Shown: positions 1 to 64,000 of the stretch, in pieces
Position numbering within the stretch: the stretch's first letter is position 1
Layout: every line of letters starts with the position of its first letter
Source of the DNA: Nocardia vaccinii NBRC 15922
GTDB lineage: Bacteria; Actinomycetota; Actinomycetes; Mycobacteriales; Mycobacteriaceae
NCBI RefSeq assembly: GCF_001613305.1
Contig: NZ_BDCC01000007.1
Location: 367,323-431,322 of the forward strand
Direction of reading: 5' to 3'
DNA: 64,000 nt
Notes under the pieces: generated by a model
The model's input: only the letters and a program-made list of their open reading frames with translations
What the model was told of the DNA's origin: nothing
Database searches by the model: none
Translations under genes and position numbers: made by a program

Positions 1-285
1 GCTCGTGCGGAGAAGATCGCCGGTCAGCTCGAGGCCGGGAACGTCAACATCAACGACGGTTTCGTGGTCACCTACTCGTCCAAGGCGACGCCCTCGGGTG
101 GCCTGAAGCAGTCCGGGGTCGGCACCCGGCACGGCGACGCCGGTCTGCTCAAGTACACCGATTCGGTCAATATCGGTGTGCAGAAGCGGCAGGTGATGGC
201 GGCCCGCGCGGCCATGCCATACGCCAAGCAGTTGCAGACCACGCTGCTGACGTTGCGGATGATGCGGCGATTGCGGTTGCGCTGA
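1..285 (+). CDS. gabD2: Succinate-semialdehyde dehydrogenase, C-terminal end (partial)
   Basis: This is the last 94 codons of an aldehyde dehydrogenase whose 5' end lies off the left edge; the reading frame is open from base 1. The motif NVNINDG, the stretch GGLKQSGVGTRHGDAGLLKYT and the short basic tail are the C-terminal substrate and oligomerisation segment of the NADP-dependent succinate-semialdehyde dehydrogenase GabD2 of mycobacteria and nocardiae. The enzyme oxidises succinic semialdehyde to succinate in the GABA shunt. The catalytic Cys and Glu are outside the window, so the precise substrate is inferred from the tail only. A strong hairpin follows and separates it from the convergent permease gene. 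Confidence 0.8.
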   Translation, partial: ARAEKIAGQLEAGNVNINDGFVVTYSSKATPSGGLKQSGVGTRHGDAGLLKYTDSVNIGVQKRQVMAARAAMPYAKQLQTTLLTLRMMRRLRLR

Positions 286-302
286 GCGCACTTTCGCCAG
301 TG

Positions 303-343
303 ACGTCCGCGGACCGGTTCCTCGTCGACCGGTCCGCGGACGT
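303..343. terminator. Bidirectional terminator hairpin
   Basis: A perfect 16-bp stem (ACGTCCGCGGACCGGT and its complement) with a 9-nt loop lies between the end of the dehydrogenase gene and the end of the convergent NiCoT permease gene. It is placed to stop transcription from both sides. It has no long U tract, as is usual in high-GC actinobacteria. Confidence 0.75.
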
Positions 344-399
344 TTCCGTTCGGTACCATCAGTTGTAGCGCAGTCCGATTCGAGCACCGACTCTGAGGG

Positions 400-1503
400 T
401 TACTCGGAAGTTTCTACCGCCCAACGCTTTTCAACCTTCGCCAGGCGCCAGTAGGCCACCGCGGCGATCCACGCCAGCACGAAGAGCCCGACGATGGCGA
501 ATCCGACGTTGTTCAGATTGATATCGGAGATCCAGCCGGTGATCGGATCGGAGAGTCCGGCGTCGTCGTGCAGCACCGTGATCAGTTCGATCGAGCCGAC
601 CAGGATCGCGACAGCGATCGAAAGTCCGGTGATGGTCAGGTTGTAGAAGATCTTGCGGACCGGGTTGGCGAAGGCCCAGTCGTAGGCGACGTTCATGAAC
701 AGGCCGTCGATGGTGTCCATCACGCTCATACCGGCCGCGAACAGCAAGGGCAGCACCACGATCGCGTACCAGGGCAGCCCGGCCGCTGCCCCCGATCCGG
801 CCAGGGAGAGCAGTGCGACCTCGGTGGCGGTGTCGAACCCCAGGCCGAACAGCACGCCGACCGGATAGACGTGCAGCGGCCGGGTCACCATACCCATCAC
901 CGGGCGCAGCAGCCGGGCCAGGAAGCCACGTGCGTCGAGCGCCGCCTCGAGTTCGGTGTTGTCGAAAGCCCCGGTGCGCATCTTGCGGAAGACTCGCCAG
1001 ATGCCCAGTAGCGCGACGATATTGAGCAACCCGATCAGATACAGGAATGAGCCCGAGGCGACGGTCGATACGGTGCCCAGTGTCTTGCGTGCGGGCGAGT
1101 CGTCGTCGACCAGTGTGCCGACCACCCGCGCGCCGACCACCACCAGCGCGGCCAGGACGAACACGATCGTGGAATGGCCCATGGCGAACCAGAATCCGAC
1201 CGCCTTGGGGCGTTTGCCGTCGCTCATCAGCTTGCGGGTGGTGTTGTCGATGGCCGCGATGTGATCGGCGTCGAAGGCGTGCCGCAGCCCGAAGGTGTAG
1301 GCGGTCAGGCCGAGTCCGACACCGAAGACCTGGGTGCCGATGTGGTAGCCGTGCGGTGCGATCGCACCGAACAACAGGCCGAATCCGATCAGGTGCATCA
1401 CCACGACGACGCCGATCAGGGTGGCGGCTTCGAGCCAGTCGCGGCGATTCCAGTCGTGCAGGACGTCGTGCAGGACGCGTCGGGTATTCGCTTCGGGGGC
1501 CAT
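400..1503 (-). CDS. Nickel/cobalt permease, NiCoT (HoxN/NixA) family
   Basis: A 367-residue polytopic membrane protein that takes up Ni2+ and/or Co2+ driven by the proton gradient. The family signature RHAFDADHIAAIDN in TM helix II carries the metal-binding His and Asp residues; GFWFAMGHSTIVF, LFGLGFDTATEVALL and GMSVMDTIDG are the other conserved NiCoT motifs. I place the start at the ATG at 1503 (protein begins MAPEAN), because the longer frame reads into the riboswitch. The cobalamin riboswitch directly upstream implies that the physiological cargo is cobalt for B12 synthesis and that expression falls when B12 is plentiful. Metal preference between Ni and Co cannot be read from the sequence. 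Confidence 0.9.
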   Translation of the reverse strand: MAPEANTRRVLHDVLHDWNRRDWLEAATLIGVVVVMHLIGFGLLFGAIAPHGYHIGTQVFGVGLGLTAYTFGLRHAFDADHIAAIDNTTRKLMSDGKRPKAVGFWFAMGHSTIVFVLAALVVVGARVVGTLVDDDSPARKTLGTVSTVASGSFLYLIGLLNIVALLGIWRVFRKMRTGAFDNTELEAALDARGFLARLLRPVMGMVTRPLHVYPVGVLFGLGFDTATEVALLSLAGSGAAAGLPWYAIVVLPLLFAAGMSVMDTIDGLFMNVAYDWAFANPVRKIFYNLTITGLSIAVAILVGSIELITVLHDDAGLSDPITGWISDINLNNVGFAIVGLFVLAWIAAVAYWRLAKVEKRWAVETSE

Positions 1504-1529
1504 GACGGGCACCACCCTTCTGGGGATCT

Positions 1530-1645
1530 CGCGTCCCCGTCCGTGGGATGCGACGAGTCGGGGTCTGGCTCCCAGCAAGGCTGGACACAGTGGCGCGACC
1601 GCACCGGATTCACACCGGCTTCCCGTTCTCATCGCGAAAAGAACT
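1530..1645 (-). promoter_or_regulatory. Cobalamin (B12) riboswitch
   Basis: On the minus strand the leader of the NiCoT gene contains the cobalamin-riboswitch core: the GGGAAGCCGGTGTGAATCCGG element (1604-1624), the adjacent GCCACTGTG segment, and further downstream the B12-box-like GGAGCCAGACC (1562-1572). Order and spacing match class-I cobalamin riboswitches. It lies in the 5' leader ending about 30 nt before the start codon, so it most likely blocks translation or terminates transcription when adenosylcobalamin binds. Exact boundaries are approximate. Confidence 0.88.
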
Positions 1646-1794
1646 TCGATGGAATATAGCCCGGCCGTTGAGCGGTCGTCCCGTCACCTGCGGTTCTCGC
1701 CATTCGCCGCCTGTTCGCCGAGTGGCCGAATATATCGATTTTCTGGCCGCGAGACTCTCGTTCGATGTCCTGGGCACTGCCTATGGTGTGGCCT

Positions 1795-3489
1795 ATGACG
1801 CATTACGACGTGCTGGTCATCGGGTCCGGATTCGGGGGCAGTGTCACGGCTCTTCGGCTGACCGAGAAGGGGTATCGGGTCGGCGTGCTCGAGACCGGCC
1901 GTCGCTTCGCCGACGACGAGTTCGCGAAGAACTCCTGGCATATGCGCGAGTATCTGTGGGCGCCCAAGCTGGGATGCTTCGGCATCCAGCGGATGACGCT
2001 GCTGAACGACACGTTCATCATGAGCGGATCCGGTGTGGGCGGCGGTTCGCTGGTCTACGCGAATACGCTCTACGAGGCGCCCGAACAGTTCTACCGGGAC
2101 AAACAGTGGGCGCACATCACCGATTGGCGCGATGAGCTCGCTCCGCACTACGACCAGGCCCGCCGGATGCTCGGTGTGACAACCAATCCGGCCACCACGC
2201 CCTCGGATCGCGTGCTGCTGGAGGTCGCGGAGGATCTGGGTATCGCGCACACCTATCGGCGCACCCCGGTCGGCGTGCTGTTCGCCGGCGAGGACGCGCG
2301 GCCCGGCAACGAGGTCGACGATCCGTACTTCGGCGGCGTCGGGCCGCAGCGGCGGACCTGTACCCACTGCGGCGAATGTATGACCGGCTGTCGTCACGGC
2401 GCGAAGAACACGTTGGTCAAGAACTACCTCTACCTCGCGGAAAAGGCCGGCGCCACAGTGCATCCGCTGACCACCGCGGTCACGGTGCGGCCGCTGCCGG
2501 AGGGGGGCTACGCGATCGACACCGTGCGGACTGGGCGATGGATTCGTAAGGGGCGCAAGACGTTCACCGCCGATCAGGTGGTCTTCTCGGCTGCCGCGCT
2601 GGGCACCCAGCAGTTGCTGCACAACCTGCGCGATCGCGGTGTGCTGCCGAATATCTCGCCGCGGCTCGGGCATCTGGCGCGGACCAACTCGGAAGCGGTG
2701 CTCGCCGCGCGTTCGCGGCGCAAGGACACCGATTTCACTCGGGGCGTTGCGATCACGTCATCGATCCATCCCAGCGACCACACCCATATCGAACCGGTGC
2801 GTTACGGCAAGGGGTCCAATGCGATGAGCCTGCTGACCACGGTGCTGGTCGACGGGCAGGAGGGCAAGCGTCGCTGGGTGCTCGGTATGCGCGAAATGGT
2901 CAGGCAGCGAAGGGATCTGGCGAAGCTACACAATCCGCGGCGCTGGTCCGAGCGGATGATCGGGGTGTTGGTCATGCAGAATCTGGACAACTCGATCATC
3001 ACCTACAACAAGCGCGGACTGTTCGGCCGGCGGATGACCACCAAGCCCGGCCCGGGACAGGCCCCGCCCGCGTGGATTCCCGAGGGCAACGACGTCACTC
3101 GTCGCATCGCGGAGAAGATCGACGGCATCCCGCAGGGCAGCTGGACCGAGCTGGCGAACGTTCCGATCACTGGCCACTTCATCGGCGGCTGCGCGATCGG
3201 CGATTCGCCCGAGACCGGCGTCGTCGATCCCTATCAGCGGCTCTACGGCTACGAGGGCCTGCACATCGTGGACGGCTCGACCATCTCGGCCAACCTCGGC
3301 GTCAACCCGTCGCTGACCATCACCGCCCAGTCCGAGCGCGCAATGTCCTTGTGGCCCAACAAGGGTGAGCCCGATCCCCGCCCCGCGCTCGGTGAGCCGT
3401 ACCGTCGCGTCACCCCGATCGCCCCGAAATCCCCGGTCGTGCCCCAGGCCGCCCCGGCAGCGCTACGCCTGCCGATCACCCCGGTCTGA
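1795..3489 (+). CDS. choD: GMC-type oxidoreductase, ChoD (Rv3409c) homologue
   Basis: A 564-residue flavoprotein annotated in mycobacteria as cholesterol oxidase ChoD. The N-terminus shows the Rossmann FAD motif VLVIGSGFGGSV, followed by the GMC signature GSGVGGGSLVYANTLY. A Cys-rich stretch (CTHCGECMTGCRHGAKNTL) near residue 200 is a hallmark of the Rv3409c group. The C-terminus contains VDGSTISANLGVNPS, the second GMC signature. I start at ATG 1795 (MTHYDVLVIG), which puts the FAD loop at the usual place; an in-frame start at 1765 would add ten residues. The true substrate of this branch is debated and may be another sterol or lipid alcohol. Confidence 0.85.
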   Translation: MTHYDVLVIGSGFGGSVTALRLTEKGYRVGVLETGRRFADDEFAKNSWHMREYLWAPKLGCFGIQRMTLLNDTFIMSGSGVGGGSLVYANTLYEAPEQFYRDKQWAHITDWRDELAPHYDQARRMLGVTTNPATTPSDRVLLEVAEDLGIAHTYRRTPVGVLFAGEDARPGNEVDDPYFGGVGPQRRTCTHCGECMTGCRHGAKNTLVKNYLYLAEKAGATVHPLTTAVTVRPLPEGGYAIDTVRTGRWIRKGRKTFTADQVVFSAAALGTQQLLHNLRDRGVLPNISPRLGHLARTNSEAVLAARSRRKDTDFTRGVAITSSIHPSDHTHIEPVRYGKGSNAMSLLTTVLVDGQEGKRRWVLGMREMVRQRRDLAKLHNPRRWSERMIGVLVMQNLDNSIITYNKRGLFGRRMTTKPGPGQAPPAWIPEGNDVTRRIAEKIDGIPQGSWTELANVPITGHFIGGCAIGDSPETGVVDPYQRLYGYEGLHIVDGSTISANLGVNPSLTITAQSERAMSLWPNKGEPDPRPALGEPYRRVTPIAPKSPVVPQAAPAALRLPITPV

Positions 3490-3683
3490 CCCGGCCGGAT
3501 GCGGTGACCTGCTCACCCCCCTGGCCGGAGTTCTCACCGCCGCGGTGAAGCAGGTCCGCCGATAATCGGCACGCGCAGGATTCGAGCGCGCCTCCAGCTG
3601 GGCCATTGCAAAGTCGATTCGCCGCCGGGCAGGGGCTGTGGCAAACTCGGAGACAGCGATAGCAGAGTCCCCTGGGAGGGGCG

Positions 3684-4586
3684 GTGACCAAGGGTATAGC
3701 CTCCCTCGCGCGCTCACGTGAGGGAGATGATGACTCCGGCGAGGATCCGGCGCTTGCGCGCCGCCTGCTGGGGACTCGGTTGCGGACGCTGCGGGTAGCT
3801 GCCGGTCTCAAGGGGTACGACGTCGGCCGGGCGATCGGTGCCTCGCATTCGAAGATCAGCCGGCTCGAATCCGGATTGCTGGGATTCCGGCTGCCCGACC
3901 TGGAGAAGTTGCTGACGTTGTACGGGGTCGGCGATACGGCCCGGCGCACCGAGTACGTAAACCTCGCGCGACGAGCCAACGCGCCCGGACATCGGCACAT
4001 CGATGCCGAGGTGGCACCGCGCTGGTATGACACCTACCTCGCCTTCGAGGATTCGGCCACCCTGATGCGGAGTTATTCGCCCGGTATCGTTCCCGAGCTG
4101 TTGCAGACACCCGAATACGCGCGGGGGGTGCTGGATATCGCCTGTCCGGGCGCTCCCGACGATTTCGGGCACACCGAACTGCTGGAACGGCGGCAGCGCC
4201 GGCTCACCGGACCCGATCCGTTGCGGTTGTGGGTACTGCTGGAGCAGTCCGTGCTGCGGCGCCAGATCGGCAGTACACAGGCCTGGCGGGCGCAGCTCGA
4301 GCACATGGGCCGGGTGAGCGAGTTGGTGAACGTGACGATCCAGATCGTGCCCGACCATGTATGCGGGCCGGTGCTCAGTGCGGTGCCGTTCACCCTGATG
4401 CGGTTCGGCAACCCGGATCTGTCCGATATCGTGCATCTTCACCACGCCACCAGCGGGCAGTTCCTCGACCGCCGGGGCGATCTGGATGCGTATCATTCGA
4501 TCTGGGATCGGTTGTGCATCAAGGCGCTTCAGCCCGAACGTTCCAGCCGGATCATCGAAGGCGTCGCCTTCGGGGCCGTGGTCTGA
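3684..4586 (+). CDS. XRE-family HTH regulator with DUF5753 domain
   Basis: A 300-residue cytoplasmic protein. The N-terminal third holds an XRE helix-turn-helix (LRTLRVAAGLKGYDVGRAIG, then SHSKISRLESG). The rest is a DUF5753 ligand or partner-binding domain, recognisable by YSPGIVPELLQTPEYAR and the late VPFTLMRF segment. Translation starts at GTG 3684 behind a GGGAGGGG ribosome-binding site. Such Scr1-type proteins in actinobacteria are normally paired with a small DUF397 protein or sit near DUF574 methyltransferases. No DUF397 gene is visible here, but a DUF574 methyltransferase converges on it 50 bp downstream. Confidence 0.88.
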   Translation: MTKGIASLARSREGDDDSGEDPALARRLLGTRLRTLRVAAGLKGYDVGRAIGASHSKISRLESGLLGFRLPDLEKLLTLYGVGDTARRTEYVNLARRANAPGHRHIDAEVAPRWYDTYLAFEDSATLMRSYSPGIVPELLQTPEYARGVLDIACPGAPDDFGHTELLERRQRRLTGPDPLRLWVLLEQSVLRRQIGSTQAWRAQLEHMGRVSELVNVTIQIVPDHVCGPVLSAVPFTLMRFGNPDLSDIVHLHHATSGQFLDRRGDLDAYHSIWDRLCIKALQPERSSRIIEGVAFGAVV

Positions 4587-4635
4587 ACTCCCGGCGTACG
4601 CGATCGTTGTTACCGTCGAAGTCTTGTCGCTCGAC

Positions 4636-5436
4636 TCAGGGTTTACGGCCGACCGCGCCGTAGGCGTCGAGTGGTTCGTCGGTCCCGATCCGGCGTATCG
4701 GCCGCCAGTCGGTGATCGGGACCATGCCGGGCTCCACCAGCTCCAGTCCCTCGAAACAGCTGGCGAGCTGCTCCGGACTGCGCAGGATGTAGGGCACACC
4801 GCCGGACTCGACGAGCTTCTCGCCACCGGCCAGAACCGCGTCGCCGGTATCGGTACCGTCCCACAGCACCAGATGGCTTCCGGCGCTCATCGGCGCCATC
4901 ATGCGGCCGACGATATCGCGCACCACCGCCAAATCCGGTTCGTAGCCCATGACCCCCATGAACAGCACCGCCGTCGGCCGGGAGAAGTCGAGTACTCGCG
5001 CCGCCTGCTCGAGTATCAGATCCGGATCGTGGTAGTCGGCGGGGACGTAGGTGGTCACACCCTCGGGGCTGGTGTTGGTCAGCAGTGCGCGGGCGTGGGC
5101 CAGCACCATTGGGTCGTTGTCCACATAGACGATCCGGGATTCCGGTGCGATGTGCTGTGCGACCTCGTGGGTGTTCTGCATGGTCGGCAGGCCGGTGCCG
5201 ACATCGATGAACTGCCGGATCCCGGCTTCCCCGGCCAGGTAGCTCACCACCTGGATCAGGAACTCCCGCGACAACTTGGCCATCCGCACGATATCCGGAT
5301 ACACCTCGGCCACCGCATCACCGGCCGCGCGGTCGGACGGGTAATTGTCCTGCCCGCCCATCCAGTAGTTCCAGATTCGCGCCGCGTGCGGTGTCTCGAT
5401 GTCGATCTCCGCGATCGGCTCGCCCTCTTCGCCCAT
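4636..5436 (-). CDS. SAM-dependent methyltransferase, DUF574 family
   Basis: A 266-residue class-I methyltransferase of the PF04672 type, common in actinobacteria. Early residues show ARIWNYWMGGQDNYPSDR, the family hallmark, followed by the SAM-binding FIDVGTGLPTMQNTHE and the acidic VYVDNDP. TAVLFMGVMGY is the end of the Rossmann core. The substrate is unknown for the family. It is convergent with the XRE-DUF5753 gene. Translation probably starts at ATG 5436 after a purine-rich AGGGATCAGG. Confidence 0.88.
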   Translation of the reverse strand: MGEEGEPIAEIDIETPHAARIWNYWMGGQDNYPSDRAAGDAVAEVYPDIVRMAKLSREFLIQVVSYLAGEAGIRQFIDVGTGLPTMQNTHEVAQHIAPESRIVYVDNDPMVLAHARALLTNTSPEGVTTYVPADYHDPDLILEQAARVLDFSRPTAVLFMGVMGYEPDLAVVRDIVGRMMAPMSAGSHLVLWDGTDTGDAVLAGGEKLVESGGVPYILRSPEQLASCFEGLELVEPGMVPITDWRPIRRIGTDEPLDAYGAVGRKP

Positions 5437-5754
5437 CCTGATCCCTACCTCGGTGGTCGGTTGTGCCGCGCCCTCGCCGAGCGATCGCGCCGGACCTTGT
5501 CATCGATCGTACGCAACAACGTCACCCGTTGCCGCACAACAGATCTGAATGGGTGCGAGCCCAGGTGGAAGGGGTGCGGATGATGAGCGCTCTCGCGTGC
5601 TCGCTCTGAACCGTCGCACTATGGAACGTTAGTCGAACGTCCAAATAGACTGCGCGACAACGATTTCCGTGAAGTTCGCGTAGGGTGATGGCACCTCGCT
5701 TCGAGGGGCGGAGGACCAGGTCCTACTCCGCGCCCAGAGGGGAGGTGGTGGGGA

Positions 5755-5817
5755 ATGGCGAAACATCGCCGCGCAAAGAGCAAGGCCCCGGTCGACTACG
5801 GCATCATGCTGGGTTAG
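5755..5817 (+). CDS. Putative 20-residue basic peptide
   Basis: A very short open frame preceded by an excellent ribosome-binding site (GGGGAGGTGGTGGGGA). It encodes MAKHRRAKSKAPVDYGIMLG, with a strongly basic first half and a hydrophobic tail. Its 3' end lies inside a hairpin (5785-5838). The good Shine-Dalgarno, compact size and following hairpin make translation plausible. I know no family for it; it could be a leader peptide or a small toxin-like or RiPP-like precursor. Confidence 0.4.
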   Translation: MAKHRRAKSKAPVDYGIMLG

Positions 5818-5838
5818 TGCTGCCGTAGGCGCCGGGGC
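5785..5838 (+). terminator. Hairpin overlapping the 20-residue peptide gene
   Basis: GCCCCGG (5785-5791) pairs with CCGGGGC (5832-5838), and TACGGCA (5797-5803) pairs with TGCCGTA (5821-5827), separated by a small internal loop. The stop codon of the small ORF sits in the apical loop, so ribosome passage would disturb the fold. This suits attenuation as well as termination. Confidence 0.5.
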
Positions 5839-6306
5839 GCTCGAAATGGTCCGCTGGCTCATCCGGCGGGCTAGCTGATCCACCAGGTGGGGCGTCGCTG
5901 CAACGGCGCCTCACCGCCAGCATCACTCACGTGACGGCTCAACTCTAAGTGATCCTCGGGGTCCGCGCCACCATGCACGCGTGAGATGTGCGCGCACCGG
6001 TCCGGCTCGGTCCCGGTAAGCGACGACTTTAGTCCCTCGTCCAGTTCGCGTGGGCGGCAGTAACCTCTTAGCATCCTTTCTCCGACGTCGTGGAAAGGGT
6101 TCCCGCCCATACAGCTTGGTGATCTTGGGTCCATCCGGCGCAGGTCGTGTCGGGGCGAACTCTCACAAGGCGGGCACCTCGATTGCACAAGGGCGGCTCG
6201 AGGGCTTGGCCGACCGGCCGCGGCCAGGCTCATGGCTATTCAACAGCGCTCGTGAAACCGACGGTTCGACAGGACCTTCGGCCGAGCAGATATCGAGGTA
6301 TGGACC
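5839..6306. other. Intergenic stretch, no gene recognised
   Basis: About 470 bp between the 20-residue ORF and the secreted peptide gene. Open frames exist on both strands but show no recognisable motifs or convincing ribosome-binding sites. It presumably contains the promoter of the secreted peptide gene near its right end. Confidence 0.4.
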
Positions 6307-6498
6307 ATGTCAACGAAAATGATCAAGACCGTGGCCGCCGCCACGATCGCCCTGCCGATACTTTTCGCAGTAGCTCCGGCCGCCTCCGCGGCCACGACGG
6401 TCGCTCAACCCGCCGCGTCGTCGGCGAGAACGGCAACGCCCGTCAGCGGATCGGTGAATTTGTGCTTCCCGCTCGGTAGCGTCGTTTTCTGCATCTGA
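6307..6498 (+). CDS. Small secreted peptide with two terminal cysteines
   Basis: A 63-residue protein with a clear Sec signal peptide: basic MSTKMIK, hydrophobic core, and an AxA cleavage site (APAASA) near residue 28. The predicted mature part is about 35 residues, rich in Ala/Thr/Ser, ending NLCFPLGSVVFCI. The two Cys are nine residues apart and could form a disulphide-closed hairpin at the extreme C-terminus. GAGG lies upstream of the ATG and a strong terminator follows, so this is a free-standing transcription unit. Function unknown; an antimicrobial or surface-active peptide is possible. Confidence 0.65.
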   Translation: MSTKMIKTVAAATIALPILFAVAPAASAATTVAQPAASSARTATPVSGSVNLCFPLGSVVFCI

Positions 6499-6522
6499 TC
6501 CGAATCCGCCAAGGGAAAGAGC

Positions 6523-6553
6523 AAGGCCCCTGACCGTGCAGGTCAGGGGCCTT
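6523..6553. terminator. Bidirectional terminator hairpin
   Basis: AAGGCCCCTGACC pairs perfectly with GGTCAGGGGCCTT around a 5-nt loop. It lies between the secreted peptide gene and the convergent mycolyl esterase gene. A near-identical hairpin core recurs at 7784-7818. Confidence 0.85.
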
Positions 6554-6561
6554 GTCGCGAG

Positions 6562-7563
6562 CTATACGCCGAGGGCAGCGGCGGCCACCGGCCAGAATCC
6601 GTGTAGGTCGTCCTGCCAGTAAGGCCAGGAGTGGGTGCCGCGGTAGTAGTTGACCGTTGCCGGGATGGCGAGGGTGTGCAAGCGCGCTGCCAACGTGTTC
6701 ATGCAGTTTCGGACGACCGTTTCCATGGCTCCGCCGACGGCGAGCCGGTCGACCAGCGCGGCGGGGTTGGCGGCGATGGACCGGTCGGCGAGGGTGTCGT
6801 GCACACCTGCCTGGCCGTCTCCCGTAGCGAGGTAGAGTGCCACCCCGCGCAGTCGCTCGGCGTTGATCACCGGGTCGTGGGCGACCCAGGCAGGGTCACC
6901 GTCGCCGCCCCACATGTTGTTCGCATTGACGCCGAAACTCAGCAGTTCCGCGCGGATGTAGGCGCGAGCCTCCGTATCGGCGGTGCGGGTGCATCCGCTG
7001 AACGCGCCGACCGCTCGGTACATGCCGGGCGCTTGGATCGCCAGGTCCAGTGCCGAGGTTGCCGACATCGAGGTGCCAGCGACGGCGTTGCGGCCGGTCA
7101 GCTGGAAGCGTTGCGCGAGCAGCGGCGGCAACTCGCGGGTCAGGAACGTGGCCCACTCGTTACGGCCCAGGAGCGGGTCGGGCGCCTGCCAGTCGGTGTA
7201 GTAGCTGGCTCGGCCGCCCATCGGGACGACGACGTTGACCGGTTTGTCGGCGAAGAACGCGCCTACATCGGTCTCTGTGGTCCAGGGATCACCCGCGTCG
7301 CCGCCGTCGCCGGCGTTGAGCAGGTAGAGCGCCGGTGCGGGCCGGTCCGGATGGGATACCCACACCGGAATCGTCCGTCCCATCGCCGCTGAATACACAT
7401 CCACCTCGTATTGGCGCCCACCCAGCGGACGCTCGCGAACGATTGCCGAAGCACCGGCCGGGGCGGCGGATACGGCGCTGGGTGCGGTGCCGGACACCGC
7501 ACACACCACCAACAGGCCGACCAGAATGCGCGGAAGTCGGGGCATGAGGTGAGTATTGCGCAT
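6562..7563 (-). CDS. Antigen-85-type esterase (trehalose mycolyltransferase family)
   Basis: A 333-residue exported alpha/beta-hydrolase of the antigen 85/PS1 family, which transfers mycolic acids between trehalose mycolates or onto arabinogalactan in the cell envelope. It has a Sec signal peptide (hydrophobic core followed by PSAVSAAPA near residue 33). The nucleophile motif is GTSMSATSALDLA, the equivalent of GLSMAGSSAL in Ag85. The C-terminus has the family His motif GTHSWPYWQDDL. Two in-frame starts exist (7563 and 7545); the upstream one gives the fuller n-region. Its presence marks the host as a mycolate-containing actinobacterium. Confidence 0.9.
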   Translation of the reverse strand: MRNTHLMPRLPRILVGLLVVCAVSGTAPSAVSAAPAGASAIVRERPLGGRQYEVDVYSAAMGRTIPVWVSHPDRPAPALYLLNAGDGGDAGDPWTTETDVGAFFADKPVNVVVPMGGRASYYTDWQAPDPLLGRNEWATFLTRELPPLLAQRFQLTGRNAVAGTSMSATSALDLAIQAPGMYRAVGAFSGCTRTADTEARAYIRAELLSFGVNANNMWGGDGDPAWVAHDPVINAERLRGVALYLATGDGQAGVHDTLADRSIAANPAALVDRLAVGGAMETVVRNCMNTLAARLHTLAIPATVNYYRGTHSWPYWQDDLHGFWPVAAAALGV

Positions 7564-7783
7564 CCACCGGCATTTTCAGCGGCACCGCTTGCCGTGTTCG
7601 GCCACCGAGTTGACCCGATCCCGGACGCCGAGGCTGTCGCCGCCTGGGAATTCGCATCGGCACCGATCGCGGACGAGGCCGCAGTATGCCGGAAATCGTG
7701 TGGCGCCCTTCGGTTCCGCACCGCGAAAGCGGATACAGCCTTTTCGCTGCCTATCGCCCGGGGAATGGGTCACGGCAAAGAAG

Positions 7784-7818
7784 AAGGCCCCCGACCATGT
7801 GGACTGGTCAGGGGCCTT
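7784..7818. terminator. Terminator hairpin downstream of tRNA-Pro
   Basis: AAGGCCCCCGACCA pairs with TGGTCAGGGGCCTT with a single C bulge and a short loop. It sits 21 bp beyond the 3' end of the tRNA gene. Confidence 0.8.
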
Positions 7819-7839
7819 TCCCGTGTCTCCACACACGAG

Positions 7840-7913
<74 letters not shown>

Positions 7914-7969
7914 TGATGTGAACCTGGAGTAGCTTACAACAGAGCGGGGTCAGACGTTAAATCGGCAGG

Positions 7970-9511
7970 TCACTTGGTCTGAAGGGGACGGATGCTGGCG
8001 AGTATCTTCTGGGCCGTGGCGCGGTCGATCGAGCGGGCGACGCCGGTGTCCGCGGCGATGGTGATGACGAAATTGCCGTTCTCGTTGGGGAAGGCGAAGG
8101 TGTAGACGGCGTAGGTTTTGGCGCATCCGGGAGCCGGTGGCTTGAATGTGCCATCGGTTTCGGCGAAGGAGCCGTGTAGCTGGCCGTCGAGCGAGGTGAG
8201 CGGTTCGGCCTTACCGGGGGTGGTGCCGGTGGAGGTGGCCCAGCCGATCTTGGCCAATCGGGCGCCGATGTCGACCGCGGCCACCGCGGGATCCGGTTTC
8301 GCGGACATCGTCAGGAATGCGCTGGTGCGAATGTAGTTGGGGCAGTAGCCCTTACCGTCCTGAACCAAACCGGCGATCTCGACGGTGTTCGGTGCCGTTC
8401 CCCACGTCTTCGTGCCGTTCGGGTCGACCTGCCACTGCTTGGGCACGTCGAATACCGCGCCCCGTTCCGGAACCTGCACGACCTGATAGCCCGGAATCAG
8501 CGACGGCAGACCGGCCACCGTGGTCGGTGCGGCGGTCTCCGCCGGAGTTGCCAGCGGCACGGCGCTCGCCCCGGAGCTCAGCGCGCTCACCGTGGAGGTG
8601 GAATCGTTCGAGTGTCGGCCGGTCAGCAGCGGGGTCGCCCCGATGCCGAGTATCACGACCGCCGCCGCGCCGAGCCCGGCGAACAACCACCGCTTGCGTT
8701 CGCGCGCCGACAGTGGGCGGTCGGCATGTTTGGCCGCGGCGTCAGCGGGGTCATCGGTGGCCGGGCGCGACTCGGACGCATCCTGGCGATGTGCCGAATC
8801 AGCTTGCCGCGCAGAAGAACTCGCCGCGCCACCCGATGCGTCCGGACGCGATGCGGACTGCTCCGGCGCACCCAACTGCCACGCCTGCTCCGGCTGTCGC
8901 GCACCCTGATCCGCGTGGGGCTGCCGCGGAATCGGACTCGTCGGACCGCCGTGCGGACGCCCCCTGCCGACCGGCTGCGGAGGTTGCGCGGGCGGCGGCC
9001 CGAGATCCTTGTCAGCGCCCGAACGTGGTCGGCGCGCCGGTGAAACCTTTTGCTGTGGAATCGGACTCGTCCGAGCGTCGGGTCCGGACCGGCCGTCCGG
9101 GGCGTACCGCGCGATCTCCGGTGACAGCGCGAGCGGTTGCTGTCCGCCGGGCGGCCCCTGCTGGCCGAAACTCAACTGCTGGAAGGCTTCGGTCTGCGCC
9201 GAATCGGCCGGAACACCGTCGCGCCCAGGGGGATTCGGATCGTTGTGGGGCGGCTGGGCGCGCGCCCCGGCAGGCGGTTCGACTTGTCGTATCGCCTCGG
9301 TCCGCGAGTTGTCGGCGCGCGGTCCGGCCTGCGGAATCGCCTGCGTCCGCGCGTCGTTCGCCGCGCGGATATCGATCATCTCGGTATGCGTCGTATCGGC
9401 GGGCGAGGTCGGATGGGGAAGATCCAGCCCGCGCAGCACCGAAGCCTGCTGTGACCGGGGCCGGTCCTTGGAGGAGGACCGCTCGCCGGAATCATCGCTC
9501 GTCGAACTCAT
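7970..9511 (-). CDS. Membrane-anchored protein with long disordered cytoplasmic half
   Basis: A 513-residue protein of unknown function. The first ~265 residues are low-complexity (Pro, Gln, Ala, Asp, Arg, Ser) with recurring short motifs of the form TEMI, TQAIPQ, TEAIRQ, TEAFQQ and TSPIP, resembling FHA- or kinase-recognised tails. One transmembrane helix follows (WLFAGLGAAAVVILGIGA), then a Ser/Thr linker, then a globular extracytoplasmic domain of about 190 residues with two Cys (KGYCPNY and APGCAKTY). The outer domain resembles uncharacterised domains in nocardial and streptomycete membrane proteins (DUF8017-like is a guess). The repeated threonine motifs suggest Ser/Thr kinase control. 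Confidence 0.75.
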   Translation of the reverse strand: MSSTSDDSGERSSSKDRPRSQQASVLRGLDLPHPTSPADTTHTEMIDIRAANDARTQAIPQAGPRADNSRTEAIRQVEPPAGARAQPPHNDPNPPGRDGVPADSAQTEAFQQLSFGQQGPPGGQQPLALSPEIARYAPDGRSGPDARTSPIPQQKVSPARRPRSGADKDLGPPPAQPPQPVGRGRPHGGPTSPIPRQPHADQGARQPEQAWQLGAPEQSASRPDASGGAASSSARQADSAHRQDASESRPATDDPADAAAKHADRPLSARERKRWLFAGLGAAAVVILGIGATPLLTGRHSNDSTSTVSALSSGASAVPLATPAETAAPTTVAGLPSLIPGYQVVQVPERGAVFDVPKQWQVDPNGTKTWGTAPNTVEIAGLVQDGKGYCPNYIRTSAFLTMSAKPDPAVAAVDIGARLAKIGWATSTGTTPGKAEPLTSLDGQLHGSFAETDGTFKPPAPGCAKTYAVYTFAFPNENGNFVITIAADTGVARSIDRATAQKILASIRPLQTK

Positions 9512-9554
9512 AGATCACCCTCGCCCCTGACGTATCGGATCGGCGCGAGCAACC

Positions 9555-10517
9555 CTAACGCGCCACGGCCTCCGAGGCCGACACCCCATGGCCGCTGTCG
9601 GCCGCGGGACGCTGCGGCGGCGCCGCGACCAGCGTCAGCAGGGTGGCCTCCGGACGGCAGCAGAACCGGTACGGCGCCCACGGTGAGGTGCCCAGACCAG
9701 CCGAGACGTGCAGCCGGGTGTGTGCACCCCAGCGTGAGGCCCCCTTGACCCGGGAACGGTCGATTCCGCAATTGGTGACCAACGCGCCGAATCCCGGCAC
9801 GCACAGCTGCCCGCCGTGGGTGTGTCCGGCCAGCACCAGGTCGTAACCGTCGGTGGCGAACCGATCCAGCACCCGCGGTTCGGGGGAGTGAGTGAGCCCG
9901 ATACTCAACTCGGCCAAGGGATTCGGCGCACCGGCGATGGTCTCGTACCGATCGCGACGCAGATGCGGATCGTCCACGCCGCCGGTCGCGATCTTGATAC
10001 CACCCACCTCGACATCGCGCCGCACATGAGTCAGATCGTGCCAGCCGCGTTCGGCGAAGGCCGCGCGCAGATCCTGCCAGGGCAGCGGATCGCCGTAGAC
10101 GCGCTTGTGGTTCTTGTTGAAGTACTTGAACGGGTTCTTCGGCACCGGCGCGAAGTAGTCGTTGCTGCCGAACACGAACAGACCCGGCCGCGACAGCAAT
10201 CCGGACAGCGCCTGCACCACCGCGGGAACCGCACGCTGATGGGCGAGATTGTCGCCGGTGTTGATCACCAGATCCGGGTCCAGGCCCTCGAGCTCGCGCA
10301 CCCAGGCCTGCTTGAGCTTCTGGCCCGGGGTCATGTGCAGATCGGAGAGGTGCAGCACCCGTAAACTCGACGAGCCAGGTTGTAGCACCGGCAACGTGGT
10401 CTCACGCAGAACGAAGGCGTTGCGTTCGATCAACGTGGCATAGCCGATTCCGGCGACTGCGGCCCCGGTGGCCCCCAGCGCGGCTCGTCGGAATGCGGCA
10501 GACGAGAGTACGGGCAT
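9555..10517 (-). CDS. Metallophosphoesterase, YkuE/Rv3683 type
   Basis: A 320-residue calcineurin-like phosphoesterase. Metal-ligand motifs in order are HLSDLH, NTGDN, FGSNDY (the usual GNHD replaced by GSND), LTHSPEP and GHTHGGQ. The N-terminus has a pair of arginines before a hydrophobic stretch (FRRAALGATGAAVAGIGY), consistent with membrane anchoring or Tat export. In mycobacteria the orthologue sits beside ponA2, as here, so an envelope-lipid or cell-wall phosphoester substrate is likely but unproven. Transcribed divergently from the YqeY gene. Confidence 0.88.
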   Translation of the reverse strand: MPVLSSAAFRRAALGATGAAVAGIGYATLIERNAFVLRETTLPVLQPGSSSLRVLHLSDLHMTPGQKLKQAWVRELEGLDPDLVINTGDNLAHQRAVPAVVQALSGLLSRPGLFVFGSNDYFAPVPKNPFKYFNKNHKRVYGDPLPWQDLRAAFAERGWHDLTHVRRDVEVGGIKIATGGVDDPHLRRDRYETIAGAPNPLAELSIGLTHSPEPRVLDRFATDGYDLVLAGHTHGGQLCVPGFGALVTNCGIDRSRVKGASRWGAHTRLHVSAGLGTSPWAPYRFCCRPEATLLTLVAAPPQRPAADSGHGVSASEAVAR

Positions 10518-10633
10518 TCGATCAGGATAGGCGAGATACGTGCGGAATACCGAGTGTGATTCCGCACAGCGTCACATCCGCGCCGCGGTAAAAATACTGG
10601 GAGTAGCCCGCCGGACCCGATAGCGTGTGCGCT

Positions 10634-11098
10634 ATGTCGGAACTCAAATCCAAGCTGCGGGCCGATCTGACCACCTCGATGAAGGCCAAGGACGCCCTGC
10701 GCACGAACACGCTGCGCATGCTGCTGGCGGCCGTGCAGACCGCCGAGGTCGCCGGTAAGGAAGCGCGCGAACTCTCCGACGCCGACGTCATCGCGGTTCT
10801 GACCAAGGAGGCCAAGAAGCGCAACGAGGCCGCCGTGGTCTACGAACAGGCCGGTCGAGGTGAGCTCGCCGCCAACGAGCGCGCCGAAGAGACGATCATC
10901 GACGAATATCTGCCCACCCAGCTCACCGACGCCGAGGTCGCCGATATCGCCGACACCGCGATCGCCGACGTCGCCGAGCAGAACGGTGAGCGTCCGGGGA
11001 TGCGGCAGATGGGCCAGGTCATGAAGATCGCCACCACGCTGGCCGCCGGTCGCGCGGACGGTTCGCGGGTGTCCGCGGCGGTCAAGGCCCGGCTGTAA
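10634..11098 (+). CDS. GatB/YqeY domain protein
   Basis: A 154-residue all-helical protein. It starts MSELKSKLRADLTTSMKAKD and contains TLRMLLAAVQTAEV, EYLPTQLTDAEV and a GxRPGMRQMGQVMK segment typical of stand-alone YqeY proteins. The C-terminal helical part resembles the tRNA-binding tail of the GatB subunit of Asp/Glu-tRNA amidotransferase. I choose ATG 10634 over an in-frame GTG nine bases upstream. The role in the cell is not established. Confidence 0.9.
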   Translation: MSELKSKLRADLTTSMKAKDALRTNTLRMLLAAVQTAEVAGKEARELSDADVIAVLTKEAKKRNEAAVVYEQAGRGELAANERAEETIIDEYLPTQLTDAEVADIADTAIADVAEQNGERPGMRQMGQVMKIATTLAAGRADGSRVSAAVKARL

Positions 11099-11130
11099 TT
11101 TCGGCCCTCCGCTCGGCCCCCGGCACACTT

Positions 11131-11162
11131 CGGGCGGACCTCCCGATCCGGAGGTCCGCCCG
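11131..11162. terminator. Bidirectional terminator hairpin
   Basis: CGGGCGGACCTCC and its exact complement flank a 6-nt loop, between the convergent YqeY and ponA2 genes. Confidence 0.85.
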
Positions 11163-11178
11163 AGATGTTTCCGAACGC

Positions 11179-13542
11179 CTATCTGGGCAGCGGAATCGGG
11201 ATGGGGATCGGTGGCAGCCGCGGAATCGGAATTCCGGGCAGGCTCGGCACCTGCGGCGTGCCCGCCTGGGGGATCTGGCGTTCGGTGCCGTCGCTGAGGT
11301 ACAGCGTGATCACCGAACCGGGGATCGCCGATCCGTTGGGTGAGGTGCCCTGCACCGTGCCCTTGGCGGCCGAGCCGGGCTGGGTCACCGCCGACACCTG
11401 GAAGCCCGCGGCGATCAGCGCCGAGGTCGCCTCGGCCTGGGTCATGCCCGTCACGTCCGGAATCTGCGAATTGTTCGATCCGCGAACGTATTTGTCGTCC
11501 AGTGGCGGCAGCACCGACGGCGGGAAGTTGCCGAGCACCGGTTTGATGCCCATGAACCAGCTCCGAGCCGGTTCGTTACCACCGAACAGGTTTCCACTGC
11601 CGCAGTTGCGCAGCGGGAACGAGCAGATCTCGTCCGGCGTCGGCGAGTCGCCGTAGATGTACGCGGCGCCGGCCAGCGAATCGGTGAAGCCCAGGAAGGC
11701 CGAGGACCGGTTGGTCTCGGTCGTACCGGTCTTGGACGCCACCGGAACGTTCCAGCCCGCCGCGTGCGCCGAGGCGGCCGCGGTACCGCCGGTGGCGTCC
11801 TGACTCAGCGCATTGGCCAGGGTGTGCGCCAGGCCCGGATCGATGACCTGCTCACAGGCCTGCTGGGTCAGCGAGACGGGTTTGCCGTTGCGATCGAGGA
11901 CCTGCTTGATCGGCGAAGGCGGGCACCACTTGCCGCCCGAGGCCAGAGTTGCGGCGACATTGGACAACTCCAGCGGATTCACCGCGACCGGGCCCAGCGT
12001 GAACGAACCCAGATTCTGCTGTTTGAACATGTCGGCCATGCTTGTGTTGCCGTGTCCGGAGGTTGCGGCCTTGGCGTAGGACCGCAGGCCGAGGCGAATG
12101 GCCATATCGACGGTCGGCGTCACCCCGACGGCCTGGATGAGCTTGACGAACGCGGTGTTCGGCGACTGGGCCAGCGCCTCGGTCACCGACATCGGCGAAC
12201 GGTAGTTACCGGCGTTCTTGACGCAGTACGTCATCGCCGGACACCCCGGCGTACCGCTCGAACCCATGCCCTTGGCCGCGTAGAAGGAGGGCACGTCCAA
12301 TTTGGCGTTGATACCGAGGCCCTTCTCCATCGCCGCGGCCGTGGTGAAGATCTTGAAGATCGAGCCCGCGCCGTCACCGACCATCGAAAAGGGTTGTGGC
12401 TGAACGGTTTGATGGATGTTCGCGTCCAGGCCGTAGGTGCGGCTGGACACCATGGCCATGACGTTGTGCGAGTCCTGACCGGGCGCGATGATGCTGGAGA
12501 CCTCGGCGATGTCGGCCAGGTTCGGGTTGGTCATCGAGTCGATCGCGGCCTTCATCGAATTCTGCACGGCCGGATCGAGCGTGGTGCGGATCAGATAACC
12601 GCCCTTGTCGAGCTGGTCCTTGCTGATGCCCGCGTCCTCCAGGTACTGCATCGCGTAATCGCAGAAGTAGCCGCGATCGTCAGCGGCGATGCAGCCGTTG
12701 GGCAGGCCCTTGGGCTCGGGCAGCACGCCCAGGGGGGTCGCCTTGGCGGCGCGGAATTCGGCGGCGCGATCGGGGATGTTCTGGATCATCGTGTCCAGCA
12801 CGGTGTTCCGGCGCGCGAGCACTTCCTTCTCGTTGGTGTACGGGTTGAAATGCGAGGAGCTCTGCACGATACCGGCCAGCATCGCGGACTGCGCGACGGT
12901 GAGATCCTTGGCGTCCACGCCGAAGTACGTCTGCGCGGCATCCTGGACGCCGTACGCGCCGTTGCCGAAGTACACCAGGTTCAGGTAGCGGGTGAGGATC
13001 TCGTCCTTGGTGAGCTGCTTGTCCAGCGTCAGCGCAAGGCGGATCTCACGCAGTTTGCGCGCGGGGGTGGTCTCGATGGCCGCGCGGCGTTCGGCATCGG
13101 TCTTGGCGACGACCAGTAGCTGGAAGTTCTTCACGTACTGCTGGTCGATGGTGGAACCGCCCTGCTGGACCTCACCGCTGGAGGTGTTGCGCAGGAACGC
13201 GCGGAAGGTGCCCTGCCAGTCCACGCCGTGGTGCTGGAGGAAGCGGCGGTCCTCGATGGAGACCTGGGCCAGCTTCATGTTGTTGGAGATCTTGTCGCTG
13301 GGAACTTGGAACCGACGCTGGTCGTACAGCCAGGCGATGGGTGCGCCGGTGGCGTCGACCATGGTGGACACCGCCGGCACGGTGCCTTCCAGCACTTCCG
13401 CCGAGACGTTGTCCACAGCGTCGGCGGCGCGGTTCGAGATATACCCGAAACCACCGGCGAGCGGGAACAACAGCCCGGCGATCAGAGCGGCCGCCAGGAT
13501 GCACGCCCCGGCCAGTCTGGCGAGCGTTTGTGAGATCGGCAC
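11179..13542 (-). CDS. ponA2: Bifunctional class-A penicillin-binding protein with PASTA domain
   Basis: A 787-residue peptidoglycan synthase anchored by an N-terminal helix (ACILAAALIAGLLFPLAG). The glycosyltransferase domain shows SIEDRRFLQHHGVDW and GEVQQGGSTIDQQYVKN. The transpeptidase domain has SIFK (active-site Ser and Lys), SPN and KTGTT. A single PASTA domain (IPDVTGMTQAEATSALIAAG) follows, then a short Pro-rich tail. Domain order and the neighbours whiB4 and the Rv3683-type phosphoesterase identify it as PonA2, the mycobacterial PBP needed under stress and in non-replicating cells. It cross-links new glycan strands at the outer face of the membrane. Confidence 0.95.
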   Translation of the reverse strand: MPISQTLARLAGACILAAALIAGLLFPLAGGFGYISNRAADAVDNVSAEVLEGTVPAVSTMVDATGAPIAWLYDQRRFQVPSDKISNNMKLAQVSIEDRRFLQHHGVDWQGTFRAFLRNTSSGEVQQGGSTIDQQYVKNFQLLVVAKTDAERRAAIETTPARKLREIRLALTLDKQLTKDEILTRYLNLVYFGNGAYGVQDAAQTYFGVDAKDLTVAQSAMLAGIVQSSSHFNPYTNEKEVLARRNTVLDTMIQNIPDRAAEFRAAKATPLGVLPEPKGLPNGCIAADDRGYFCDYAMQYLEDAGISKDQLDKGGYLIRTTLDPAVQNSMKAAIDSMTNPNLADIAEVSSIIAPGQDSHNVMAMVSSRTYGLDANIHQTVQPQPFSMVGDGAGSIFKIFTTAAAMEKGLGINAKLDVPSFYAAKGMGSSGTPGCPAMTYCVKNAGNYRSPMSVTEALAQSPNTAFVKLIQAVGVTPTVDMAIRLGLRSYAKAATSGHGNTSMADMFKQQNLGSFTLGPVAVNPLELSNVAATLASGGKWCPPSPIKQVLDRNGKPVSLTQQACEQVIDPGLAHTLANALSQDATGGTAAASAHAAGWNVPVASKTGTTETNRSSAFLGFTDSLAGAAYIYGDSPTPDEICSFPLRNCGSGNLFGGNEPARSWFMGIKPVLGNFPPSVLPPLDDKYVRGSNNSQIPDVTGMTQAEATSALIAAGFQVSAVTQPGSAAKGTVQGTSPNGSAIPGSVITLYLSDGTERQIPQAGTPQVPSLPGIPIPRLPPIPIPIPLPR

Positions 13543-13907
13543 GCTCCAAGACTAAATGCAGTGCCTCGAAGCGAACGTTGCGCGGTGCGGGCGGCCGGTT
13601 CCCGTCCTGCTCGCGACGTGCATCTCGTCACATGCAGGCGCGTCGCTCGGAGAAAAGCCCGGCGTGTCGCCCAATTGGTTCAGACTGCCCGGTTTTATGT
13701 CACTTTTGCATGGACGGCCGTACCAGAAAATCGGGAGACGGTCTTGCGCTCCGCCCATACCTTTACCTAGATTGAGAACCCAGTGTGATAGAGCTAACAC
13801 TCAAAGTGGAATGTGGTGCAGTTCGCAGCGGGGTTGGGTTGTTGCGGACTGCTCGCGATTCCGGAGCGCCGTTGACCCGGTGTTCGGACTGCAAAGGGGC
13901 ACACCAA
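13543..13907. other. Divergent ponA2-whiB4 promoter region
   Basis: About 365 bp of non-coding DNA between divergent genes. The right half is comparatively AT-rich and carries a Crp/GlxR-type site (13784-13799). Long open frames crossing it are shadows of the ATPase gene further right. Confidence 0.6.
13784..13799. promoter_or_regulatory. Putative Crp/GlxR binding site upstream of whiB4
   Basis: TGTGATAGAGCTAACA matches the mycobacterial/corynebacterial CRP consensus TGTGA-N6-TCACA at nine of ten defined positions. Flanking bases extend the dyad (AGTGTGA...TAACACT). It lies about 110 bp before the whiB4 start, and the crp gene itself is 5 kb away. Confidence 0.55.
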
Positions 13908-14231
13908 ATGCATATGACTACCCCCATCGCTCGATTGGACGTGGAGCAGGCCGAAGCAAGGATCGCCTGGGTCTCCCAGGCCCGATGCAAGGAAGTGGAC
14001 CCCGACCAGCTGTTCGTACGCGGCGCGGCGCAACGCAAGGCGGCGACGATCTGCCGGCACTGCCCCGTCCTGATGGAGTGCGGTGCCGACGCCCTGGACA
14101 ATCGAGTGGAGTTCGGCGTGTGGGGTGGGATGACCGAACGGCAGCGGCGCGCGCTGCTGAAACAGCATCCCGAGGTGACGTCCTGGGCGGAGTTTTTCCG
14201 CGCCCAGCGGCAGCAGAAGGTGGCGATCTAG
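13908..14231 (+). CDS. whiB4: WhiB-family iron-sulphur regulator WhiB4
   Basis: A 107-residue redox-sensing transcription factor. The four cluster-ligand cysteines are visible (ARC at about residue 28, then ICRHC and MEC, a C-x2-C-x5-C block). The motif GVWGGMTERQRRALLKQHPEV is the WhiB4 G(V/I)WGG turn and DNA-binding region. I use ATG 13908, which follows AAAGGGG; the longer in-frame start has no support. In M. tuberculosis WhiB4 senses oxygen and NO and controls antioxidant and cell-wall genes. It lies between ponA2 and the Get3-like ATPases exactly as in mycobacteria. Confidence 0.93.
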   Translation: MHMTTPIARLDVEQAEARIAWVSQARCKEVDPDQLFVRGAAQRKAATICRHCPVLMECGADALDNRVEFGVWGGMTERQRRALLKQHPEVTSWAEFFRAQRQQKVAI

Positions 14232-14243
14232 CACATTGCCGAC

Positions 14244-14279
14244 AACGGTCCGAGCCCGCAATCGCGGGCTCGGACCGTT
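14244..14279. terminator. Bidirectional terminator hairpin
   Basis: A perfect 16-bp stem (AACGGTCCGAGCCCGC and complement) with a 4-nt loop, ending in TTT on the plus strand. It separates whiB4 from the convergent ATPase operon. Confidence 0.9.
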
Positions 14280-14314
14280 TCCGGGGCCGGACGGTGTGCC
14301 GGCGACCATCCCGG

Positions 14315-15517
14315 TCAGGCCGTATGAGCCGCGGTCGAGTCGAAGAGCTGATCGGCGACCGCGCGCAACGCTCGCAGATCCGAGACCTCGAACGGCAGCG
14401 CCGTCACCGCGACGATCGGCACCCGGGGGTGCGCGCCGGTGAACCGATGCAGCAGATGCTGTTCGCGCTTGGCGATGGTGGCGCGGTGCGCGTGGATGCG
14501 CAGTACGTCCGCAGCCAGCGCGCTGGGGTCGGAGGTGGCGTCGTGGTCGGATTCCGCGCTCACGGTCCCGCCGGGTACGCCGTTGCCGGTCGCGGGGGCG
14601 AGCCGGTCGGCGGTCGCGGCGGCCTGTTCGGCCGACAGCGAGCACAGCACCGGATGCGTGCGGTTCAGGACCAGTCCGGCCAGCGGCATCGCATCGGTGG
14701 AAAGCCGATCGACGAAGAACGACGCCTCGCGCAGCGCGTCGGGTTCGGCCGTGGCCACCACGAGGAAATGCGTCCCCGGCCGGGACAGCATCGCGTAGGT
14801 GCGGTTCGCGCGATCCTGGAAGCCGCCGAACATCGACTCGAGCGACTGCAGGAACACCGACGCGTCCTTGAGCATCTGGCCGCCCACGATCGTGGACACG
14901 CCGCGCACTGCCAGGCTCATAGCGCCGGTCACGAACCGGCCGACACCGCGTCCGGGGGCCATGATGACGCGAATCATCCGGCCGTTCAGGAAATTCCCGA
15001 GCCGTTTGGGCGCGTCGAGGAAGTCCAGCGCGTTGCGGGAGGGCGGGGTGTCCACGATGATCAGATCCCACTCCTTCCGGCCGACGAGCTGGCCCAGCTT
15101 CTCCATCGCCATGTACTCCTGCGTACCGCCGAAGGACGAGGCGACGGTCTGATAGAAGTGGTTGGCGAAGATCTGCTCGGCCTTGTCCGGGGTGGTGTGC
15201 TCGAGCACCATCTCGTCGAAGGTGCGGCGCATGTTCAGCATCATCGCGAACAGCTCACCCTTCGCCTCCGGGCCCAGTTGCACACGTTGCGGGCTGTTGC
15301 CCAGATCGCTCACGCCCAGCGATTGGGCCAGGCGCCGGGCCGGATCGATGGTCAGCACGACGACCTTGCGACCCGCTTCGGCCGCGCGCAGGGCGATGGC
15401 CGCGGCGGTGGTCGTCTTGCCGACGCCGCCGCTGCCGCAGCAGACCACCACACGGGCCGACGGGTCCGCGACGACCTTCGAAATATCCAGGTGCACAGCG
15501 GTATTCGGAACGGTCAT
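14315..15517 (-). CDS. Get3/ArsA-like ATPase, Rv3680 type
   Basis: A 400-residue P-loop ATPase of the anion-transporting ArsA/GET3 superfamily. The deviant Walker A is [17 protein letters not shown], with the switch region [14 protein letters not shown] and Walker B-like [18 protein letters not shown]. It overlaps the upstream partner gene by one base (TGATG), which implies co-translation and a heteromeric complex. In M. tuberculosis the Rv3679-Rv3680 pair (I recall the name BagA/BagB) forms interacting ATPases protecting against glycerol and nitric-oxide stress. It is not an arsenite pump: no ArsB is present. Client proteins are unknown. Confidence 0.9.
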
Positions 15518-16563
15518 CAGCGAACTCCCTGAGTGCTCAGATGTTCGGCCAGCTCGTACAGCCCGCCCAGGTCCATACCGTCGGGCAGGGCGGGCAGATA
15601 CAGCTGATGGATGTCGACCCGCGCCAGTTCGGCCGCGCTGTCGTCCTGGGCCCGCAGGGTTGCGCTGTGCTGTATGGTTTCCTGCACGATTCCCTCGAAG
15701 TCGTTGTCGGACAGGATGATTCCCGCTTCGTGCAATCCGGTGCGCAGGGCCTCGACGTCGAGGTCGCCGGCCGCGGCGCGGGCCCGCATGGTGGCGGGCA
15801 GATAGCCCTCGGTGGCGCGGTTGACGATCACCGTGCCGATGCGGAAATCGGCCCCGGTCAGTTCCGCGACCGCGTCGGCGGTCTCCTGTACCGGCAGCGC
15901 CTCGAGCAGGGTCACCAGGTGTACGACGGTCTGTTCGGAGTGCAGCAGATTCGACACGCCCTCGGCCTGCGAGGCGATCGGGCCGCCCTTGGCCATATCG
16001 ACCATGGCCTTGGTGACGTCCAGGAATCCGGCGATGCGGCCGGTCGGCGGCGCGTCGACCACGATCTCGTCGTAGACCGGCCGGGTGCGGTTACCGGCCC
16101 CCTCGGTACGCACGGCGCATTCCTTGATCTTGCCGGTCAGGATGACGTCCTTGAGACCCGGCGCGATCGTGGTGACGAATTCGATGGCGCCCATCCGGCG
16201 CATCGCCCGGCCGGCGAAGCCGAGGTTGTAGAACATGTCCATGTACTCGAGGAAGGCGTGTTCGATATCGAGCGCCAGCGCCATTACTTCGCCTCCGCCG
16301 TCGGCGGTCGCGATCTTGGTCTCGGTCGGCGGCAGTGGCGGCAGATCGAACAGTTGCGCGATGGACTGACGCCCCTCCACCTCGACCAGCAGCACCCGGC
16401 GACCACCCGCCGCGAGCGCCAGCGCCAGTGCCGCGGCCACCGTCGACTTCCCGGTGCCGCCTTTACCGGAAACGTAGTGCAGCCGGGCCTTGTCCGCCCG
16501 CTCCGGCCAACCTAACTCGGGCCCCGCTTCGCTGGAAACGGGCGCTGCTATCGGTGCTCCCAC
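15517..16563 (-). CDS. Get3/ArsA-like ATPase, Rv3679 type
   Basis: A 348-residue partner ATPase. The deviant Walker [18 protein letters not shown] follows a short N-terminus; [14 protein letters not shown] is the switch I region and [19 protein letters not shown] is Walker B and switch II. I set the start at GTG 16563 because the longer frame reads into repeat DNA and because Rv3679 has an equally short N-terminus. It is the first gene of a two-gene operon with the Rv3680-type ATPase. Confidence 0.9.
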
Positions 16564-16634
16564 GTTCGCGAGCCTATAGCCCGCTGTGAAAAAGCCACCA
16601 TGGGATGCGTCAACTGTCTGGTACACCACAGGGT

Positions 16635-16930
16635 CTGTGTCCGATGGCCTTCGCTTCGCTTCGGCGGGTTCGCGGCCCCTGCGGGGCTCGCCGTTCGGCC
16701 CTGTGTCGGGCACTCGTTCCTCGCACCCGCCACGCGTTCGAGCGGCGAGACAGGCTTCGAACCGTGTCCGATTGCCTCTGCTTCGCTCCGCTTGTTCGCG
16801 GCCCCCCGGGACCTCGCTGCTCGGCCCGTGTCGTCGCGACGGCCACGCGTGCGAGCGGGGCGGGATGGGCCACGAACAGGGTTGGCGTTGCCCCCGGTTG
16901 CCGGGACGAGGTTCGTGGGGGCGGGTGACC
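16635..16930 (+). repeat. Dispersed intergenic repeat, copy 1 (with internal half copy)
   Basis: This non-coding stretch closely matches the reverse complement of 18560-18790, including an identical 35-base core (16703-16737 against 18692-18726). A diverged second half copy begins near 16764 (again TGTCCGATTGCC, then GCTTCGCTCCG and TTCGCGGCCCC). The final part (GGTTGGCGTTGCCC, then GACGAGGTTC) also recurs in the other copy. Several overlapping open frames arise from it but lack start signals. Confidence 0.8.
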
Positions 16931-17025
16931 TGATCGATGTGACGTGTTCAGGGGCGCTGGACCGGCATCGAATTGAGGCGAGCCCAAAGGTTCTCGGGGG
17001 TGGGGCGCACCTATACGCTCGGGCC

Positions 17026-17190
17026 ATGAGTGATGTGACGCAGTGGGAATATGCGACCGTGCCGTTGCTGACGCATGCGACCAAGCAGATTCTGGATCAG
17101 TGGGGTGCGGACGGCTGGGAGTTGGTCACGGTGCTGCCGGGGCCGACCGGTGAGCAGCACGTGGCCTACCTCAAGCGGGTGAAGGGCTGA
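17026..17190 (+). CDS. Small DUF4177-like protein
   Basis: A 54-residue protein (begins MSDVTQWEYATVPLL, contains WGADGWELVTVLPG) of the DUF4177 type, which in mycobacteria precedes Rv3678c. It starts at ATG 17026 only a few bases after a TATACG -10-like box, so the transcript may be nearly leaderless. Its stop overlaps the start of the RidA gene (TGATG). Function unknown. Confidence 0.85.
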   Translation: MSDVTQWEYATVPLLTHATKQILDQWGADGWELVTVLPGPTGEQHVAYLKRVKG

Positions 17191-17651
17191 TGGCGCAGCT
17201 CTGGCGGGAGAATCTGGCCCGGCTCGGACTCGACGTGCCCGCCGTGACCGCGCCGGCGGGTGTGTATGTCCCGGCGGTGCGCAGCGGATCGTATGTCTAC
17301 ACCTCCGGTCAGCTGCCGTTCGTCGGCGGTGAGCTGTCCGCAGTCGGCAAGGTCGGCGCCGAGGTGAGCCTCGAACAGGCCAGGCAGGCGGCCCAGCTGT
17401 GCGCGCTCAACGCGCTCGCGGCGGTCCACGATCTGGTCGGGCTGGACTCGGTGGTGCGGATCGTGAAGGTCGTCGGATTCGTCGCGTCCGCACCGGGATT
17501 CAACAATCAGCCGCAGGTGATCAACGGCGCGTCGGAACTGCTCGGCGAGCTGTTCGGCGAGGCCGGCGCCCACGCCCGCTCGGCGGTGGGCGTTTTCGAA
17601 CTGCCCGCGAACACGCCCGTCGAGGTGGAGCTCATCGCCGAGGTGAGCTGA
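17190..17651 (+). CDS. RidA/YjgF-family deaminase (Rv3678c homologue)
   Basis: A 153-residue protein of the RidA/YER057c/UK114 group, whose members hydrolyse reactive enamine/imine intermediates. Visible features are SGSYVYTSGQLPFVGGEL, CALNALAAVHDLVGLDSVVRIVKVVGFV and the C-terminal TPVEVELIAEV. The canonical active-site Arg of the RidA subfamily is not in its usual place, so it belongs to a divergent RidA branch. Translationally coupled to the DUF4177 gene; an MBL-fold gene follows after 75 bp. Confidence 0.85.
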   Translation: MAQLWRENLARLGLDVPAVTAPAGVYVPAVRSGSYVYTSGQLPFVGGELSAVGKVGAEVSLEQARQAAQLCALNALAAVHDLVGLDSVVRIVKVVGFVASAPGFNNQPQVINGASELLGELFGEAGAHARSAVGVFELPANTPVEVELIAEVS

Positions 17652-17726
17652 TCGACGGTGCGGTCGGAGCCGAAATGCGGTAAGCAGAAAGAAGATTCGC
17701 GCCGAGCGAGGCAGAAGGACACGGCA

Positions 17727-18521
17727 ATGACGCTCACCCATCCGGCTTACGGGCAATTGCGGACGGTCACGCCGACCGCATCGGTACTACTGGCGAACAA
17801 CCCCAATCAGATGACCCTGCAGGGCACCAACACCTGGATCCTGCGCGCCCCCGGACGATCCGATTGCGTCGTGATCGATCCGGGGCCCAAGGATCGCGAG
17901 CACAGCGAGGCGATCGCCAGGGTAACGGGGGGAAATATCGCCCTCACCCTGATCACGCACCACCATCACGACCACACTGGCGGCATCGATCGGCTGACGA
18001 AGCTGACCGGGGCCGCGGTGCGCTCGGTGGATCCGGAACATCTGCGCGGTTCGGTCTCGCCGTTGAGCGACGGTGAGATCATCGAGGCCGCCGGGCTGCG
18101 CATCACGGTCCTGGGGACTCCCGGGCACACCACCGATTCGGTGAGCTTCGTCCTCGACGACGCCGTCCTCACCGGCGACACCGTGCTCGGCAGCGGGACC
18201 ACCGTGCTCGAATCGCGCGACGGTGCGCTGGGCGACTATCTCGCCTCGATGGACCGTCTGCTCGAGGTGGCCCCGGGCCGGGCCCTGCTGCCCGCGCACG
18301 GACCGGACCACCCCGAGGCCGAGCCCGTCCTGCGCTACTACATCCAGCACCGCCAGGAGCGCTTGGACCAGGTTCGTGACGCACTGCGCGAACTGGGCCC
18401 GAACGCCAAACCGCTACAGATCGTCGCGAAGGTCTACGCCGACGTCGACAAGAAGCTGTGGCCCGCGGCCCGCAGTTCGGTCAAGGCTCAATTGGCCTAC
18501 CTGCGTAGCCAACAGAACTGA
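17727..18521 (+). CDS. Metallo-beta-lactamase-fold hydrolase (Rv3677c homologue)
   Basis: A 264-residue protein with the metal-binding THHHHDHTGG motif, VVIDPGP, TPGHTTDSVSF, LTGDTVLGSG and a late PAHGPDH histidine. The C-terminal winged-helix-like segment (VYADVDKKLWPAARSSVKAQL) is typical of the LACTB2 subfamily, whose eukaryotic member is an endoribonuclease. ATG 17727 is preceded by AAGGA; the upstream in-frame start has poor composition. Substrate unknown. Confidence 0.88.
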   Translation: MTLTHPAYGQLRTVTPTASVLLANNPNQMTLQGTNTWILRAPGRSDCVVIDPGPKDREHSEAIARVTGGNIALTLITHHHHDHTGGIDRLTKLTGAAVRSVDPEHLRGSVSPLSDGEIIEAAGLRITVLGTPGHTTDSVSFVLDDAVLTGDTVLGSGTTVLESRDGALGDYLASMDRLLEVAPGRALLPAHGPDHPEAEPVLRYYIQHRQERLDQVRDALRELGPNAKPLQIVAKVYADVDKKLWPAARSSVKAQLAYLRSQQN

Positions 18522-18559
18522 GCGAGCCACCCGGGGCCCGAACAACTCCGGACAACACC

Positions 18560-18790
18560 GCTCTCGGCGAACCTCGCTCCGAGACCTTGGATAACGCCGA
18601 CGACCTTGGATAGCACCGACACCCGGTGAACCTCGTTCCAAGGCCCTGGGCAACGCCAACCCCAAGGTTCGCGGCCCGTCTCGTCGTTCGGACGCGTGGC
18701 GGGTGCGAGGAACGAGTGCCCGACACGGGGCCGAACGGCGAGACTTCGGGGGCCGCGAACACGCCGGAGCGAAGCGGAGGCCGAAGATAC
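18560..18790 (-). repeat. Dispersed intergenic repeat, copy 2 (inverted)
   Basis: The reverse-oriented partner of the repeat at 16635-16930. The two copies face each other across the DUF4177-RidA-MBL operon. Within it, a shorter unit (CCTTGGATA and GAACCTCG motifs) is itself repeated two or three times between 18560 and 18650. Confidence 0.8.
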
Positions 18791-18792
18791 AG

Positions 18793-19467
18793 CTACCGTG
18801 CGCGGCGGGCCAAGCGCTCCGAATCGGAAATCAGCACGCTCTTGCCCTCCAGCCGCAGCCAGCCGCGGTGCGCGAAATCTGCCAGGGCCTTGTTCACGGT
18901 CTCGCGGGAGGCGCCGACCAGCTGGGCGATCTCCTCCTGGGTGAGGTCGTGAGTGACCCGCAGCGCGCCCGCCTCCTGCGTGCCGAACCGCTGGGCCAGC
19001 GTCAGCAGCGCCTTGGCGACACGGCCGGGGACGTCGGTGAAGATCAGGTCGGCCAGGTTGTTGTTGGTGCGCCGCAGACGCCGGGCCAGCACGCGCAGCA
19101 GCTGCTCCGCGATCTCCGGGCGCTGGTCGATCCACGCCTTGAGCGCGTCGCGATCCATGGTGACGGCGCGGACCTCGGTCACGGTGGTCGCGGTAGAGGT
19201 ACGCGGACCCGGGTCGAAGATCGACAGTTCGCCGAACATGTCCGACGGACCCATGATGGTCAGCAGATTCTCCCGCCCGTCCGGCGAGCGGCGGCCGATC
19301 TTCACCTTGCCGGAGGTGATGATGAACAGCCGGTCGCCCGGCTCACCCTCGTTGAAGATGATGTGGCCGCGGGGAAAGTCCACGGGCTGTAGTTGTTTGG
19401 CGAGAGCTGCCACTGCGGTGGGCTCGACGCCTTGGAAGATGCCTGCTCTGGCGAGGGCCTCGTCCAC
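18793..19467 (-). CDS. crp: cAMP receptor protein family regulator (Crp/GlxR, Rv3676 homologue)
   Basis: A 224-residue global regulator. The N-terminal cyclic-nucleotide domain has [14 protein letters not shown] and [19 protein letters not shown] (phosphate-binding cassette with Arg-Thr-Ser). The C-terminal HTH is [24 protein letters not shown]. It starts at GTG 19467 behind AAGGAG. The ortholog binds TGTGA-N6-TCACA sites and links cAMP to central metabolism and stress genes. A half-conserved copy of this site lies upstream of its own gene. Confidence 0.95.
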
Positions 19468-19621
19468 GAATGTGCTCCTTATGGGAATTGACGGTGTACT
19501 GGCGGCGCCAGCGGGTCCCTACGTGGTGACGACGCAAGCTGCCGCCTGCGGGCCCGTCGCTGTCGCCCCGGTCTGGACCGAAGCGGCCGACAGTGCAGTC
19601 TACTTTGCATTCGGACAGCGT

Positions 19622-19637
19622 AGTGACAGACACCACG
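19622..19637. promoter_or_regulatory. Possible Crp autoregulatory site
   Basis: AGTGACAGACACCACG keeps the GTG-N8-CAC core of the CRP consensus but three of ten positions deviate. It sits about 155 bp upstream of the crp start, between crp and the small membrane protein gene. Weak candidate only. Confidence 0.3.
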
Positions 19638-19714
19638 TAGATGCGGTTGGTGAAACGACCGCGATGCCCGAATGGTTCCCGTCGCAACCGTGTCGTGCGG
19701 CGCGGCGTGGCGAA

Positions 19715-19957
19715 TCAGCTCGCCTGTGCGACGTCCAGTTCGTCGCTGCGGGTGCGTCTGCGACCAGGATGGGCCGCGGCAGCCGGTACCCCCAGCTTCG
19801 CGAGCTCGTTGACCTCGGCATTGCTGGCACGTTCGAGATATTGCTGGACCTCTTCTTCCGGTTCGAGGAGTTTGCGAAGCCGATTTTCGACGCGTTCCAT
19901 GAACAGCGCGAACAGCATCAGCACCACCGGGAAGAGCACCACAGCGAGTCCTTGCAT
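19715..19957 (-). CDS. Small membrane protein
   Basis: An 80-residue protein with one N-terminal transmembrane helix ([21 protein letters not shown]) followed by a charged, helical cytosolic part ([26 protein letters not shown]) and a basic tail. I choose ATG 19957, which places the helix at the N-terminus; an in-frame ATG at 20005 has a better GAGG but adds residues before the helix. A small membrane protein occupies the same position between crp and nth in mycobacteria (Rv3675). Function unknown. Confidence 0.65.
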
Positions 19958-20123
19958 ATCGAGGAGTAAACACGGAGAAGGTCTCAGATGGAACACGGGA
20001 GGCATTCTCTGTCGCCTCGATCACGCCGCGAACGTCGCTGTCGCACACTCGATCGAGCTGATTTCCCCGGGTCGCGCGACTCATTGGCGGGCTGTTGTCG
20101 GAGTGGTTCCGTATGGTGGACGC

Positions 20124-20930
20124 GTGCGTAAACCCGCCGCCATCGCTCCCAGCGCCGCCGCCGAACCGCGGCGGCGCGATACGTCCGCTTCCCGTGCGTC
20201 CAAATTCGCCGCCGAGACCAGGCTCGGCCTGGTCCGACGCGCGCGTCGGATGAATCGGACACTGGCGCTGGCATTCCCGGACGCGCACTGTGAGCTCGAT
20301 TTCACCACCCCGCTCGAATTGGCGGTCGCGACAATCCTTTCCGCGCAATGCACCGATGTGCGGGTGAATATGACCACGCCCGCGCTGTTCGCCCGCTACC
20401 GCGATGCGCGCGCCTATGCCGAGGCCGATCGCGCCGAACTCGAGGAGTACATCCGCCCGACCGGCTTCTATCGCAACAAGGCGTCCGCACTGATCGGTCT
20501 GGGCCAGGCTCTGCTGGAACGGCACGACGGCGCACTCCCGGCATCTCTGAACGAATTGGTCGAATTGCCGGGAATCGGACGCAAGACTGCGAATGTCATT
20601 CTGGGCAACGCTTTCGATGTGCCCGGTATCACAGTCGATACCCATTTCGGGCGATTGGTCCGGCGCTGGGGCTGGACCACCGAGGAGGATCCGGTCAAGG
20701 TCGAGCGCATCGTCGGCGAGCTGATCGAGCGCAAGGAGTGGACGATGCTCTCGCACCGGGTGATCTTCCACGGCCGCCGGGTGTGTCATGCCCGCAAACC
20801 CGCGTGCGGCGTCTGCCTGCTGGCCAAGGACTGCCCGTCCTTCGGGACGGGCCCGACCGATCCGGCCACCGCGGCCGCCTTGGTCAAGGGACCGGAGGCG
20901 GAGCATCTGCTCGAACTGGTGGGCCGGTGA
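20124..20930 (+). CDS. nth: Endonuclease III (DNA glycosylase/AP lyase)
   Basis: A 268-residue base-excision repair enzyme that removes oxidised pyrimidines and nicks abasic sites. The helix-hairpin-helix with catalytic Lys is [14 protein letters not shown]; the catalytic Asp is in VDTHFGR. The [4Fe-4S] ligands form C-x6-C-x2-C-x5-C ([17 protein letters not shown]). The start is GTG 20124 (VRKPAA) giving a basic N-terminal extension. Its stop codon overlaps the GTG start of the thioredoxin-like gene. Confidence 0.95.
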
Positions 20931-21565
20931 GATCCATCCCCGCGGCTTGGCGATGGACATTCGTCGGCCTGATCGTGATCGTCGCGCTCGCGGTGGCGTT
21001 GTGGCCGCGCGGACATCGCGACAACCTTCCCATCACGACGACGATCGGGGTGAAGGGCTCGACGGCGGTGAGCGCCGGGCAGCGTGAGGCCGCTGCCCTG
21101 GCCGATTGTCCGGCGGTCACCGCGCCTGGCCCGGGGAAAGGACCACTGGCGGGTATCGGCCTGGACTGTCTCGCCGATGGTCGCCGGGTGGATCTGGGCG
21201 CGGCCCTGGCCGGTAGGCCCGCCCTGCTGAATCTGTGGGCGTACTGGTGCGCGCCCTGTGCCGAGGAGTTGCCCGCACTGCAACAGTTCGCCGATCGCGT
21301 CGGCTCGGCGATGACGGTGCTCACTGTGCACAGTGATCCGAACGAGTCGATGGCTCTGGCCCGGCTGGTGGATCTGAAGGTTCGTCTACCCGGTGTGGAA
21401 GACGGCGACGGCAGGGTGCGAACCGCGGTCGGAGCGGTTCCGGCGCTGCCGATCTCGGTGTTGGTGCGCGCCGACGGTTCCATTGCCGAGGTCGTGGCCC
21501 GCCCGTTCCAGGACGTCGCGGACATCAGCGCGACGGTCGCCGCCGAACTCGGAGTGCACGCATGA
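20927..21565 (+). CDS. TlpA/ResA-like membrane-anchored thioredoxin (Rv3673c homologue)
   Basis: A 212-residue extracytoplasmic thiol-disulphide protein. One N-terminal helix ([17 protein letters not shown]) anchors a thioredoxin fold with the redox motif [17 protein letters not shown]. Translation begins at GTG 20927 inside the nth stop (GTGA). An extra Cys pair (DCP early in the outer domain and LDCLAD) precedes the redox motif. It probably reduces or oxidises exported proteins. The downstream NUDIX gene overlaps it by 4 bp. Confidence 0.9.
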
Positions 21566-22464
21566 CCGATCGGGACGGGGGTGGCCGTCGCGCGCCCGGT
21601 GCCGGATGCGGTTACCGTGCTCGGGACCGTTCCGATGCGGCTGCCGCGGGCAGCCCGGCCGCCGCGGGCGGTGATCACGGCGATGGGGCCGGAGGAGGCA
21701 GAGTGCGCGACCGCGAGGGACGCGAGGAGTCCGGCGCGCGCCCGGAGTTGGTGACCGAGAACATTCCGACCTGGCTGCGCGGCGTCGTCGAGCGCAAACC
21801 GGCCGCTCCGACCGGGACCAACCCGGTGCTGAATCGGACCGCGATGAAGCAGGTAGCGGCCGCGGCGATGCGGCCGCGTCAAGCGTCGGTGCTCGTCCTG
21901 TTCGGCGGTGCGCCCGAGGCCGATCCGTCGGCGCCGGGCGGACTGCCCGCGGATGCGGATGTGCTGCTGACCCAGCGCGCGGCCACGCTGCGCCAGCATC
22001 GCGGCCAGGTCGCCTTCCCGGGTGGTGGGGTGGAAGCCGGCGATCGCGGCCCGATCGACACCGCGTTGCGCGAGGCATGGGAGGAGACCGGTCTGGATCG
22101 CACGAGCGTCGAACCGCTTGCGGTGCTGCCGAAGATCTTCGTGCCGCCCTCGCGTTTCGACGTGGCGCCGGTGCTGGCGTACTGGCGTACACCCGGTGAG
22201 GTGCGGGTGGTCAGCGAGACCGAGGCCGCGCGGGTGACTCGGGTGCCGGTGGCGGATCTGATCGATCCGGCGAATCGGTTCGTGGTACGGCATCCGCTGG
22301 GGTATATGAGCCCGGCGTTCGCGGTCGACGGCATGCTGGTCTGGGGTTTCACCGCCGGTGTCCTGGCCGGTCTGCTGGCGGTTTCGGGCTGGGAGCGGGA
22401 ATGGGATCCGCACGACGTGCGTGATCTGCAGGCCGCGCTCGAAGCAGTGGGGATGACGTTATGA
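21562..22464 (+). CDS. NUDIX hydrolase, CoA-pyrophosphatase-like (Rv3672c homologue)
   Basis: A 300-residue protein. The NUDIX box is GGGVEAGDRGPIDTALREAWEETGL, preceded by LRQHRGQVAFPG, the element that marks CoA pyrophosphatases such as NudL. A Gly/Ala-rich extension of about 65 residues precedes the fold and is probably disordered. It starts at ATG 21562 in an ATGA overlap with the thioredoxin-like gene. The final codons ATG-ACG-TTA-TGA are nearly duplicated just before marP. Confidence 0.9.
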   Translation: MTDRDGGGRRAPGAGCGYRARDRSDAAAAGSPAAAGGDHGDGAGGGRVRDREGREESGARPELVTENIPTWLRGVVERKPAAPTGTNPVLNRTAMKQVAAAAMRPRQASVLVLFGGAPEADPSAPGGLPADADVLLTQRAATLRQHRGQVAFPGGGVEAGDRGPIDTALREAWEETGLDRTSVEPLAVLPKIFVPPSRFDVAPVLAYWRTPGEVRVVSETEAARVTRVPVADLIDPANRFVVRHPLGYMSPAFAVDGMLVWGFTAGVLAGLLAVSGWEREWDPHDVRDLQAALEAVGMTL

Positions 22465-22526
22465 GCCGGCCGGGTTCGGGGCCGGCAGGGCCGCGTCCAT
22501 CGGCGGCAGTGGGGATGACATTATGA
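22445..22526 (+). repeat. Short direct repeat around the marP start
   Basis: GCAGTGGGGATGACGTTATGA at the 3' end of the NUDIX gene recurs with one base changed (GATGACATTATGA) 62 bp downstream, where its ATG is the marP start. The intervening segment (GCCGG..GGGGCCGGC) is GC-rich and palindromic. It looks like a small tandem duplication that created the marP translation start. Confidence 0.7.
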
Positions 22527-23716
22527 CCTCGTCGGACTGGCTCGATATCGCGGTCGTGATCATCGCGCTGCTGGCCGCCTCCTCGGGTTGGCGGCAGGGC
22601 GCGGTGGCCTCCGCACTGGCCTTCCTGGGGGTGATCCTGGGCGCGGTGGCGGGCATCCTGATCGCGCCGCACATTCTGATCCACATCGCCGAGGGCCGTA
22701 AACGCGTTCTGGTCGGCGTGGTGCTGATCGTGGCGCTGGTGATCGTCGGCGAGGTGGCCGGCATGGTCCTGGGCCGCGCGGCCCGCAGCGGGATGCGCAA
22801 CACGTTCATCCGAGCCGTGGACAGCGCGGTGGGGGCATGCCTGCAACTGGTCGCGGTGCTGGCCACCGCCTGGCTGCTGGCCCTGCCGCTGGCCTCCTCC
22901 TCGCAACCGGCGATCGCGGCGGCGGTGAACGGTTCGCGGGTGCTCTCGGAGGTCAACAAGGTCGCGCCGAACTGGCTGCGCAAGGTGCCCAACGAATTCT
23001 CCCAGCTGCTCAACACCTCCGGGCTGCCGGATGTGATCGGCCCGTTCAGCCGCGCGCCGATCGCCGCGGTCGCGCCGCCGGACGGGAGCGTGCTCGACAG
23101 TCCGGTCGCGGTCAACCTGCAGCACAGTGTGCTGCGCATCCGCGGTGTCGCATCGAGTTGCCAACGGATGCTGGAGGGTTCGGGCTTCGTCGTCGCACCC
23201 GAGCGGATCATGACCAACGCGCACGTGGTCGCCGGTACCAACTCCCTGCAGGTGGATACCGCCAAGGGGCCGCTGGACGCCACGGTGGTGCTGTTCGATC
23301 CGTCCAAGGATGTGGCGGTGCTGGACGTGCCCGGACTGCAGGCGCCGGTGATCCCGCTGGCCTCGGAAGCCGCGACGTCGGGGGAGAGTTCGATCGTGCT
23401 CGGCTATCCCGGCGGCGGCCCGTACACCGCCAGCGCGGCGCGCGTGCGCGAGACGCTGAATCTGACCGGCCCGAATATCTACAAGAGCGATACCGTCGAG
23501 CGCGAGGTCTACACCGTGCGCGGAAAGGTCCGCGCGGGCAATTCCGGTGGGCCGCTGGTGGATACGCAGGGCGACGTGCTGGGCGTGGTGTTCGGCGCGG
23601 CCGTCACCGACGAGGACACCGGATATGTGCTGACCCTGAAGGAGGTCAGGTCCGACCTCGATGTCGCGGCTGCTCGCACCGCCGCCGTGGGCACCGGGCA
23701 GTGCGTCCTGAGCTGA
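22523..23716 (+). CDS. marP: Membrane-bound serine protease MarP
   Basis: A 397-residue protein with a CvpA-like N-terminal domain of four transmembrane helices and an extracytoplasmic trypsin-like domain. The catalytic triad is visible: His in MTNAHVVAG, Asp in PSKDVAVLDV and Ser in RAGNSGGPLVDT. Cys in SSCQRM and the C-terminal GQCVLS could form the regulatory disulphide known in M. tuberculosis MarP (Rv3671c). MarP preserves intrabacterial pH in acid by processing peptidoglycan hydrolases. It ends the conserved chromosomal block. Confidence 0.95.
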   Translation: MTSSDWLDIAVVIIALLAASSGWRQGAVASALAFLGVILGAVAGILIAPHILIHIAEGRKRVLVGVVLIVALVIVGEVAGMVLGRAARSGMRNTFIRAVDSAVGACLQLVAVLATAWLLALPLASSSQPAIAAAVNGSRVLSEVNKVAPNWLRKVPNEFSQLLNTSGLPDVIGPFSRAPIAAVAPPDGSVLDSPVAVNLQHSVLRIRGVASSCQRMLEGSGFVVAPERIMTNAHVVAGTNSLQVDTAKGPLDATVVLFDPSKDVAVLDVPGLQAPVIPLASEAATSGESSIVLGYPGGGPYTASAARVRETLNLTGPNIYKSDTVEREVYTVRGKVRAGNSGGPLVDTQGDVLGVVFGAAVTDEDTGYVLTLKEVRSDLDVAAARTAAVGTGQCVLS

Positions 23717-23719
23717 GCT

Positions 23720-24073
23720 CCCCCGCCTCGCTCCCCCGCCTCTCCGCGACGCTCCCCGCCTCTCCGCGACTTCGGCGTGTCGTCGGGGACGGGGAGATTT
23801 GCTTGTCGGGCCGGCGGTCGGGCGGTCGGTTGCGGTTCGGGCGTCCCCGGGGAGTTACCAACGTTCATACCAAACCTTAGCCGCAGGTCGTGGCGGCATG
23901 GTATCGCCTGACCTGCGGCTATTTGTCATCTATTTGTCAAAAATTCAATCGACGTGCGCCGGGCTGTAGCACCTGGCAGGCGGCATACGGCTTGAGACTG
24001 GATTGTAGTGGCTGAGCGGCGGGTCTTGGTCCGCGATGCCACGTTGTTGCTGCGCACCGCGATGATCGGACTA
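23720..24073. other. Intergenic stretch after marP with tandem repeat
   Basis: Starts with an imperfect tandem repeat (CCCCGCCTCTCCGCGACG units at 23730-23770). After the marP terminator the sequence becomes AT-richer and has a short tandem ATTTGTCATCTATTTGTC. No gene is recognised. The abrupt change in composition marks the beginning of the decayed accessory region. Confidence 0.5.
23879..23921 (+). terminator. Terminator hairpin of the marP operon
   Basis: AGCCGCAGGTC and its exact complement GACCTGCGGCT flank a 20-nt loop and are followed by a T-rich ATTTGTCATCTATTTG. Confidence 0.75.
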
Positions 24074-24472
24074 CTAGCGTTTGATTCTTGCCCGCAGGGC
24101 TAGCACGGCCAATGCGAGTAGCCCTGGACAGATCAGGTGGGGTGCCCATGCGATCCAGGTTCCCCAGTGGCCGGTAGTGATCGATGTGTTGGGGTGCCAA
24201 AGCAACGAGATACTCTGCTGGGCTGCGAATTCCAATGCGTCCGGGAACGGCACGGGCGAGGTCGAGGGTTTGCTGTAGAGGAGTGCGCCGGTGTCGAAGT
24301 TCAATGTCAAATCGTCGACCGACCGATCCCAAGTAGGGGGTGGAGGTCCATGGGCTGGGTGCGCCAGTGTTGAGTATTCCGCCAAGCCGAAGAGCAACGG
24401 CCGATACCCAGCCGGGTTGCCCAGTAATTCCGCGGCACCGGCTGTAACCAGTCGTGGTGGTGGATGTTGGTC
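24074..24472 (-). pseudogene. Fragment of a membrane protein gene
   Basis: An open frame of 133 codons without a credible start codon (the first initiator-like codon is TTG 24397, and the frame is open but startless before it). The translation is protein-like: LVTAGAAELLGNPAGYRPLL, WDRSVDDLTLNFDTGALLYS, and a C-terminal transmembrane helix (LICPGLLALAVLALRARIKR). It reads as the 3' end of a larger gene whose 5' part has been lost, ending where lsr2 begins. I do not recognise the family. Confidence 0.45.
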
Positions 24473-24590
24473 TCAGGCCGTCGGCAAACCGCTCCCTCGC
24501 TGGTGTTGCCGACCGGATGAAGGTATGGGACTGCGCGCTGAATCGGACAGTCTCTCACCCGCTGACACGATCCTGGTGCAGGCTGGTTAG

Positions 24591-24926
24591 CTAACTCGCG
24601 TTGTTGTATGCCTCCAGGACGCTGGCGTGGATTCGCCCGCGGCTGGCCACGTCGTAGCCGTTCTTGCGGGCCCACTCCCGAACCGCTTTGGTCTGCTCCT
24701 TGTCCGCCGCGGCGCGGCTGCTGGGCTTGCTCTTGGTCTTGGAAGCCCGGCCGACCTTGCGGGCAGGCTCGGTCCACTGCTCGAACGCCTTACGCAGTTT
24801 GCCCGCGTTCTTCACCGACAGATCGATCTCGTACTCGATACCATCGATGCCGAACCCCACGGTTTCCTGCGCCGCGGACTTGCCGTCATAGTCGTCGATC
24901 AATTCGACGGTGACCTTCTTCGCCAT
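24591..24926 (-). CDS. lsr2: Lsr2 nucleoid-associated protein (H-NS-like)
   Basis: A 111-residue DNA-bridging silencer. The N-terminal dimerisation domain (MAKKVTVELIDDYDGKSAAQ, then VGFGIDGIEYEIDLS) is followed by a basic linker (RKVGRASKTKSKPSSR). The C-terminal domain WARKNGYDVASRGRIHASVLEAY contains the RGR AT-hook-like motif that inserts into the minor groove. ATG 24926 follows GAGGAG. Its place in a decayed region next to another lsr2 relic suggests an accessory copy rather than the housekeeping lsr2. Confidence 0.92.
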   Translation of the reverse strand: MAKKVTVELIDDYDGKSAAQETVGFGIDGIEYEIDLSVKNAGKLRKAFEQWTEPARKVGRASKTKSKPSSRAAADKEQTKAVREWARKNGYDVASRGRIHASVLEAYNNAS

Positions 24927-25555
24927 ACGAGTCTGCTCCTCGTCTTCATCACAATGCCGCAGCGGCAAGCCTAGACGAGCGAGCCCGAAGCCCGGGCGGA
25001 TGTCCCGGCACGGTGTGATCGAGTTCAGCGACCGGGTTGCCTCGCACCTAGATCGCGGTGCCCGCCATCACCACCGTCGTACCGAGCAGGGGGCCGGTGG
25101 CATGTGGAACCGCGGTGAAGCGCCAGGCGCAGCCTTTCATGGTCTTGCACCACACCTGTACCCCAACCTGACGCCTTGCATGGTTGGCCGTATCGTCCGC
25201 ATACCCCGACGACCGCGCGGCTGTGACCAGGAGTGTCGGCGTGTCCTGCCTTGTCGTCCGCCCCACCAGCTCCGTTGATCCTCGCAGCGGACGCGGCGTG
25301 CATGAGATACTTCGACGGTTTTTGTATAGGTACCCGTCTGGGTATCTTCACCGATGCGGGGGTGTGTGTTTGCATGCATGATGGTGGTCCTCACGCAGGA
25401 GAGAAGGCCCGGGTGGTCGAGGAGACACTCAGGATTCTTCGTTCCGACAACGGTTGTCGGCAGGTCGCCAACGGAGCCGACCCCACGAGCCGGACCTTCA
25501 CCTGCCGCAGTGCCGAAATTCGGACAGAGACGACCAGACCAGGACCGGCGGCCTC
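24927..25555. other. Intergenic stretch between lsr2 and the GGDEF gene
   Basis: About 630 bp of lower-GC sequence with no recognisable gene. It must hold the promoters of the divergent lsr2 and GGDEF genes. A small inverted repeat (GTACCCGTCTGGGTATC) lies near 25329-25345. Confidence 0.4.
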
Positions 25556-26647
25556 ATGAGTTGCTATCGATCGATACCGGAATCCCCTGCGGGACAGGGA
25601 TACGGCCTCGATGCGTCACCCGCCCCCAGCCGAATCGGCACCCGCGCGCCAGAGGAACTGTCCCGCCAGGCACATCACACAAGGTGCGCGCATCCCGCTG
25701 CGGAGCCTCGAACGCCCGTTCTGGCGGACGAGGTGTTTCGGTGTGTGTTCGACAATGCTGCGATGGCGATGGCGATCGGTGACACCGACGGAACACTTGT
25801 CTACGCCAACCGCAGCTTGGCGGAGATGATCGGTGTTCCGATGGAGCAGTTGCAGGGGATCTCGGTCTATCGCTTCGCTCACCCCGAGGACCAGGACGAG
25901 ATCGACACAGTCGTATTCGACGGCTTGGTCCGCGCGCGGGATGGCACGGTGAAGCTGGAGCGCCGACTGGTCCGGGTCGACGGCAGCATCGGGTGGGTGG
26001 CGTTCACGATCACCTATGTGCAGGGTTCTGGCGGGCTGCCCGATTATCTTCTGGCCGTCGGGGAGGATGTCACCGAGCGGCACCATCTGGAGCAGGAACT
26101 GCATCGGGACGCGCGGCACGACCCGCTCACCGGGGTGCCCAACCGGCGGTACCTGCTCGAGCGGATCGAAGCGCTGAGCGATACGGTCGACGGCGATGAG
26201 CAGGTTGGGTTGTGTTTCGTCGATCTGGACCAGTTCAAACAGATCAACGACCGCCACGGACACGGGACCGGCGATCAGGTCCTGCGGGCGGTGGCTACGC
26301 GCCTGCACGACGAGCTAGCCGGCGAGGATTGCACGCTGGCCCGCATCGGGGGTGACGAATTCGTCGCCCTGCTCGCACCGCCGGTCGACGACGGACGCGT
26401 GGCCGCGGTTATCGACCGGATGCTCTCGGCGCTGGCAGGCCCGATCACCGTGGGCGAGCACAGGCTGTGGGTGTCAGCCAGTATCGGGGCGATCCTCGCG
26501 ACCGCGTCGAACACCGACGCCACGACCCTGCTCGATGCCGCGGACCGTGAGCTGTATCAGGCCAAGACCCGCAGCAAGGACCGCTGGGTCCTGCGCATCC
26601 TCGACACAGGTCCCGGTCAACCACCGGGCATCAGCGGGTTTGAGTGA
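25556..26647 (+). CDS. Diguanylate cyclase (PAS-GGDEF)
   Basis: A 363-residue signalling enzyme that makes cyclic di-GMP from two GTP. A PAS domain (VFRCVFDNAAMAMAIGDTDG, then YANRSLAEMIG and the PAC strand LLAVGEDVTERHHLEQEL) senses an unknown cue. The GGDEF domain begins DPLTGVPNRRYLLER; FVDLDQFKQINDRHGH carries the metal Asp and ARIGGDEFVALL is the intact active-site loop. The inhibitory RxxD I-site before GGDEF is absent. The start at ATG 25556 is the most likely; an upstream in-frame start adds 34 unstructured residues. No transmembrane helix, so it is cytosolic. Confidence 0.88.
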   Translation: MSCYRSIPESPAGQGYGLDASPAPSRIGTRAPEELSRQAHHTRCAHPAAEPRTPVLADEVFRCVFDNAAMAMAIGDTDGTLVYANRSLAEMIGVPMEQLQGISVYRFAHPEDQDEIDTVVFDGLVRARDGTVKLERRLVRVDGSIGWVAFTITYVQGSGGLPDYLLAVGEDVTERHHLEQELHRDARHDPLTGVPNRRYLLERIEALSDTVDGDEQVGLCFVDLDQFKQINDRHGHGTGDQVLRAVATRLHDELAGEDCTLARIGGDEFVALLAPPVDDGRVAAVIDRMLSALAGPITVGEHRLWVSASIGAILATASNTDATTLLDAADRELYQAKTRSKDRWVLRILDTGPGQPPGISGFE

Positions 26648-26690
26648 TCACGATGATCAGGTAACCCATGTTCGGCAACTCCGGCAGTTT

Positions 26691-26900
26691 TTATACCTGG
26701 AGCTTGAGATTGCTGGCGGCGAGGCGCCAGAACATGGTGCGGTCGATCGCTCGGAAGTCCCAGCTCTCGCTGATGGCATGCGAGGCGGCGACGATCGCGG
26801 CGACGTCGAAATCCTCCCGGGTGGCCGTGCCCTTGGCCTCCAGCTCGGCGATCACGTACGCAGTCGCGGCTTGCACGGTATCCAACACGATGCTCTCCAC
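26691..26900 (-). CDS. Small hypothetical protein
   Basis: A 69-residue, mostly helical, slightly acidic protein starting at GTG 26900 (MESIVLDTVQAATAYVIAEL; later AAIVAASHAISESWDFRAIDRTMFW). No domain recognised. The composition looks like a real soluble protein and no better frame overlaps. It converges on the GGDEF gene with 43 bp between stops. Confidence 0.5.
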   Translation of the reverse strand: MESIVLDTVQAATAYVIAELEAKGTATREDFDVAAIVAASHAISESWDFRAIDRTMFWRLAASNLKLQV

Positions 26901-27235
26901 TCGCTCGAAGGAAACGGTCGATCACGGCCCGTCCAACTTTAAGGGTCAACCTCTCTTCGTGATGTCGGAAACCTGCTCTCTCCCAACCGATTGCAGCACG
27001 ATCCGCCTGATTTCCGGCGTCTGCCACAGGTTGCACGGGTCAGATGCGATCGGGGCCGGGGGTCGCGGTCGCGAGTGGACATCCCGCGCCGATCCGATGC
27101 GCATCGCTCGTGCCACACCCGCACGGGGATCTGCTCGTGAACGAATCGGCCGGAAACTCCCGGATCATGGCCCGTAGCCAGCCATGCTCAAGGTGTTTGT
27201 TCCTTGTTCATGTGCGGCGGGAGTTCGAACTTGAC
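26901..27235. other. Intergenic stretch, nothing recognised
   Basis: About 335 bp between the 69-residue ORF and the lsr2 relic. Open frames on both strands look random. Confidence 0.4.
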
Positions 27236-27500
27236 CTATTGCTTCTTGTTGGCTTTCCGGTATGCCTCAACCACGTCCGACCGAATCCGTCCGCGCGCGG
27301 CTACGGTGTAGCCGGTCGTTCGTGCCCATTCACACACAGCCTACGTTTGCTGACGTTTGCTCTCGGGCTGCGGTCGGCGGTGGCCTGCCGTTCTTGCCAC
27401 GCGCTACGTGACCGACCTTCCTGGCATTGGGTGTCCGCCGCGTTTCGAAGATGCCGTGTAACCGGCTCGCGTTCAGAGAAGTGATGAAGCGCCGATTGCC
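27236..27500 (-). pseudogene. Decayed second lsr2
   Basis: On the minus strand the 3' part encodes VCEWARTTGYTVAARGRIRSDVVEAYRKANKK, an unmistakable Lsr2 C-terminal domain with the RGR motif. Reading upstream in another frame gives LNASRLHGIFE, NARKVGHVARGKNGRPPP and AAREQT, which aligns with the Lsr2 segment KNAGKLRKAFE...ARKVG...KEQT. In-frame stops and at least one frameshift separate the pieces, and the N-terminal domain is no longer recognisable. The gene is therefore dead. Confidence 0.8.
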
Positions 27501-27681
27501 GGACCGGCGGGTGTAATGCGTTCGAAATGACCTGTGTAGCAGCGTAATTGCGCGCGGCTGGTTGGGAATGAAGTTTGTCCGTGGCGAAGCCGGGGAGGGC
27601 CGGTCGCGAGTCCGGGATGAGGGGGCCGAACTCGCGACCGGCGTGGGTCAGGCCGCTGCCCGGTGCGGCCTGAGGATCTCG

Positions 27682-28150
27682 TCATCGGGGGATGTCGGCG
27701 ATGCCATCCATGGTCACCTCGATGACCCGCGCGGTGGAGGACTCGAAGTACAAGCCCGACACCGTGATACCGCGGCCGGCGGCGGCCCGCGAGACCATCA
27801 GGTAAGCGAGCAGGGTTTCCAGCGACACGGCGACATTCACCATGCTCAGCTGGGCGAGCTCGCCATACCCCGCGCGCGGCGGCGGCAACGACCGGACGCC
27901 CGGCACGGAACCGGTCGATGCTGGGCCGCGCGTGCGCCAGCCAGTTGTCGAGGGGGGCGGGAGTGGCTGCGCCGTGGCGGACCGGCGAGCGCATCGGCCA
28001 TCTGCACCGGGCCGAGCTCCACGACATCAATGGTGCCGCCGGTGTCTTGGCATGAATATCGAACGAGCAAGCCCCAACGAGGCAGCCGCCACGCAACGAT
28101 CGCGACCGCCATGCGAGCAGCAGCGGTGCCAATCCTGGTTCTTATCCGCA
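27682..28150 (-). pseudogene. Decayed beta-carbonic-anhydrase-like gene
   Basis: The 3' frame encodes SMVNVAVSLETLLAYLMVSR, then AAGRGITVSGLYFESSTARVIEV, which resembles the C-terminal NV..QL..L......G.I...G..YD..TG segment of beta-carbonic anhydrases. Farther upstream another frame gives PLDNWLAHARPSIDRF (compare the usual L..WL.HA) and a third gives GTIDVVELGPVQMADALAG, roughly where the zinc-binding CGH..CGAM loop should be but without its ligands. At least two frameshifts are needed, so I call it a pseudogene. The family assignment is moderate. Confidence 0.45.
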
Positions 28151-28343
28151 TCCTCCCGCAGCGCCTCCAAACGGGCGGGATTTCCGCCGTCCCCGGGACC
28201 GGTCCCGCACTCGCTCGGCTATCACAGGTGACATGGGTGATTCGAGGGCATACGAGTCGGAGCGGTCCCGACCGGATCCCCGAGCGGAGTGATGGGGATG
28301 AGCGCGGCCAACGAATTCCGGCCGCGCCCATCACGTCGAGGTC

Positions 28344-29003
28344 TCAGGCGATCCGATCCAGCAGCCACCATCCCTGTTCCTCGGTCATCCACGAGGAATC
28401 CGCGGGCGATGCGGACGCGTACAGCGCGTCATCGAACATCGACAGGCCCGGATCGTCGTGCGCGGTGAGTCCTTCCAGATCTGGGACACCACCGGTGGTG
28501 ATCTTCAAGCTTCTCGGCAGCATGGGCATGCTGCCGACATCGAACAGTTCGTTCTGTTCCGCTGCGGTGGGCTGAGTGCTGTCGAGGCTGATGTAGACAC
28601 CGACCCGGTGATCGGATCCCGCGTATTCCAGCTGCGCCAGGACATACCGTGTCAGCACGCCCGCCCATCCGGCGCCACCCAGGACTACGCGTTGCTCACC
28701 CGGGTAGCGCCGCTTGGTTTCCAGGACCGCGGATCTGACCGTGCCGACCGCACTCTCCCAGTCCGCGCCGGGCTCGCAGCCGACGAGGATGACGTCCTTG
28801 CCGCGCCGGGCGAGCATGACGCCGAGTGGATAGTCGGGACTGTTCACCGTATCAGCGAACGCATCCAAGCGCGTGGCGTCCTGGTCGCGGTCGGCCACCA
28901 GGATCACCGGTGCGCTCAGCTGCGGTCCCTGGACCAGATACGCCCACGCGGCGCCCCCGTTGTCGAGCGTCCACTTCTGTGACGGTTTGCTTTTGACGGC
29001 CAT
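28344..29003 (-). CDS. Alpha/beta-hydrolase-like protein without a nucleophile
   Basis: A 219-residue cytosolic protein starting at ATG 29003 behind a strong AGGAGGGG. The order of predicted strands and helices looks like an alpha/beta-hydrolase: VILVADRDQDA, LGVMLARRGKDVILVG, then RVVLGGAGWAGVLTRYVLAQL where a nucleophile elbow G-x-S-x-G would be expected. The elbow reads GGAGWAG, with no Ser, Cys or Asp. If the fold is right, this is a non-catalytic member. The extreme C-terminus is Asp/Ser/Trp-rich. Alternative: an unrelated Rossmann-like fold. Confidence 0.55.
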   Translation of the reverse strand: MAVKSKPSQKWTLDNGGAAWAYLVQGPQLSAPVILVADRDQDATRLDAFADTVNSPDYPLGVMLARRGKDVILVGCEPGADWESAVGTVRSAVLETKRRYPGEQRVVLGGAGWAGVLTRYVLAQLEYAGSDHRVGVYISLDSTQPTAAEQNELFDVGSMPMLPRSLKITTGGVPDLEGLTAHDDPGLSMFDDALYASASPADSSWMTEEQGWWLLDRIA

Positions 29004-29914
29004 GATCGAGCCCCTCCTGACGAGTGAGAACGAAGGAACCACCGGAAAGACAATCCGTGAATCTGCCGCCTCCCCCGAGCTGGTAACCGGTAGGAAGGCG
29101 CGCCACTACCACGCTCGCGACCCGGCGACCGACCACATGAGCCAGTGACCACCAGACCGGAACAATGATAGAAGAGCCCGCACCCAAGCGAAATAGTCTG
29201 CGTGAGTTGCCCGCTCACGCACCCAAACCTGCACCAAAAGGGGCATGTCCGCACTACGTCGACTCGGGCCCTTTCGTCATGCGCGGTGACTTGTCAGCGG
29301 TGATACCCAGCGGCGCAGCGGGCGGACGACCAAAGCTTCATGCGTGTCACGACACCGATATTTTCATCCGCGGCATGTAGAGGTGGCACCGGAACCTCAG
29401 TCCACGCCCGCACCGCCACATACGTCGCTGCGCCGGGCGGCGGCGTTGCGCCTGGTACTGGTGGGCTGCTCAACGCACAGGCATCAGACCGCTCGACCAT
29501 CACCCCGTACTCGAGATCGTTCCGACACGCCCTCGTGGTGGACGTGGAACTCGGCGAGTCGCGCTAACCTTCCTACCGGATCACATGATCCGATTCACAA
29601 CCGCAGACGGTTGTCACTCACTCATTGCATGTTGGGCACGGCCCTCGCTCGGAGTCGTCACACGCGGGGGCCGTCCAACAGAATCCAGCCGCCCGGCCGT
29701 CGGCCGGTTCGCGCGCTCGCCGACGACCATTCCGGCGGCCATCGGCTGCGCCGGATATGGGCCATCGGCAGCGCCGAGGTTGTGACCGGAGCGTCAGCGT
29801 CGTTACGCCCGATCGACACTGAACGCTGATCGCCTGGGAGATATGGGCGTGGGGATCCGTTGCGGCAGTCCGATTCCTGCCACGCGGGGATGCGGTTCGG
29901 TGCAGGATCGATGT
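29004..29914. other. Intergenic stretch with a 12-bp inverted repeat
   Basis: About 910 bp with no convincing gene. CCGGTAGGAAGG at 29087-29098 and its exact reverse complement at 29568-29579 delimit a 493-bp segment, as terminal inverted repeats of a small non-autonomous element might, but no target-site duplication is visible. Confidence 0.35.
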
Positions 29915-30268
29915 ATGTCGCGAGCCTGGTTCAAGCGATTGATCCCGCGACTGGCCACGCCACCGCCGCCGGTAGTGAGCGGGCCACCGACACGAGTCGT
30001 GGATGTCGAGCTATACCGCGGCCTGGCCGGTGGCAGGGACTGGACCGCCGAGTGGGGACTGCTGGACGAGCAGATGACCGAGGAGATCACCACCAACGAT
30101 CTGGGTGCCTTGGTCGAGTATGTCCTGGCCGACGCCCGCGATCACGTGGGCCAGAACCTGGAGGTGACCGTGCAGTGGAGTCTGCACCGCGACGACCAGC
30201 AGCAGGGCACCGACGTCACCGGCAGCGAACTCGACGGCGTGACATTGCCGCTCACCCTCCACACGTAG
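29915..30268 (+). CDS. Hypothetical protein
   Basis: A 117-residue soluble protein from ATG 29915 (MSRAWFKRLIPRL), preceded by GCAGGATCG. After a Pro-rich linker it contains VVDVELYRGLAGGRDWTAEW and an acidic stretch EQMTEEITTNDLGALVEYVL, ending in alternating beta-type residues (LEVTVQWSLHR...GVTLPLTLHT). No domain recognised. It probably stands alone. Confidence 0.6.
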   Translation: MSRAWFKRLIPRLATPPPPVVSGPPTRVVDVELYRGLAGGRDWTAEWGLLDEQMTEEITTNDLGALVEYVLADARDHVGQNLEVTVQWSLHRDDQQQGTDVTGSELDGVTLPLTLHT

Positions 30269-30622
30269 ACGCCGAATCCCGGATCCTGCGCCGGATCATT
30301 CCGGGCTCGCCGACACGGCATGCGGCTGCGCCAGTGAGCCGGAGTGGTCGATATCGGTGATTGGGACGGGGTGGTCTCAGGTGGCCGTCAAATGGAAATC
30401 GGGAAAAATAGGTAGGTGATCCCGCATATTTGCCGATGAGGGCCGACTACTCGCCCGGGAACACTTGCTGGTGTCGGCGGACACATCACATCCCGAAGAT
30501 TCACTGCAGAGAACGAATACGACCTCTGCGAGTGCACAACGAGGTGTGGCCGAGGTCGAGCAACGACGCTCGGCGATAGCTCGCGGCTAACACCACAAGC
30601 GACAGACGAACCGGCGACGAGT
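30269..30622. other. Intergenic stretch, nothing recognised
   Basis: About 355 bp of moderate GC. A slightly AT-rich patch (AAATCGGGAAAAATAGGTAGG near 30391-30413) could be part of a promoter. No gene seen. Confidence 0.35.
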
Positions 30623-31051
30623 ATGAGAGCCGAACCCGACTCCACAACATGGTTGCCGGCCGGTGATGACAGAACACGGCTGATCGACGGGATCTCCCGG
30701 ACCGGCCGAACGAAACCGGATCCTCGGATGACTGCACTACTTCCTCTCGTCTACGGCTACCTGCGCGACGATCTACTCGATGAGAGTGGCTCGCCTCCGA
30801 GCGAGGACAGGCTGCGCAACGCCGCCAGATCGCTCGGGTACGAGCTGGGCACCGTGTTCCACGAGCCTGCATTCCAGAAGGGGACACTGCCCCCGGCGTT
30901 CGTGGATCTGGTCCACGAATGCCGTCGCGCCGCAGCGCACACCGTGATTACCCTGCGCGGGCATCTATCGGACATGGCGGTGTGCTGCATGATCCTGCTG
31001 ACGGTCCTGGACGTGCGAGCCAACGCCGCAGTGCACGAAATCAAGCCCTGA
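30623..31051 (+). CDS. Hypothetical protein with a resolvase-N-like segment
   Basis: A 142-residue protein. The segment LVYGYLRDDLLDESGSPPSE...AARSLGYELGTVFHEPAF...FVDLVHECRRAAAHTVITL.GHL has the periodicity of the serine-recombinase N-terminal fold (Y.R.., ..LGYEL..VF.E, ..L....R......V....HL), but the catalytic Ser and Arg residues are missing. It may be a non-catalytic relative, as seen in several nocardial orphan proteins. The start is uncertain; ATG 30728 is an alternative. Confidence 0.45.
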   Translation: MRAEPDSTTWLPAGDDRTRLIDGISRTGRTKPDPRMTALLPLVYGYLRDDLLDESGSPPSEDRLRNAARSLGYELGTVFHEPAFQKGTLPPAFVDLVHECRRAAAHTVITLRGHLSDMAVCCMILLTVLDVRANAAVHEIKP

Positions 31052-31154
31052 CCATTCCCGCACGCTTGCGTCGCAGCTCCCTGAACAAGCTGATCGCGTC
31101 ACCACCCGCGCGTCATACTTCGGTCATGGGGTAAGTGGCCACCGCACCACGCCT

Positions 31155-31460
31155 GAAAGTGGTCCGGGCCCGTCCCCAGACAATTGCCAGCTAGCGGACA
31201 GGCCCGGCGCGGACAGCATAGAACACACCCACAACATTGCGTGCCGCAGGCCCCGGGGCTGGTCAGAGCGCAGACCAGCGCTTATGCTCACTGCGCCGGG
31301 CTCGTGAGTAGCCCGGGCTTCGGTGACTGCACACCCTGTGCTCCCGGAGCCGAAGGAACGCGGGTAGTTCCAACTCACTACTCCGGTCCCGCCTTGCGCG
31401 AATCGCGGGACCGTGGAGAAAACGGCTCCCCCGGCCCGCACCCCAACCTCCGGGGGAGCC
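31155..31460. ncRNA. Cluster of strong hairpins; possible structured RNA or element end
   Basis: Within about 300 bp five stems occur in series: CCGGGCC near 31166 with GGCCCGG near 31199; GCTGGTC/GACCAGC (31258-31264/31273-31279); CCGGGCT/AGCCCGG (31296-31302/31310-31316); GGTCCCGC/GCGGGACC (about 31385-31412); and GGCTCCCCCGG/CCGGGGGAGCC (31424-31434/31450-31460). Open frames across this region have no recognisable content. It could be a non-coding RNA, a terminator array, or recombination DNA next to the integrase. Confidence 0.35.
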
Positions 31461-31904
31461 ACCCCGAGCAGGACCGCTGAGGCCGCAGTGCTGTCAGACC
31501 CCTGTGTCAGGCTCGGCCCGTCCAGATCCGCGTCCACGAGTTCCAGCCCTCCACGCCTCCCCGGCGGCTGGGTAACACGGGTTCGCGCTACATCGTGCTG
31601 GCACACCACCGGCGGGGGTCTGTAGGGGACACCATTCACATCAAGTCTCGGTCAGCAGCGCGACCAAGTCGCCGCGATCGTGGTGGTGTCCGGGCGGCAG
31701 CAGTGCCGCGATGTCGAGTCCGCTGGCGATACTGCTCACCATAAGCGAATCGCCGGTGCGGCCCTGATTACGGTGGCCCGCGTGTCGGCAACCGTCCCGT
31801 GGAGGCCAAACCCCGCTGAGCAAGGAGACCCGTCCGTGCGGGCGTGCCACGGACGGGTCTCGCAGGCAGGGAATTCTCGGGTTCGATGTGATAGCCCCGG
31901 CTGT
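31461..31904. other. Stretch between hairpin cluster and integrase
   Basis: No firm gene. A 33-residue minus-strand frame (31742 to 31641, MVSSIASGLDIAALLPPG...) is well composed but isolated, perhaps the remnant of an interrupted gene. The attachment site of the element is expected in this interval, but no tRNA gene or obvious repeat could be found. Confidence 0.35.
31825..31861. terminator. Terminator hairpin downstream of the integrase gene
   Basis: A perfect 14-bp stem (GAGACCCGTCCGTG and complement) lies 44 bp past the integrase stop codon. Confidence 0.75.
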
Positions 31905-33335
31905 TCAGCTGGAGCGGCGGCGTGTCACCTCCTCGAGCGCGGGGCCGATCTTGTCGGCGATCAAGGCGGTGACGTCCGGGTGCGGCTGGTGCCGTTTGAC
32001 GTACGAGTTCCGCAGTACCCGGGCGGTGTTGCCCAGTTGGTCAGCGACCTTGGTGGCATCGAGCCCGGCTGAAAGCCCTTCGGTGCCTAGGTGTTTGCGC
32101 AGGCTGTGGGGTGTGACGTCGTCGGGTAGCCCGAGCGCGGCGGCCACCCGCGCCCACCGCCGGTCCATACTCTTCAAATTTCGGGGCCCGCCGTCGTCCA
32201 AGTCGAAGAACAACAGATCCTCGGGCCAGTCCGCATCCTTCGGCCGTGGCGGCAACCCAGCTTTCAACCGGCGCTTGCGGATCTCGTGCCGGACTATCTG
32301 TATCCGTTCGACCCGGGCTGCCAGGATGTCAAGCATGATGCGGGGCAGCACAACGGGTTTGGCGATGAACTTGCCCTGGTGCAGGTCTTGCGCGTCGACG
32401 GTGGTGTAGTCCACCCACACCTGCGCTGAACCGTCTCGGGACCGGATCGCGCCGTGCGGGCTCAACAGCCCCGTGGTGAAGTCGATGTCGGATTCGCACA
32501 CCCCGAGTGACTGGCCCAGCCGCCACCCGGTCGCGGCGATCAGCGCCACCCAGTCGGCCAGGTCGTAGGTCTCGCAGAACTGGGCGACGGTGGGCACTCG
32601 GTGTTTCCACGCCCCCTTCCCGGTGCGTTTGTCCCGGGTCGGGCAGGGTGCGTCGGAGGTGTAGACGTCCAGGATGATGCTCTCCACGGTCGCGGTGTCC
32701 ACGAACGCCGACCCGCCCCGGCGGCGGGTGAAGTTGGCGGGTTTGGGCAGCAGTGCTTCGCGGACGGGGTTGCCGCCGGGCAGGGTGACGCCGACGCGGA
32801 TGGCGTAGCGGAACATGCCGGACAGGATGTTTTCTTTCAGGATGCGTGGTGCGCTGCCGCCGCGCATCCGGGCGACGTGCCCGAGCATGTCTTCGATGAC
32901 GGCGGTGTTGGTCAACCCGATCTGGCGTGCCCCGTATTTCGGGATCACGGTGTCGCGCATCACCGGTTCGTAGTTGTTGATCGTCTCCTCGAGCCGACCG
33001 CGTGCGCGCAGGTCCTGCTTGTACGCCTCCCACGCTTGCGCGATGGTGGAACGCGCGGTCAGCGCGGTGGCCAGGGTCGCCGACGCGTCGACCCATTCCT
33101 GTGCGGCGTCGAGCCAGGCACGGCGGGCGCGTTCCCCGGTCCGGTCCGGTTTGGCGCGGCCCCGGCTGTCGGTTTCCGGTGGTGAGGAGCGGTAGATGCG
33201 CTGGTAGTTGCCGTTCCAGTCACGGGGCCGCCCCGACGCGGTCCATACCCCCGCCAGGGTCGGGTGGGGTTTCACGTTCGGTTCGGGGATGTCGCCGGGT
33301 TCAAGCTCGGGGCGACCTCGTCTAGGCTGGGCCAT
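31905..33335 (-). CDS. Tyrosine integrase (phage/ICE type)
   Basis: A 476-residue site-specific recombinase that would integrate and excise the element. An SAM-like core-binding domain (STIAQAWEAYKQDLRARGR..., ENILSGMFRYAIRVG) precedes the catalytic domain. Catalytic residues appear in order: Arg in ATGWRLGQSLGV, the His-x-x-Arg in TPHSLRKHLGTEG and the Tyr in RNSYVKRH. The start is ATG 33335, 9 nt after AAAGGA; the ATG at 33344 lies directly on the ribosome-binding site. The gene ends the element on its left, with the excisionase-like gene just upstream. The usual Met-Arg box is WRLGQ, a mild deviation. Confidence 0.95.
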   Translation of the reverse strand: MAQPRRGRPELEPGDIPEPNVKPHPTLAGVWTASGRPRDWNGNYQRIYRSSPPETDSRGRAKPDRTGERARRAWLDAAQEWVDASATLATALTARSTIAQAWEAYKQDLRARGRLEETINNYEPVMRDTVIPKYGARQIGLTNTAVIEDMLGHVARMRGGSAPRILKENILSGMFRYAIRVGVTLPGGNPVREALLPKPANFTRRRGGSAFVDTATVESIILDVYTSDAPCPTRDKRTGKGAWKHRVPTVAQFCETYDLADWVALIAATGWRLGQSLGVCESDIDFTTGLLSPHGAIRSRDGSAQVWVDYTTVDAQDLHQGKFIAKPVVLPRIMLDILAARVERIQIVRHEIRKRRLKAGLPPRPKDADWPEDLLFFDLDDGGPRNLKSMDRRWARVAAALGLPDDVTPHSLRKHLGTEGLSAGLDATKVADQLGNTARVLRNSYVKRHQPHPDVTALIADKIGPALEEVTRRRSS

Positions 33336-33380
33336 ACCTCTCATTCCTTTGCGTGAGTGGAGGGGTGCTGGCTTCCGCCG

Positions 33381-33400
33381 CCCGCTGCGCTAACAGCGGG
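33381..33400 (-). terminator. Small hairpin between excisionase and integrase genes
   Basis: CCCGCTG and CAGCGGG flank a 6-nt loop in the 100-bp gap. It is short and may attenuate rather than terminate, giving less integrase than excisionase. Confidence 0.45.
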
Positions 33401-33436
33401 GTAAACCGGTGGGGGCCAGCTTGGTTTCGGGGGTGT

Positions 33437-33913
33437 TCAGGCGGCGTTCGTGCCGCCGCGTCGGGTGCGGCGTTCTTGTTCGGCGATCCAGGCGTCGAAG
33501 TCCCCGCGCCGGTAGACGACTTTCCGGCGGCCCAAGGTGAAGGAGGCGGGGCCGTACCCGATGTGCCGCCAGTACCGCAGAGTGCCCGCTTTGATGCGGT
33601 ACACCTGGGACGCCTCGGGTGTGGTCAGCCAGTCCTTCTCCCCGGCAGGCGCGGCGGGGCGGATGCCTGCGTCCGGCGCTGTCGGGGTGTCGGGTGGGGG
33701 AGGTTCGGCAGCATCGTCGGTGAGAGGTGGTTCAAGGGTCACCGCTGTACTCCTTCCTGTGCTTTCGGCGTGTACGGTTCCGGCCCCGGATTCGGGGCGG
33801 ACTGTTTCTCTGGGGGGGTGTTTCGCGCCGTCGCTGGACATCGGATTCATCACGCGCGTGGTCGGGGTGCGGGTGGAATCGGGTATCGCTGGAATGTCGG
33901 CGCGGACGGTCAT
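33437..33913 (-). CDS. Excisionase-like helix-turn-helix protein
   Basis: A 158-residue protein. The first ~95 residues are disordered (Pro, Thr, Asp-rich). The C-terminal ~65 residues are a MerR/HTH_17-type winged helix: DWLTTPEASQVYRIKAGTLRYWRHIGYGP followed by the wing (LGRRKVVYRRGDFDAWI). Such proteins next to an integrase act as excisionase or directionality factor. The start is uncertain: ATG 33913 has CGGAGCG before it but lies within a recurring promoter-like block. The disordered N-terminus is unusually long for an excisionase. Confidence 0.8.
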   Translation of the reverse strand: MTVRADIPAIPDSTRTPTTRVMNPMSSDGAKHPPRETVRPESGAGTVHAESTGRSTAVTLEPPLTDDAAEPPPPDTPTAPDAGIRPAAPAGEKDWLTTPEASQVYRIKAGTLRYWRHIGYGPASFTLGRRKVVYRRGDFDAWIAEQERRTRRGGTNAA

Positions 33914-33941
33914 GAACGCTCCGTACACCCGGATTTGTCAA
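33911..33941 (-). promoter_or_regulatory. Promoter-like block, TTGACA-N21-CATG (copy A)
   Basis: TTGACA (33936-33941, minus strand) followed by AATCCGGGTGTACGGAGCG and CATG. The same arrangement occurs at 47386 and 48538. Here the CATG contains the proposed excisionase start codon, so either the transcript starts further down and a later Met is used, or the -35-like box belongs to a different spacing. Confidence 0.4.
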
Positions 33942-34177
33942 GCAAGTGTCTCGTGCCGCCCCGCTGCCCATCCCGGCCCGCCGTCCGGCACCCCGGGATC
34001 GGGTCACCGCCGCCGATGTGCCCAGCGGCCGGTGTGGGCCACCGCAACGCGGCACCGCACACCAGCCCAGCGCTGCGGCCGACGCGGCGCATGGGGCGGG
34101 CCTGCCCCGGGGCCGCCCGACGATGCCCCCGGGGTTCGATACGGGTGTACCGAACCCCGGAGCGGGCGATGGGGTTA

Positions 34178-35152
34178 CTAGGCGGCCATGTCCCCGGGGT
34201 GCGGTTCCTGCCCGGGAAGGTCTCCGGGCATATACTCATGCTGAAAGTGGTTGGCGTCCAGTACCTTACGGGGGAGTTCGACATCCGCGCGAAAGATCAG
34301 GACATCCTCGTGCGCGATCAGCGCCAAGGGCAGGCCCGCGTCGCGGTTCTTCAGGACGAAGTCGCGTTGGAAGAAGCTCGAGTGCGCGACGATGTCGTTG
34401 TCGGTGAGCCGCCCCAAAAGTGCCACGGCGCGGTCGACGGGGGTGAGCCCGGCGGTGGCGGCGCACCGGGTCAGCAGCGTGGGCAGGTCGACCAGTTCTG
34501 CGTGTTGCCGCCAGGGGCGGGCGGTGATCACGACGTGTCCGCCGGGTTTGAGGTAGGCGGTGGCTGCGGACAGGATGCGGGTGAATCCGGACAGCAGGCG
34601 GGGCACGCCGAGGTTGGCCAGGTTCCCGCGGTCGAGGGTGTTGCCGTACCGGTGGTTGCGTTTGCGGATCCCTTCCCCGGCGCGCACCCGGACGTGGCCG
34701 TGGATGGAGTCGCCGTATGGGGGTGAGGTGAGGATCAGGTCGACGGTGCCGCGCACCTGTTCGGGTAGGACGGTGGCGAGTTTGCGGGCGTCGCCGGTGT
34801 ACACGAGCGCGTCGGTGTCGTTCCCGGCCTCGCGGGCGAGGGCGAGGTTGTCGCGGGCGATCGCGGCCCACCGGTCCTCGTACTCGACGCCGAGGGCGCG
34901 GCGGCCGGCGTGGAGGGCCTCGACGAGGGTGGTGCCGATGCCGCACATCGGGTCCATCACCACATCGCCGGGGTTGCTGTAGCGGGTGATGGCGTGCGCG
35001 GCGATGTTTGGCAACATTTTCGCCGGGTGGGCGGAGGAGTCGCGAGTGTAGCGAGGGCCGCGCTGGGCGGCGGGACTCGCCTGTGCGGTCGCCCACACCG
35101 ACACCGGCCGAGCGGGCGGGGTGTGGGTGGGCGTGGTGTCGGGAGCAGACAT
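34178..35152 (-). CDS. DNA methyltransferase (TSPPY-type, N4-cytosine/N6-adenine)
   Basis: A 324-residue modification enzyme of the beta-class type. Motif I is MDPMCGIGTTLVEALHAGR, and the catalytic motif IV is LILTSPPYGDSIHGH. The later block LKPGGHVVITARPWR is conserved in solitary MTases on actinobacterial elements. I start at ATG 35152 after AAAGGTGG; the longer frame is an artefact. No restriction endonuclease is adjacent, so it probably protects element DNA against host restriction or regulates transfer. A degenerate paralogue lies immediately upstream. Confidence 0.9.
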   Translation of the reverse strand: MSAPDTTPTHTPPARPVSVWATAQASPAAQRGPRYTRDSSAHPAKMLPNIAAHAITRYSNPGDVVMDPMCGIGTTLVEALHAGRRALGVEYEDRWAAIARDNLALAREAGNDTDALVYTGDARKLATVLPEQVRGTVDLILTSPPYGDSIHGHVRVRAGEGIRKRNHRYGNTLDRGNLANLGVPRLLSGFTRILSAATAYLKPGGHVVITARPWRQHAELVDLPTLLTRCAATAGLTPVDRAVALLGRLTDNDIVAHSSFFQRDFVLKNRDAGLPLALIAHEDVLIFRADVELPRKVLDANHFQHEYMPGDLPGQEPHPGDMAA

Positions 35153-35223
35153 GTGAGAACCACCTTTCGAAGCAGTGGACGGCCCGGCGGGAGTACCGGG
35201 CGTGGGCGGGCGGGATCCGGGGT

Positions 35224-35883
35224 TCATGCGGCGGTGGTGAGGTCGTGCGGCTGCAAGAAAACCAGGACGTCGACGTGCACCGTGTCGGTGTGGACCATGC
35301 CGGGCAGGCGGGCCTGGTCGTGCTCGCCGGACCCCTCCAGGACATCGGGGGTGTCGGCATCGGGGGTGGGGGTGGCGACGATGTCGGTGCCGTGGACGGG
35401 GGCGGCGACGAGGTGCTGCAGATACAGCAGGTCGGTGTTCTGGGCCTCGGTGACCAGGTCGCCGGTCTGGTCGTGGAAGGTTCCGTCGGGGTCGCGGTGG
35501 GGGCGGGCCAGGACCACGAGCAGTCCTCCGGCCCGGAGCCGGGCTGCGGCGACCTCGGCGACCATCCAGGGACGCAGTCCCCGGGCGTGTGGCGCCAGGG
35601 TGGTGGCGACGATCAGGTCGGTGTCGGCGATGTGCTCGTGTCCGGGCGCGTGTGCTGATACGCGGTCCAGGTGGCCGATGAGGTGCTCGGCCTCGAGGGT
35701 GCGGGGCATCAGCAGGACCCGGTCGCTGGGGCGGCTGTATTCCAGCAGCGCCCGCGCCACGATGCGCGGCGGCCAGCCCTCGGCGATCTCGATCGGGGCG
35801 GGCCCGCATGCCCACAGGGTCGAGGGGATCGTCGCGGGCACAGCGCGGGGCCGGGACGAGCGGACAGGTTTACGTGCGGTCAT
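35224..35883 (-). CDS. Degenerate methyltransferase-fold paralogue
   Basis: A 219-residue protein starting at ATG 35883 behind ACGAGG. Its middle and end align by eye with the neighbouring methyltransferase: TDLIVATTLAPHARG against VDLILTSPPYGDSIHG, LRAGGLLVVLARPHRDPDGT against LKPGGHVVITARPWRQHAEL, and VHVDVLVFL against AHEDVLIFR. The catalytic SPPY is replaced by TLAP, and no SAM-binding D-P-x-x-G-x-G-T motif is seen. It is probably a non-catalytic partner (specificity or stabilising subunit) made from a duplicated methyltransferase. First gene of the two-gene operon. Confidence 0.7.
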   Translation of the reverse strand: MTARKPVRSSRPRAVPATIPSTLWACGPAPIEIAEGWPPRIVARALLEYSRPSDRVLLMPRTLEAEHLIGHLDRVSAHAPGHEHIADTDLIVATTLAPHARGLRPWMVAEVAAARLRAGGLLVVLARPHRDPDGTFHDQTGDLVTEAQNTDLLYLQHLVAAPVHGTDIVATPTPDADTPDVLEGSGEHDQARLPGMVHTDTVHVDVLVFLQPHDLTTAA

Positions 35884-36103
35884 GGGATGTACCTCGTTTC
35901 AGGTCGGGGAGGTGAACCACGGCTGGTTCTGCGGAAGGACTCCTGTCCGCGACCCGTTCTTGGACATCCACGACCCAAAAATTTTTCTCCTGCCGCCGGG
36001 GCAGCTCGGCCGACATTGATCCACACAGGCGAATACGGTCGCCCCGCAGCGAGGTCGGTGAATTCTTTTTGCGTCTCGTCATTCTCGATCGCTGTTGCGT
36101 CTG

Positions 36104-36140
36104 TGTTGCGCTGCTGTGGCAGCGCCACAGCGATGCAACA
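36104..36140. promoter_or_regulatory. Large dyad operator candidate
   Basis: TGTTGC-N3-GCTGTGGC-AGC-GCCACAGC-N3-GCAACA is a perfect two-part palindrome. A further TGTTGCG half lies 12 bp to the left and a GGCACAACACC to the right. Such symmetry suits a dimeric repressor that controls transfer and methyltransferase genes. Confidence 0.55.
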
Positions 36141-36235
36141 CCGGCACAACACCGCAGGTAGACCGCTATTTCATGCGCGATGTCCAGCGAGGAGGGCGTC
36201 CCTGATTCGTCGAGGATGAGGGGTGTGTGAATTCG

Positions 36236-36271
36236 GTCGTGTATTCGTCTCGAGGTTGTCGTGTATTCGTC
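36236..36271 (+). repeat. Direct repeat GTCGTGTATTCGTC x2
   Basis: Two identical 14-mers (36236-36249 and 36258-36271) spaced by 22 bp, two helical turns, about 100 bp upstream of the first transfer gene. They would put two bound proteins on the same DNA face. Confidence 0.65.
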
Positions 36272-36356
36272 GTGAATTACTTCTGAGGTCGTTCTGTGGA
36301 TAGCGGCTTCTTTCCTTGCCCGGTCGATTTCTTTTCACCGAGCACGGGGAGGCACG

Positions 36357-37274
36357 ATGCCGAACTCACAACCAACCGACCTGCGCGAGCTGCCGCCGTT
36401 GACGCTGATCCGCGAACGCTTCGAAACATTGACCACCCACGCGGTCGCGGGGCTGCCGCCGGGCTGGGAGCAGATGAACGCCGCGATGCTGGCCCGGCGG
36501 CTGCTGGACCGCCACGCCCCGGCCGGTGAGGTCGACGCGGTGTGGGCGCAGTTGATCGAGCACGCCCGCACGCGGGACGAGACCGCGGTGCTGGTGTGCG
36601 CGGGCGCGGGGTTGCCGATGCTGCACACGATCGCGGCGAAGCTGTGCGGGCACTGGATCTACCGCGCCGACACCGAGGCGATGGTGCTGGTCGGGTTCCT
36701 CGAGGCGCTGGCCGAGGTGGACGTGGCCCGCCCCAATGTGGCCTATCGGCTGCGGTGGGCCACCTTCCGGCGGGCCTGTATCCCGGTGCGCGAACGCCAG
36801 CGCGCACCGATACCGGTCGACTGGTACCACGACACCGCCCCCACCCCGGAGAACGGCGAAGGCGTGGGCTCGCCGCCCGGGCACCCGGACGTGCTGGTCC
36901 AGCAAGCCGTCGCCGAGGGCGTGCTCACCGCCGCCGACGCGGGACTGATCATCGGCACCCGCCTGGACCACCGGCCGATCACCGCGGTCGCCGCCGACAC
37001 CGGCATCGGGTACGAGGGACTGGCCAAACGCCGCCGCCGCGCCGAACAGCGCCTCGCGGCCTGGCTGCGCGAACGCCTCAGCGACGCACAGTCCTCGACA
37101 CGCGTCGAAATCGCCGCCCTGGACCACCTCACCCGGCACAGCAACCGCCCTCCTGAGCACCAACCTGCGGCCCGGGTGTCCAGAACCCGGCCCCGATCCC
37201 GAGTCCTCCCGATGCCGAAGTCCGCCACCAGCGCGGACCACACCCCACCCGAGGAGGCTCGCCGATGCGCATGA
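36357..37274 (+). CDS. Sigma-70-like/HTH regulator heading the transfer operon
   Basis: A 305-residue protein behind GGGGAGG. The middle (ADTEAMVLVGFLEALAEVD...YRLRWATFRRAC) resembles sigma region 2 in its helix pattern, and ITAVAADTGIGYEGLAKRRRRAEQRLAAWL near residue 220 is a sigma region-4-type helix-turn-helix. The C-terminal 50 residues are disordered. Similar proteins stand first in transfer operons of nocardial and rhodococcal elements. It may be an element-specific sigma factor or transcriptional activator. It overlaps the pilin-like gene by 10 bp. Confidence 0.6.
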   Translation: MPNSQPTDLRELPPLTLIRERFETLTTHAVAGLPPGWEQMNAAMLARRLLDRHAPAGEVDAVWAQLIEHARTRDETAVLVCAGAGLPMLHTIAAKLCGHWIYRADTEAMVLVGFLEALAEVDVARPNVAYRLRWATFRRACIPVRERQRAPIPVDWYHDTAPTPENGEGVGSPPGHPDVLVQQAVAEGVLTAADAGLIIGTRLDHRPITAVAADTGIGYEGLAKRRRRAEQRLAAWLRERLSDAQSSTRVEIAALDHLTRHSNRPPEHQPAARVSRTRPRSRVLPMPKSATSADHTPPEEARRCA

Positions 37275-37684
37275 TCACCCGTTCCCCCAAAACCCGGCCC
37301 CCCAGCACGCGGGCCGCAGCCCCCCGGCGCTCGCGCCACCATCACCATGTGGCCGCGACCATCCTCGCGGCCGGTGCCGCCACCGTCGTGATGCTGTGCG
37401 CGGCAGCGGGCCCGGCCGCAGCCACACCACCTGTTGTCGTGCTGGCGGTGGCGACCTCGCTGAACCAGGTCGCGGACAACCTGCGCAACTGGCTGGTCGC
37501 GATCCTGGCGACGATCGCGACGACCTACTTGACCGTCGGCGGAGCGCGGTACTTGCTCTCGGGTGGGGACGCCGGCGAGGTCGAACGTGCCAAGGCGTGT
37601 CTGCGCTCGGCGATGATCGGCTACTGCCTGGCCATCCTCGCGCCGGTCGTGGTCAGCATTCTCAAGTCCCTGGTGGGAGGCTGA
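37265..37684 (+). CDS. VirB2/TrbC-like pilin
   Basis: A 139-residue protein with a basic start, a signal-like hydrophobic stretch (VAATILAAGAATVVMLCAAAG, AxA at PAAA) and then two transmembrane helices (LVAILATIATTYLTVGGARYLL, SAMIGYCLAILAPVVVSIL) separated by a short charged loop (SGGDAGEVERAKACL). This is the topology of VirB2/TrbC pilin subunits of type IV secretion. Two bases separate it from the VirB6-like gene. Confidence 0.75.
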   Translation: MRMITRSPKTRPPSTRAAAPRRSRHHHHVAATILAAGAATVVMLCAAAGPAAATPPVVVLAVATSLNQVADNLRNWLVAILATIATTYLTVGGARYLLSGGDAGEVERAKACLRSAMIGYCLAILAPVVVSILKSLVGG

Positions 37685-37685
37685 C

Positions 37686-39560
37686 ATGCTCCCCACCTCC
37701 TCCTCGATCAGCGCGATGAGTCACGACCCGGCCCGCTGGGTCCGGCGGTGCGTGCTGCTGATTCTCGGTGTGGGCGTGCTGATCTGGGCTGGCGGTTCCG
37801 CGCCGGGGTGGGCGGTCCCGGTGACGACTCCGCCCTCGCCGCCGTCGGTGACCACGCCGATCACCCCCGGCCCGCCCACGCCCGCGCCGGTGACGCCCGC
37901 GACGCCGACGACACCGACGACCGCACCGACGACACCGGGCCCGGTCCCGGGTGAGCCCTGCCCAGACACGAGCCAGGGCTGCACTTCCCAGCCGGGTCAG
38001 GATCGGGGTCCGGCCGCGGCACCCGAGCCCGATTGCGGCCTCGATGCCATCAGCGGCTGCTTGATCAACGCGATGGACGGGCTCTTGAGCACCGTGGTGT
38101 CCTCGGCGCTGGACCCGCTGCTGCAGTTGCTGTCGACCACGCTGCTGGCGACCCCGGACCCGGCGAGCCTGCCCCGGGTCGGGCAGTTGTGGACCTCCTC
38201 CTGGCAGATCACCCTCACCGTGTACGGGCTGCTGGTGATGGCCGCCGGACTCCTGGTCATGTCGTACGAGACGTTGCAGTCACGCTGGTCGCTGCGCGAG
38301 GTCGCCCCCGGGCTGGTGATCGGGATGGTCGCGGCGGGGTTGAGCTTCCCGCTGGTCACCCAGGCCGTCCGCGCCGCGAACGCCCTCTCCGCAGCGGTCG
38401 CTGGGGGCGGGGTCGATCCCGACTCGGCCGGGCAGGCATTACGGCAGCTGGCCTCGGCGACCATCGGCACGGGCGGCATCTTCGGGCTGCTGCTGGCGAT
38501 CGTGTTGGTGGTGCTGGTGGTGATGCTGCTGGCCGGGTATGTGATCCGGGTCGCGATCACGATCGTGCTGATCGTCGCCGCGCCTTTGGCGTTGATGTGT
38601 CACGCCGTGCCGGTCACCGAACCGATCGCCCGCTGGTGGTGGCGCTCCATGGGTGCGTGCCTGGCGATCCAGGTGGTACAGAGTTTGACGCTGATCACCG
38701 CGACCCGCGTGTTCCTCACCTCCGGGGACTGGCACCTGCTGGGAGCCTCGCAATCCGGGCTGGTGGACCTGATCGTATCGATCGCCCTGGTCGGGGTGTT
38801 GGTGAAGATCCCGTTCTGGATGCTCTCGGCGATGCGCATCGGGTCGGGACACTCCATGGCCGGGCGGATCGTCCGCAGCTATTTGACGTACAAGACGCTC
38901 GGGTTGCTGCGCGGCAGTGGTGGAAAGTCCTCCAAGCCCCGGCCCAAGCCCGCACGCGCGGAGCCGGACCCCTACGACAAGGCCGAGACCGCCCCTGATG
39001 GGCAGATGATGCTGCCCTTGCAGGGCCTCAAACGCGTCCGGCCGAAACCGCCACCACCGGCCCCCGCCCAGCGTGCGCCCAGATCGGCGGACTCGGGACA
39101 GCAGCTGACGCTGGACCTGGACAAACCCAGCCTCCCGCTCCCACCCGAAGCACCTCGCCCCGAAGGCCAGCGCGCCTTGTTCTACGCCACCCCGATCAAG
39201 CCCACACACCGCCGCCCGACCTCGGCGAACACCAGCTCTGCCGGTAGCGGCCGGGCCGGGGCCTCGACAGGGAAGCGGGCACCGAAGGGCCGCCAGCTGA
39301 CGCTGCGGTTCCCGCCCCCACAGCCACCAAAGACGCCGCCCGCGAGGGTGCAAGACCCATACGCACGCCCAACCTCCACCACACAAGGCCAGTACGTGCT
39401 GCCCCTCGAGGTCAAACGGGTCCGGAAACCAGCCCCTCCCCCGACACCCGCGTGGATCGCGCCACCCGCGCCGCGCCGGGCCGGGCGGCAGCTGCACCTT
39501 CCCCTGCCCGATCTGCCCGTGCGCCGCCGTCGGCGGCCCGATCCAGGAGGCACCCGATGA
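37686..39560 (+). CDS. VirB6/TrbL-like polytopic channel protein
   Basis: A 624-residue protein: N-terminal hydrophobic signal (CVLLILGVGVLIWAGGSAPGWA), a Pro/Thr-rich stalk, then a core of about six transmembrane helices (for example ITLTVYGLLVMAAGLLVM, FGLLLAIVLVVLVVMLLAGY, ITIVLIVAAPLALMC, VDLIVSIALVGVLVKIPFW). This corresponds to VirB6/TrbL, the inner-membrane channel. The C-terminal ~210 residues are a basic, Pro-rich cytosolic tail with five to six variants of a G(Q/R)xLxLxLP motif. It overlaps the VirB4 gene by 4 bp. Confidence 0.78.
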   Translation: MLPTSSSISAMSHDPARWVRRCVLLILGVGVLIWAGGSAPGWAVPVTTPPSPPSVTTPITPGPPTPAPVTPATPTTPTTAPTTPGPVPGEPCPDTSQGCTSQPGQDRGPAAAPEPDCGLDAISGCLINAMDGLLSTVVSSALDPLLQLLSTTLLATPDPASLPRVGQLWTSSWQITLTVYGLLVMAAGLLVMSYETLQSRWSLREVAPGLVIGMVAAGLSFPLVTQAVRAANALSAAVAGGGVDPDSAGQALRQLASATIGTGGIFGLLLAIVLVVLVVMLLAGYVIRVAITIVLIVAAPLALMCHAVPVTEPIARWWWRSMGACLAIQVVQSLTLITATRVFLTSGDWHLLGASQSGLVDLIVSIALVGVLVKIPFWMLSAMRIGSGHSMAGRIVRSYLTYKTLGLLRGSGGKSSKPRPKPARAEPDPYDKAETAPDGQMMLPLQGLKRVRPKPPPPAPAQRAPRSADSGQQLTLDLDKPSLPLPPEAPRPEGQRALFYATPIKPTHRRPTSANTSSAGSGRAGASTGKRAPKGRQLTLRFPPPQPPKTPPARVQDPYARPTSTTQGQYVLPLEVKRVRKPAPPPTPAWIAPPAPRRAGRQLHLPLPDLPVRRRRRPDPGGTR

Positions 39561-42500
39561 ATTCCTACCGCATTCCCTCGGATGTGGAGCGGCCCGACCG
39601 GATCTGGGGCCCGCTCACCGCCCGCCAACTCGCGCTGCTGTCCGCGACCGGCCTGATATTGCTGCTGATCTGGGCAGCCACCCGCGCGCTCATACCGATC
39701 ACGGTATTCGCCGCACTCGCAGCCCCGATCGCAGCGGTAGCCACCGCGATCGTGCTCACCACCCGCGACGGCCTGTCCGGCGACCAACTACTCGTGGCCG
39801 GGCTGCGCCACCACCGGCAGACCCGGCACCTGATCGCCGTGCGTCCCGGCGACGACACCCAGCCACAGGCGGTACCGCGCTGGGTGACCGACCGCGCACG
39901 CGGGCAGCGCCCGCCCACCGCGCACCCGATCACCCCCGGCACCGCCGCGCTACCGCAGACAGTCACGCCAGGCACCGGCGCGGGCGGCGGAGTCGGCGTG
40001 GTCGATCTGGGCCAGGAGGGGATCGCGGTGATCGCCGCCGCGACCACCATCAACCTCGCCCTGCGCACTCCCGCCGAGCAGGCGGGTCTGGTCAGCGCGC
40101 TGGCGGGCTACCTGCAGAGCCTGTCCGGGAACGGAGTGCAGATCCTGTTGCAGTCGGTCCGCCTCGACGTGACCGGACACATCACCGACCTGCACACCGC
40201 AGCACAGACGATGCCGACGGAGTTGGCCGAGTACGCCCTCGACCACTCCCGCTATCTGGCCGAGCTGGCCCAGGACGACACCACCGGGCAACGCCAGGTC
40301 CTGCTGGTGTGGCGCGAGCCCCTGGATCCCGCGACCCGGCTGGCGACCTCGGTGGTGGGTGGGCTCACTGCGCGCGGACGTCGCGAGCGCCGGATCTCCG
40401 TGCAGGCTCGTCACGCGGCTGAATCCCGGTTGCTGGCGCGGCTGTCCGATGCCACCGAGCTGCTCGCGCCTCTGGGGGTCGGGGTGCGTGCCCTCGATGA
40501 TGCCCAGGCGCGGGCGATCCTGACCAGCTGCACCAACCCGGCCAACCTCGTGCCCTTCGGCGCGGCCGACGCCGCGGGCCCCACCGAGATCATCACCACC
40601 GAGGCCAGCGGGTACACGGGCCTGCAGTTCGAGACCGTCGGCACCGACGACGAACAGGACGACCTCGACGACGGTGGTTTCGGACACCGGTCCCGGCGTG
40701 GCCGGGTGCTGCGCCGGGGCGGTGGTGGTGTGGAGTTCGCGCCGGAGTCGTTGACCATCGGTGCCCGGCATCTTCAGGTGGGCTCGGACTACTGCGCGAC
40801 GATCGCGGTCACCGGGTACCCACGCGAGGTCACCCCAGGATGGCTGACACCCCTGGCCGCGTTCGGGGGCCGGGTCGATATCGCCCTGCACATCGAGCCG
40901 ATCGACCCCCACCTCGCCGCCCAACGGCTACGCCGCCAACTCGCCCGCCTCGAATCCACCCTGACCTCCGCAGCGATGCACAACCGAGTCGGCGACCCAG
41001 CCGTCGAAGTTGCCGCCGAAGACGCCGCCGCGCTCTCGGCGCAGCTCGCGCGTGGCGAGTCTCGCCTGTTCCGCGCCGGACTGTATCTGACCGTCCACGC
41101 CACCAGCGAGGACGAGCTCGCCGGGCAGGTCACCGCGTTGCGGACGCTGGCGGCGAGTCTGCTGATCGATACCTGCCCGCTCACCTACCGGGCGGTCGAG
41201 GGCTGGACCGCGACGTTGCCGCTGGGCCTGGACCCGGTCCGGGGACACCGCACCTTCGACTCCCATGCTCTGGCGGCGGCGGTCCCGTTCGCCTCGGCCC
41301 AGTTGCCGCCCGCGGATCCGGTGTCGGTGACTCCGGCCGGGGTGTTGTACGGGCGCGACGGCGCGGCCGGGCTGTTGTTCCACGACCGCTTCGCGCCCGA
41401 GATGCACAACCACAACGAAGTCATCCTCGGCCGGTCCGGATCGGGCAAGTCCTATCTGGCGAAAACCTCGATCTTGCGGTCGCTGTACCGCGGGATCGAA
41501 ACCATCGTCATCGACCCCGAGGACGAATACGCCGCACTGTGTGATGCGCTCGGGGGCACTCACATTCGTCTCGGCGCCCCCGGCGTGTGCCTCAACCCGT
41601 TCGACCTCGACATCCACGTAGGTCCGAGCGGACATCGCACCGCCGCCGCCGATGCGCTGTTGCGGCGAAAGCTGCACTTGCACACCGTCATCGCGGTCCT
41701 GCTCGGCGAGCAAACCCCCGCCCAGCGCGCAGCCCTGGACACCGCGGTCACCGCCACCTATGCAGCGGCTGGGATCACCGACGACCCGGTCACCTGGGTG
41801 CGGCCCGCACCGACACTGAGCATGCTGCGCGACCAGCTCGCCGCCACCGGCGGCCCGGTGGCGGCCGACCTGGCTGCCGGGCTCGCCCCGTATGTCGGCG
41901 GGGGCGCGTTCGCTGGGTTGCTCGACGGTGCGAGCACCCATATCCCGGGCGGTGCGTTGATCGTGTACTCGCTGCGCGAGTTGCCCGAGGAACTCAAAAC
42001 CATCGGCACCCTGCTGGCGTTGGACGCGACCTGGCGGCGGGTCACCGACCCGGCTACTCGGCGGGCGCGCTCGGTGGTGGTCGACGAGGCGTGGCTGTTG
42101 ATGCGCCAGCGCTCGGGAGCGGACTTTCTGTACCGGCTGGCCAAATCCGCCCGCAAACACTTCCTCGGGTTGACCGTCACCACCCAGGACGCCGCCGACG
42201 TGCTGGCCACCGACCTGGGTAAGGCGATCGTCGCCAACAGCGCCACCCAGATCCTGCTGCGCCAAGCCCCGCAATCCATCGACCAGGTCGGCGACGCGTT
42301 CAACCTCTCCGACGGCGAACGCCGCTTCCTGCTCGCCGCAGACCGCGGCCAAGGCTTACTCGCCATCGGAGCCCACCAGCGCACCGTCTTCGGCACCGTC
42401 GCCTCCCTCGCCGAGCACCAGATCGCCACTACCTCACCCGAGTACGACCTGCCCGACACCGACGAGGACGCCGGCTACCTCGACCTCGATGCCGAGGACA

Positions 42501-42583
42501 CCCGAATCGACCTCGACACCAGCACCGGTCCCCTCGACACCGAGTGGGACGACGCACGGTTCACAGAACAGGAGACACAGTAA
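39557..42583 (+). CDS. VirB4-like conjugation ATPase fused to PrgI-like domain
   Basis: A 1008-residue protein starting at ATG 39557 behind AGGAGG in an ATGA overlap. The first ~100 residues are PrgI-like, with two transmembrane helices (LALLSATGLILLLIWAATRA, ITVFAALAAPIAAVATAIVL). The rest is a VirB4/TraE ATPase: Walker A ILGRSGSGKSYLAKTSI near residue 635, Walker B RSVVVDEAWLLMRQRSG, and the QSIDQVGDAFNLSDGERRFLL C-terminal block. It energises assembly of the type IV channel. PrgI-VirB4 fusions are known in Gram-positive elements (SCO6880-type). Confidence 0.9.
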   Translation: MNSYRIPSDVERPDRIWGPLTARQLALLSATGLILLLIWAATRALIPITVFAALAAPIAAVATAIVLTTRDGLSGDQLLVAGLRHHRQTRHLIAVRPGDDTQPQAVPRWVTDRARGQRPPTAHPITPGTAALPQTVTPGTGAGGGVGVVDLGQEGIAVIAAATTINLALRTPAEQAGLVSALAGYLQSLSGNGVQILLQSVRLDVTGHITDLHTAAQTMPTELAEYALDHSRYLAELAQDDTTGQRQVLLVWREPLDPATRLATSVVGGLTARGRRERRISVQARHAAESRLLARLSDATELLAPLGVGVRALDDAQARAILTSCTNPANLVPFGAADAAGPTEIITTEASGYTGLQFETVGTDDEQDDLDDGGFGHRSRRGRVLRRGGGGVEFAPESLTIGARHLQVGSDYCATIAVTGYPREVTPGWLTPLAAFGGRVDIALHIEPIDPHLAAQRLRRQLARLESTLTSAAMHNRVGDPAVEVAAEDAAALSAQLARGESRLFRAGLYLTVHATSEDELAGQVTALRTLAASLLIDTCPLTYRAVEGWTATLPLGLDPVRGHRTFDSHALAAAVPFASAQLPPADPVSVTPAGVLYGRDGAAGLLFHDRFAPEMHNHNEVILGRSGSGKSYLAKTSILRSLYRGIETIVIDPEDEYAALCDALGGTHIRLGAPGVCLNPFDLDIHVGPSGHRTAAADALLRRKLHLHTVIAVLLGEQTPAQRAALDTAVTATYAAAGITDDPVTWVRPAPTLSMLRDQLAATGGPVAADLAAGLAPYVGGGAFAGLLDGASTHIPGGALIVYSLRELPEELKTIGTLLALDATWRRVTDPATRRARSVVVDEAWLLMRQRSGADFLYRLAKSARKHFLGLTVTTQDAADVLATDLGKAIVANSATQILLRQAPQSIDQVGDAFNLSDGERRFLLAADRGQGLLAIGAHQRTVFGTVASLAEHQIATTSPEYDLPDTDEDAGYLDLDAEDTRIDLDTSTGPLDTEWDDARFTEQETQ

Positions 42584-45144
42584 TGAACCTATTCCTGCAC
42601 ACTCAGACGCCCCCGGACTCCGACAGCGGCGGCGGTGGCGTCGTCGGTGGGCTTCTCACGCACCCCGGCCTGCGACTCGGGCCTCTGCTCGTCGTCGCCG
42701 AACAGCACGCGATTCCCCTCGCCGCCGCGCTCGCAGCCACGGTCATCGCCTTCGTCGCTGTGGCTGGTTGGGTGCGGCGTCGCCGGGAGCGGCGCTGGGC
42801 CCAGGGCGCTCGACAAGTGGAGGTCCTCATCCCGCCGCAAGTACAACCCGACAGCGCGCAAATATTCTGGGAGCAGCTACACGGTGCGATCGCCCGCCGC
42901 TGGTGGCAGCGGTGGTTGTCCGGGCAGCACCTGCTCGGGTTCGAATACCGCATCAGCGCCGAGCACGGCGCGAGGATCCGCCTCTGGGTGCCCTCCTGCG
43001 TGCCACCGCACCTGGTCGAGAACTCTGTGACGGTCGCTTGGCGCGGTGCGCGCACTCACACGATCCCCGCCGCACCGCCGCTGCCGCCGGTCCCGGGCGG
43101 GCATCGCAGTCTGCTTGCCGGTGGCGAGCTGCGGCTCGCGCGGCACGGCCGGTGGCCGATCCGCACTGATGCCCCGGGCGATCCGGCCGCGTTCCTGATC
43201 AACGCCGCTGCCGGGATGGAGCCGGGCACCGTCGCGTGCGTGCAGGTTCTGGCCCGCCCGGTCACCACCCGCCCGACTCGGCACGGCTCCGGGAGTTCCG
43301 GCACTCCCGCGGCCCTGGGCCGGTTCCTCCTCGAGGTCGGGCGGGAGTTCTTCGGCCTGTTCACCCCGGGCCCGGTCCACGCCACAAGCACACCAGCCCG
43401 ACCCAGCAACACGCGGTATGGGGTTCGTGATCGGCAGGGGAGTCTGGAACAGTCCGCCCAGGATCACGCCGCCGCCGCCAAAGCACGCGGCCCTTTGTGG
43501 GCGACGGTCGTGCGCTACGCGGTCACCGCCCCTGTCTCCCTCGACGCCGACCGCACCGCCCGTGCTCGGACCACCGCCATGCTGCAGGGTCGCGCGCACG
43601 CGGTGTCCGGGTATCTGTCGACGGCGTCCCAGCACAACCACTACCGGCGTCACTGGCGTCGCGGTGCCGGGGTGCGTGAGGCGATGTTCTGGCGGCGGCT
43701 CGGCCGCGGTGACCTGCTGTCCTCGCCCGAGCTGGCGGTGGCCGCGCATGTGCCGACCGATGCGGGGATCGCCGAGATCCACCGTGCCGGTGCCCGCGCC
43801 TTGGCCCCCAGCGAAGTCGTGGCCTCGGGTGGGCCGGGCACCAAACCCCTCGGCCGCGCTGATTCGATTCGGGGGCGGGCGGTTGCGATGCGGGTGGACG
43901 ATGCCCGCCACCACGTCCACGTCATCGGCCCTACCGGGACCGGGAAATCCACCCTCCTGGGCCGGATGGTCCTCGCCGACGCCGACGCCCGGCGCGGGCT
44001 GGTTCTCATCGACCCCAAAGGCGACCTGGTCACCGACGTGCTGACCCGGCTTCCCGAGGACTGTGCGGGTCGGGTGGTGTTGTTCGACGCCGCCTCGGCC
44101 GGCGGACCGCCGTGCATCAACCCCCTCGATGTGATCACCTTCGGCGGGGACACGGATCTCGATCGGACTGTGGACAATATCGGCACGATCTTCGCGCGCA
44201 TCTATCACCAGTATTGGGGTCCACGCACTGACGATGTGTTCCGTAACAGCCTCAAAACCGTGTGCGGGCAATCGCGTCCGGCCACCCTCGCCGACGTCGC
44301 GCGGATCCTGACCGACGACACCTATCGGGCCCGGCTCACCGCCACTGTGAAAGATCCTGTCGTGCAACAGTTCTGGCGCGAGTTCGAAGCCCTGGGCGAG
44401 TCCGGTCGCGCCCAGAGCATCGCCCCGCTGATGAACAAGCTCCGCCAACTCCTGACGCGCCCGTTCGTGCGGGCCGCGCTGGCGGGCGGGCCCGCCACCG
44501 TGGACCTGCGCGCGGCCCTCGACGACGGCGGCCTGGTGCTGGCCCGACTACCGAAGGGACGCCTCGGGGAGGAAACCACCCGCCTGTTCGGCGCGCTGCT
44601 GGTCGCGCGGACCTGGCAAGCGGCCACCGCCCGCGCGGACACCCCCGCCACCGAGCGCGCTGATGCGGCCCTGTACCTGGACGAGTTCCACAACTTCCTG
44701 CACTCGTCCACCCCGGTGGAGGACATGCTCGCCGAGGCCCGCGGCTTGCGGTTGTCCATGGTGTTGGCGCACCAGAACCTCGGCCAGCTCACCCCCGCGC
44801 TGCGCGAAGCGATCTCCAGCAACGCCCGCAACAAGATCTATTTCGCCCTCTCACCCGAGGACTCCCGCGATCTGGCGAGGCACACCCTTCCTCAACTGTC
44901 CGAGCACGACCTGGCCCACCTGGACGCCTTCCACGCCGCCGCGCGCCTGGTGATCAACGGCGAGAACATCGCCCCCTACACCCTGCACACCGAGCCGCTG
45001 CCTGCACCGGTCCCGGGACGAGCCCGCCACATCCGCGCCGCCGCCCGCGCCCACACCACCCCCCACCCGCAATCCCCACCGGCTCCCGCACCCCAGCACG
45101 GCACTGTGTCGAAGGTTCCCCCGCTCGACCCGCGCCGCCGCTGA
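42583..45144 (+). CDS. Type IV coupling protein, VirD4/TraG-like ATPase
   Basis: An 853-residue ATPase that recruits the DNA-relaxase complex to the channel. It starts at ATG 42583 (TAATG overlap; AGGAG upstream). One N-terminal transmembrane helix (AAALAATVIAFVAVAGWV) precedes a ~250-residue variable domain. The motor domain has Walker A VIGPTGTGKSTLLGRM, FDPKGD-type LVLIDPKGDLVTDVL, Walker B ALYLDEFHNFL and the motif MVLAHQNLGQL. The tail is Pro/His-rich. Its relaxase partner was not found in the window. Confidence 0.9.
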   Translation: MNLFLHTQTPPDSDSGGGGVVGGLLTHPGLRLGPLLVVAEQHAIPLAAALAATVIAFVAVAGWVRRRRERRWAQGARQVEVLIPPQVQPDSAQIFWEQLHGAIARRWWQRWLSGQHLLGFEYRISAEHGARIRLWVPSCVPPHLVENSVTVAWRGARTHTIPAAPPLPPVPGGHRSLLAGGELRLARHGRWPIRTDAPGDPAAFLINAAAGMEPGTVACVQVLARPVTTRPTRHGSGSSGTPAALGRFLLEVGREFFGLFTPGPVHATSTPARPSNTRYGVRDRQGSLEQSAQDHAAAAKARGPLWATVVRYAVTAPVSLDADRTARARTTAMLQGRAHAVSGYLSTASQHNHYRRHWRRGAGVREAMFWRRLGRGDLLSSPELAVAAHVPTDAGIAEIHRAGARALAPSEVVASGGPGTKPLGRADSIRGRAVAMRVDDARHHVHVIGPTGTGKSTLLGRMVLADADARRGLVLIDPKGDLVTDVLTRLPEDCAGRVVLFDAASAGGPPCINPLDVITFGGDTDLDRTVDNIGTIFARIYHQYWGPRTDDVFRNSLKTVCGQSRPATLADVARILTDDTYRARLTATVKDPVVQQFWREFEALGESGRAQSIAPLMNKLRQLLTRPFVRAALAGGPATVDLRAALDDGGLVLARLPKGRLGEETTRLFGALLVARTWQAATARADTPATERADAALYLDEFHNFLHSSTPVEDMLAEARGLRLSMVLAHQNLGQLTPALREAISSNARNKIYFALSPEDSRDLARHTLPQLSEHDLAHLDAFHAAARLVINGENIAPYTLHTEPLPAPVPGRARHIRAAARAHTTPHPQSPPAPAPQHGTVSKVPPLDPRRR

Positions 45145-45251
45145 AACCCACAGCAGCACACCAGTTTCCGACCGACACACCCGAGGTCGGTCCATGCCCG
45201 TTCTGCCTTGTCCGGCGTGTGCAGCGCCGTTGATTGGAGGTGTCTTGTTCC

Positions 45252-46274
45252 ATGACCCCCGCTCCCCGATCCCTCACACCCCCTGCCCACACCCCCACCC
45301 AGGAAGGCGCGCGCACGGCGGGGCCGGTGCTGGCTGGGCGAGCCCGGCTCGCTGGCATTCTGACCGCGCGGGATCGGTGGCTGCTGTGGATGCTGTACGA
45401 GCACCGCGTCCTGACCACCAGCCAGATCAGCGCCCTGGCCTTCACCGCGACCCGCCGCGCCACCCGCCGCCTCCTGCGATTGCACGAGGCCGGGGTGATC
45501 GACCGGTTCCGGCCCCGCCGCACCGTGGGCACCGCGCCCTGGCATTGGATCCTGGCCCCCGCCGGTGCTGCGGTCCTGGCCGGTGAACACGGCCTGGACC
45601 TACGCGAGCTGCGGTGGCGGTACGACCGCGCTCTCGCGTTGGCGCACAGCCTGCACCTCGAGCACGACGTCGGTGTCGCCGACTGGTTCACCGCCCTGGC
45701 CACCAGCCCCGGGCCCAGCATGCTGAACCTCTGGTGGTCCCAGACTCGATGCGCGCGACTGTGGGGAGACCTGGCTCGCCCGGACGGCTACGGCCGCCTC
45801 GACCCCACCACCTCCGGGGCGGGTGGGCTGGAGTTCTTCCTCGAATTCGACTGCGGCACAGAATCTCTCACCCAGCTCGCCAAGAAACTCCACGGGTACG
45901 CGAACCTCGCCGCCGCGACCGGGATCACCACCCCGCTGCTGATCTGGCTCCCCACACCGCATCGCGAGGCCACCGCACGCACCGCACTCGCGGCCACCGC
46001 CACCGGACTCGAACACCCCGACACGGTCCCGATCGCGACCGCCGCCGGTGATCCCACTGCCGAGGCGGGCCCGGCCGGGGCGGTATGGCTGCCACTGCAC
46101 CCAGGGCCCGCCCGCCTCGCCCGGATCTCGTTGACACGCCTGGCCGCTGCCTGGCCGCGCCTGCCTCTCGATCCGGCTCCGGCCAACACCAACGAGAAGA
46201 GCACTGTGGCCCTGGACCGGCGCGTGGTGATCCCGCCGCCTCCACCGCGCCCACCCTGGCACGAGGGCCTGTGA
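45252..46274 (+). CDS. Replication-relaxation family protein
   Basis: A 340-residue protein of the Replic_Relax (PF13814) type. It begins (ATG 45252; GGAGG upstream) with a disordered stretch, then a winged helix (DRWLLWMLYEHRVLTTSQISAL, RRLLRLHEAGVIDRF) and a nuclease-like core with LEHDVGVADWFTALA and GGLEFFLEFDCGTESLTQLAKKLHGYANL. The family is frequent on mobile elements of actinobacteria and is associated with plasmid DNA processing; the acidic E-x-D-x-GTE and Lys pattern looks like a PD-(D/E)xK fold. It is a candidate for DNA processing in the absence of a visible relaxase. Confidence 0.78.
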   Translation: MTPAPRSLTPPAHTPTQEGARTAGPVLAGRARLAGILTARDRWLLWMLYEHRVLTTSQISALAFTATRRATRRLLRLHEAGVIDRFRPRRTVGTAPWHWILAPAGAAVLAGEHGLDLRELRWRYDRALALAHSLHLEHDVGVADWFTALATSPGPSMLNLWWSQTRCARLWGDLARPDGYGRLDPTTSGAGGLEFFLEFDCGTESLTQLAKKLHGYANLAAATGITTPLLIWLPTPHREATARTALAATATGLEHPDTVPIATAAGDPTAEAGPAGAVWLPLHPGPARLARISLTRLAAAWPRLPLDPAPANTNEKSTVALDRRVVIPPPPPRPPWHEGL

Positions 46275-47296
46275 TGTTCGGGCTCGCACTCGGGGCCGGA
46301 GCCACCGCCCTGTTCACCGCCGTGACGATCGGCGCGTTCACCGTCACCGTCGTCGCGGTCGACTCCGCTCGATCCCACACGAGCATCACCGCTCCCAGCC
46401 CAGCCGCCGGGCAATCGGCCCCGAGTCCCGACGCGGTCACCGACATCCCCGCGGACAAGCTCGCCCTCTACCGGCAGGCCGCCTCGGACTGCCCCGGCCT
46501 GGACTGGACGATCCTGGCCGGCATCGGCAAAGTCGAGACCGACCACGGCCGCAGCCGCCTCCCCGGAGTCTCCGAGGGCCAGAACAGCGCGGGCGCCGCA
46601 GGACCCATGCAGTTCCTGGCCTCCACCTTCACCGAGGTCACCGCACGCCACCAGCTCCCCGCGGGCGGGGCGAGCCCACCCTCGCGATACAACCCGAGCG
46701 ATGCCATCCACGCCGCCGCGTACTACCTGTGCGACTCCGGCGCTCCGGCCGACCTGCACCGCGCGATCTACAGCTACAACCACGCCGACTGGTACGTCCA
46801 GCAAGTCCTCGACCACGCCGCCCGCTACCGCAGCACCACACCCGAGCCCGGCACCGGGGACTGCCAGCACCTCACCACCTCGAACCCCACGGCCGCTAGG
46901 GTCCTGAGGTTCGCCTGCTCCCAGTTGGGGCAACCGTATGTGTGGGGAGGCAACGGGCCCCGAGCCTCCGGCGGCTGGGACTGCTCGGGCCTGACCAAGG
47001 CTGCCTATGCCGCCGCCGGAATCGCGCTCCCGCGCACCGCCTCCGACCAATACCACGCCACCACCCCCATCCCGATCAGCCAGATCCAGCCTGGCGACCT
47101 CGTCTTCTACAGCAATCAGAAAGACGGAATACACCACGTTGCCCTCTACCTCGGCAACAATACAATGATCGACGCACCCGACTTCGGACAATCGGTGAAA
47201 ATAGAAGACTACCGGCATCCGAATGACGACTTTCTGTCCGTCAACCACGTATTCACTCGCGGTCGAGGAACCTCGAATGTGCTTGGTGAGTCGTGA
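46274..47296 (+). CDS. Bifunctional wall hydrolase: lytic transglycosylase + NlpC/P60
   Basis: A 340-residue exported or membrane-anchored enzyme that opens the peptidoglycan for the transfer channel (VirB1-like). An N-terminal helix (LALGAGATALFTAVTIGAF) precedes an SLT-like domain whose catalytic Glu is in AGIGKVETDHGRS, with GAAGPMQFLASTF. The NlpC/P60 endopeptidase follows, with Cys in GGWDCSGLTKAAY and His in GIHHVALYLGNN. It starts in a TGATG overlap with the previous gene and is the last gene of the transfer operon. Confidence 0.92.
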   Translation: MFGLALGAGATALFTAVTIGAFTVTVVAVDSARSHTSITAPSPAAGQSAPSPDAVTDIPADKLALYRQAASDCPGLDWTILAGIGKVETDHGRSRLPGVSEGQNSAGAAGPMQFLASTFTEVTARHQLPAGGASPPSRYNPSDAIHAAAYYLCDSGAPADLHRAIYSYNHADWYVQQVLDHAARYRSTTPEPGTGDCQHLTTSNPTAARVLRFACSQLGQPYVWGGNGPRASGGWDCSGLTKAAYAAAGIALPRTASDQYHATTPIPISQIQPGDLVFYSNQKDGIHHVALYLGNNTMIDAPDFGQSVKIEDYRHPNDDFLSVNHVFTRGRGTSNVLGES

Positions 47297-47521
47297 TCAT
47301 ATCACTCGCTGCTCTTGCTTCATTTTCACTGCTCACCGGAGACTAACGAGCGGAAAAAGATGATATGCGTTCTGTTGGGAATGGGTTGACATTCGCCCGG
47401 TATCGAGGGTCCATGTATGTGGTGCACCGTTACGCGAATCGTGTGATGCGATCGGGCGGCGGGGCACCGTCCCGGCCGGGGCCCCAATCAATCACATGCG
47501 GAAATCCTGACGGGAGATGTC
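47297..47521 (+). promoter_or_regulatory. Promoter and leader block, copy B
   Basis: This 225-bp gap contains TTGACA (47386-47391) with TTCGCCCGGTATCGAGGG and CCATGTATGTGG behind it, then CCGTCCCGGCCGGGG and GACGGGAGATGTCATGCCCA leading into the next gene. The same ordered blocks recur at 48538-48670. The 5' third is AT-rich. Confidence 0.6.
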
Positions 47522-47623
47522 ATGCCCACACCTGAAACAACCACCCCCGACGCCATGCGCGTCGCGCACCGAACCAGCGACGCCGTCACGCGGCGATCCG
47601 TGGCAGCGGGGTCCGGCCGGTGA
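47522..47623 (+). CDS. 33-residue leader ORF
   Basis: Starts at ATG 47522 behind GGGAG in exactly the context used by the winged-helix gene at 48668. It encodes MPTPETTTPDAMRVAHRT... ending GSGR and its stop overlaps the next start (TGATG). It may be a degenerate or truncated gene, or a short leader that couples translation to the next gene. Confidence 0.45.
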   Translation: MPTPETTTPDAMRVAHRTSDAVTRRSVAAGSGR

Positions 47624-47973
47624 TGAACAACAGTCGCAGCCACGACGCGGACGGGGCAATCAAAAAGGGCGTAGTGCTGTCCGGTCACACCTATGTTCCC
47701 GTGCAACTCCGTGACCGTAATATCAGCGCCGAGAAGGTGCTTTTCCGGCCGCCGGACAAGTGCAACCACGAGGCCACGATCTGCCGCGAATGCGCGGAAT
47801 CGTGGGGCTGGGACCACGTCGTGCATTTCGACCGCACGGTCGCGGGCCGACGGCTGCGCGCCGAAATCGACGCGCACACGACACCGGACACCGCGCCGCA
47901 CCACCGGCCCGACCCCGCCGATACCCCCACCGCCACCAGCACACCGCCCACGCCGGACACACCCGCCACATAA
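47623..47973 (+). CDS. Small Cys-motif protein (C-x-H...IC-x-E-C-A-E-x-W)
   Basis: A 116-residue protein. Near residue 47 it has KCNHEATICRECAESW, a C-x-H-x4-C-x2-C arrangement that looks like a short zinc knuckle. The C-terminal 35 residues are a Thr/Pro-rich tail. The same Cys motif occurs in the gene at 50262. It is coupled to the 33-residue ORF and followed by a strong hairpin. Probably a small nucleic-acid- or protein-binding factor of the element; function unknown. Confidence 0.65.
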   Translation: MNNSRSHDADGAIKKGVVLSGHTYVPVQLRDRNISAEKVLFRPPDKCNHEATICRECAESWGWDHVVHFDRTVAGRRLRAEIDAHTTPDTAPHHRPDPADTPTATSTPPTPDTPAT

Positions 47974-47988
47974 CCAGGTTCCCGATGT

Positions 47989-48014
47989 CACCCCGGCCCA
48001 TTCAGGCCGGGGTG
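47989..48014 (+). terminator. Terminator hairpin
   Basis: CACCCCGGCC and its exact complement around a 6-nt loop, 15 bp after the Cys-motif gene. Confidence 0.7.
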
Positions 48015-48116
48015 GCGCTCGTCCGTCATCGCAATGCACGCCGCCCCGGTGAGGCCGGGCTATCGCGCTACGGACCGCAATCCCGCGCACCCGTATCTGC
48101 CGAAAGACCGACCTCT

Positions 48117-48365
48117 ATGTGTCCCGTTGAGGCTGTTCCGGGAAATCCGGCCCCCGCAACTGTGCGGGTATGGCGCGCGATTGCCGCACTTCCCTTTGTC
48201 GGGCATCCGGAAATACCGCGCCCCGAACCATTCGATGATCTCGCCGAGCCCCGAAAATGGGCCAAAGACCAGATTCGGCAATTCGTCGACGATTTCGGCC
48301 GAGATGGCCGGGTCGATATCGTGAATCTCGGATACCGGCCCGGCAATCTGGCGTGCGTCACATAG
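48117..48365 (+). CDS. Possible small protein
   Basis: An 82-residue frame from ATG 48117 (MCPVEAVPGNPAPATVRVWR). The second half, FDDLAEPRKWAKDQIRQFVDDFGRDGRVDIVN, has the charge pattern of a real amphipathic helical protein, and a small hairpin (CCGTGT-GCTG-ACACGG, 48380-48395) follows, as for the other genes here. No ribosome-binding site is obvious and no family is recognised. Confidence 0.4.
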   Translation: MCPVEAVPGNPAPATVRVWRAIAALPFVGHPEIPRPEPFDDLAEPRKWAKDQIRQFVDDFGRDGRVDIVNLGYRPGNLACVT

Positions 48366-48667
48366 CCCGGTCCGCTGGCCCGTGTGCTGACACGGTACCG
48401 GCCCCGATATGAACCTCCCGACGCAGTCGTATGTGGTACTCGTTTCGTCGTATCAGAGTCGCGGCTATCCGACAGTGCCGGGCATTCCCGTTGCGGTAGC
48501 AATTAATAGAAGACGGGCGTCTTGTTTAGATAATGGCTTGACATTTCCCCGGGTGACGAGCGTCCATGGATGTGGTTTCCCCGCAATTCCCCGGAATTGC
48601 GGGGTGAACCGTCCCGGCCGGGACATGGCAACACCGCATTGAATTCCCTATCACCGACGGAGATGTC
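48366..48667 (+). promoter_or_regulatory. Promoter and leader block, copy C
   Basis: A 300-bp gap. It carries TTGACA (48538-48543), then TTTCCCCGGGTGACGAGCG and TCCATGGATGTGG, a hairpin GCAATTCC-CCG-GAATTGC, CCGTCCCGGCCGGGA and GACGGAGATGTCATGCCCA. Order and text match copy B at 47386-47524, so a leader of about 135 bp has been duplicated in front of two different genes. Confidence 0.6.
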
Positions 48668-49285
48668 ATGCCCAATGCGCGACCGATAAACGACACCAAC
48701 GACGCCGCTGTGCGCGCGGCGCTGGCCGCCCATCCCGGGGCCACCGCCAGCGCGCTGGCATTCCATGCGGGAATGAGCGTGTCCACCGCCCGCACCATCC
48801 TGGGCCGGATGGCCGACGACGGCACCGCCGTGCGCACCACCGACCCCGACGCGTCCCGCGCCACCTACCTGTGGACCCTGGCCGACACCGCACCGGCCCG
48901 GACCGCGAAACCGGCCGCGCGCACCGCACGCACGCCGGGCCGCCCCAAGAAGACCGGCACCACGCCGCCGCCCGCCGCCACCGCCAAGCCCCGGGCCGGT
49001 ACCGCGACCGGTACCAGGAGCGCCGCCAGCGCGGGGGGCGGTGCGGGCACGGTGGACAAGTTGCCCCCGGGTGGGTTGCGGGGGCTGGTCGAGGACCATC
49101 TGCGGGACAACCCCGGCGAGTCGTTCAGCCCGACCGCACTCAAACACGCCCTGGACACCGCGCACGCGCCCCGGCAGTTCTCCAGCGGCGCGATCAACAA
49201 CGCCCTCGAGAAACTCACCGCCGACGAGGTGGCGATCCGTACCAGCGACGCACCGAAGACGTGGGCCCTGGCCGCCGGGGCGTAA
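48668..49285 (+). CDS. Double winged-helix protein with basic linker
   Basis: A 205-residue DNA-binding protein. The first winged helix is VRAALAAHPGATASALAFHAG, MSVSTARTILGRMADDG. A Lys/Arg/Pro/Thr-rich linker (TARTPGRPKKTG...) follows, then a second winged helix (LRGLVEDHLRDNPGESFSP, SSGAINNALEKLTADEVA). The second domain resembles the N-terminal domain of the protein encoded at 53847. It is probably a transcription or nucleoid factor of the element. Confidence 0.7.
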   Translation: MPNARPINDTNDAAVRAALAAHPGATASALAFHAGMSVSTARTILGRMADDGTAVRTTDPDASRATYLWTLADTAPARTAKPAARTARTPGRPKKTGTTPPPAATAKPRAGTATGTRSAASAGGGAGTVDKLPPGGLRGLVEDHLRDNPGESFSPTALKHALDTAHAPRQFSSGAINNALEKLTADEVAIRTSDAPKTWALAAGA

Positions 49286-49325
49286 CCGGCCCCGCCAGCG
49301 CCGGGCGTCCGCCCGCTCACCGATG

Positions 49326-49351
49326 CCGGGGCCCGGAACATCAGGCCCCGG
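49326..49351 (+). terminator. Terminator hairpin
   Basis: CCGGGGCC and GGCCCCGG flank a 10-nt loop, 40 bp after the winged-helix gene. Confidence 0.65.
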
Positions 49352-49404
49352 ATCGGTTCCACTTCCCGAAATTTGCACTCACACAACAGAATCGAGACTT
49401 TGTC

Positions 49405-50193
49405 ATGACCACACCCACCACCTCCGAACCGATCGCGCAGTTGCGCGCGGCCCGTGACCAGGCCGCTGATGCCCGGAATCTGCCGCGCGCGCTGGAACTG
49501 GACAACGAGCTGGAAGACCTCGGCCAGCTGGGCGGCTCGCGTCGCACGTGCTGGCCGTGCGGGAGCTGGGCCGATCACGTCCACGCACCCGGCACCGGGG
49601 AGCGCATGCTCGTGCACGGGCCGCACCCCGCCGACGACGAGCACATCGCGGTCGCGGTGCAGGTGTTCACGCTGGCCGCCACCGCCCTGCCGCACCACTG
49701 GTCCCAAACCCCCACCGCCGCCCACGTTGCCGTCGATCTGGGTGCGCACCGGTACGTGGTGACCATCCGCACGCTCGACACCGGCGGCGCGGCGGCCCGC
49801 GTGGTCTACCTCAGCGCCTGCACCCACCGGGACACTGGGCGGGCGCGGGCATTCCCGGCCATCCACGCCACCGCACGCGCCAGCGCCGCGATCGTCACCG
49901 CGTACCACCACGCCCGCTACGTCGGCAACGGGCTCGCCGCGCCCGTGCCCGTGGTGGCAGCACGCGCCGAGGATCCCGACGGTCCCGACGCGTTGCTGGC
50001 GCGGTTCCGCGTCTGCCAGAACGAGATCGACACCGAGATCGACACCCACGACGGCGACCCCGACACCGGCGCACACCACGACCGCCTCGCCGCGCTACAC
50101 CGCGAAGCCAGCGAACTCATGGCCGCCCTGGACAACCACCTCAGCACCGGCGGCGCACTGCCCCGGGCATGGACACACGCCCGAACCGCGTAA
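49405..50193 (+). CDS. Hypothetical protein with TCxxC-SWADH motif
   Basis: A 262-residue protein. A helical N-terminus (IAQLRAARDQAADARNLPRALELDNELEDL) leads into RRTCWPCGSWADHVHAP, a C-x2-C followed by a Trp-Ala-Asp-His signature. A mixed alpha/beta core comes next (HVAVDLGAHRYVVTIRTLDTGG). A C-terminal coiled region (RFRCQNEIDTEID-like, HHDRLAALHREASELMAAL) completes it. The N-terminal half is clearly paralogous to the protein at 53166 (RALRADTVL..HTCPTCESWADHLHDP). Family unknown to me. Confidence 0.65.
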   Translation: MTTPTTSEPIAQLRAARDQAADARNLPRALELDNELEDLGQLGGSRRTCWPCGSWADHVHAPGTGERMLVHGPHPADDEHIAVAVQVFTLAATALPHHWSQTPTAAHVAVDLGAHRYVVTIRTLDTGGAAARVVYLSACTHRDTGRARAFPAIHATARASAAIVTAYHHARYVGNGLAAPVPVVAARAEDPDGPDALLARFRVCQNEIDTEIDTHDGDPDTGAHHDRLAALHREASELMAALDNHLSTGGALPRAWTHARTA

Positions 50194-50202
50194 GCAACTG
50201 CT

Positions 50203-50227
50203 CCCCGGCGGGCCCGGCCCGCCGGGG
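50203..50227 (+). terminator. Terminator hairpin
   Basis: CCCCGGCGGGCC and its exact complement are separated by a single base, so the real loop uses a few closing pairs. It begins 10 bp after the preceding stop. Confidence 0.65.
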
Positions 50228-50261
50228 ACACCAGCCACCCGACAACGACAGGGAAAGATTC

Positions 50262-50654
50262 ATGTACCAGACACTGACCGCGCGACTGGACGAGTCCTAC
50301 ACCGTCCTGGGCACCGCGCAGCGGGTCACCCGCATCCGCGAGCACTCGTTCCTCGTGGTGCCGCACACCGAGTGCGCGCACGTCACCGGTGGGACCATCT
50401 GCGCCGAGTGCGCCGAGAACTGGCAGGTCGATTACGAATTCGACGACCCGTTCCCGTTCGCACGCGCCCGGCATCGGTGGACCGTGCGCGATCTCATCGA
50501 CGCGGGCCAGCTCCGCGTCGGGGCCGCGCTCACCCTGGCCGGAACCGACATCGCGGCCGTGGTCACCGCGACCGGTGGGCTGATGCTGCCCGACGGACGC
50601 GTGTTCGACACGCCCTCGGCCGCCGCGAACGCCGCACTGGACCGCGACCGCTGA
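50262..50654 (+). CDS. Cys-motif protein with RAMA-like C-terminal domain
   Basis: A 130-residue protein from ATG 50262 (MYQTLTARLDESYTVLG). The motif HTECAHVTGGTICAECAENW matches the C-x-H...C-x2-C-A-E-x-W motif of the gene at 47623. The C-terminal TVRDLIDAGQLRVGAALTLAG...GLMLPDGRVFDTPSAAANAAL resembles the RAMA (restriction/methylase-associated) fold: DLI.AG.L..G..L....G.V....G..F..PS.AA. RAMA-like domains are thought to read modified DNA. Given the methyltransferase on the same element, a reader of its methylation is a testable idea. Confidence 0.6.
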   Translation: MYQTLTARLDESYTVLGTAQRVTRIREHSFLVVPHTECAHVTGGTICAECAENWQVDYEFDDPFPFARARHRWTVRDLIDAGQLRVGAALTLAGTDIAAVVTATGGLMLPDGRVFDTPSAAANAALDRDR

Positions 50655-50691
50655 CCGACACCAGCGCGCGAACACCAGCACCAAACCCCTT

Positions 50692-50723
50692 CGGGCCCCG
50701 GCCGATTCCACGGCCGGGGCCCG
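50692..50723 (+). terminator. Terminator hairpin
   Basis: CGGGCCCCGGCCG and its exact complement around ATTCCA, about 38 bp after the RAMA-like gene. Confidence 0.75.
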
Positions 50724-50965
50724 ATCCATGCCCACAACAACCGCCGCACCCCGGCGCGCACGCGATCACCGCCGACCGGCACCGGCCGCGCGCCCACGGG
50801 CACGGGGCACCGCGCCGACTACACGGGCACCGGCTGTGCAGCTGTGTCCACACCCGGTCTGGTGTCGGGTGTCCAAATTCGGCCCCCGAACAGGAGTCCT
50901 CAGACAGCGGAACCGCGTCCCGGCGGTGTCCGCGTCCCTCGTCCGCCCTGTTCAGGAGGTTCCCC
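50724..50965. other. Leader of the cutinase gene
   Basis: About 240 bp with no recognisable gene; the right end holds the AGGAGG ribosome-binding site of the cutinase-like gene. Confidence 0.4.
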
Positions 50966-52432
50966 ATGATCGGTACACCCATCCGCACCACACGTCACCC
51001 TGCACGCTCGCACCCCGCGCTGCGGCGGTGGTGGCTCGGTGCCGCGCTCTGCTCGGCGACCGTGCTCACCGCGGCCGTGGTCCCCGCCCTCGCCGTGGCC
51101 GCACCAACGGAAACCTGCGCGAAGGTCACCACGGTGACGGTGCCCGGGACCTGGGAACAGGCCCCCACCGGCACCTCGCCTACCGAAACCGCACCGCAGA
51201 CCATGCTGGCCCCGGTCACTCGTGACCTGCAGGCCCGCTACGGCAACGACCTCGCCTCGCAGACCGTGGACTACTCCGCCTCGATCACCCCGACCTACGC
51301 CGCCTCGGAATCCGATGGCACACAAGCCCTCTCGACCGCGCTGTCACAGCTGTGCCCCACCACGACAGTGGTCCTGCTCGGATATTCGCAAGGCGCGCAG
51401 GTCGCCGGGGACCTCGCGGCCCGGACCGGGCACGGCCAAGGCCCCATCCCGGCCTCGCGGGTCCTGGCGGTCGGGCTCGTCGCGGACCCCCACCGCGCCT
51501 CCACCACACCGCAACTCGGCCACCATGCCGCCGGCGGGGAAGGCGTCGAGGGCCCTCGCGCCCAAGACTTCGGCCAGCTGACCGACCGAGTTCGCACCCT
51601 CTGCGCCCAAGGCGACCTGTACTGCTCGGCCTCCCCACAGACCGACCCGCTCCTCACCACGATCGGGCGTGCCTTCACCAGCACGCCGGACCCCACATCG
51701 GGCCCCGAGGCCACGACCCAGACCGGCCCGACCTCGCAGTCCAGCGACACCGGCAGTGCTCTGGCGGGGCTCGATGCGTCCACACTCACCCAGCAGGTGC
51801 TCAACGTGCTGGCGGGAATGACCTCGCTCGCGGCGAACCTGCCCGCGATCGGCGGCGACCTCGTAGCGCTGCCGCAACGCCTGGCCGCCCTGGACGTCCC
51901 GGGCACCCACCAGCTCGCCGGGGACCTCAACAACCAGTTCCGCCCGCTGGTCACCATGGCCTCCCAGGTCGACCTGCACCTCATCGCGCGCATACTGACC
52001 ATCGTTGCTCCGGCCGATACCAGCGGAATCACCAGCGCGGCAGCACAAATCGTCGACATCCTCGCCGGAGTCGACATCAACCGAGTCGCCACCGACCTCG
52101 GCACCGCCCAGGAAACCGCCTGGGCGGCAGTGCAGAAACTCACCACCGGAGATGTCCTGGGTGCCGGGGCCGTCTTGACCGGCCTGCTGCCTGTGGCCGC
52201 TGACCTCGCGCAGGTCGCGGCGAACGCGCTCACCGGCAGCACCGCCGCGCCCCTGGCCGCACTCACCCCCACCAGCACCGGCGCGAGCGCGAACAGTGGG
52301 CTCGCCGACCTGGCCCGGCAAGGAATCGACGCGGCGAACTTCTTCTCTTCCGGTGTCCACCAGAACGGGTACGCCTCGGGCCTACAGAACCTCACCAACT
52401 GGCTGACCGGCCGAATCAACCACGCCCACTGA
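50966..52432 (+). CDS. Secreted cutinase-like serine esterase
   Basis: A 488-residue exported alpha/beta-hydrolase starting at ATG 50966 behind AGGAGG. It has a Sec signal (WLGAALCSATVLTAAVVPALAVAAP). The cutinase nucleophile elbow is VVLLGYSQGAQVAGDLA. Cys residues are placed as in cutinases (ETCAKV, SQLCPTT, LCAQGDLYCS; the Asp of GDLYC is the likely acid) and His in GVHQNGYASG is the likely base. The ~220-residue insertion between Asp and His, Ala/Leu-rich helices, is unusual. Cutinase-like enzymes of mycobacteria cleave lipid esters, and one hydrolyses trehalose dimycolate. Confidence 0.82.
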   Translation: MIGTPIRTTRHPARSHPALRRWWLGAALCSATVLTAAVVPALAVAAPTETCAKVTTVTVPGTWEQAPTGTSPTETAPQTMLAPVTRDLQARYGNDLASQTVDYSASITPTYAASESDGTQALSTALSQLCPTTTVVLLGYSQGAQVAGDLAARTGHGQGPIPASRVLAVGLVADPHRASTTPQLGHHAAGGEGVEGPRAQDFGQLTDRVRTLCAQGDLYCSASPQTDPLLTTIGRAFTSTPDPTSGPEATTQTGPTSQSSDTGSALAGLDASTLTQQVLNVLAGMTSLAANLPAIGGDLVALPQRLAALDVPGTHQLAGDLNNQFRPLVTMASQVDLHLIARILTIVAPADTSGITSAAAQIVDILAGVDINRVATDLGTAQETAWAAVQKLTTGDVLGAGAVLTGLLPVAADLAQVAANALTGSTAAPLAALTPTSTGASANSGLADLARQGIDAANFFSSGVHQNGYASGLQNLTNWLTGRINHAH

Positions 52433-52687
52433 TCGAGGTCACCTCCGAGCGGCCGACACGGATTTCCAGGGCCGCGTCCGCCCGTCGCGACGATCGCGCC
52501 GCACTCGGCCGGGCAGTGCTCGCAGCCGCCCGATCGCCCCGCACAGCCCGTCCACCGACATCGGCACCGGCCGGAGCGGTGCCACCCACGGTATGACGTG
52601 CGCGGCGGGGTGCCCGGGTGCCGGTGCCGGGGGTGTGGCGGCCAGCGCCGGTGCTGCCCCGAGGTCATCAGCACCGACGACCCGATT
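52433..52687. other. Intergenic stretch, no gene recognised
   Basis: About 255 bp after the cutinase gene. Open frames are compositional artefacts of high GC. The terminator and the convergent zinc-ribbon gene follow. Confidence 0.4.
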
Positions 52688-52727
52688 GGGCCCGGGGTGA
52701 TCCGCGCTGGCGGATCACCCCGGGCCC
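52688..52727. terminator. Bidirectional terminator, perfect 18-bp stem
   Basis: An 18-bp perfect stem (GGGCCCGGGGTGATCCGC and complement) with a GCTG loop. It lies between the rightward cutinase gene and the leftward zinc-ribbon gene. Confidence 0.85.
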
Positions 52728-52751
52728 GTTCTATCTCGGCGTCAGGGTTTG

Positions 52752-52928
52752 CTACGTCGGGGCGTCGGGCCGGTTCGGTCTCTCGACGCGCGGGCAGGCA
52801 GGCGTATCGCTGGGGGTTTCGGCGCACTCATCACACACGCCGATGACCGGCTGTAGCATCACGGCGCGGCCGGAAGCGTTGACCCGCTTGACTTTACGGC
52901 ACCTCTCGCACCATCCATGAAGTTTCAT
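52752..52928 (-). CDS. 58-residue zinc-ribbon protein
   Basis: A small ORF with AAAGGAACAAGGTC before ATG 52928. The protein reads MKLHGWCERCRKVKRVNAS, a variable linker with VMLQPVIG, then VCDECAETPSD and a Pro/Arg tail. Two C-x2-C knuckles about 22 residues apart make a zinc ribbon of the kind found in small RNA- or DNA-binding proteins. It is the last gene of a leftward group (53847, 53166, 52752). Confidence 0.7.
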   Translation of the reverse strand: MKLHGWCERCRKVKRVNASGRAVMLQPVIGVCDECAETPSDTPACPRVERPNRPDAPT

Positions 52929-53165
52929 GACCTTGTTCCTTTCCGGGGTGTTGGTTTAGCTGTTGCGTGCTGATTCACCGCCCCGGCGTGTCGATGGCCG
53001 CCGGGGTGTCCGGAATTGGTTGGCACCGTGGGGAATTTGCCCAAGGCAGGTCGGCGGGGTGGCGGCGGTGGCACGGCGTCGGCGCGGTCGTGGCGGTGGT
53101 TCGGGACCGCGCCCGGGCGGTGCGCGCGACGTGCGGCGGCACTGCCCGGGCCGGGGCTGGGTGGG

Positions 53166-53747
53166 CTATGTCGCCGCGTATTCGAAGGCGTCGGCGATCG
53201 CGGCGGCGGCGCGGGTGTTGGCGTAGATCACCGGCGGTGTCAGGCCACCACCGGCCGGTCCGGTGCGGGAGTCGTCGATATACGCGGTGCCGGGCCGCCC
53301 GGTGTCGTTGTCGACGGGCACGCGGACGCAGTAGTAGCTCGATTCCAGTACGACGGTGATCGCGAACCCGTCCTCGAGCCCGTCCCACGCTGAGCGCGGG
53401 GCCGCCCCCGCCAGCGCGAACAACTGCCAGGCGAGGTGCCGCACGTGTGCGATATCGGCACGGGTGAAGGTGCGCTCCCACCGCGCGAGCTTCATCGGTT
53501 CATCGGTCAACGGGTCGTGGAGGTGATCGGCCCAGCTCTCGCACGTGGGGCACGTGTGCCGGACGCCCTCGGGCCGGTCTGCCAGTTCGAGCCGGGTGTC
53601 CAGTACGGTGTCCGCGCGCAAGGCGCGGGACAGGTCCCCGGCGGCGACGGCCTCGGCGCGCACGGCCAGCACGTCGGCGCTGCTGAGCTGATCCAACGCG
53701 ACGGCGGGGAGGTTGTTGTCGTGGTGGTCGTGGGGGTGGTCGGTCAT
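53166..53747 (-). CDS. Hypothetical protein with TCxxC-SWADH motif, second paralogue
   Basis: A 193-residue protein from ATG 53747, preceded by GAGGAATTCC. After a His/Asp-rich N-terminus (DHPHDHHDNN) it has the same helical segment (DLSRALRADTVLDTRLEL) and C-x2-C signature (HTCPTCESWADHLHDP) as the gene at 49405. A beta-rich core follows (FAITVVLESSYYCVRVPVDNDTG). C-terminal RAAAAIADAFEYA matches the RASAAIVTAYHHARY helix of the paralogue. Function unknown. Confidence 0.65.
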   Translation of the reverse strand: MTDHPHDHHDNNLPAVALDQLSSADVLAVRAEAVAAGDLSRALRADTVLDTRLELADRPEGVRHTCPTCESWADHLHDPLTDEPMKLARWERTFTRADIAHVRHLAWQLFALAGAAPRSAWDGLEDGFAITVVLESSYYCVRVPVDNDTGRPGTAYIDDSRTGPAGGGLTPPVIYANTRAAAAIADAFEYAAT

Positions 53748-53800
53748 GTCGGAATTCCTCGATTCGTGTGTGCCGGTGCTGGTTTCGGTGTCCTGTTCGG

Positions 53801-53840
53801 GCACCGGCCGGGGCCACGGGTTCGCGGCCCCGGCCGGTGC
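53801..53840 (-). terminator. Terminator hairpin, perfect 15-bp stem
   Basis: GCACCGGCCGGGGCC and its exact complement flank a 10-nt loop, six bases after the stop codon of the gene at 53847. Confidence 0.8.
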
Positions 53841-53846
53841 GGGGAA

Positions 53847-55214
53847 TCAGGCGGCGGCGCGGGTTTGCACGGTCGCGGGTGCGGTGCGGGTGCGATGGGT
53901 CCGCGCGGGCGTGCCGGTCGGCGCGGTGTTCGCCGGGGCCGGTGCGGCGGTCTTCGCCTTGCCCTTGGCCGTACCCTGTTTGGCCGCAGCGGGTTTCATG
54001 GCCTTGCGGGCGGGTTCGGCGGTGTCGGCGGTCTTGGCCCGCGTGGTCTTGGCGGGGGTGGCGGTGGCCGGTTCGTGCGCGGTGGCGGTCTTGCGGGCCG
54101 CGCGGCGCGTGGTGGAGGCGGGTGATTGATCGGCCGGGGCGTCGGTCACCGGGGCCGGGGCGATGGTGTCGTTGGCCTTGCCCTTGGCCGTACGCTGTTT
54201 GGCCGCAGCCGGTTTCGTGGCCTTGGCGGGCGTGCTGGGCTTGGCGGCAGCCGGTTTCGTGGCCTTGCGGGGCTTGGCCGGGGCCGCCTCCGGGGCCGGG
54301 GTCGCGGTGTCGGCGGGCGCGGTGTTCTTGCGGGCCCGTGGCTTACGGGCGGGGGCGGTGGCCGCCTCCGGGGTACCGGCCCCGGTGTCGTCGGCAGGCA
54401 CGGTCGCGGCGGTCGAAGCGCGTTTCGCCGCAGCGGGTTTGGTGCTCTTGCGGGGCTTGGCCGGAGCGGTGGCGGGGGCCGGTGCGGACGCGCTGTCGGC
54501 GGTCTTGCCCGTTTCGGCCGGGGCCACGGTGGCGACCGCCTCCGGGGTGGCGACCGGCTCCGGGGTGGCGGCAGGTTCGGGCGTGGTGTGCGCGGCCGGG
54601 GCGTCGGTATCCGGGGCAGTGTCGGCGGGCGCGGGCGGGCGCGCGGTGCGGGGTGCCGGGGCGGGGGTGGCCCGTTCCGCCGTGATCGCGCGGCGGGCGG
54701 GCACCGGGCGGGGATTGGGCCGGGGCGGTGTGGTGCGGCGGGCCAGGGTGGTGATGGTGTGGCGGCCCAGCGCGGCGGCCACACCGACCACAGCCACCAC
54801 CAACACCACAGCGGCGCGGCCGAATGCGACGGCGGCCCGGCCCAGGGTGAGGCTCGCGGCGGCCGGGGTCATGGCGGCCGGTGTCGGTGTCGCGGCGGGA
54901 CGGGTGCGGCGGGCGGCGCGGGCCGGGGCCACGGACACCCGGGCCGGGATTGCGGACGCGGCGGCGGTCGCGGTGGTGCGGGTGGCGCGGTAGCGGCGCG
55001 GGGTGGTTTGGGTTTGTTCGGCGTGCCCGGCCTCGGTCAGCCGGGCCAGGGCGTTGCCGATCGCCCCGGCCGACCGGCCCAGGATGACCGCGATCTGGCG
55101 GGGCCCGTATTCGGTGCGGGGGTTGTCGGCCAGGATGTGTGCCACCATGGCGCGCAATTCGCCGTTACCCAGACGGGCGGGCGCGGTGGCCGTTGCGGGG
55201 CTGTGTTCGGTCAT
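53847..55214 (-). CDS. Winged-helix protein with histone-H1-like basic tail
   Basis: A 455-residue protein from ATG 55214 behind AGGAG. The N-terminal ~80 residues are a winged helix (LRAMVAHILADNPRTEYGPRQIA, SAGAIGNALARLTEAGHAE). A hydrophobic segment near residues 145-165 (FGRAAVVLVVAVVGVAAALG) may cross the membrane. The remaining ~280 residues are Ala/Lys/Pro/Thr-rich with repeats of the type KPRKATKPAAAK, TKPAAAKQRTAKGKAND and ARKAMKPAAAKQGTAKGKAK. The tail resembles eukaryotic H1 and mycobacterial HU/HupB C-termini. Likely a DNA-compacting protein; a membrane tether is possible. Confidence 0.65.
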   Translation of the reverse strand: MTEHSPATATAPARLGNGELRAMVAHILADNPRTEYGPRQIAVILGRSAGAIGNALARLTEAGHAEQTQTTPRRYRATRTTATAAASAIPARVSVAPARAARRTRPAATPTPAAMTPAAASLTLGRAAVAFGRAAVVLVVAVVGVAAALGRHTITTLARRTTPPRPNPRPVPARRAITAERATPAPAPRTARPPAPADTAPDTDAPAAHTTPEPAATPEPVATPEAVATVAPAETGKTADSASAPAPATAPAKPRKSTKPAAAKRASTAATVPADDTGAGTPEAATAPARKPRARKNTAPADTATPAPEAAPAKPRKATKPAAAKPSTPAKATKPAAAKQRTAKGKANDTIAPAPVTDAPADQSPASTTRRAARKTATAHEPATATPAKTTRAKTADTAEPARKAMKPAAAKQGTAKGKAKTAAPAPANTAPTGTPARTHRTRTAPATVQTRAAA

Positions 55215-55506
55215 TTCGGTAACTCCTGTCGGAATGTGATTGCGCCGCATATCGAGCGGATCGCCGTATTCGGCGCGGGGTGTCCCGGGGGGTGAAATGT
55301 GTCATTCTCACCCGGGCGGTACCGGTCGAAAGTAACTCGCCACATCACACGAATTCAACCCGAACACCGAAAAATGCCAGAAAACGCGGCCAGAACACCG
55401 ACCTCGCGCGATTATCGAGCACGGCAAGGAAAGCGAATTAGTTATTTCCAGGGATTGAACCCCGCCCGGCCGGCGGGTCGCAATACGGTCGCGAAAAGCG
55501 TGCTCG

Positions 55507-55528
55507 CCGCTCGCTTCGAAGCGAGCGG
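55507..55528. repeat. Perfect 22-bp palindrome
   Basis: CCGCTCGCTTC followed immediately by its complement GAAGCGAGCGG, with no spacer. A dimeric protein could bind it. Confidence 0.7.
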
Positions 55529-55701
55529 AGCGGGACGCTACCCGGACCGGTCGATCGTCGCCCGGCCCGGCCCGTCGGGCCACCCCGCGCCGCCCCCGAC
55601 GTGTTAACCCTGTTGTATTCCATACAGCCTGGGCATGAAGTCAGCCCGCAACATGCGGTTGACCTGCGAGTATTTGCCGTGTGGGGTGGGCCGTTCTTAA
55701 C

Positions 55702-55749
55702 CGGCCCCCGCATCGGCCCCCCTAACGGCCCCCGCATCGGCCCCCGTAT
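55702..55749 (+). repeat. Four tandem 12-bp repeats
   Basis: Units GGCCCCCGCATC, GGCCCCCCTAAC, GGCCCCCGCATC and GGCCCCCGTATC lie head to tail, followed by a partial fifth (GGCACCGCC). Iteron-like arrangement close to one helical turn. Confidence 0.7.
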
Positions 55750-55973
55750 CGGCACCGCCAGAACCAGACAGACCTCCCCAGGAGAGGATGAGCCCGACCA
55801 CGAGGCCGGCCGGGGACCTCACGCGCCTCGGATCCGCCTTTCCGACCGAGTCCCGGCTATATCCCAGGCATTTCCGGACGCATCAAATATTTGCCGTTCT
55901 CCGATTACTGCACACTCACAATATTCCCCATTATCGGTGGACGCCGAATATTCGTGTTCGAGCCGGTTTTCTG

Positions 55974-58025
55974 TCAGCTCGGGCCGGGGTTGGTGTTGTT
56001 CTTGCCGGGGTTCTGGTTGCGGAGCAGGGTGGCGATGTCGAGGGTGTGTTGTGTGGGGATGTCGCCGATGGATTCGAGGCATTGTTTGAGTAGCGCGAGG
56101 GTGGGGTTGATGACGGTGTGTTCACCGAGGCGCGCGTGCAGACGCAGAATGTCTTGGTATATCGGTTCGTTGGTCGGGTCGAGCAGCAAGGCGGTTTCCA
56201 GCAGGGCGAGGGTTTGGTCGGGGTCGGTCTCGACCAGCATCGCGGCGAGTTTCCCGAGGGCTTTGAGGCGGTCGCGGCGGGCTTGTTCACGGATCGGGGC
56301 GATCCAGTCCGCGCCGAGTTCCTCGGCCAGCACCCCCTCGGCCGCGCCCAGGATCGCTCGGCAGGCCCGTTCGCGATCCACGGCGTCGGTCGCGGCGCGC
56401 AACGCGGCCACCGCCGCATCGAACCTCACGTAATCCACATCCCAAACGCCAGGGGCGAGGCGAAAACGGACAGTGCCGGCGGCGATGAACTCGACATCAG
56501 GCTCGTCCACGGCAGTGGTGAGCGCTTTGCGCAGCCGAGACATCAGAGTGTTGAGGGTGTTGGTCGGGCGGCGCGAGCGATGCTCGGGCCACAGCGCGGC
56601 GATCACCGCCTCGCGGGTGACCCCGCCCGGACGCACCGCGAGCAGGATCAGCAGTTCACGCTCCCGGGGCCGCAACGCGTGAGTGATCTCGACCGGCGCC
56701 GCCCCACCGGCGGAGAGCCACAGCACGCGCAACGGCCCGAACACCTGCACCGACAACACCGGCCCCGGTGCGCATGGAGCCGGTGTGGGCGGCATCGCCG
56801 CAGGTGGTTCGGGTGCGCCCGGTGTCGGGGTTGTGGCGGCAGGTTCGCGAGCGTGACTGGTCGTGCCCGGACCGGTCGCGGTCTCCTCGGTGCGTGAGGG
56901 CGGCGAGTCCGATTCGGGTGCAGCGGTGGGTGCGGTGGTGGTGTCGGGCTCGGCTGGGCCCGCCGGGGTGCGCGATGCGGTGGAGTGTTGCGCATGGGGT
57001 GCGGCAGTGGCGGTCTGCGCGCGGTGGCCGCCCTCGGCGTGCACGGGGTCAGGATCGTCCTGGGGCATCGGGTCGAGTGTCGGGCCCGGGATGCTCCGGG
57101 CGGCGGGGTCGAGTCCTGGGTGTGAGCGGACCGGGAGATCGATCCGGTAGACCGTGGGCCCCGACGCCCGGTGAGCGGGAATTCGGTTACGAGGCGGTGT
57201 CTGGGCGCGTTCATGCCGGGTATCGGTGTCGGTGGCCACGGGTGGGGATGGGCGCAGGTCGGTGTGGATGACGGTGGTGGCGGTGCGCGCGGCGCGCAGC
57301 AGCCGGTTGCGGCGGGGCCAGCGCGGGGTGCGCAGCAGTGCCGACGCCGAGTGGGGGTCCTCGGGCAGGCATGTGAGCACCGGCAGCGCGAGAGCGGCCC
57401 GAAAGGCGCCGTCGGGGTCGGCGCCGATGAGCACGATGCCGCGGTGGCCGCGATGGTCGGCAAGTTCGAGGATCCGCCGCCGTGCATGCGCTGGGTCGTC
57501 CCGGTCGGTGTGCACGACGATCAGGCGGGCGTCCGCGCCCCGCAGGATCGCCGCTGTCACTGATCTCGCCTCGGGTGCCCCGCAATCGGCGAAGACCGTG
57601 AGATCGCTGTTCCTCCACTCCGGCAGGTTCGCCGCGCGCTGTTCCCGTTCGGTCCGGGCCAGCAGGGCCGCAGTCCACACCCCGCGAGGACCCGCGTCCG
57701 GGCCGGGCGGTGAGGCCAGGAACCCCACACCGCCGGGCAGGCGCTGCAGGTGCTCGGTCAACTCCAGGCTGGTCGCCTGTGCGCCGGTCTGCGCGGTGCG
57801 GGCCAGGCTCGCCAGGCCCCGGTACGGGTCGGCTCCGACCGCGTCGGCCAGCTGCCCGCCGGCCGAGTCCGCCTCCACGATGACAGCCCGGTCGGGTCCG
57901 GGCCAGGCACGGGCGACCGCGACCGTCGTGGTGGTGACACCCGATCCCGGTCCCACACCCGCCACCGAGATCAGCAGACCACGGCCACCCGTGCGGGCGG
58001 AAGGCACTGCGCGCGTGGACATCAC
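55974..58025 (-). CDS. ParA/MinD-like ATPase fused to SARP-type BTAD domain
   Basis: A 683-residue two-part protein. Residues 1-230 are ParA-like: VAGVGPGSGVTTTTVAVARAW replaces the classical KGGxGKTT (no Walker Lys), with VIVEADSAGGQLADAVG and LTVFADCGAP. A disordered Pro/Thr/Glu-rich linker of ~170 residues follows. The C-terminal ~270 residues hold an OmpR-like winged helix (LRPRERELLILLAVRPGGVTR, TNTLNTLMSRLRKAL) and a BTAD tetratricopeptide domain. Lys-less variants with GVTTT are known among actinobacterial ParA-like proteins, so activity is unclear. Start at 58025 or the next ATG 58022. Last gene of a leftward operon. Confidence 0.75.
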   Translation of the reverse strand: MMSTRAVPSARTGGRGLLISVAGVGPGSGVTTTTVAVARAWPGPDRAVIVEADSAGGQLADAVGADPYRGLASLARTAQTGAQATSLELTEHLQRLPGGVGFLASPPGPDAGPRGVWTAALLARTEREQRAANLPEWRNSDLTVFADCGAPEARSVTAAILRGADARLIVVHTDRDDPAHARRRILELADHRGHRGIVLIGADPDGAFRAALALPVLTCLPEDPHSASALLRTPRWPRRNRLLRAARTATTVIHTDLRPSPPVATDTDTRHERAQTPPRNRIPAHRASGPTVYRIDLPVRSHPGLDPAARSIPGPTLDPMPQDDPDPVHAEGGHRAQTATAAPHAQHSTASRTPAGPAEPDTTTAPTAAPESDSPPSRTEETATGPGTTSHAREPAATTPTPGAPEPPAAMPPTPAPCAPGPVLSVQVFGPLRVLWLSAGGAAPVEITHALRPRERELLILLAVRPGGVTREAVIAALWPEHRSRRPTNTLNTLMSRLRKALTTAVDEPDVEFIAAGTVRFRLAPGVWDVDYVRFDAAVAALRAATDAVDRERACRAILGAAEGVLAEELGADWIAPIREQARRDRLKALGKLAAMLVETDPDQTLALLETALLLDPTNEPIYQDILRLHARLGEHTVINPTLALLKQCLESIGDIPTQHTLDIATLLRNQNPGKNNTNPGPS

Positions 58026-58098
58026 ACCGACACGGGAAGATTCGGGCCGGATGCGGGGGCTGTCGGGCTCTCCAGTGCGCAGGTGGCGGGCTTCGGGG

Positions 58099-58812
58099 TC
58101 ATCCTTGCTCCTGGACGTGGCTGATCAACAGGCCACCGCCGGGATTGGGTGCGGGGATGGTGTTGATGACTTGCAGGTAGTCGACCCGGTGCTGGTCTGG
58201 GTGTAGCTCGACCAGGTGCACTGTCGCGGTGTTCGCGGTGACTGGGGTGATCGCGACGCAGTGCGTGGTACCCGGTGGGATGGAGGCGATCCCGGCGGCG
58301 AGTCCCTGCTCGGTGATCCCGGCTTCGGGGGCCACGACCCGTAATGCGTCGGGCGCGGATCGCGCACTGTAGTAGGCGGCCTCGAACGTGGCGATCACTC
58401 CTTCCAGGGTGGCCGGGTTCCCCGCGCTGGTGGTGACCACGGCCCCGGACAAGCCAGCGCACACCCCGCTCGCGGGTGTCGTGGTCCCCGCCCGCAGCAC
58501 CGTCGCAGGGCTGGTGCGCGGGCCGGGCTGGTGGGTGGTGTGCGTCGCAGCGAGCACGCCGATGGTCACCGCGGCCAGGGCCACCAGGGCTGCCCAGCCG
58601 CGCAGCCGAAGCCCGCGTCCGCCGCCGCGCCGCGCGTGAGGGGAATGAGGTTGCTCGCGCTCGGGTGGTGGCTGGTACCAGCCGTCCTCGGCCGGTGACT
58701 GCGGTGCCGGGTCGGCGTCCAGGTCGAGCTCGGGAACACTGTCCTGGTCCGGTCCTGGTGGGGTACGCGGTGATCCCCACTCCCGGGATGGGTCGTTCTC
58801 GTTGCGGGGCAA
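58099..58812 (-). CDS. Membrane protein with NTF2-like outer domain
   Basis: A 237-residue protein starting at TTG 58812 with GGAGG eight bases before it. An acidic Pro-rich cytosolic N-terminus (~65 residues) and a basic patch precede one transmembrane helix (AALVALAAVTIGVLAATHTT). The outer domain of ~130 residues (ATFEAAYYSARSAPDALRVVAPEAG, TTHCVAITPVTANTATVHLVEL) has the look of an NTF2-like fold, as in VirB8/TcpC transfer proteins or uncharacterised nocardial lipoproteins. One Cys pair may form a disulphide. It could be the VirB8-like part of the transfer machine, but this is only a fold guess. Confidence 0.6.
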   Translation of the reverse strand: MPRNENDPSREWGSPRTPPGPDQDSVPELDLDADPAPQSPAEDGWYQPPPEREQPHSPHARRGGGRGLRLRGWAALVALAAVTIGVLAATHTTHQPGPRTSPATVLRAGTTTPASGVCAGLSGAVVTTSAGNPATLEGVIATFEAAYYSARSAPDALRVVAPEAGITEQGLAAGIASIPPGTTHCVAITPVTANTATVHLVELHPDQHRVDYLQVINTIPAPNPGGGLLISHVQEQG

Positions 58813-58897
58813 CCTGTTTCACCTCCGGAGCAATGGCAGGTATCGACCGGTCGGGCCCGCCCGCAGACCACGGGCGGGCAAGGACCCGGTGCGAGCC

Positions 58898-60076
58898 TCA
58901 CGCGCGGGCAGCACGTCCAGAACCCGGGCTGGGAAGGTCGCGATCGTGGTGGACCGGCCGGGGCCGGGAGAGGTCTTCGTCGAGGTGGGTGATCGATTCG
59001 GTGATCGCGTCGACGGCGGTGCCGGTGTGCCCGGTCGGGTACTCGCGCCAGGACACCTGGGCCCCGCTCTGGCGGTAGGCGATCATCGTGCGCCGTCCCG
59101 CGCCGACGGGGACGACCTCGTCGCGGGTGCCGTGGTAGAGGTGCAGCGGCATGGTGGGCCGGGCGTGGGCGAGGGTTTCCATCCCCAGCACATCACGCCA
59201 GCGCGGTTCGTTCCACGGATCCGTGCGATGACACCAGTGCGACAACGGTTCGCGATACCAGTCCATCAAATGCTCGGCGGTCAGAGTGGCGGCTTGGGCG
59301 GCGAGATGCTGGCCCTGTTCGTTGAGCACGTACTCCAAACGCAGGTCCGGGTAGGCGCGTGAGAGCCCGATTACCGCGGCCAGGGCGAGTACCGCGTACG
59401 CGCCCGTGCTGACCGTGGGCGCGATCGCGGCCAGGTCCGACACGACTGCCCCTGCGCACAGGCCCCGCAGGTCCAGCTCGGGGGCGTATCGGGCGTGCAG
59501 TTCGCCTGCTGCGGCGACTGCCCGGCCGCCGTCGGCGTATCCCCAGGCCACGACCGGGATCGGGGTGTCCCGAATTCCGGTGTCCGGGTCTGCGGTGTCC
59601 AGGTCCGGGACGTATTGTGCGGCGCGGGCCATATCCAGGACGATCTGCCCGCCCGCTCGTGCGGCCAGGAAGGTGTGCGGGCCCACACCGGTCACGCCCA
59701 GGCCCGCCCCGTCGGGCACCGCGACCACCCATCCTCGCGCCAAACCGGCGGCGAGGACCGCGACGTCGGGGTGTTCGGGGTTCGCGCCGATCACCAGCGA
59801 CCGCGACGGCGCACACGGGCCGCCCAGCCCGCGAAACGACGGGTAATACACCAGCATCGGCCCCGAGACGAGGCTGGTGTCGTTGCTGGTGTCGGGGATG
59901 ATGACGATGCCCGAGGCGGGGATCAGGTCGCCGCGGGAGTTGGTGGACACGTACAGGATCTGCCAGGCCGCTCCCGCGCCGGGGAGCTGGGGCACGAACG
60001 CGGGGCGCATCCGCAGGACATCACCGGGCAACCGGCTCGGTTGGAGGGTCGGTGGGGTGTAGAAGTCGTCGGTCAT
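58898..60076 (-). CDS. Secretory-lipase-family protein lacking the nucleophile (copy 1)
   Basis: A 392-residue alpha/beta-hydrolase of the LIP (PF03583) type from ATG 60076 behind GGAGG. Typical features are DFYTPP, PGDVLRMRP, PSFRGLGGPCAPSRSL and DGAGLGVTGVGPHTFL. At the nucleophile elbow the family's GYSQGG reads WGYADGGRAVA, with Ala instead of Ser. The Asp (YHGTRDEVVPV) and His (YPTGHTGTAV) of the triad are kept. No signal peptide is present, unlike typical secreted members. It is paralogous to the gene at 60223. Confidence 0.8.
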   Translation of the reverse strand: MTDDFYTPPTLQPSRLPGDVLRMRPAFVPQLPGAGAAWQILYVSTNSRGDLIPASGIVIIPDTSNDTSLVSGPMLVYYPSFRGLGGPCAPSRSLVIGANPEHPDVAVLAAGLARGWVVAVPDGAGLGVTGVGPHTFLAARAGGQIVLDMARAAQYVPDLDTADPDTGIRDTPIPVVAWGYADGGRAVAAAGELHARYAPELDLRGLCAGAVVSDLAAIAPTVSTGAYAVLALAAVIGLSRAYPDLRLEYVLNEQGQHLAAQAATLTAEHLMDWYREPLSHWCHRTDPWNEPRWRDVLGMETLAHARPTMPLHLYHGTRDEVVPVGAGRRTMIAYRQSGAQVSWREYPTGHTGTAVDAITESITHLDEDLSRPRPVHHDRDLPSPGSGRAARA

Positions 60077-60145
60077 GACAATGCCTCCGCAAGGGTCATC
60101 GGATTGTTGTGTGGCACAGAGCCTTTTTGGTCGGCGTGCAGGGCG

Positions 60146-60184
60146 CCTGTCCTGCCCGGTGGAGGGGGCACCGGGCAGGACAGG
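60146..60184 (-). terminator. Hairpin between the two lipase-like genes
   Basis: CCTGTCCTGCCCGGTG and its exact complement form a 16-bp stem around a 7-nt loop. It falls between two genes of the same direction and may end or attenuate the upstream transcript. Confidence 0.75.
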
Positions 60185-60222
60185 GCCTTCTCGGGCTGGT
60201 CCAGAAACGCGCGGCGATCACC

Positions 60223-61335
60223 TCAGCGAGGGCCGACGGCCGGGGTGTTGAGGTGGTCGGTGAGCCGGGCTAGGACGTCCTCTATGGCCTCGGTGCGGGT
60301 ACTGAAGTGATCGCCGGTGTATTCGCTCCAGCTCACCCGCACACCGCGGGCGCGGTAGTCGTCCACGAGTTCGCGGCCCGCCTCGACCGGGACGATCGCA
60401 TCGGTTCGCCCGTGGTAGAGGTGCACCGGCACCACCGGGGACACCACGGCGCTGGTGCGTTCCTGCCCGAACACGTACCGCCACATCGGGTCGTCCCACA
60501 CGGGCCGGTCGCACCAGGTCTGCAGCCGGTGCCCGAACCGCAGGCACAGCTCCTGCGCGCTCAGCTCCCCGGCGTGCTCGACCAGTGGGCGAGCCTCGTC
60601 GAAGAACACGTGACGCAGGGGAAGATTGCGGTGCGCGTGGGAAAGGCCGATGACGCCGGCGAGCGCGAGCATCGGCCAGGGGCTCTGATCCACCAGGGGC
60701 AGGATCGCGCCCGGGTCGGTGACCACCGCCCCGGCGGCCACGCCCCGCACATCCAGCTCCGGCGCGTATCCCGGCTGCAGATCGCCCGCCCATTGCGCGG
60801 CCCGGCCGCCGTCGGCGTATCCCCACAGCACCAGCGCGGACTGCTGCGCGTGTAGCGCTGGGATCCGGGCCACCGCGCGGCCCAAATCGAGCATCACCTG
60901 CCCTGCCACGCGACCGGCCAGGAAGGTGTGCGGCCCAACGCCGTGCACGCCGAGCCCTTCGCCATCGGTGACCGCGACGTGCCACCCGCGCGCCAGCACA
61001 GCGCCGATCTGGTCGATATCGGGTTCGTTGCCCGCTGCGAGCCGCTGTGATGGGGCGGTGCTGGGGCCGCCGAGCCCGTGGAAACTCGGCGCGTACACCA
61101 CCACCGGAGCATCGGGGTCGTCGCCGACAGCGGAGCTGATCACGGTCCCGGACACCACGATCAGCTCGCCGTAGGTGTCCCGCGAGCAGTACAACAACCG
61201 CCATGCCGGACCCGCACAGGGCAGACCAGGCGTCGGAGTCGGGAGCAACCGCAGGACGTCCCCGGGCCGATGATGATCTTCCAGGACCGGTGGGGTGTAG
61301 AAGTCGATGTCGGTCAACGAGGGTGTGCCGGTCAC
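60223..61335 (-). CDS. Secretory-lipase-family protein lacking the nucleophile (copy 2)
   Basis: A 370-residue paralogue of the previous gene, starting at GTG 61335 in a GTGA overlap with the cutinase stop. It shares DFYTPPVL, RPGDVLRLLP, PSFHGLGGPSTAPSQRL and GEGLGVHGVGPHTFLAGR. The elbow again reads LWGYADGGRAAQW, with Ala in place of the catalytic Ser. Asp (YHGRTDAIVPV) and His (YTGDHFSTRTEAI) persist. A longer frame to 61857 is an overlap artefact. Without Ser it may bind lipid or a partner enzyme rather than hydrolyse. Confidence 0.8.
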   Translation of the reverse strand: MTGTPSLTDIDFYTPPVLEDHHRPGDVLRLLPTPTPGLPCAGPAWRLLYCSRDTYGELIVVSGTVISSAVGDDPDAPVVVYAPSFHGLGGPSTAPSQRLAAGNEPDIDQIGAVLARGWHVAVTDGEGLGVHGVGPHTFLAGRVAGQVMLDLGRAVARIPALHAQQSALVLWGYADGGRAAQWAGDLQPGYAPELDVRGVAAGAVVTDPGAILPLVDQSPWPMLALAGVIGLSHAHRNLPLRHVFFDEARPLVEHAGELSAQELCLRFGHRLQTWCDRPVWDDPMWRYVFGQERTSAVVSPVVPVHLYHGRTDAIVPVEAGRELVDDYRARGVRVSWSEYTGDHFSTRTEAIEDVLARLTDHLNTPAVGPR

Positions 61336-62603
61336 TGGTGACCCCCTTGAGCGAGGTCGTGGGCCAGCGCGACCAGCCAGGCGATCCCGGAGGCGAGCTG
61401 GCCGGTGGTCGCGTACCCGTCGTGCGCGGTCACCGTGGCCGCGAAACTCGCCCACACGGCCGGGTTCGTCAGGTCGGCGTTGTCGGCGACCAACTGCCCC
61501 CACGCCCCAGCGAGTTGGCTGGCCAGCTTCGGCAGCTCGCCCGGGTGCGCGGTGAGGGTGGCGGTGATCTGGTTCCAGCGCTGGCTCGCCGCGCCGACCT
61601 GCTCGGGGGTCGGGGCGGGGATGCGGGGATCGGCGGCGTCGATCAACCGTTTCGACAGCGCGGCCCGGGGATGGTAGTCCACGGTGGCCGGGCCGACGTC
61701 GAAGTCGTTGAGCACGACCTTGTTCCACGCGGTACCCAACGCCCCCGACAGCACCCGCTGCAGACTCGCTACAGCGGCGATCGGGTTCGACAGGTCGGCT
61801 TGGGCGGCGATCTCGGCCCCGACCCGCAACAGCGCGGCATGGTCGGGGGCCGCGCACGCCAGGTCCCCGTCGACGCAGATGTCCGCGACCCGACCGGTCA
61901 ACGACCCGTAGCTGGCGTTGTCGGCGGCGATGCCGCTGCCCGGCGCGAGCGGTGCGGTGATCCGCACCGCCGAGACCGCACCACTGGCCGCGCCGGGTGC
62001 ACTATCGGGCACTAGCTGGCCGGGCCGTCCCGGAAACACTGGTGAGTTCGCCGGGCGTTCGGGATCCGCATACAGCGCCACCGCGGCGACCTTGTCCGCC
62101 GGGACCGGACCGTGTCCGGCACCGACCTCTCGCGCGAACTGTGAGACCGCCTGCGCGCCTTGGGAATACCCGATCGCCGCCAGCTCGGTAGCCGGGCAGC
62201 GAGCCACGACTCGTGCGGCGGCGGTGCGCAGTTCACCGATCGCATCGGTGACCGAGACGGTGTAGGACTCGCGCCCGCCACCCGCACCAGGGATACCGCC
62301 GAACCCGGCCGGATACGGAATATAAGTGCGCTGCACCAGATTCGGCACCGCCGCGACAACCGGGCCCAGCAGCGCACCGAGCACCCCGGTATCAGCGGTC
62401 GGGCTCGCGGACGGGGAGGACTGACCGGTGCCCTGGACCGCCAGGACCCACAACACCGGGCACCCCGGATCGGCCGACGGTGGTGAGGCCGCGGCCGGCC
62501 CGAACACCGTGAAGCCGCTGAGGGACAGACCAGCCAGCAGCGCGGCGGCACGACGGGCGCGGCGAGGACGGGTGCGCGACGAGGGTCTCGTTATAGGTGT
62601 CAT
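61332..62603 (-). CDS. Secreted cutinase-like serine esterase
   Basis: A 423-residue exported esterase. After an Arg-rich n-region the signal peptide is AAALLAGLSLSGFTVFGPAAASPP. The cutinase elbow is LAAIGYSQGAQAVSQFA, disulphide-type Cys occur at DPGCPVLW, VARCPATE, DICVDGDLAC, with the acid Asp in DGDLAC and His in VDYHPRAAL. It overlaps both neighbours by 4 bp (ATGA upstream, GTGA downstream), so it is co-translated with the ParB/Srx-type gene and the second lipase-like gene. A C-terminal helical tail of ~110 residues follows the catalytic domain. Confidence 0.85.
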   Translation of the reverse strand: MTPITRPSSRTRPRRARRAAALLAGLSLSGFTVFGPAAASPPSADPGCPVLWVLAVQGTGQSSPSASPTADTGVLGALLGPVVAAVPNLVQRTYIPYPAGFGGIPGAGGGRESYTVSVTDAIGELRTAAARVVARCPATELAAIGYSQGAQAVSQFAREVGAGHGPVPADKVAAVALYADPERPANSPVFPGRPGQLVPDSAPGAASGAVSAVRITAPLAPGSGIAADNASYGSLTGRVADICVDGDLACAAPDHAALLRVGAEIAAQADLSNPIAAVASLQRVLSGALGTAWNKVVLNDFDVGPATVDYHPRAALSKRLIDAADPRIPAPTPEQVGAASQRWNQITATLTAHPGELPKLASQLAGAWGQLVADNADLTNPAVWASFAATVTAHDGYATTGQLASGIAWLVALAHDLAQGGHQ

Positions 62604-63472
62604 ATCGGCTCCGGGAAGTTCGCGCGGGTCAGACCACCCTTGGGCAGCAGCAGCTTGGTCATCGGACGCCCGCGGCGAAACGCGTTCCAGGTGAGAATGA
62701 ACAGGGCCAGAAGCTCCCGCTCCGAGATGGTGATCTTGTTGGTTTTGATCCGATCGAGCCGTTCACGCAGCGCCAGGATCGGTGAATCCAGACCCAGGTC
62801 CGCCCCCGAAAGCACCCGGTCGAAGAAGTCCGCGCAGTCATCCGGGGCGATCTGGTGCAGCCGTACCGCGACCGCAGCGGTCACCGACGGGCGTGCCTTG
62901 ATCCGTGTGATCCCCCGGCTCACATACAGATTGATGATTTCCACGTGCTGCGGGTAGTGCTCGGCCCACTGCACCACTTTCGGTGCCGACAACGCCGAGA
63001 GGCGGTTGTGATCACCGAACAGGTTGCCCGCACCCCACTGCTCGAGCACCCTGATCGTGCTCGCGATCAACCGCGCGTTCGCCGTGCTGATACCGCGTAG
63101 CTCGAGCTGATCGGCAGGGGTGCGTTTCGCGCCCTGATCCATCGTGACTTGCGCATCCGGGGGCAGGCCGCGGATCACGAGCATCGGGAACTCGAGGCCG
63201 GTCCCGGCGGTGCGGGCGATCGCTTCGAGGCGGTGCTGCCCATCCAGCAGGTTCCCGTCGGTGTCGAACTTGATCGCCTCACCGTTGAGTTGCCAACGGC
63301 CCTCGATCATTTCGACGTGATAGGCGCGGACCTTCTTCTCCCGCACCGGACGGTTGTTGATGTTGCACCCCAGCCACTGCTGCGCGAGCACCGCATCCAC
63401 GGCAACCACGTCCGTAGTCAGTGCCGTGGCCGGATCGGGGGTTTCCTCGGAAAGTGTGCGAGCGGGTTCCAT
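62600..63472 (-). CDS. ParB/sulfiredoxin-like nuclease-fold protein
   Basis: A 290-residue protein. The N-terminal domain has VNINNRPVREKKVRAYHVEMIEGR-type text and the signature FDTDGNLLDGQHRLEAIARTAG, the DGQHR box of the ParB/Srx superfamily. The rest is helical (AVAVRLHQIAPDDCADFFDRV, ELLALFILTWNAFRRGRPM). Similar proteins are found in actinophages and mobile elements. Only 3 bp separate it from the upstream HTH gene. It may nick DNA, hydrolyse nucleotides, or serve partition. Confidence 0.7.
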   Translation of the reverse strand: MEPARTLSEETPDPATALTTDVVAVDAVLAQQWLGCNINNRPVREKKVRAYHVEMIEGRWQLNGEAIKFDTDGNLLDGQHRLEAIARTAGTGLEFPMLVIRGLPPDAQVTMDQGAKRTPADQLELRGISTANARLIASTIRVLEQWGAGNLFGDHNRLSALSAPKVVQWAEHYPQHVEIINLYVSRGITRIKARPSVTAAVAVRLHQIAPDDCADFFDRVLSGADLGLDSPILALRERLDRIKTNKITISERELLALFILTWNAFRRGRPMTKLLLPKGGLTRANFPEPI

Positions 63473-63475
63473 CGC

Positions 63476-64000
63476 CTATCCTTCCGGTGTCAGTCGATCG
63501 ATGACGCGTTGCACCGCGTCTCGGGCACGCACCAGATCACTCAAATGCGAGCCAGCGATCCGATCCGAGTGCTTCGCGAACCGGTCATCCGCGGCCAGGC
63601 GCGCGATCCGCTCGGTGTCCTTGGCCAACGTGCGAGCCGCTTCCCAGAACGCCTCGGTGATCGGACGCCGACGAACCGGACGTGGGTCGGGCCCCGCCTT
63701 GCCCGCCGTGCCGGAAACCGGCTCCGGCGCAGGCGGTTTCGGCTGATAGGTTTTGCCATCGATACCGGTCACTGCATCAGGTGCCCCATTTGGTCCACCT
63801 GCTTCGAGCTCGCGCTGCACAGTGCCCTTACCAAGCCCGGTCGCTGCCACGATCGCCCGCGAGCTCATCCCGATCTCGCGCATGGAGGCGATGACCTCGG
63901 ACCGGTTCTCGCGCGGCAGCTGCAAGCGGCTGTTGCCGAATTCGCGGGTGCAGTAGTCGTCCCACGAGTCGTAGCCCAGCACTGACCACGCCCTCGATAT
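63476..64000 (-). CDS. ParB-like HTH protein, 5' end beyond the window
   Basis: At least 174 residues; the frame stays open to base 64000 (SRAWSVLGYDSWDDYC), so the true start is off the right edge. LGYDSWDDYCTREFG and LPRENRSEVIASMREIGMSSRAIVAATGLGKGTVQREL form a helix-turn-helix of the kind found in short ParB-like/phage proteins; TGIDGKTY is a frequent companion motif. The C-terminal ~60 residues are helical and charged. It heads, or lies near the head of, the leftward operon. Confidence 0.7.
   Translation of the reverse strand: MSRAWSVLGYDSWDDYCTREFGNSRLQLPRENRSEVIASMREIGMSSRAIVAATGLGKGTVQRELEAGGPNGAPDAVTGIDGKTYQPKPPAPEPVSGTAGKAGPDPRPVRRRPITEAFWEAARTLAKDTERIARLAADDRFAKHSDRIAGSHLSDLVRARDAVQRVIDRLTPEG

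Follow-up and report, generated by a model that had tools for sequence, protein, structure and literature searches.

To our knowledge, how conjugation machines pass through the mycolate outer membrane is poorly understood. For plasmids (pRErm46), PMC6794481 proposes that DNA translocation across the envelope is helped by a murein endopeptidase together with a secreted cutinase, and it cites the cutinase of plasmid pFiD188 as promoting conjugation. The likeness of pRErm46 to the present locus lies in this published proposal, and the plasmid is known here by its description in that source. The first-pass annotation of this DNA had called such a module undescribed. However, the central idea is already published for plasmids in PMC6794481. 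The integrative-element form, the block combining two cutinases with pseudo-lipases, the presence with distinct types of type IV secretion system (T4SS) and the mycolate-restricted linkage are new. In the open-access literature, with most subscription papers outside it, no report was found on cutinases of Nocardia integrative elements, and among the matches listed none was found on the cutinase-LIP-DUF8176 block or on DUF8176.

The window, which is the whole 64-kb stretch of DNA analysed, carries two cutinase genes, CUT1 and CUT2 (Table 1). The cutinase of pFiD188 (Rhodococcus fascians, NC_021080.1) is a homologue of CUT1 (E 5e-25, 28% identity). Like CUT1, it contains a cutinase domain in which the His motif (SHNSY near the C-terminus) lies far past the Asp motif. 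It adjoins T4SS and M23 genes, and CUT1 likewise lies beside a T4SS. In contrast to the window element, pFiD188 is a linear plasmid whose T4SS ATPase differs, and no lipase is annotated within 20 kb on either side of its cutinase. The cutinases of pNSL1 and pVAPN show 36–40% identity to CUT1 and are homologous over the N-domain and the C-terminal part. Plasmid cutinases of this type are about 660 aa long with an extra inserted stretch compared with CUT1, and the ATPase differs here as well.

The window covers the final 64 kb of contig C7 in a 9.2-Mb genome, and its end coincides with the contig end. The right border of the element lies beyond the contig end, so the element runs past the window. 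After the integrase-family gene come a DNA methylase gene and then the T4SS operon (37265–47296), with CUT1 3.7 kb downstream of the operon. The first-pass annotation had placed the two cutinase genes on the same element as a T4SS and a peptidoglycan-cutting transglycosylase/NlpC enzyme. Both cutinases are real coding sequences at the positions it named (PF01083 scores of 65.2 bits for CUT1 and 50.9 bits for CUT2 versus a cut-off of 25.9), and the T4SS is also real, lying outside the range which that annotation covered, with SLT and NLPC_P60 domains in its last gene. The Nocardia elements and three elements of Streptomycetaceae have this VirB6-like protein conserved. With a VirB4, a coupling protein and an integrase match just under the PF00589 cut-off, the element is predicted to be an integrative conjugative element. 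A protein 78% identical to the integrase-family protein occupies the same place in N. jiangxiensis, and the closest named relatives of both CUT1 and the T4SS are from Nocardia, which makes a Nocardia genome the probable source. On the opposite strand, from 63982 down to 55974, the order is orf63476, orf62600, CUT2, LIP1, LIP2, the DUF8176 protein and the P-loop/regulator protein, which we take from its motif to be MinD-like. The start of CUT2 shares 4 bases with the gene before it, and the GTG start of LIP1 shares 4 bases with the CUT2 stop, so the minus-strand block is probably a single operon.

Table 1. Positions of the element's features in the window
Feature	Coordinates	Strand	Family matches and remarks
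Integrase-family protein, 479 aa	31905..33344	-	left part of element; PF00589 24.7 bits, below cut-off 27.1
T4SS pilin	37265..37684	+	PF18895 53.1 bits
VirB6-like protein	37686..39560	+	named by position and hydrophobic stretches; no Pfam match
PrgI-VirB4 fusion ATPase	39557..42583	+	PF12666, PF19044; ATG at 39557
VirD4/TraG-like coupling protein	42583..45144	+	PF02534, PF12696
Replication-relaxation family protein (Replic_Relax)	45252..46274	+	PF13814 139.4 bits; ATG at 45252
Transglycosylase and NlpC/P60 peptidoglycan hydrolase (SLT-NlpC)	46274..47296	+	PF01464, PF00877; ATG at 46274; last gene of operon
CUT1, cutinase	50966..52432	+	PF01083; hydrophobic N-terminus; putative triad S141-D217-H465; inserted helical segment about 228–461
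P-loop-type protein with regulatory DNA-binding domain	55974..58025	-	PF00486 31.3 bits; conserved in block
DUF8176 protein	58099..58812	-	PF26527 (also homologues); one predicted transmembrane helix and NTF2-like fold (model and fold comparison)
LIP2, PF03583 predicted pseudo-lipase	58898..60076	-	GYADGG; without nucleophile Ser, without signal peptide
LIP1, PF03583 predicted pseudo-lipase	60223..61335	-	GYADGG; GTG start
CUT2, cutinase	61332..62603	-	PF01083; putative triad S147-D247-H394
ORF of presumed CUT2 operon	62600..63472	-	no family match

VirB4 of the window type was found in 3/201 genomes of the same family (the source genome, G133 and G174); from the GTDB scheme, we take this family to coincide with the mycolate-bearing group. 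It was also found on four named Nocardia contigs, giving a total of eight elements in seven genomes. A CUT1 relative is located within 20 kb of VirB4 in 8/8 of these elements, and within 2 kb of the SLT-NlpC gene in 4/8. Seven genomes chosen for carrying the window-type VirB4 gave 77 cutinase matches, of which 75 exceed the family cut-off, and 12 of the 77 are within 30 kb of VirB4 versus 0.65 expected by chance. A ninth locus with T4SS and CUT1, on contig C5 of N. cyriacigeorgica (L069), is outside the element counts. Besides the window, G174, N. jiangxiensis and N. cyriacigeorgica also have the CUT2-LIP-DUF8176 block. G203 and G204 show parts of it where their contigs end, and on the 43-kb contig of G133 it was not found. 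The further block copies of contig C74 and G203:C154 are probably parts of the elements on C75 and C27.

The tandem LIPs match PF03583 at 104.3 and 104.2 bits versus a cut-off of 23. In both of them the nucleophile Ser of the GxSxG motif is absent and replaced by Ala. Among 121 LIP rows, this position is Ala in 101, Gly in 17, Ser in 2 and Thr in 1, and both Ser rows are the most distant ones. The Asp and the His are each kept in 120/121 rows. On a crude hydrophobicity scale, LIP1 and LIP2 have no hydrophobic N-terminus that would serve as a signal peptide, and 4/121 rows pass the cut. Some LIP homologues carry the source name 'putative inactive lipase'. LIP1 and LIP2 are predicted from these features to be cytoplasmic, non-catalytic pseudo-lipases. 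The first-pass annotation had spoken of hydrolases, a term too simple for the block, as LIP1 and LIP2 have neither the catalytic Ser nor a signal peptide. A second cutinase (CUT2') is found in four related blocks with a T4SS of the SCO6880 type, and these proteins carry R, T, G or T in place of the nucleophile. Judged by motif, the blocks hold one active-looking cutinase beside inactive-looking partners, which argues against all block genes being lipid hydrolases. LIP1, LIP2 and the DUF8176 protein were absent from the first-pass annotation.

By alignment, the Ser-Asp-His triad appears to be kept in both CUT1 and CUT2. Both proteins are predicted to be secreted, and the N-terminal hydrophobic stretch scores 2.44 in CUT1 and more weakly, 1.75, in CUT2 on the same crude scale. 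The His follows the Asp by 248 residues in CUT1 and by 147 in CUT2, while the short chromosomal cutinases of the same genomes have the His about 16–22 residues past the start of the Asp motif. The first-pass annotation had pointed to a trehalose dimycolate hydrolase among the cutinase-like enzymes of mycobacteria. The closest solved relatives are instead Rv3802c (Culp6; 5w95) and MSMEG_6394 (3aja), by sequence for CUT1 and CUT2 and by fold for the CUT1 model, which matched the cutinase fold. The model aligns to Rv3802c over residues 50 to 488, apparently including the final helix. In the CUT1 AlphaFold2 (AF2) model, pLDDT is 84–98 in most core blocks, about 60 in loop 61–80, mostly 43–85 in the inserted helical part (262–461) and about 95 in the final helix (470–487). 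CUT1 differs from Rv3802c and MSMEG_6394 in its large helical insert before the putative catalytic His and in being borne on a mobile element. CUT1 (95.1 bits) and CUT2 (74.0 bits) both score below the 570-bit cut-off of the Culp6/Rv3802c equivalog NF050160 and fall outside that family. A further likeness, at 20% identity, is to mycobacteriophage D29 lysin B (3hc7), an enzyme that acts in lysis. According to the title of PMC2625445, Rv3802c (Culp6) is a phospholipase/thioesterase.

Across an alignment of CUT1 with its homologues (121 rows), Ser and His are jointly kept in 85 and jointly lost in 30, with 6 exceptions, and the joint losses are mostly in one clade. That the two residues are kept or lost together supports H465 as the catalytic His of CUT1, as far as an alignment can tell. 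Two of the eight CUT1 copies (G174 and G203) lack both Ser and His. These copies, together with the clade, suggest that CUT1 catalysis is not always needed. In contrast to the losses in CUT1, the full triad is present in 8/8 aligned CUT2-type copies. The few of the 77 ORF rows that came from an incorrect reading frame are outside the triad counts. In a tree of 73 core segments, built without 7/77 cutinase ORFs and the pVAPN protein, in which the motif was not located, CUT1 and three plasmid cutinases (from an N. farcinica plasmid, pNSL1 and pFiD188) group with the chromosomal 307-aa class. CUT2 is in a different part of the tree, so the two subfamilies were probably recruited separately.

The same T4SS was also searched for outside the mycolate family. 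A scan of the whole class detected VirB4 in 45/394 genomes, which are the source genome and 44 genomes outside its family, the latter presumed to lack mycolic acids. None of these 44 (0/44) has a cutinase on the VirB4 contig within 1 Mb of VirB4, and 12/44 have any cutinase at all. Many control contigs are short: of 29 loci, 14 have at least 20 kb on both flanks and 19 have it downstream, and no cutinase was found at the control loci with flanks of at least 20 kb either. Three replicons of Streptomycetaceae that share these T4SS genes (the PrgI-to-NlpC order is annotated in one, and the genes of the other two were seen by tblastn) have no cutinase and no LIP match within 20 kb on each side. 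Fisher's test of 7/7 versus 0/44 gives 9e-9, in which the Nocardia elements share ancestry and represent one lineage rather than seven trials.

Cutinases also accompany T4SSs of other types. Matches between the ATPases of the window element, the SCO6880 elements and pNSL1 are weak (best E 2e-4 to 0.03). The SCO6880-type T4SS was found in 42/148 genomes (3 mycolate and 39 other). A cutinase is located within 16 kb at 4/6 mycolate SCO6880 loci (C19 and C7 of the source genome, G022:C1 and G048:C16), and at the remaining 2/6 (C17 of the source genome and G022:C84) no cutinase was found on the contig. In contrast, 0/55 SCO6880 loci in the 39 other genomes have a nearby cutinase, and the nearest one on the same contig is more than 600 kb away. 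The enrichment on mycolate-host elements, by which the first-pass annotation wished its idea to be judged with Streptomyces elements as the comparison, was observed for both systems against genomes presumed to lack mycolates, with 8/8 elements versus 0/44 genomes for the window type and 4/6 versus 0/55 loci for SCO6880. Four Nocardia loci (C19 of the source genome, G201:C5, G202:C17 and G203:C13) have the order CUT2, LIP, CUT2', DUF8176, followed by the P-loop protein where called and then by NlpC and TraG-like genes. These four loci were found via their cutinases, and only C19 is in the 4/6 count. SCO6880 was identified at G202:C17 and G201:C5 by NCBIfam and at C19 by genome search.

Among plasmids, 254 records were matched by CUT1 and 223 by the pNSL1 cutinase. 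The genera named among them are presumably all mycolate bacteria except for one Cryobacterium record, which counts against a mycolate restriction; one genus in these tallies carries no name. The pNSL1 VirB4 matched 99 records, and 45/60 among the matches listed belong to Rhodococcus, Prescottella or Gordonia. A cutinase is present on at least 39 of these 45 mycolate plasmids, 31 within 45 kb and eight at 69–299 kb. Records of Streptomyces, Nocardiopsis, Nonomuraea and Pseudonocardia also have a pNSL1-type ATPase, and these genera are not named in the cutinase tallies. In the stretches examined, no relative of the tested T4SS genes accompanies the insert-type cutinases of G133:C33 (the CUT1-like one at G133:C33:75044), G000:C81 and G201:C33 (8.4 kb only for the last). 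These results support that cutinases are linked to conjugation modules of three T4SS types in mycolate bacteria, and that they are not found near window-type or SCO6880 T4SSs in the other Actinomycetes searched.

We lean, with modest confidence, towards the explanation that CUT1 and CUT2 hydrolyse lipid locally during mating and thereby let the T4SS span the mycolate outer membrane. The two enzymes, predicted to be secreted, would cut ester-linked lipids of this membrane at the mating site, and the element's own SLT-NlpC enzyme would open the peptidoglycan. The helical insert between Asp and His may be a lid or a tether to the transfer apparatus, and LIP1, LIP2 and the membrane-anchored NTF2-fold protein may have accessory roles. 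We infer in this way that the cutinases would be secreted, would act on mycolate esters, would remodel the mycomembrane locally and would take part in the transfer of this element, from the donor or the recipient side. Rv3802c-type enzymes also have substrates other than mycolates, which counts against the mycolate part of this explanation. The dead CUT1 copies, the two mycolate SCO6880 loci with no cutinase on their contig and the insert-type cutinases away from tested T4SS genes also speak against it.

The inactive copies could be read in another way. The dead CUT1 clade (30/121 rows without Ser and His), the substituted nucleophiles of the four CUT2' proteins and the LIPs without Ser in 119/121 rows would all fit cutinases that mainly bind lipid or bridge cells, for adhesion or mating-pair stabilisation, with catalysis secondary and the dead copies as the fully developed form. 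However, no aligned CUT2-type copy has lost a triad residue, and each of the two elements with a dead CUT1 also encodes a CUT2 whose triad is intact (in G203 on another contig, assumed to be of the same element), and we regard this reading as unlikely. It is also improbable in our judgement that the cutinases are host-helping cargo without a role in transfer, acting on plant cutin, on environmental or host lipids or in general envelope remodelling. Such cargo should not follow distinct T4SS types in mycolate hosts yet be missing beside the same T4SSs elsewhere, and the cutinase of pFiD188 is reported, in PMC6794481, to promote conjugation. The abundance of cutinases in these genomes (77 matches in seven) and the insert-type cutinases unlinked to tested T4SS genes are what cargo would lead one to expect. 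Secreted surface enzymes could in principle alter receptors, and the cutinases might then work on the host cell once the element has entered it, blocking further mating or phage adsorption. Nothing in the data points to such surface exclusion, and we give it very little weight.

Beyond local lipid hydrolysis by CUT1 and CUT2, a more speculative possibility, to which we give only tentative credence, is a dedicated module for crossing the mycomembrane. It would consist of an active insert-bearing cutinase, a dead cutinase paired with it or pseudo-lipases, and the NTF2-fold membrane protein, and would pass between different T4SS types of mycolic-acid bacteria. Such a module would be the functional counterpart of the outer-membrane core complex that is missing from these Gram-positive-type T4SSs, and the helical insert would dock the enzyme onto the machine. 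With a component that follows the envelope of the host and not the type of T4SS, the question of mycolate crossing becomes testable, and such a component could bear on the host range of plasmids spreading among Rhodococcus, Gordonia, Nocardia and mycobacteria.

The genome of Nocardia vaccinii contains another element (contig G000:C75, stretch L050) that has the same T4SS type as the window element and carries its own CUT1 cutinase on C75. The block of the cutinase CUT2, the pseudo-lipases LIP1 and LIP2 and the DUF8176 protein on the short contig G000:C74 (L102) is probably part of this element. The Ala/Pro/Lys-rich protein, which looks histone-like by eye only, is also found on C74 and in five other elements of the same type. 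The position of the DNA methylase gene varies among the elements: it is located on the integrase side in the window element, and in G000:C75, G174 and G203 it separates one half of the T4SS genes from the other. On a N. farcinica plasmid (L012), a DUF8176 relative lies immediately upstream of the plasmid cutinase.

Features of the window and of a related genome (G133)
Feature	Location	Strand	Remark
tRNA-Pro(cgg)	window 7839-7913	-	sole tRNA gene within window
DNA methylase	window 34178-35152	-	PF01555
Ala/Pro/Lys-rich long protein	window 53847-55250	-	N-terminal part conserved
DUF8176 protein	window 58099-58812		membrane-anchored, NTF2-like; accompanies cutinase block
Insert cutinase	G133:C33:75044-75562		CUT1/plasmid type

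Because the integrase is 24 kb away from it, the tRNA-Pro(cgg) gene is not obviously the attachment site of the element. Around the G133 insert cutinase, no relatives of the tested T4SS genes were found in the stretches read, and this cutinase is perhaps a remnant.

The LIP-family pseudo-lipases form a conserved lineage (window 58898-61335 and L085:8438-10027), in whose sequences the nucleophile Ser is replaced by Ala or Gly while Asp and His are retained. The SCO6880-type elements L083, L084, L085 and L092 carry CUT2, one LIP and a second cutinase, and the nucleophile position of this second cutinase is occupied by R, T, G or T.
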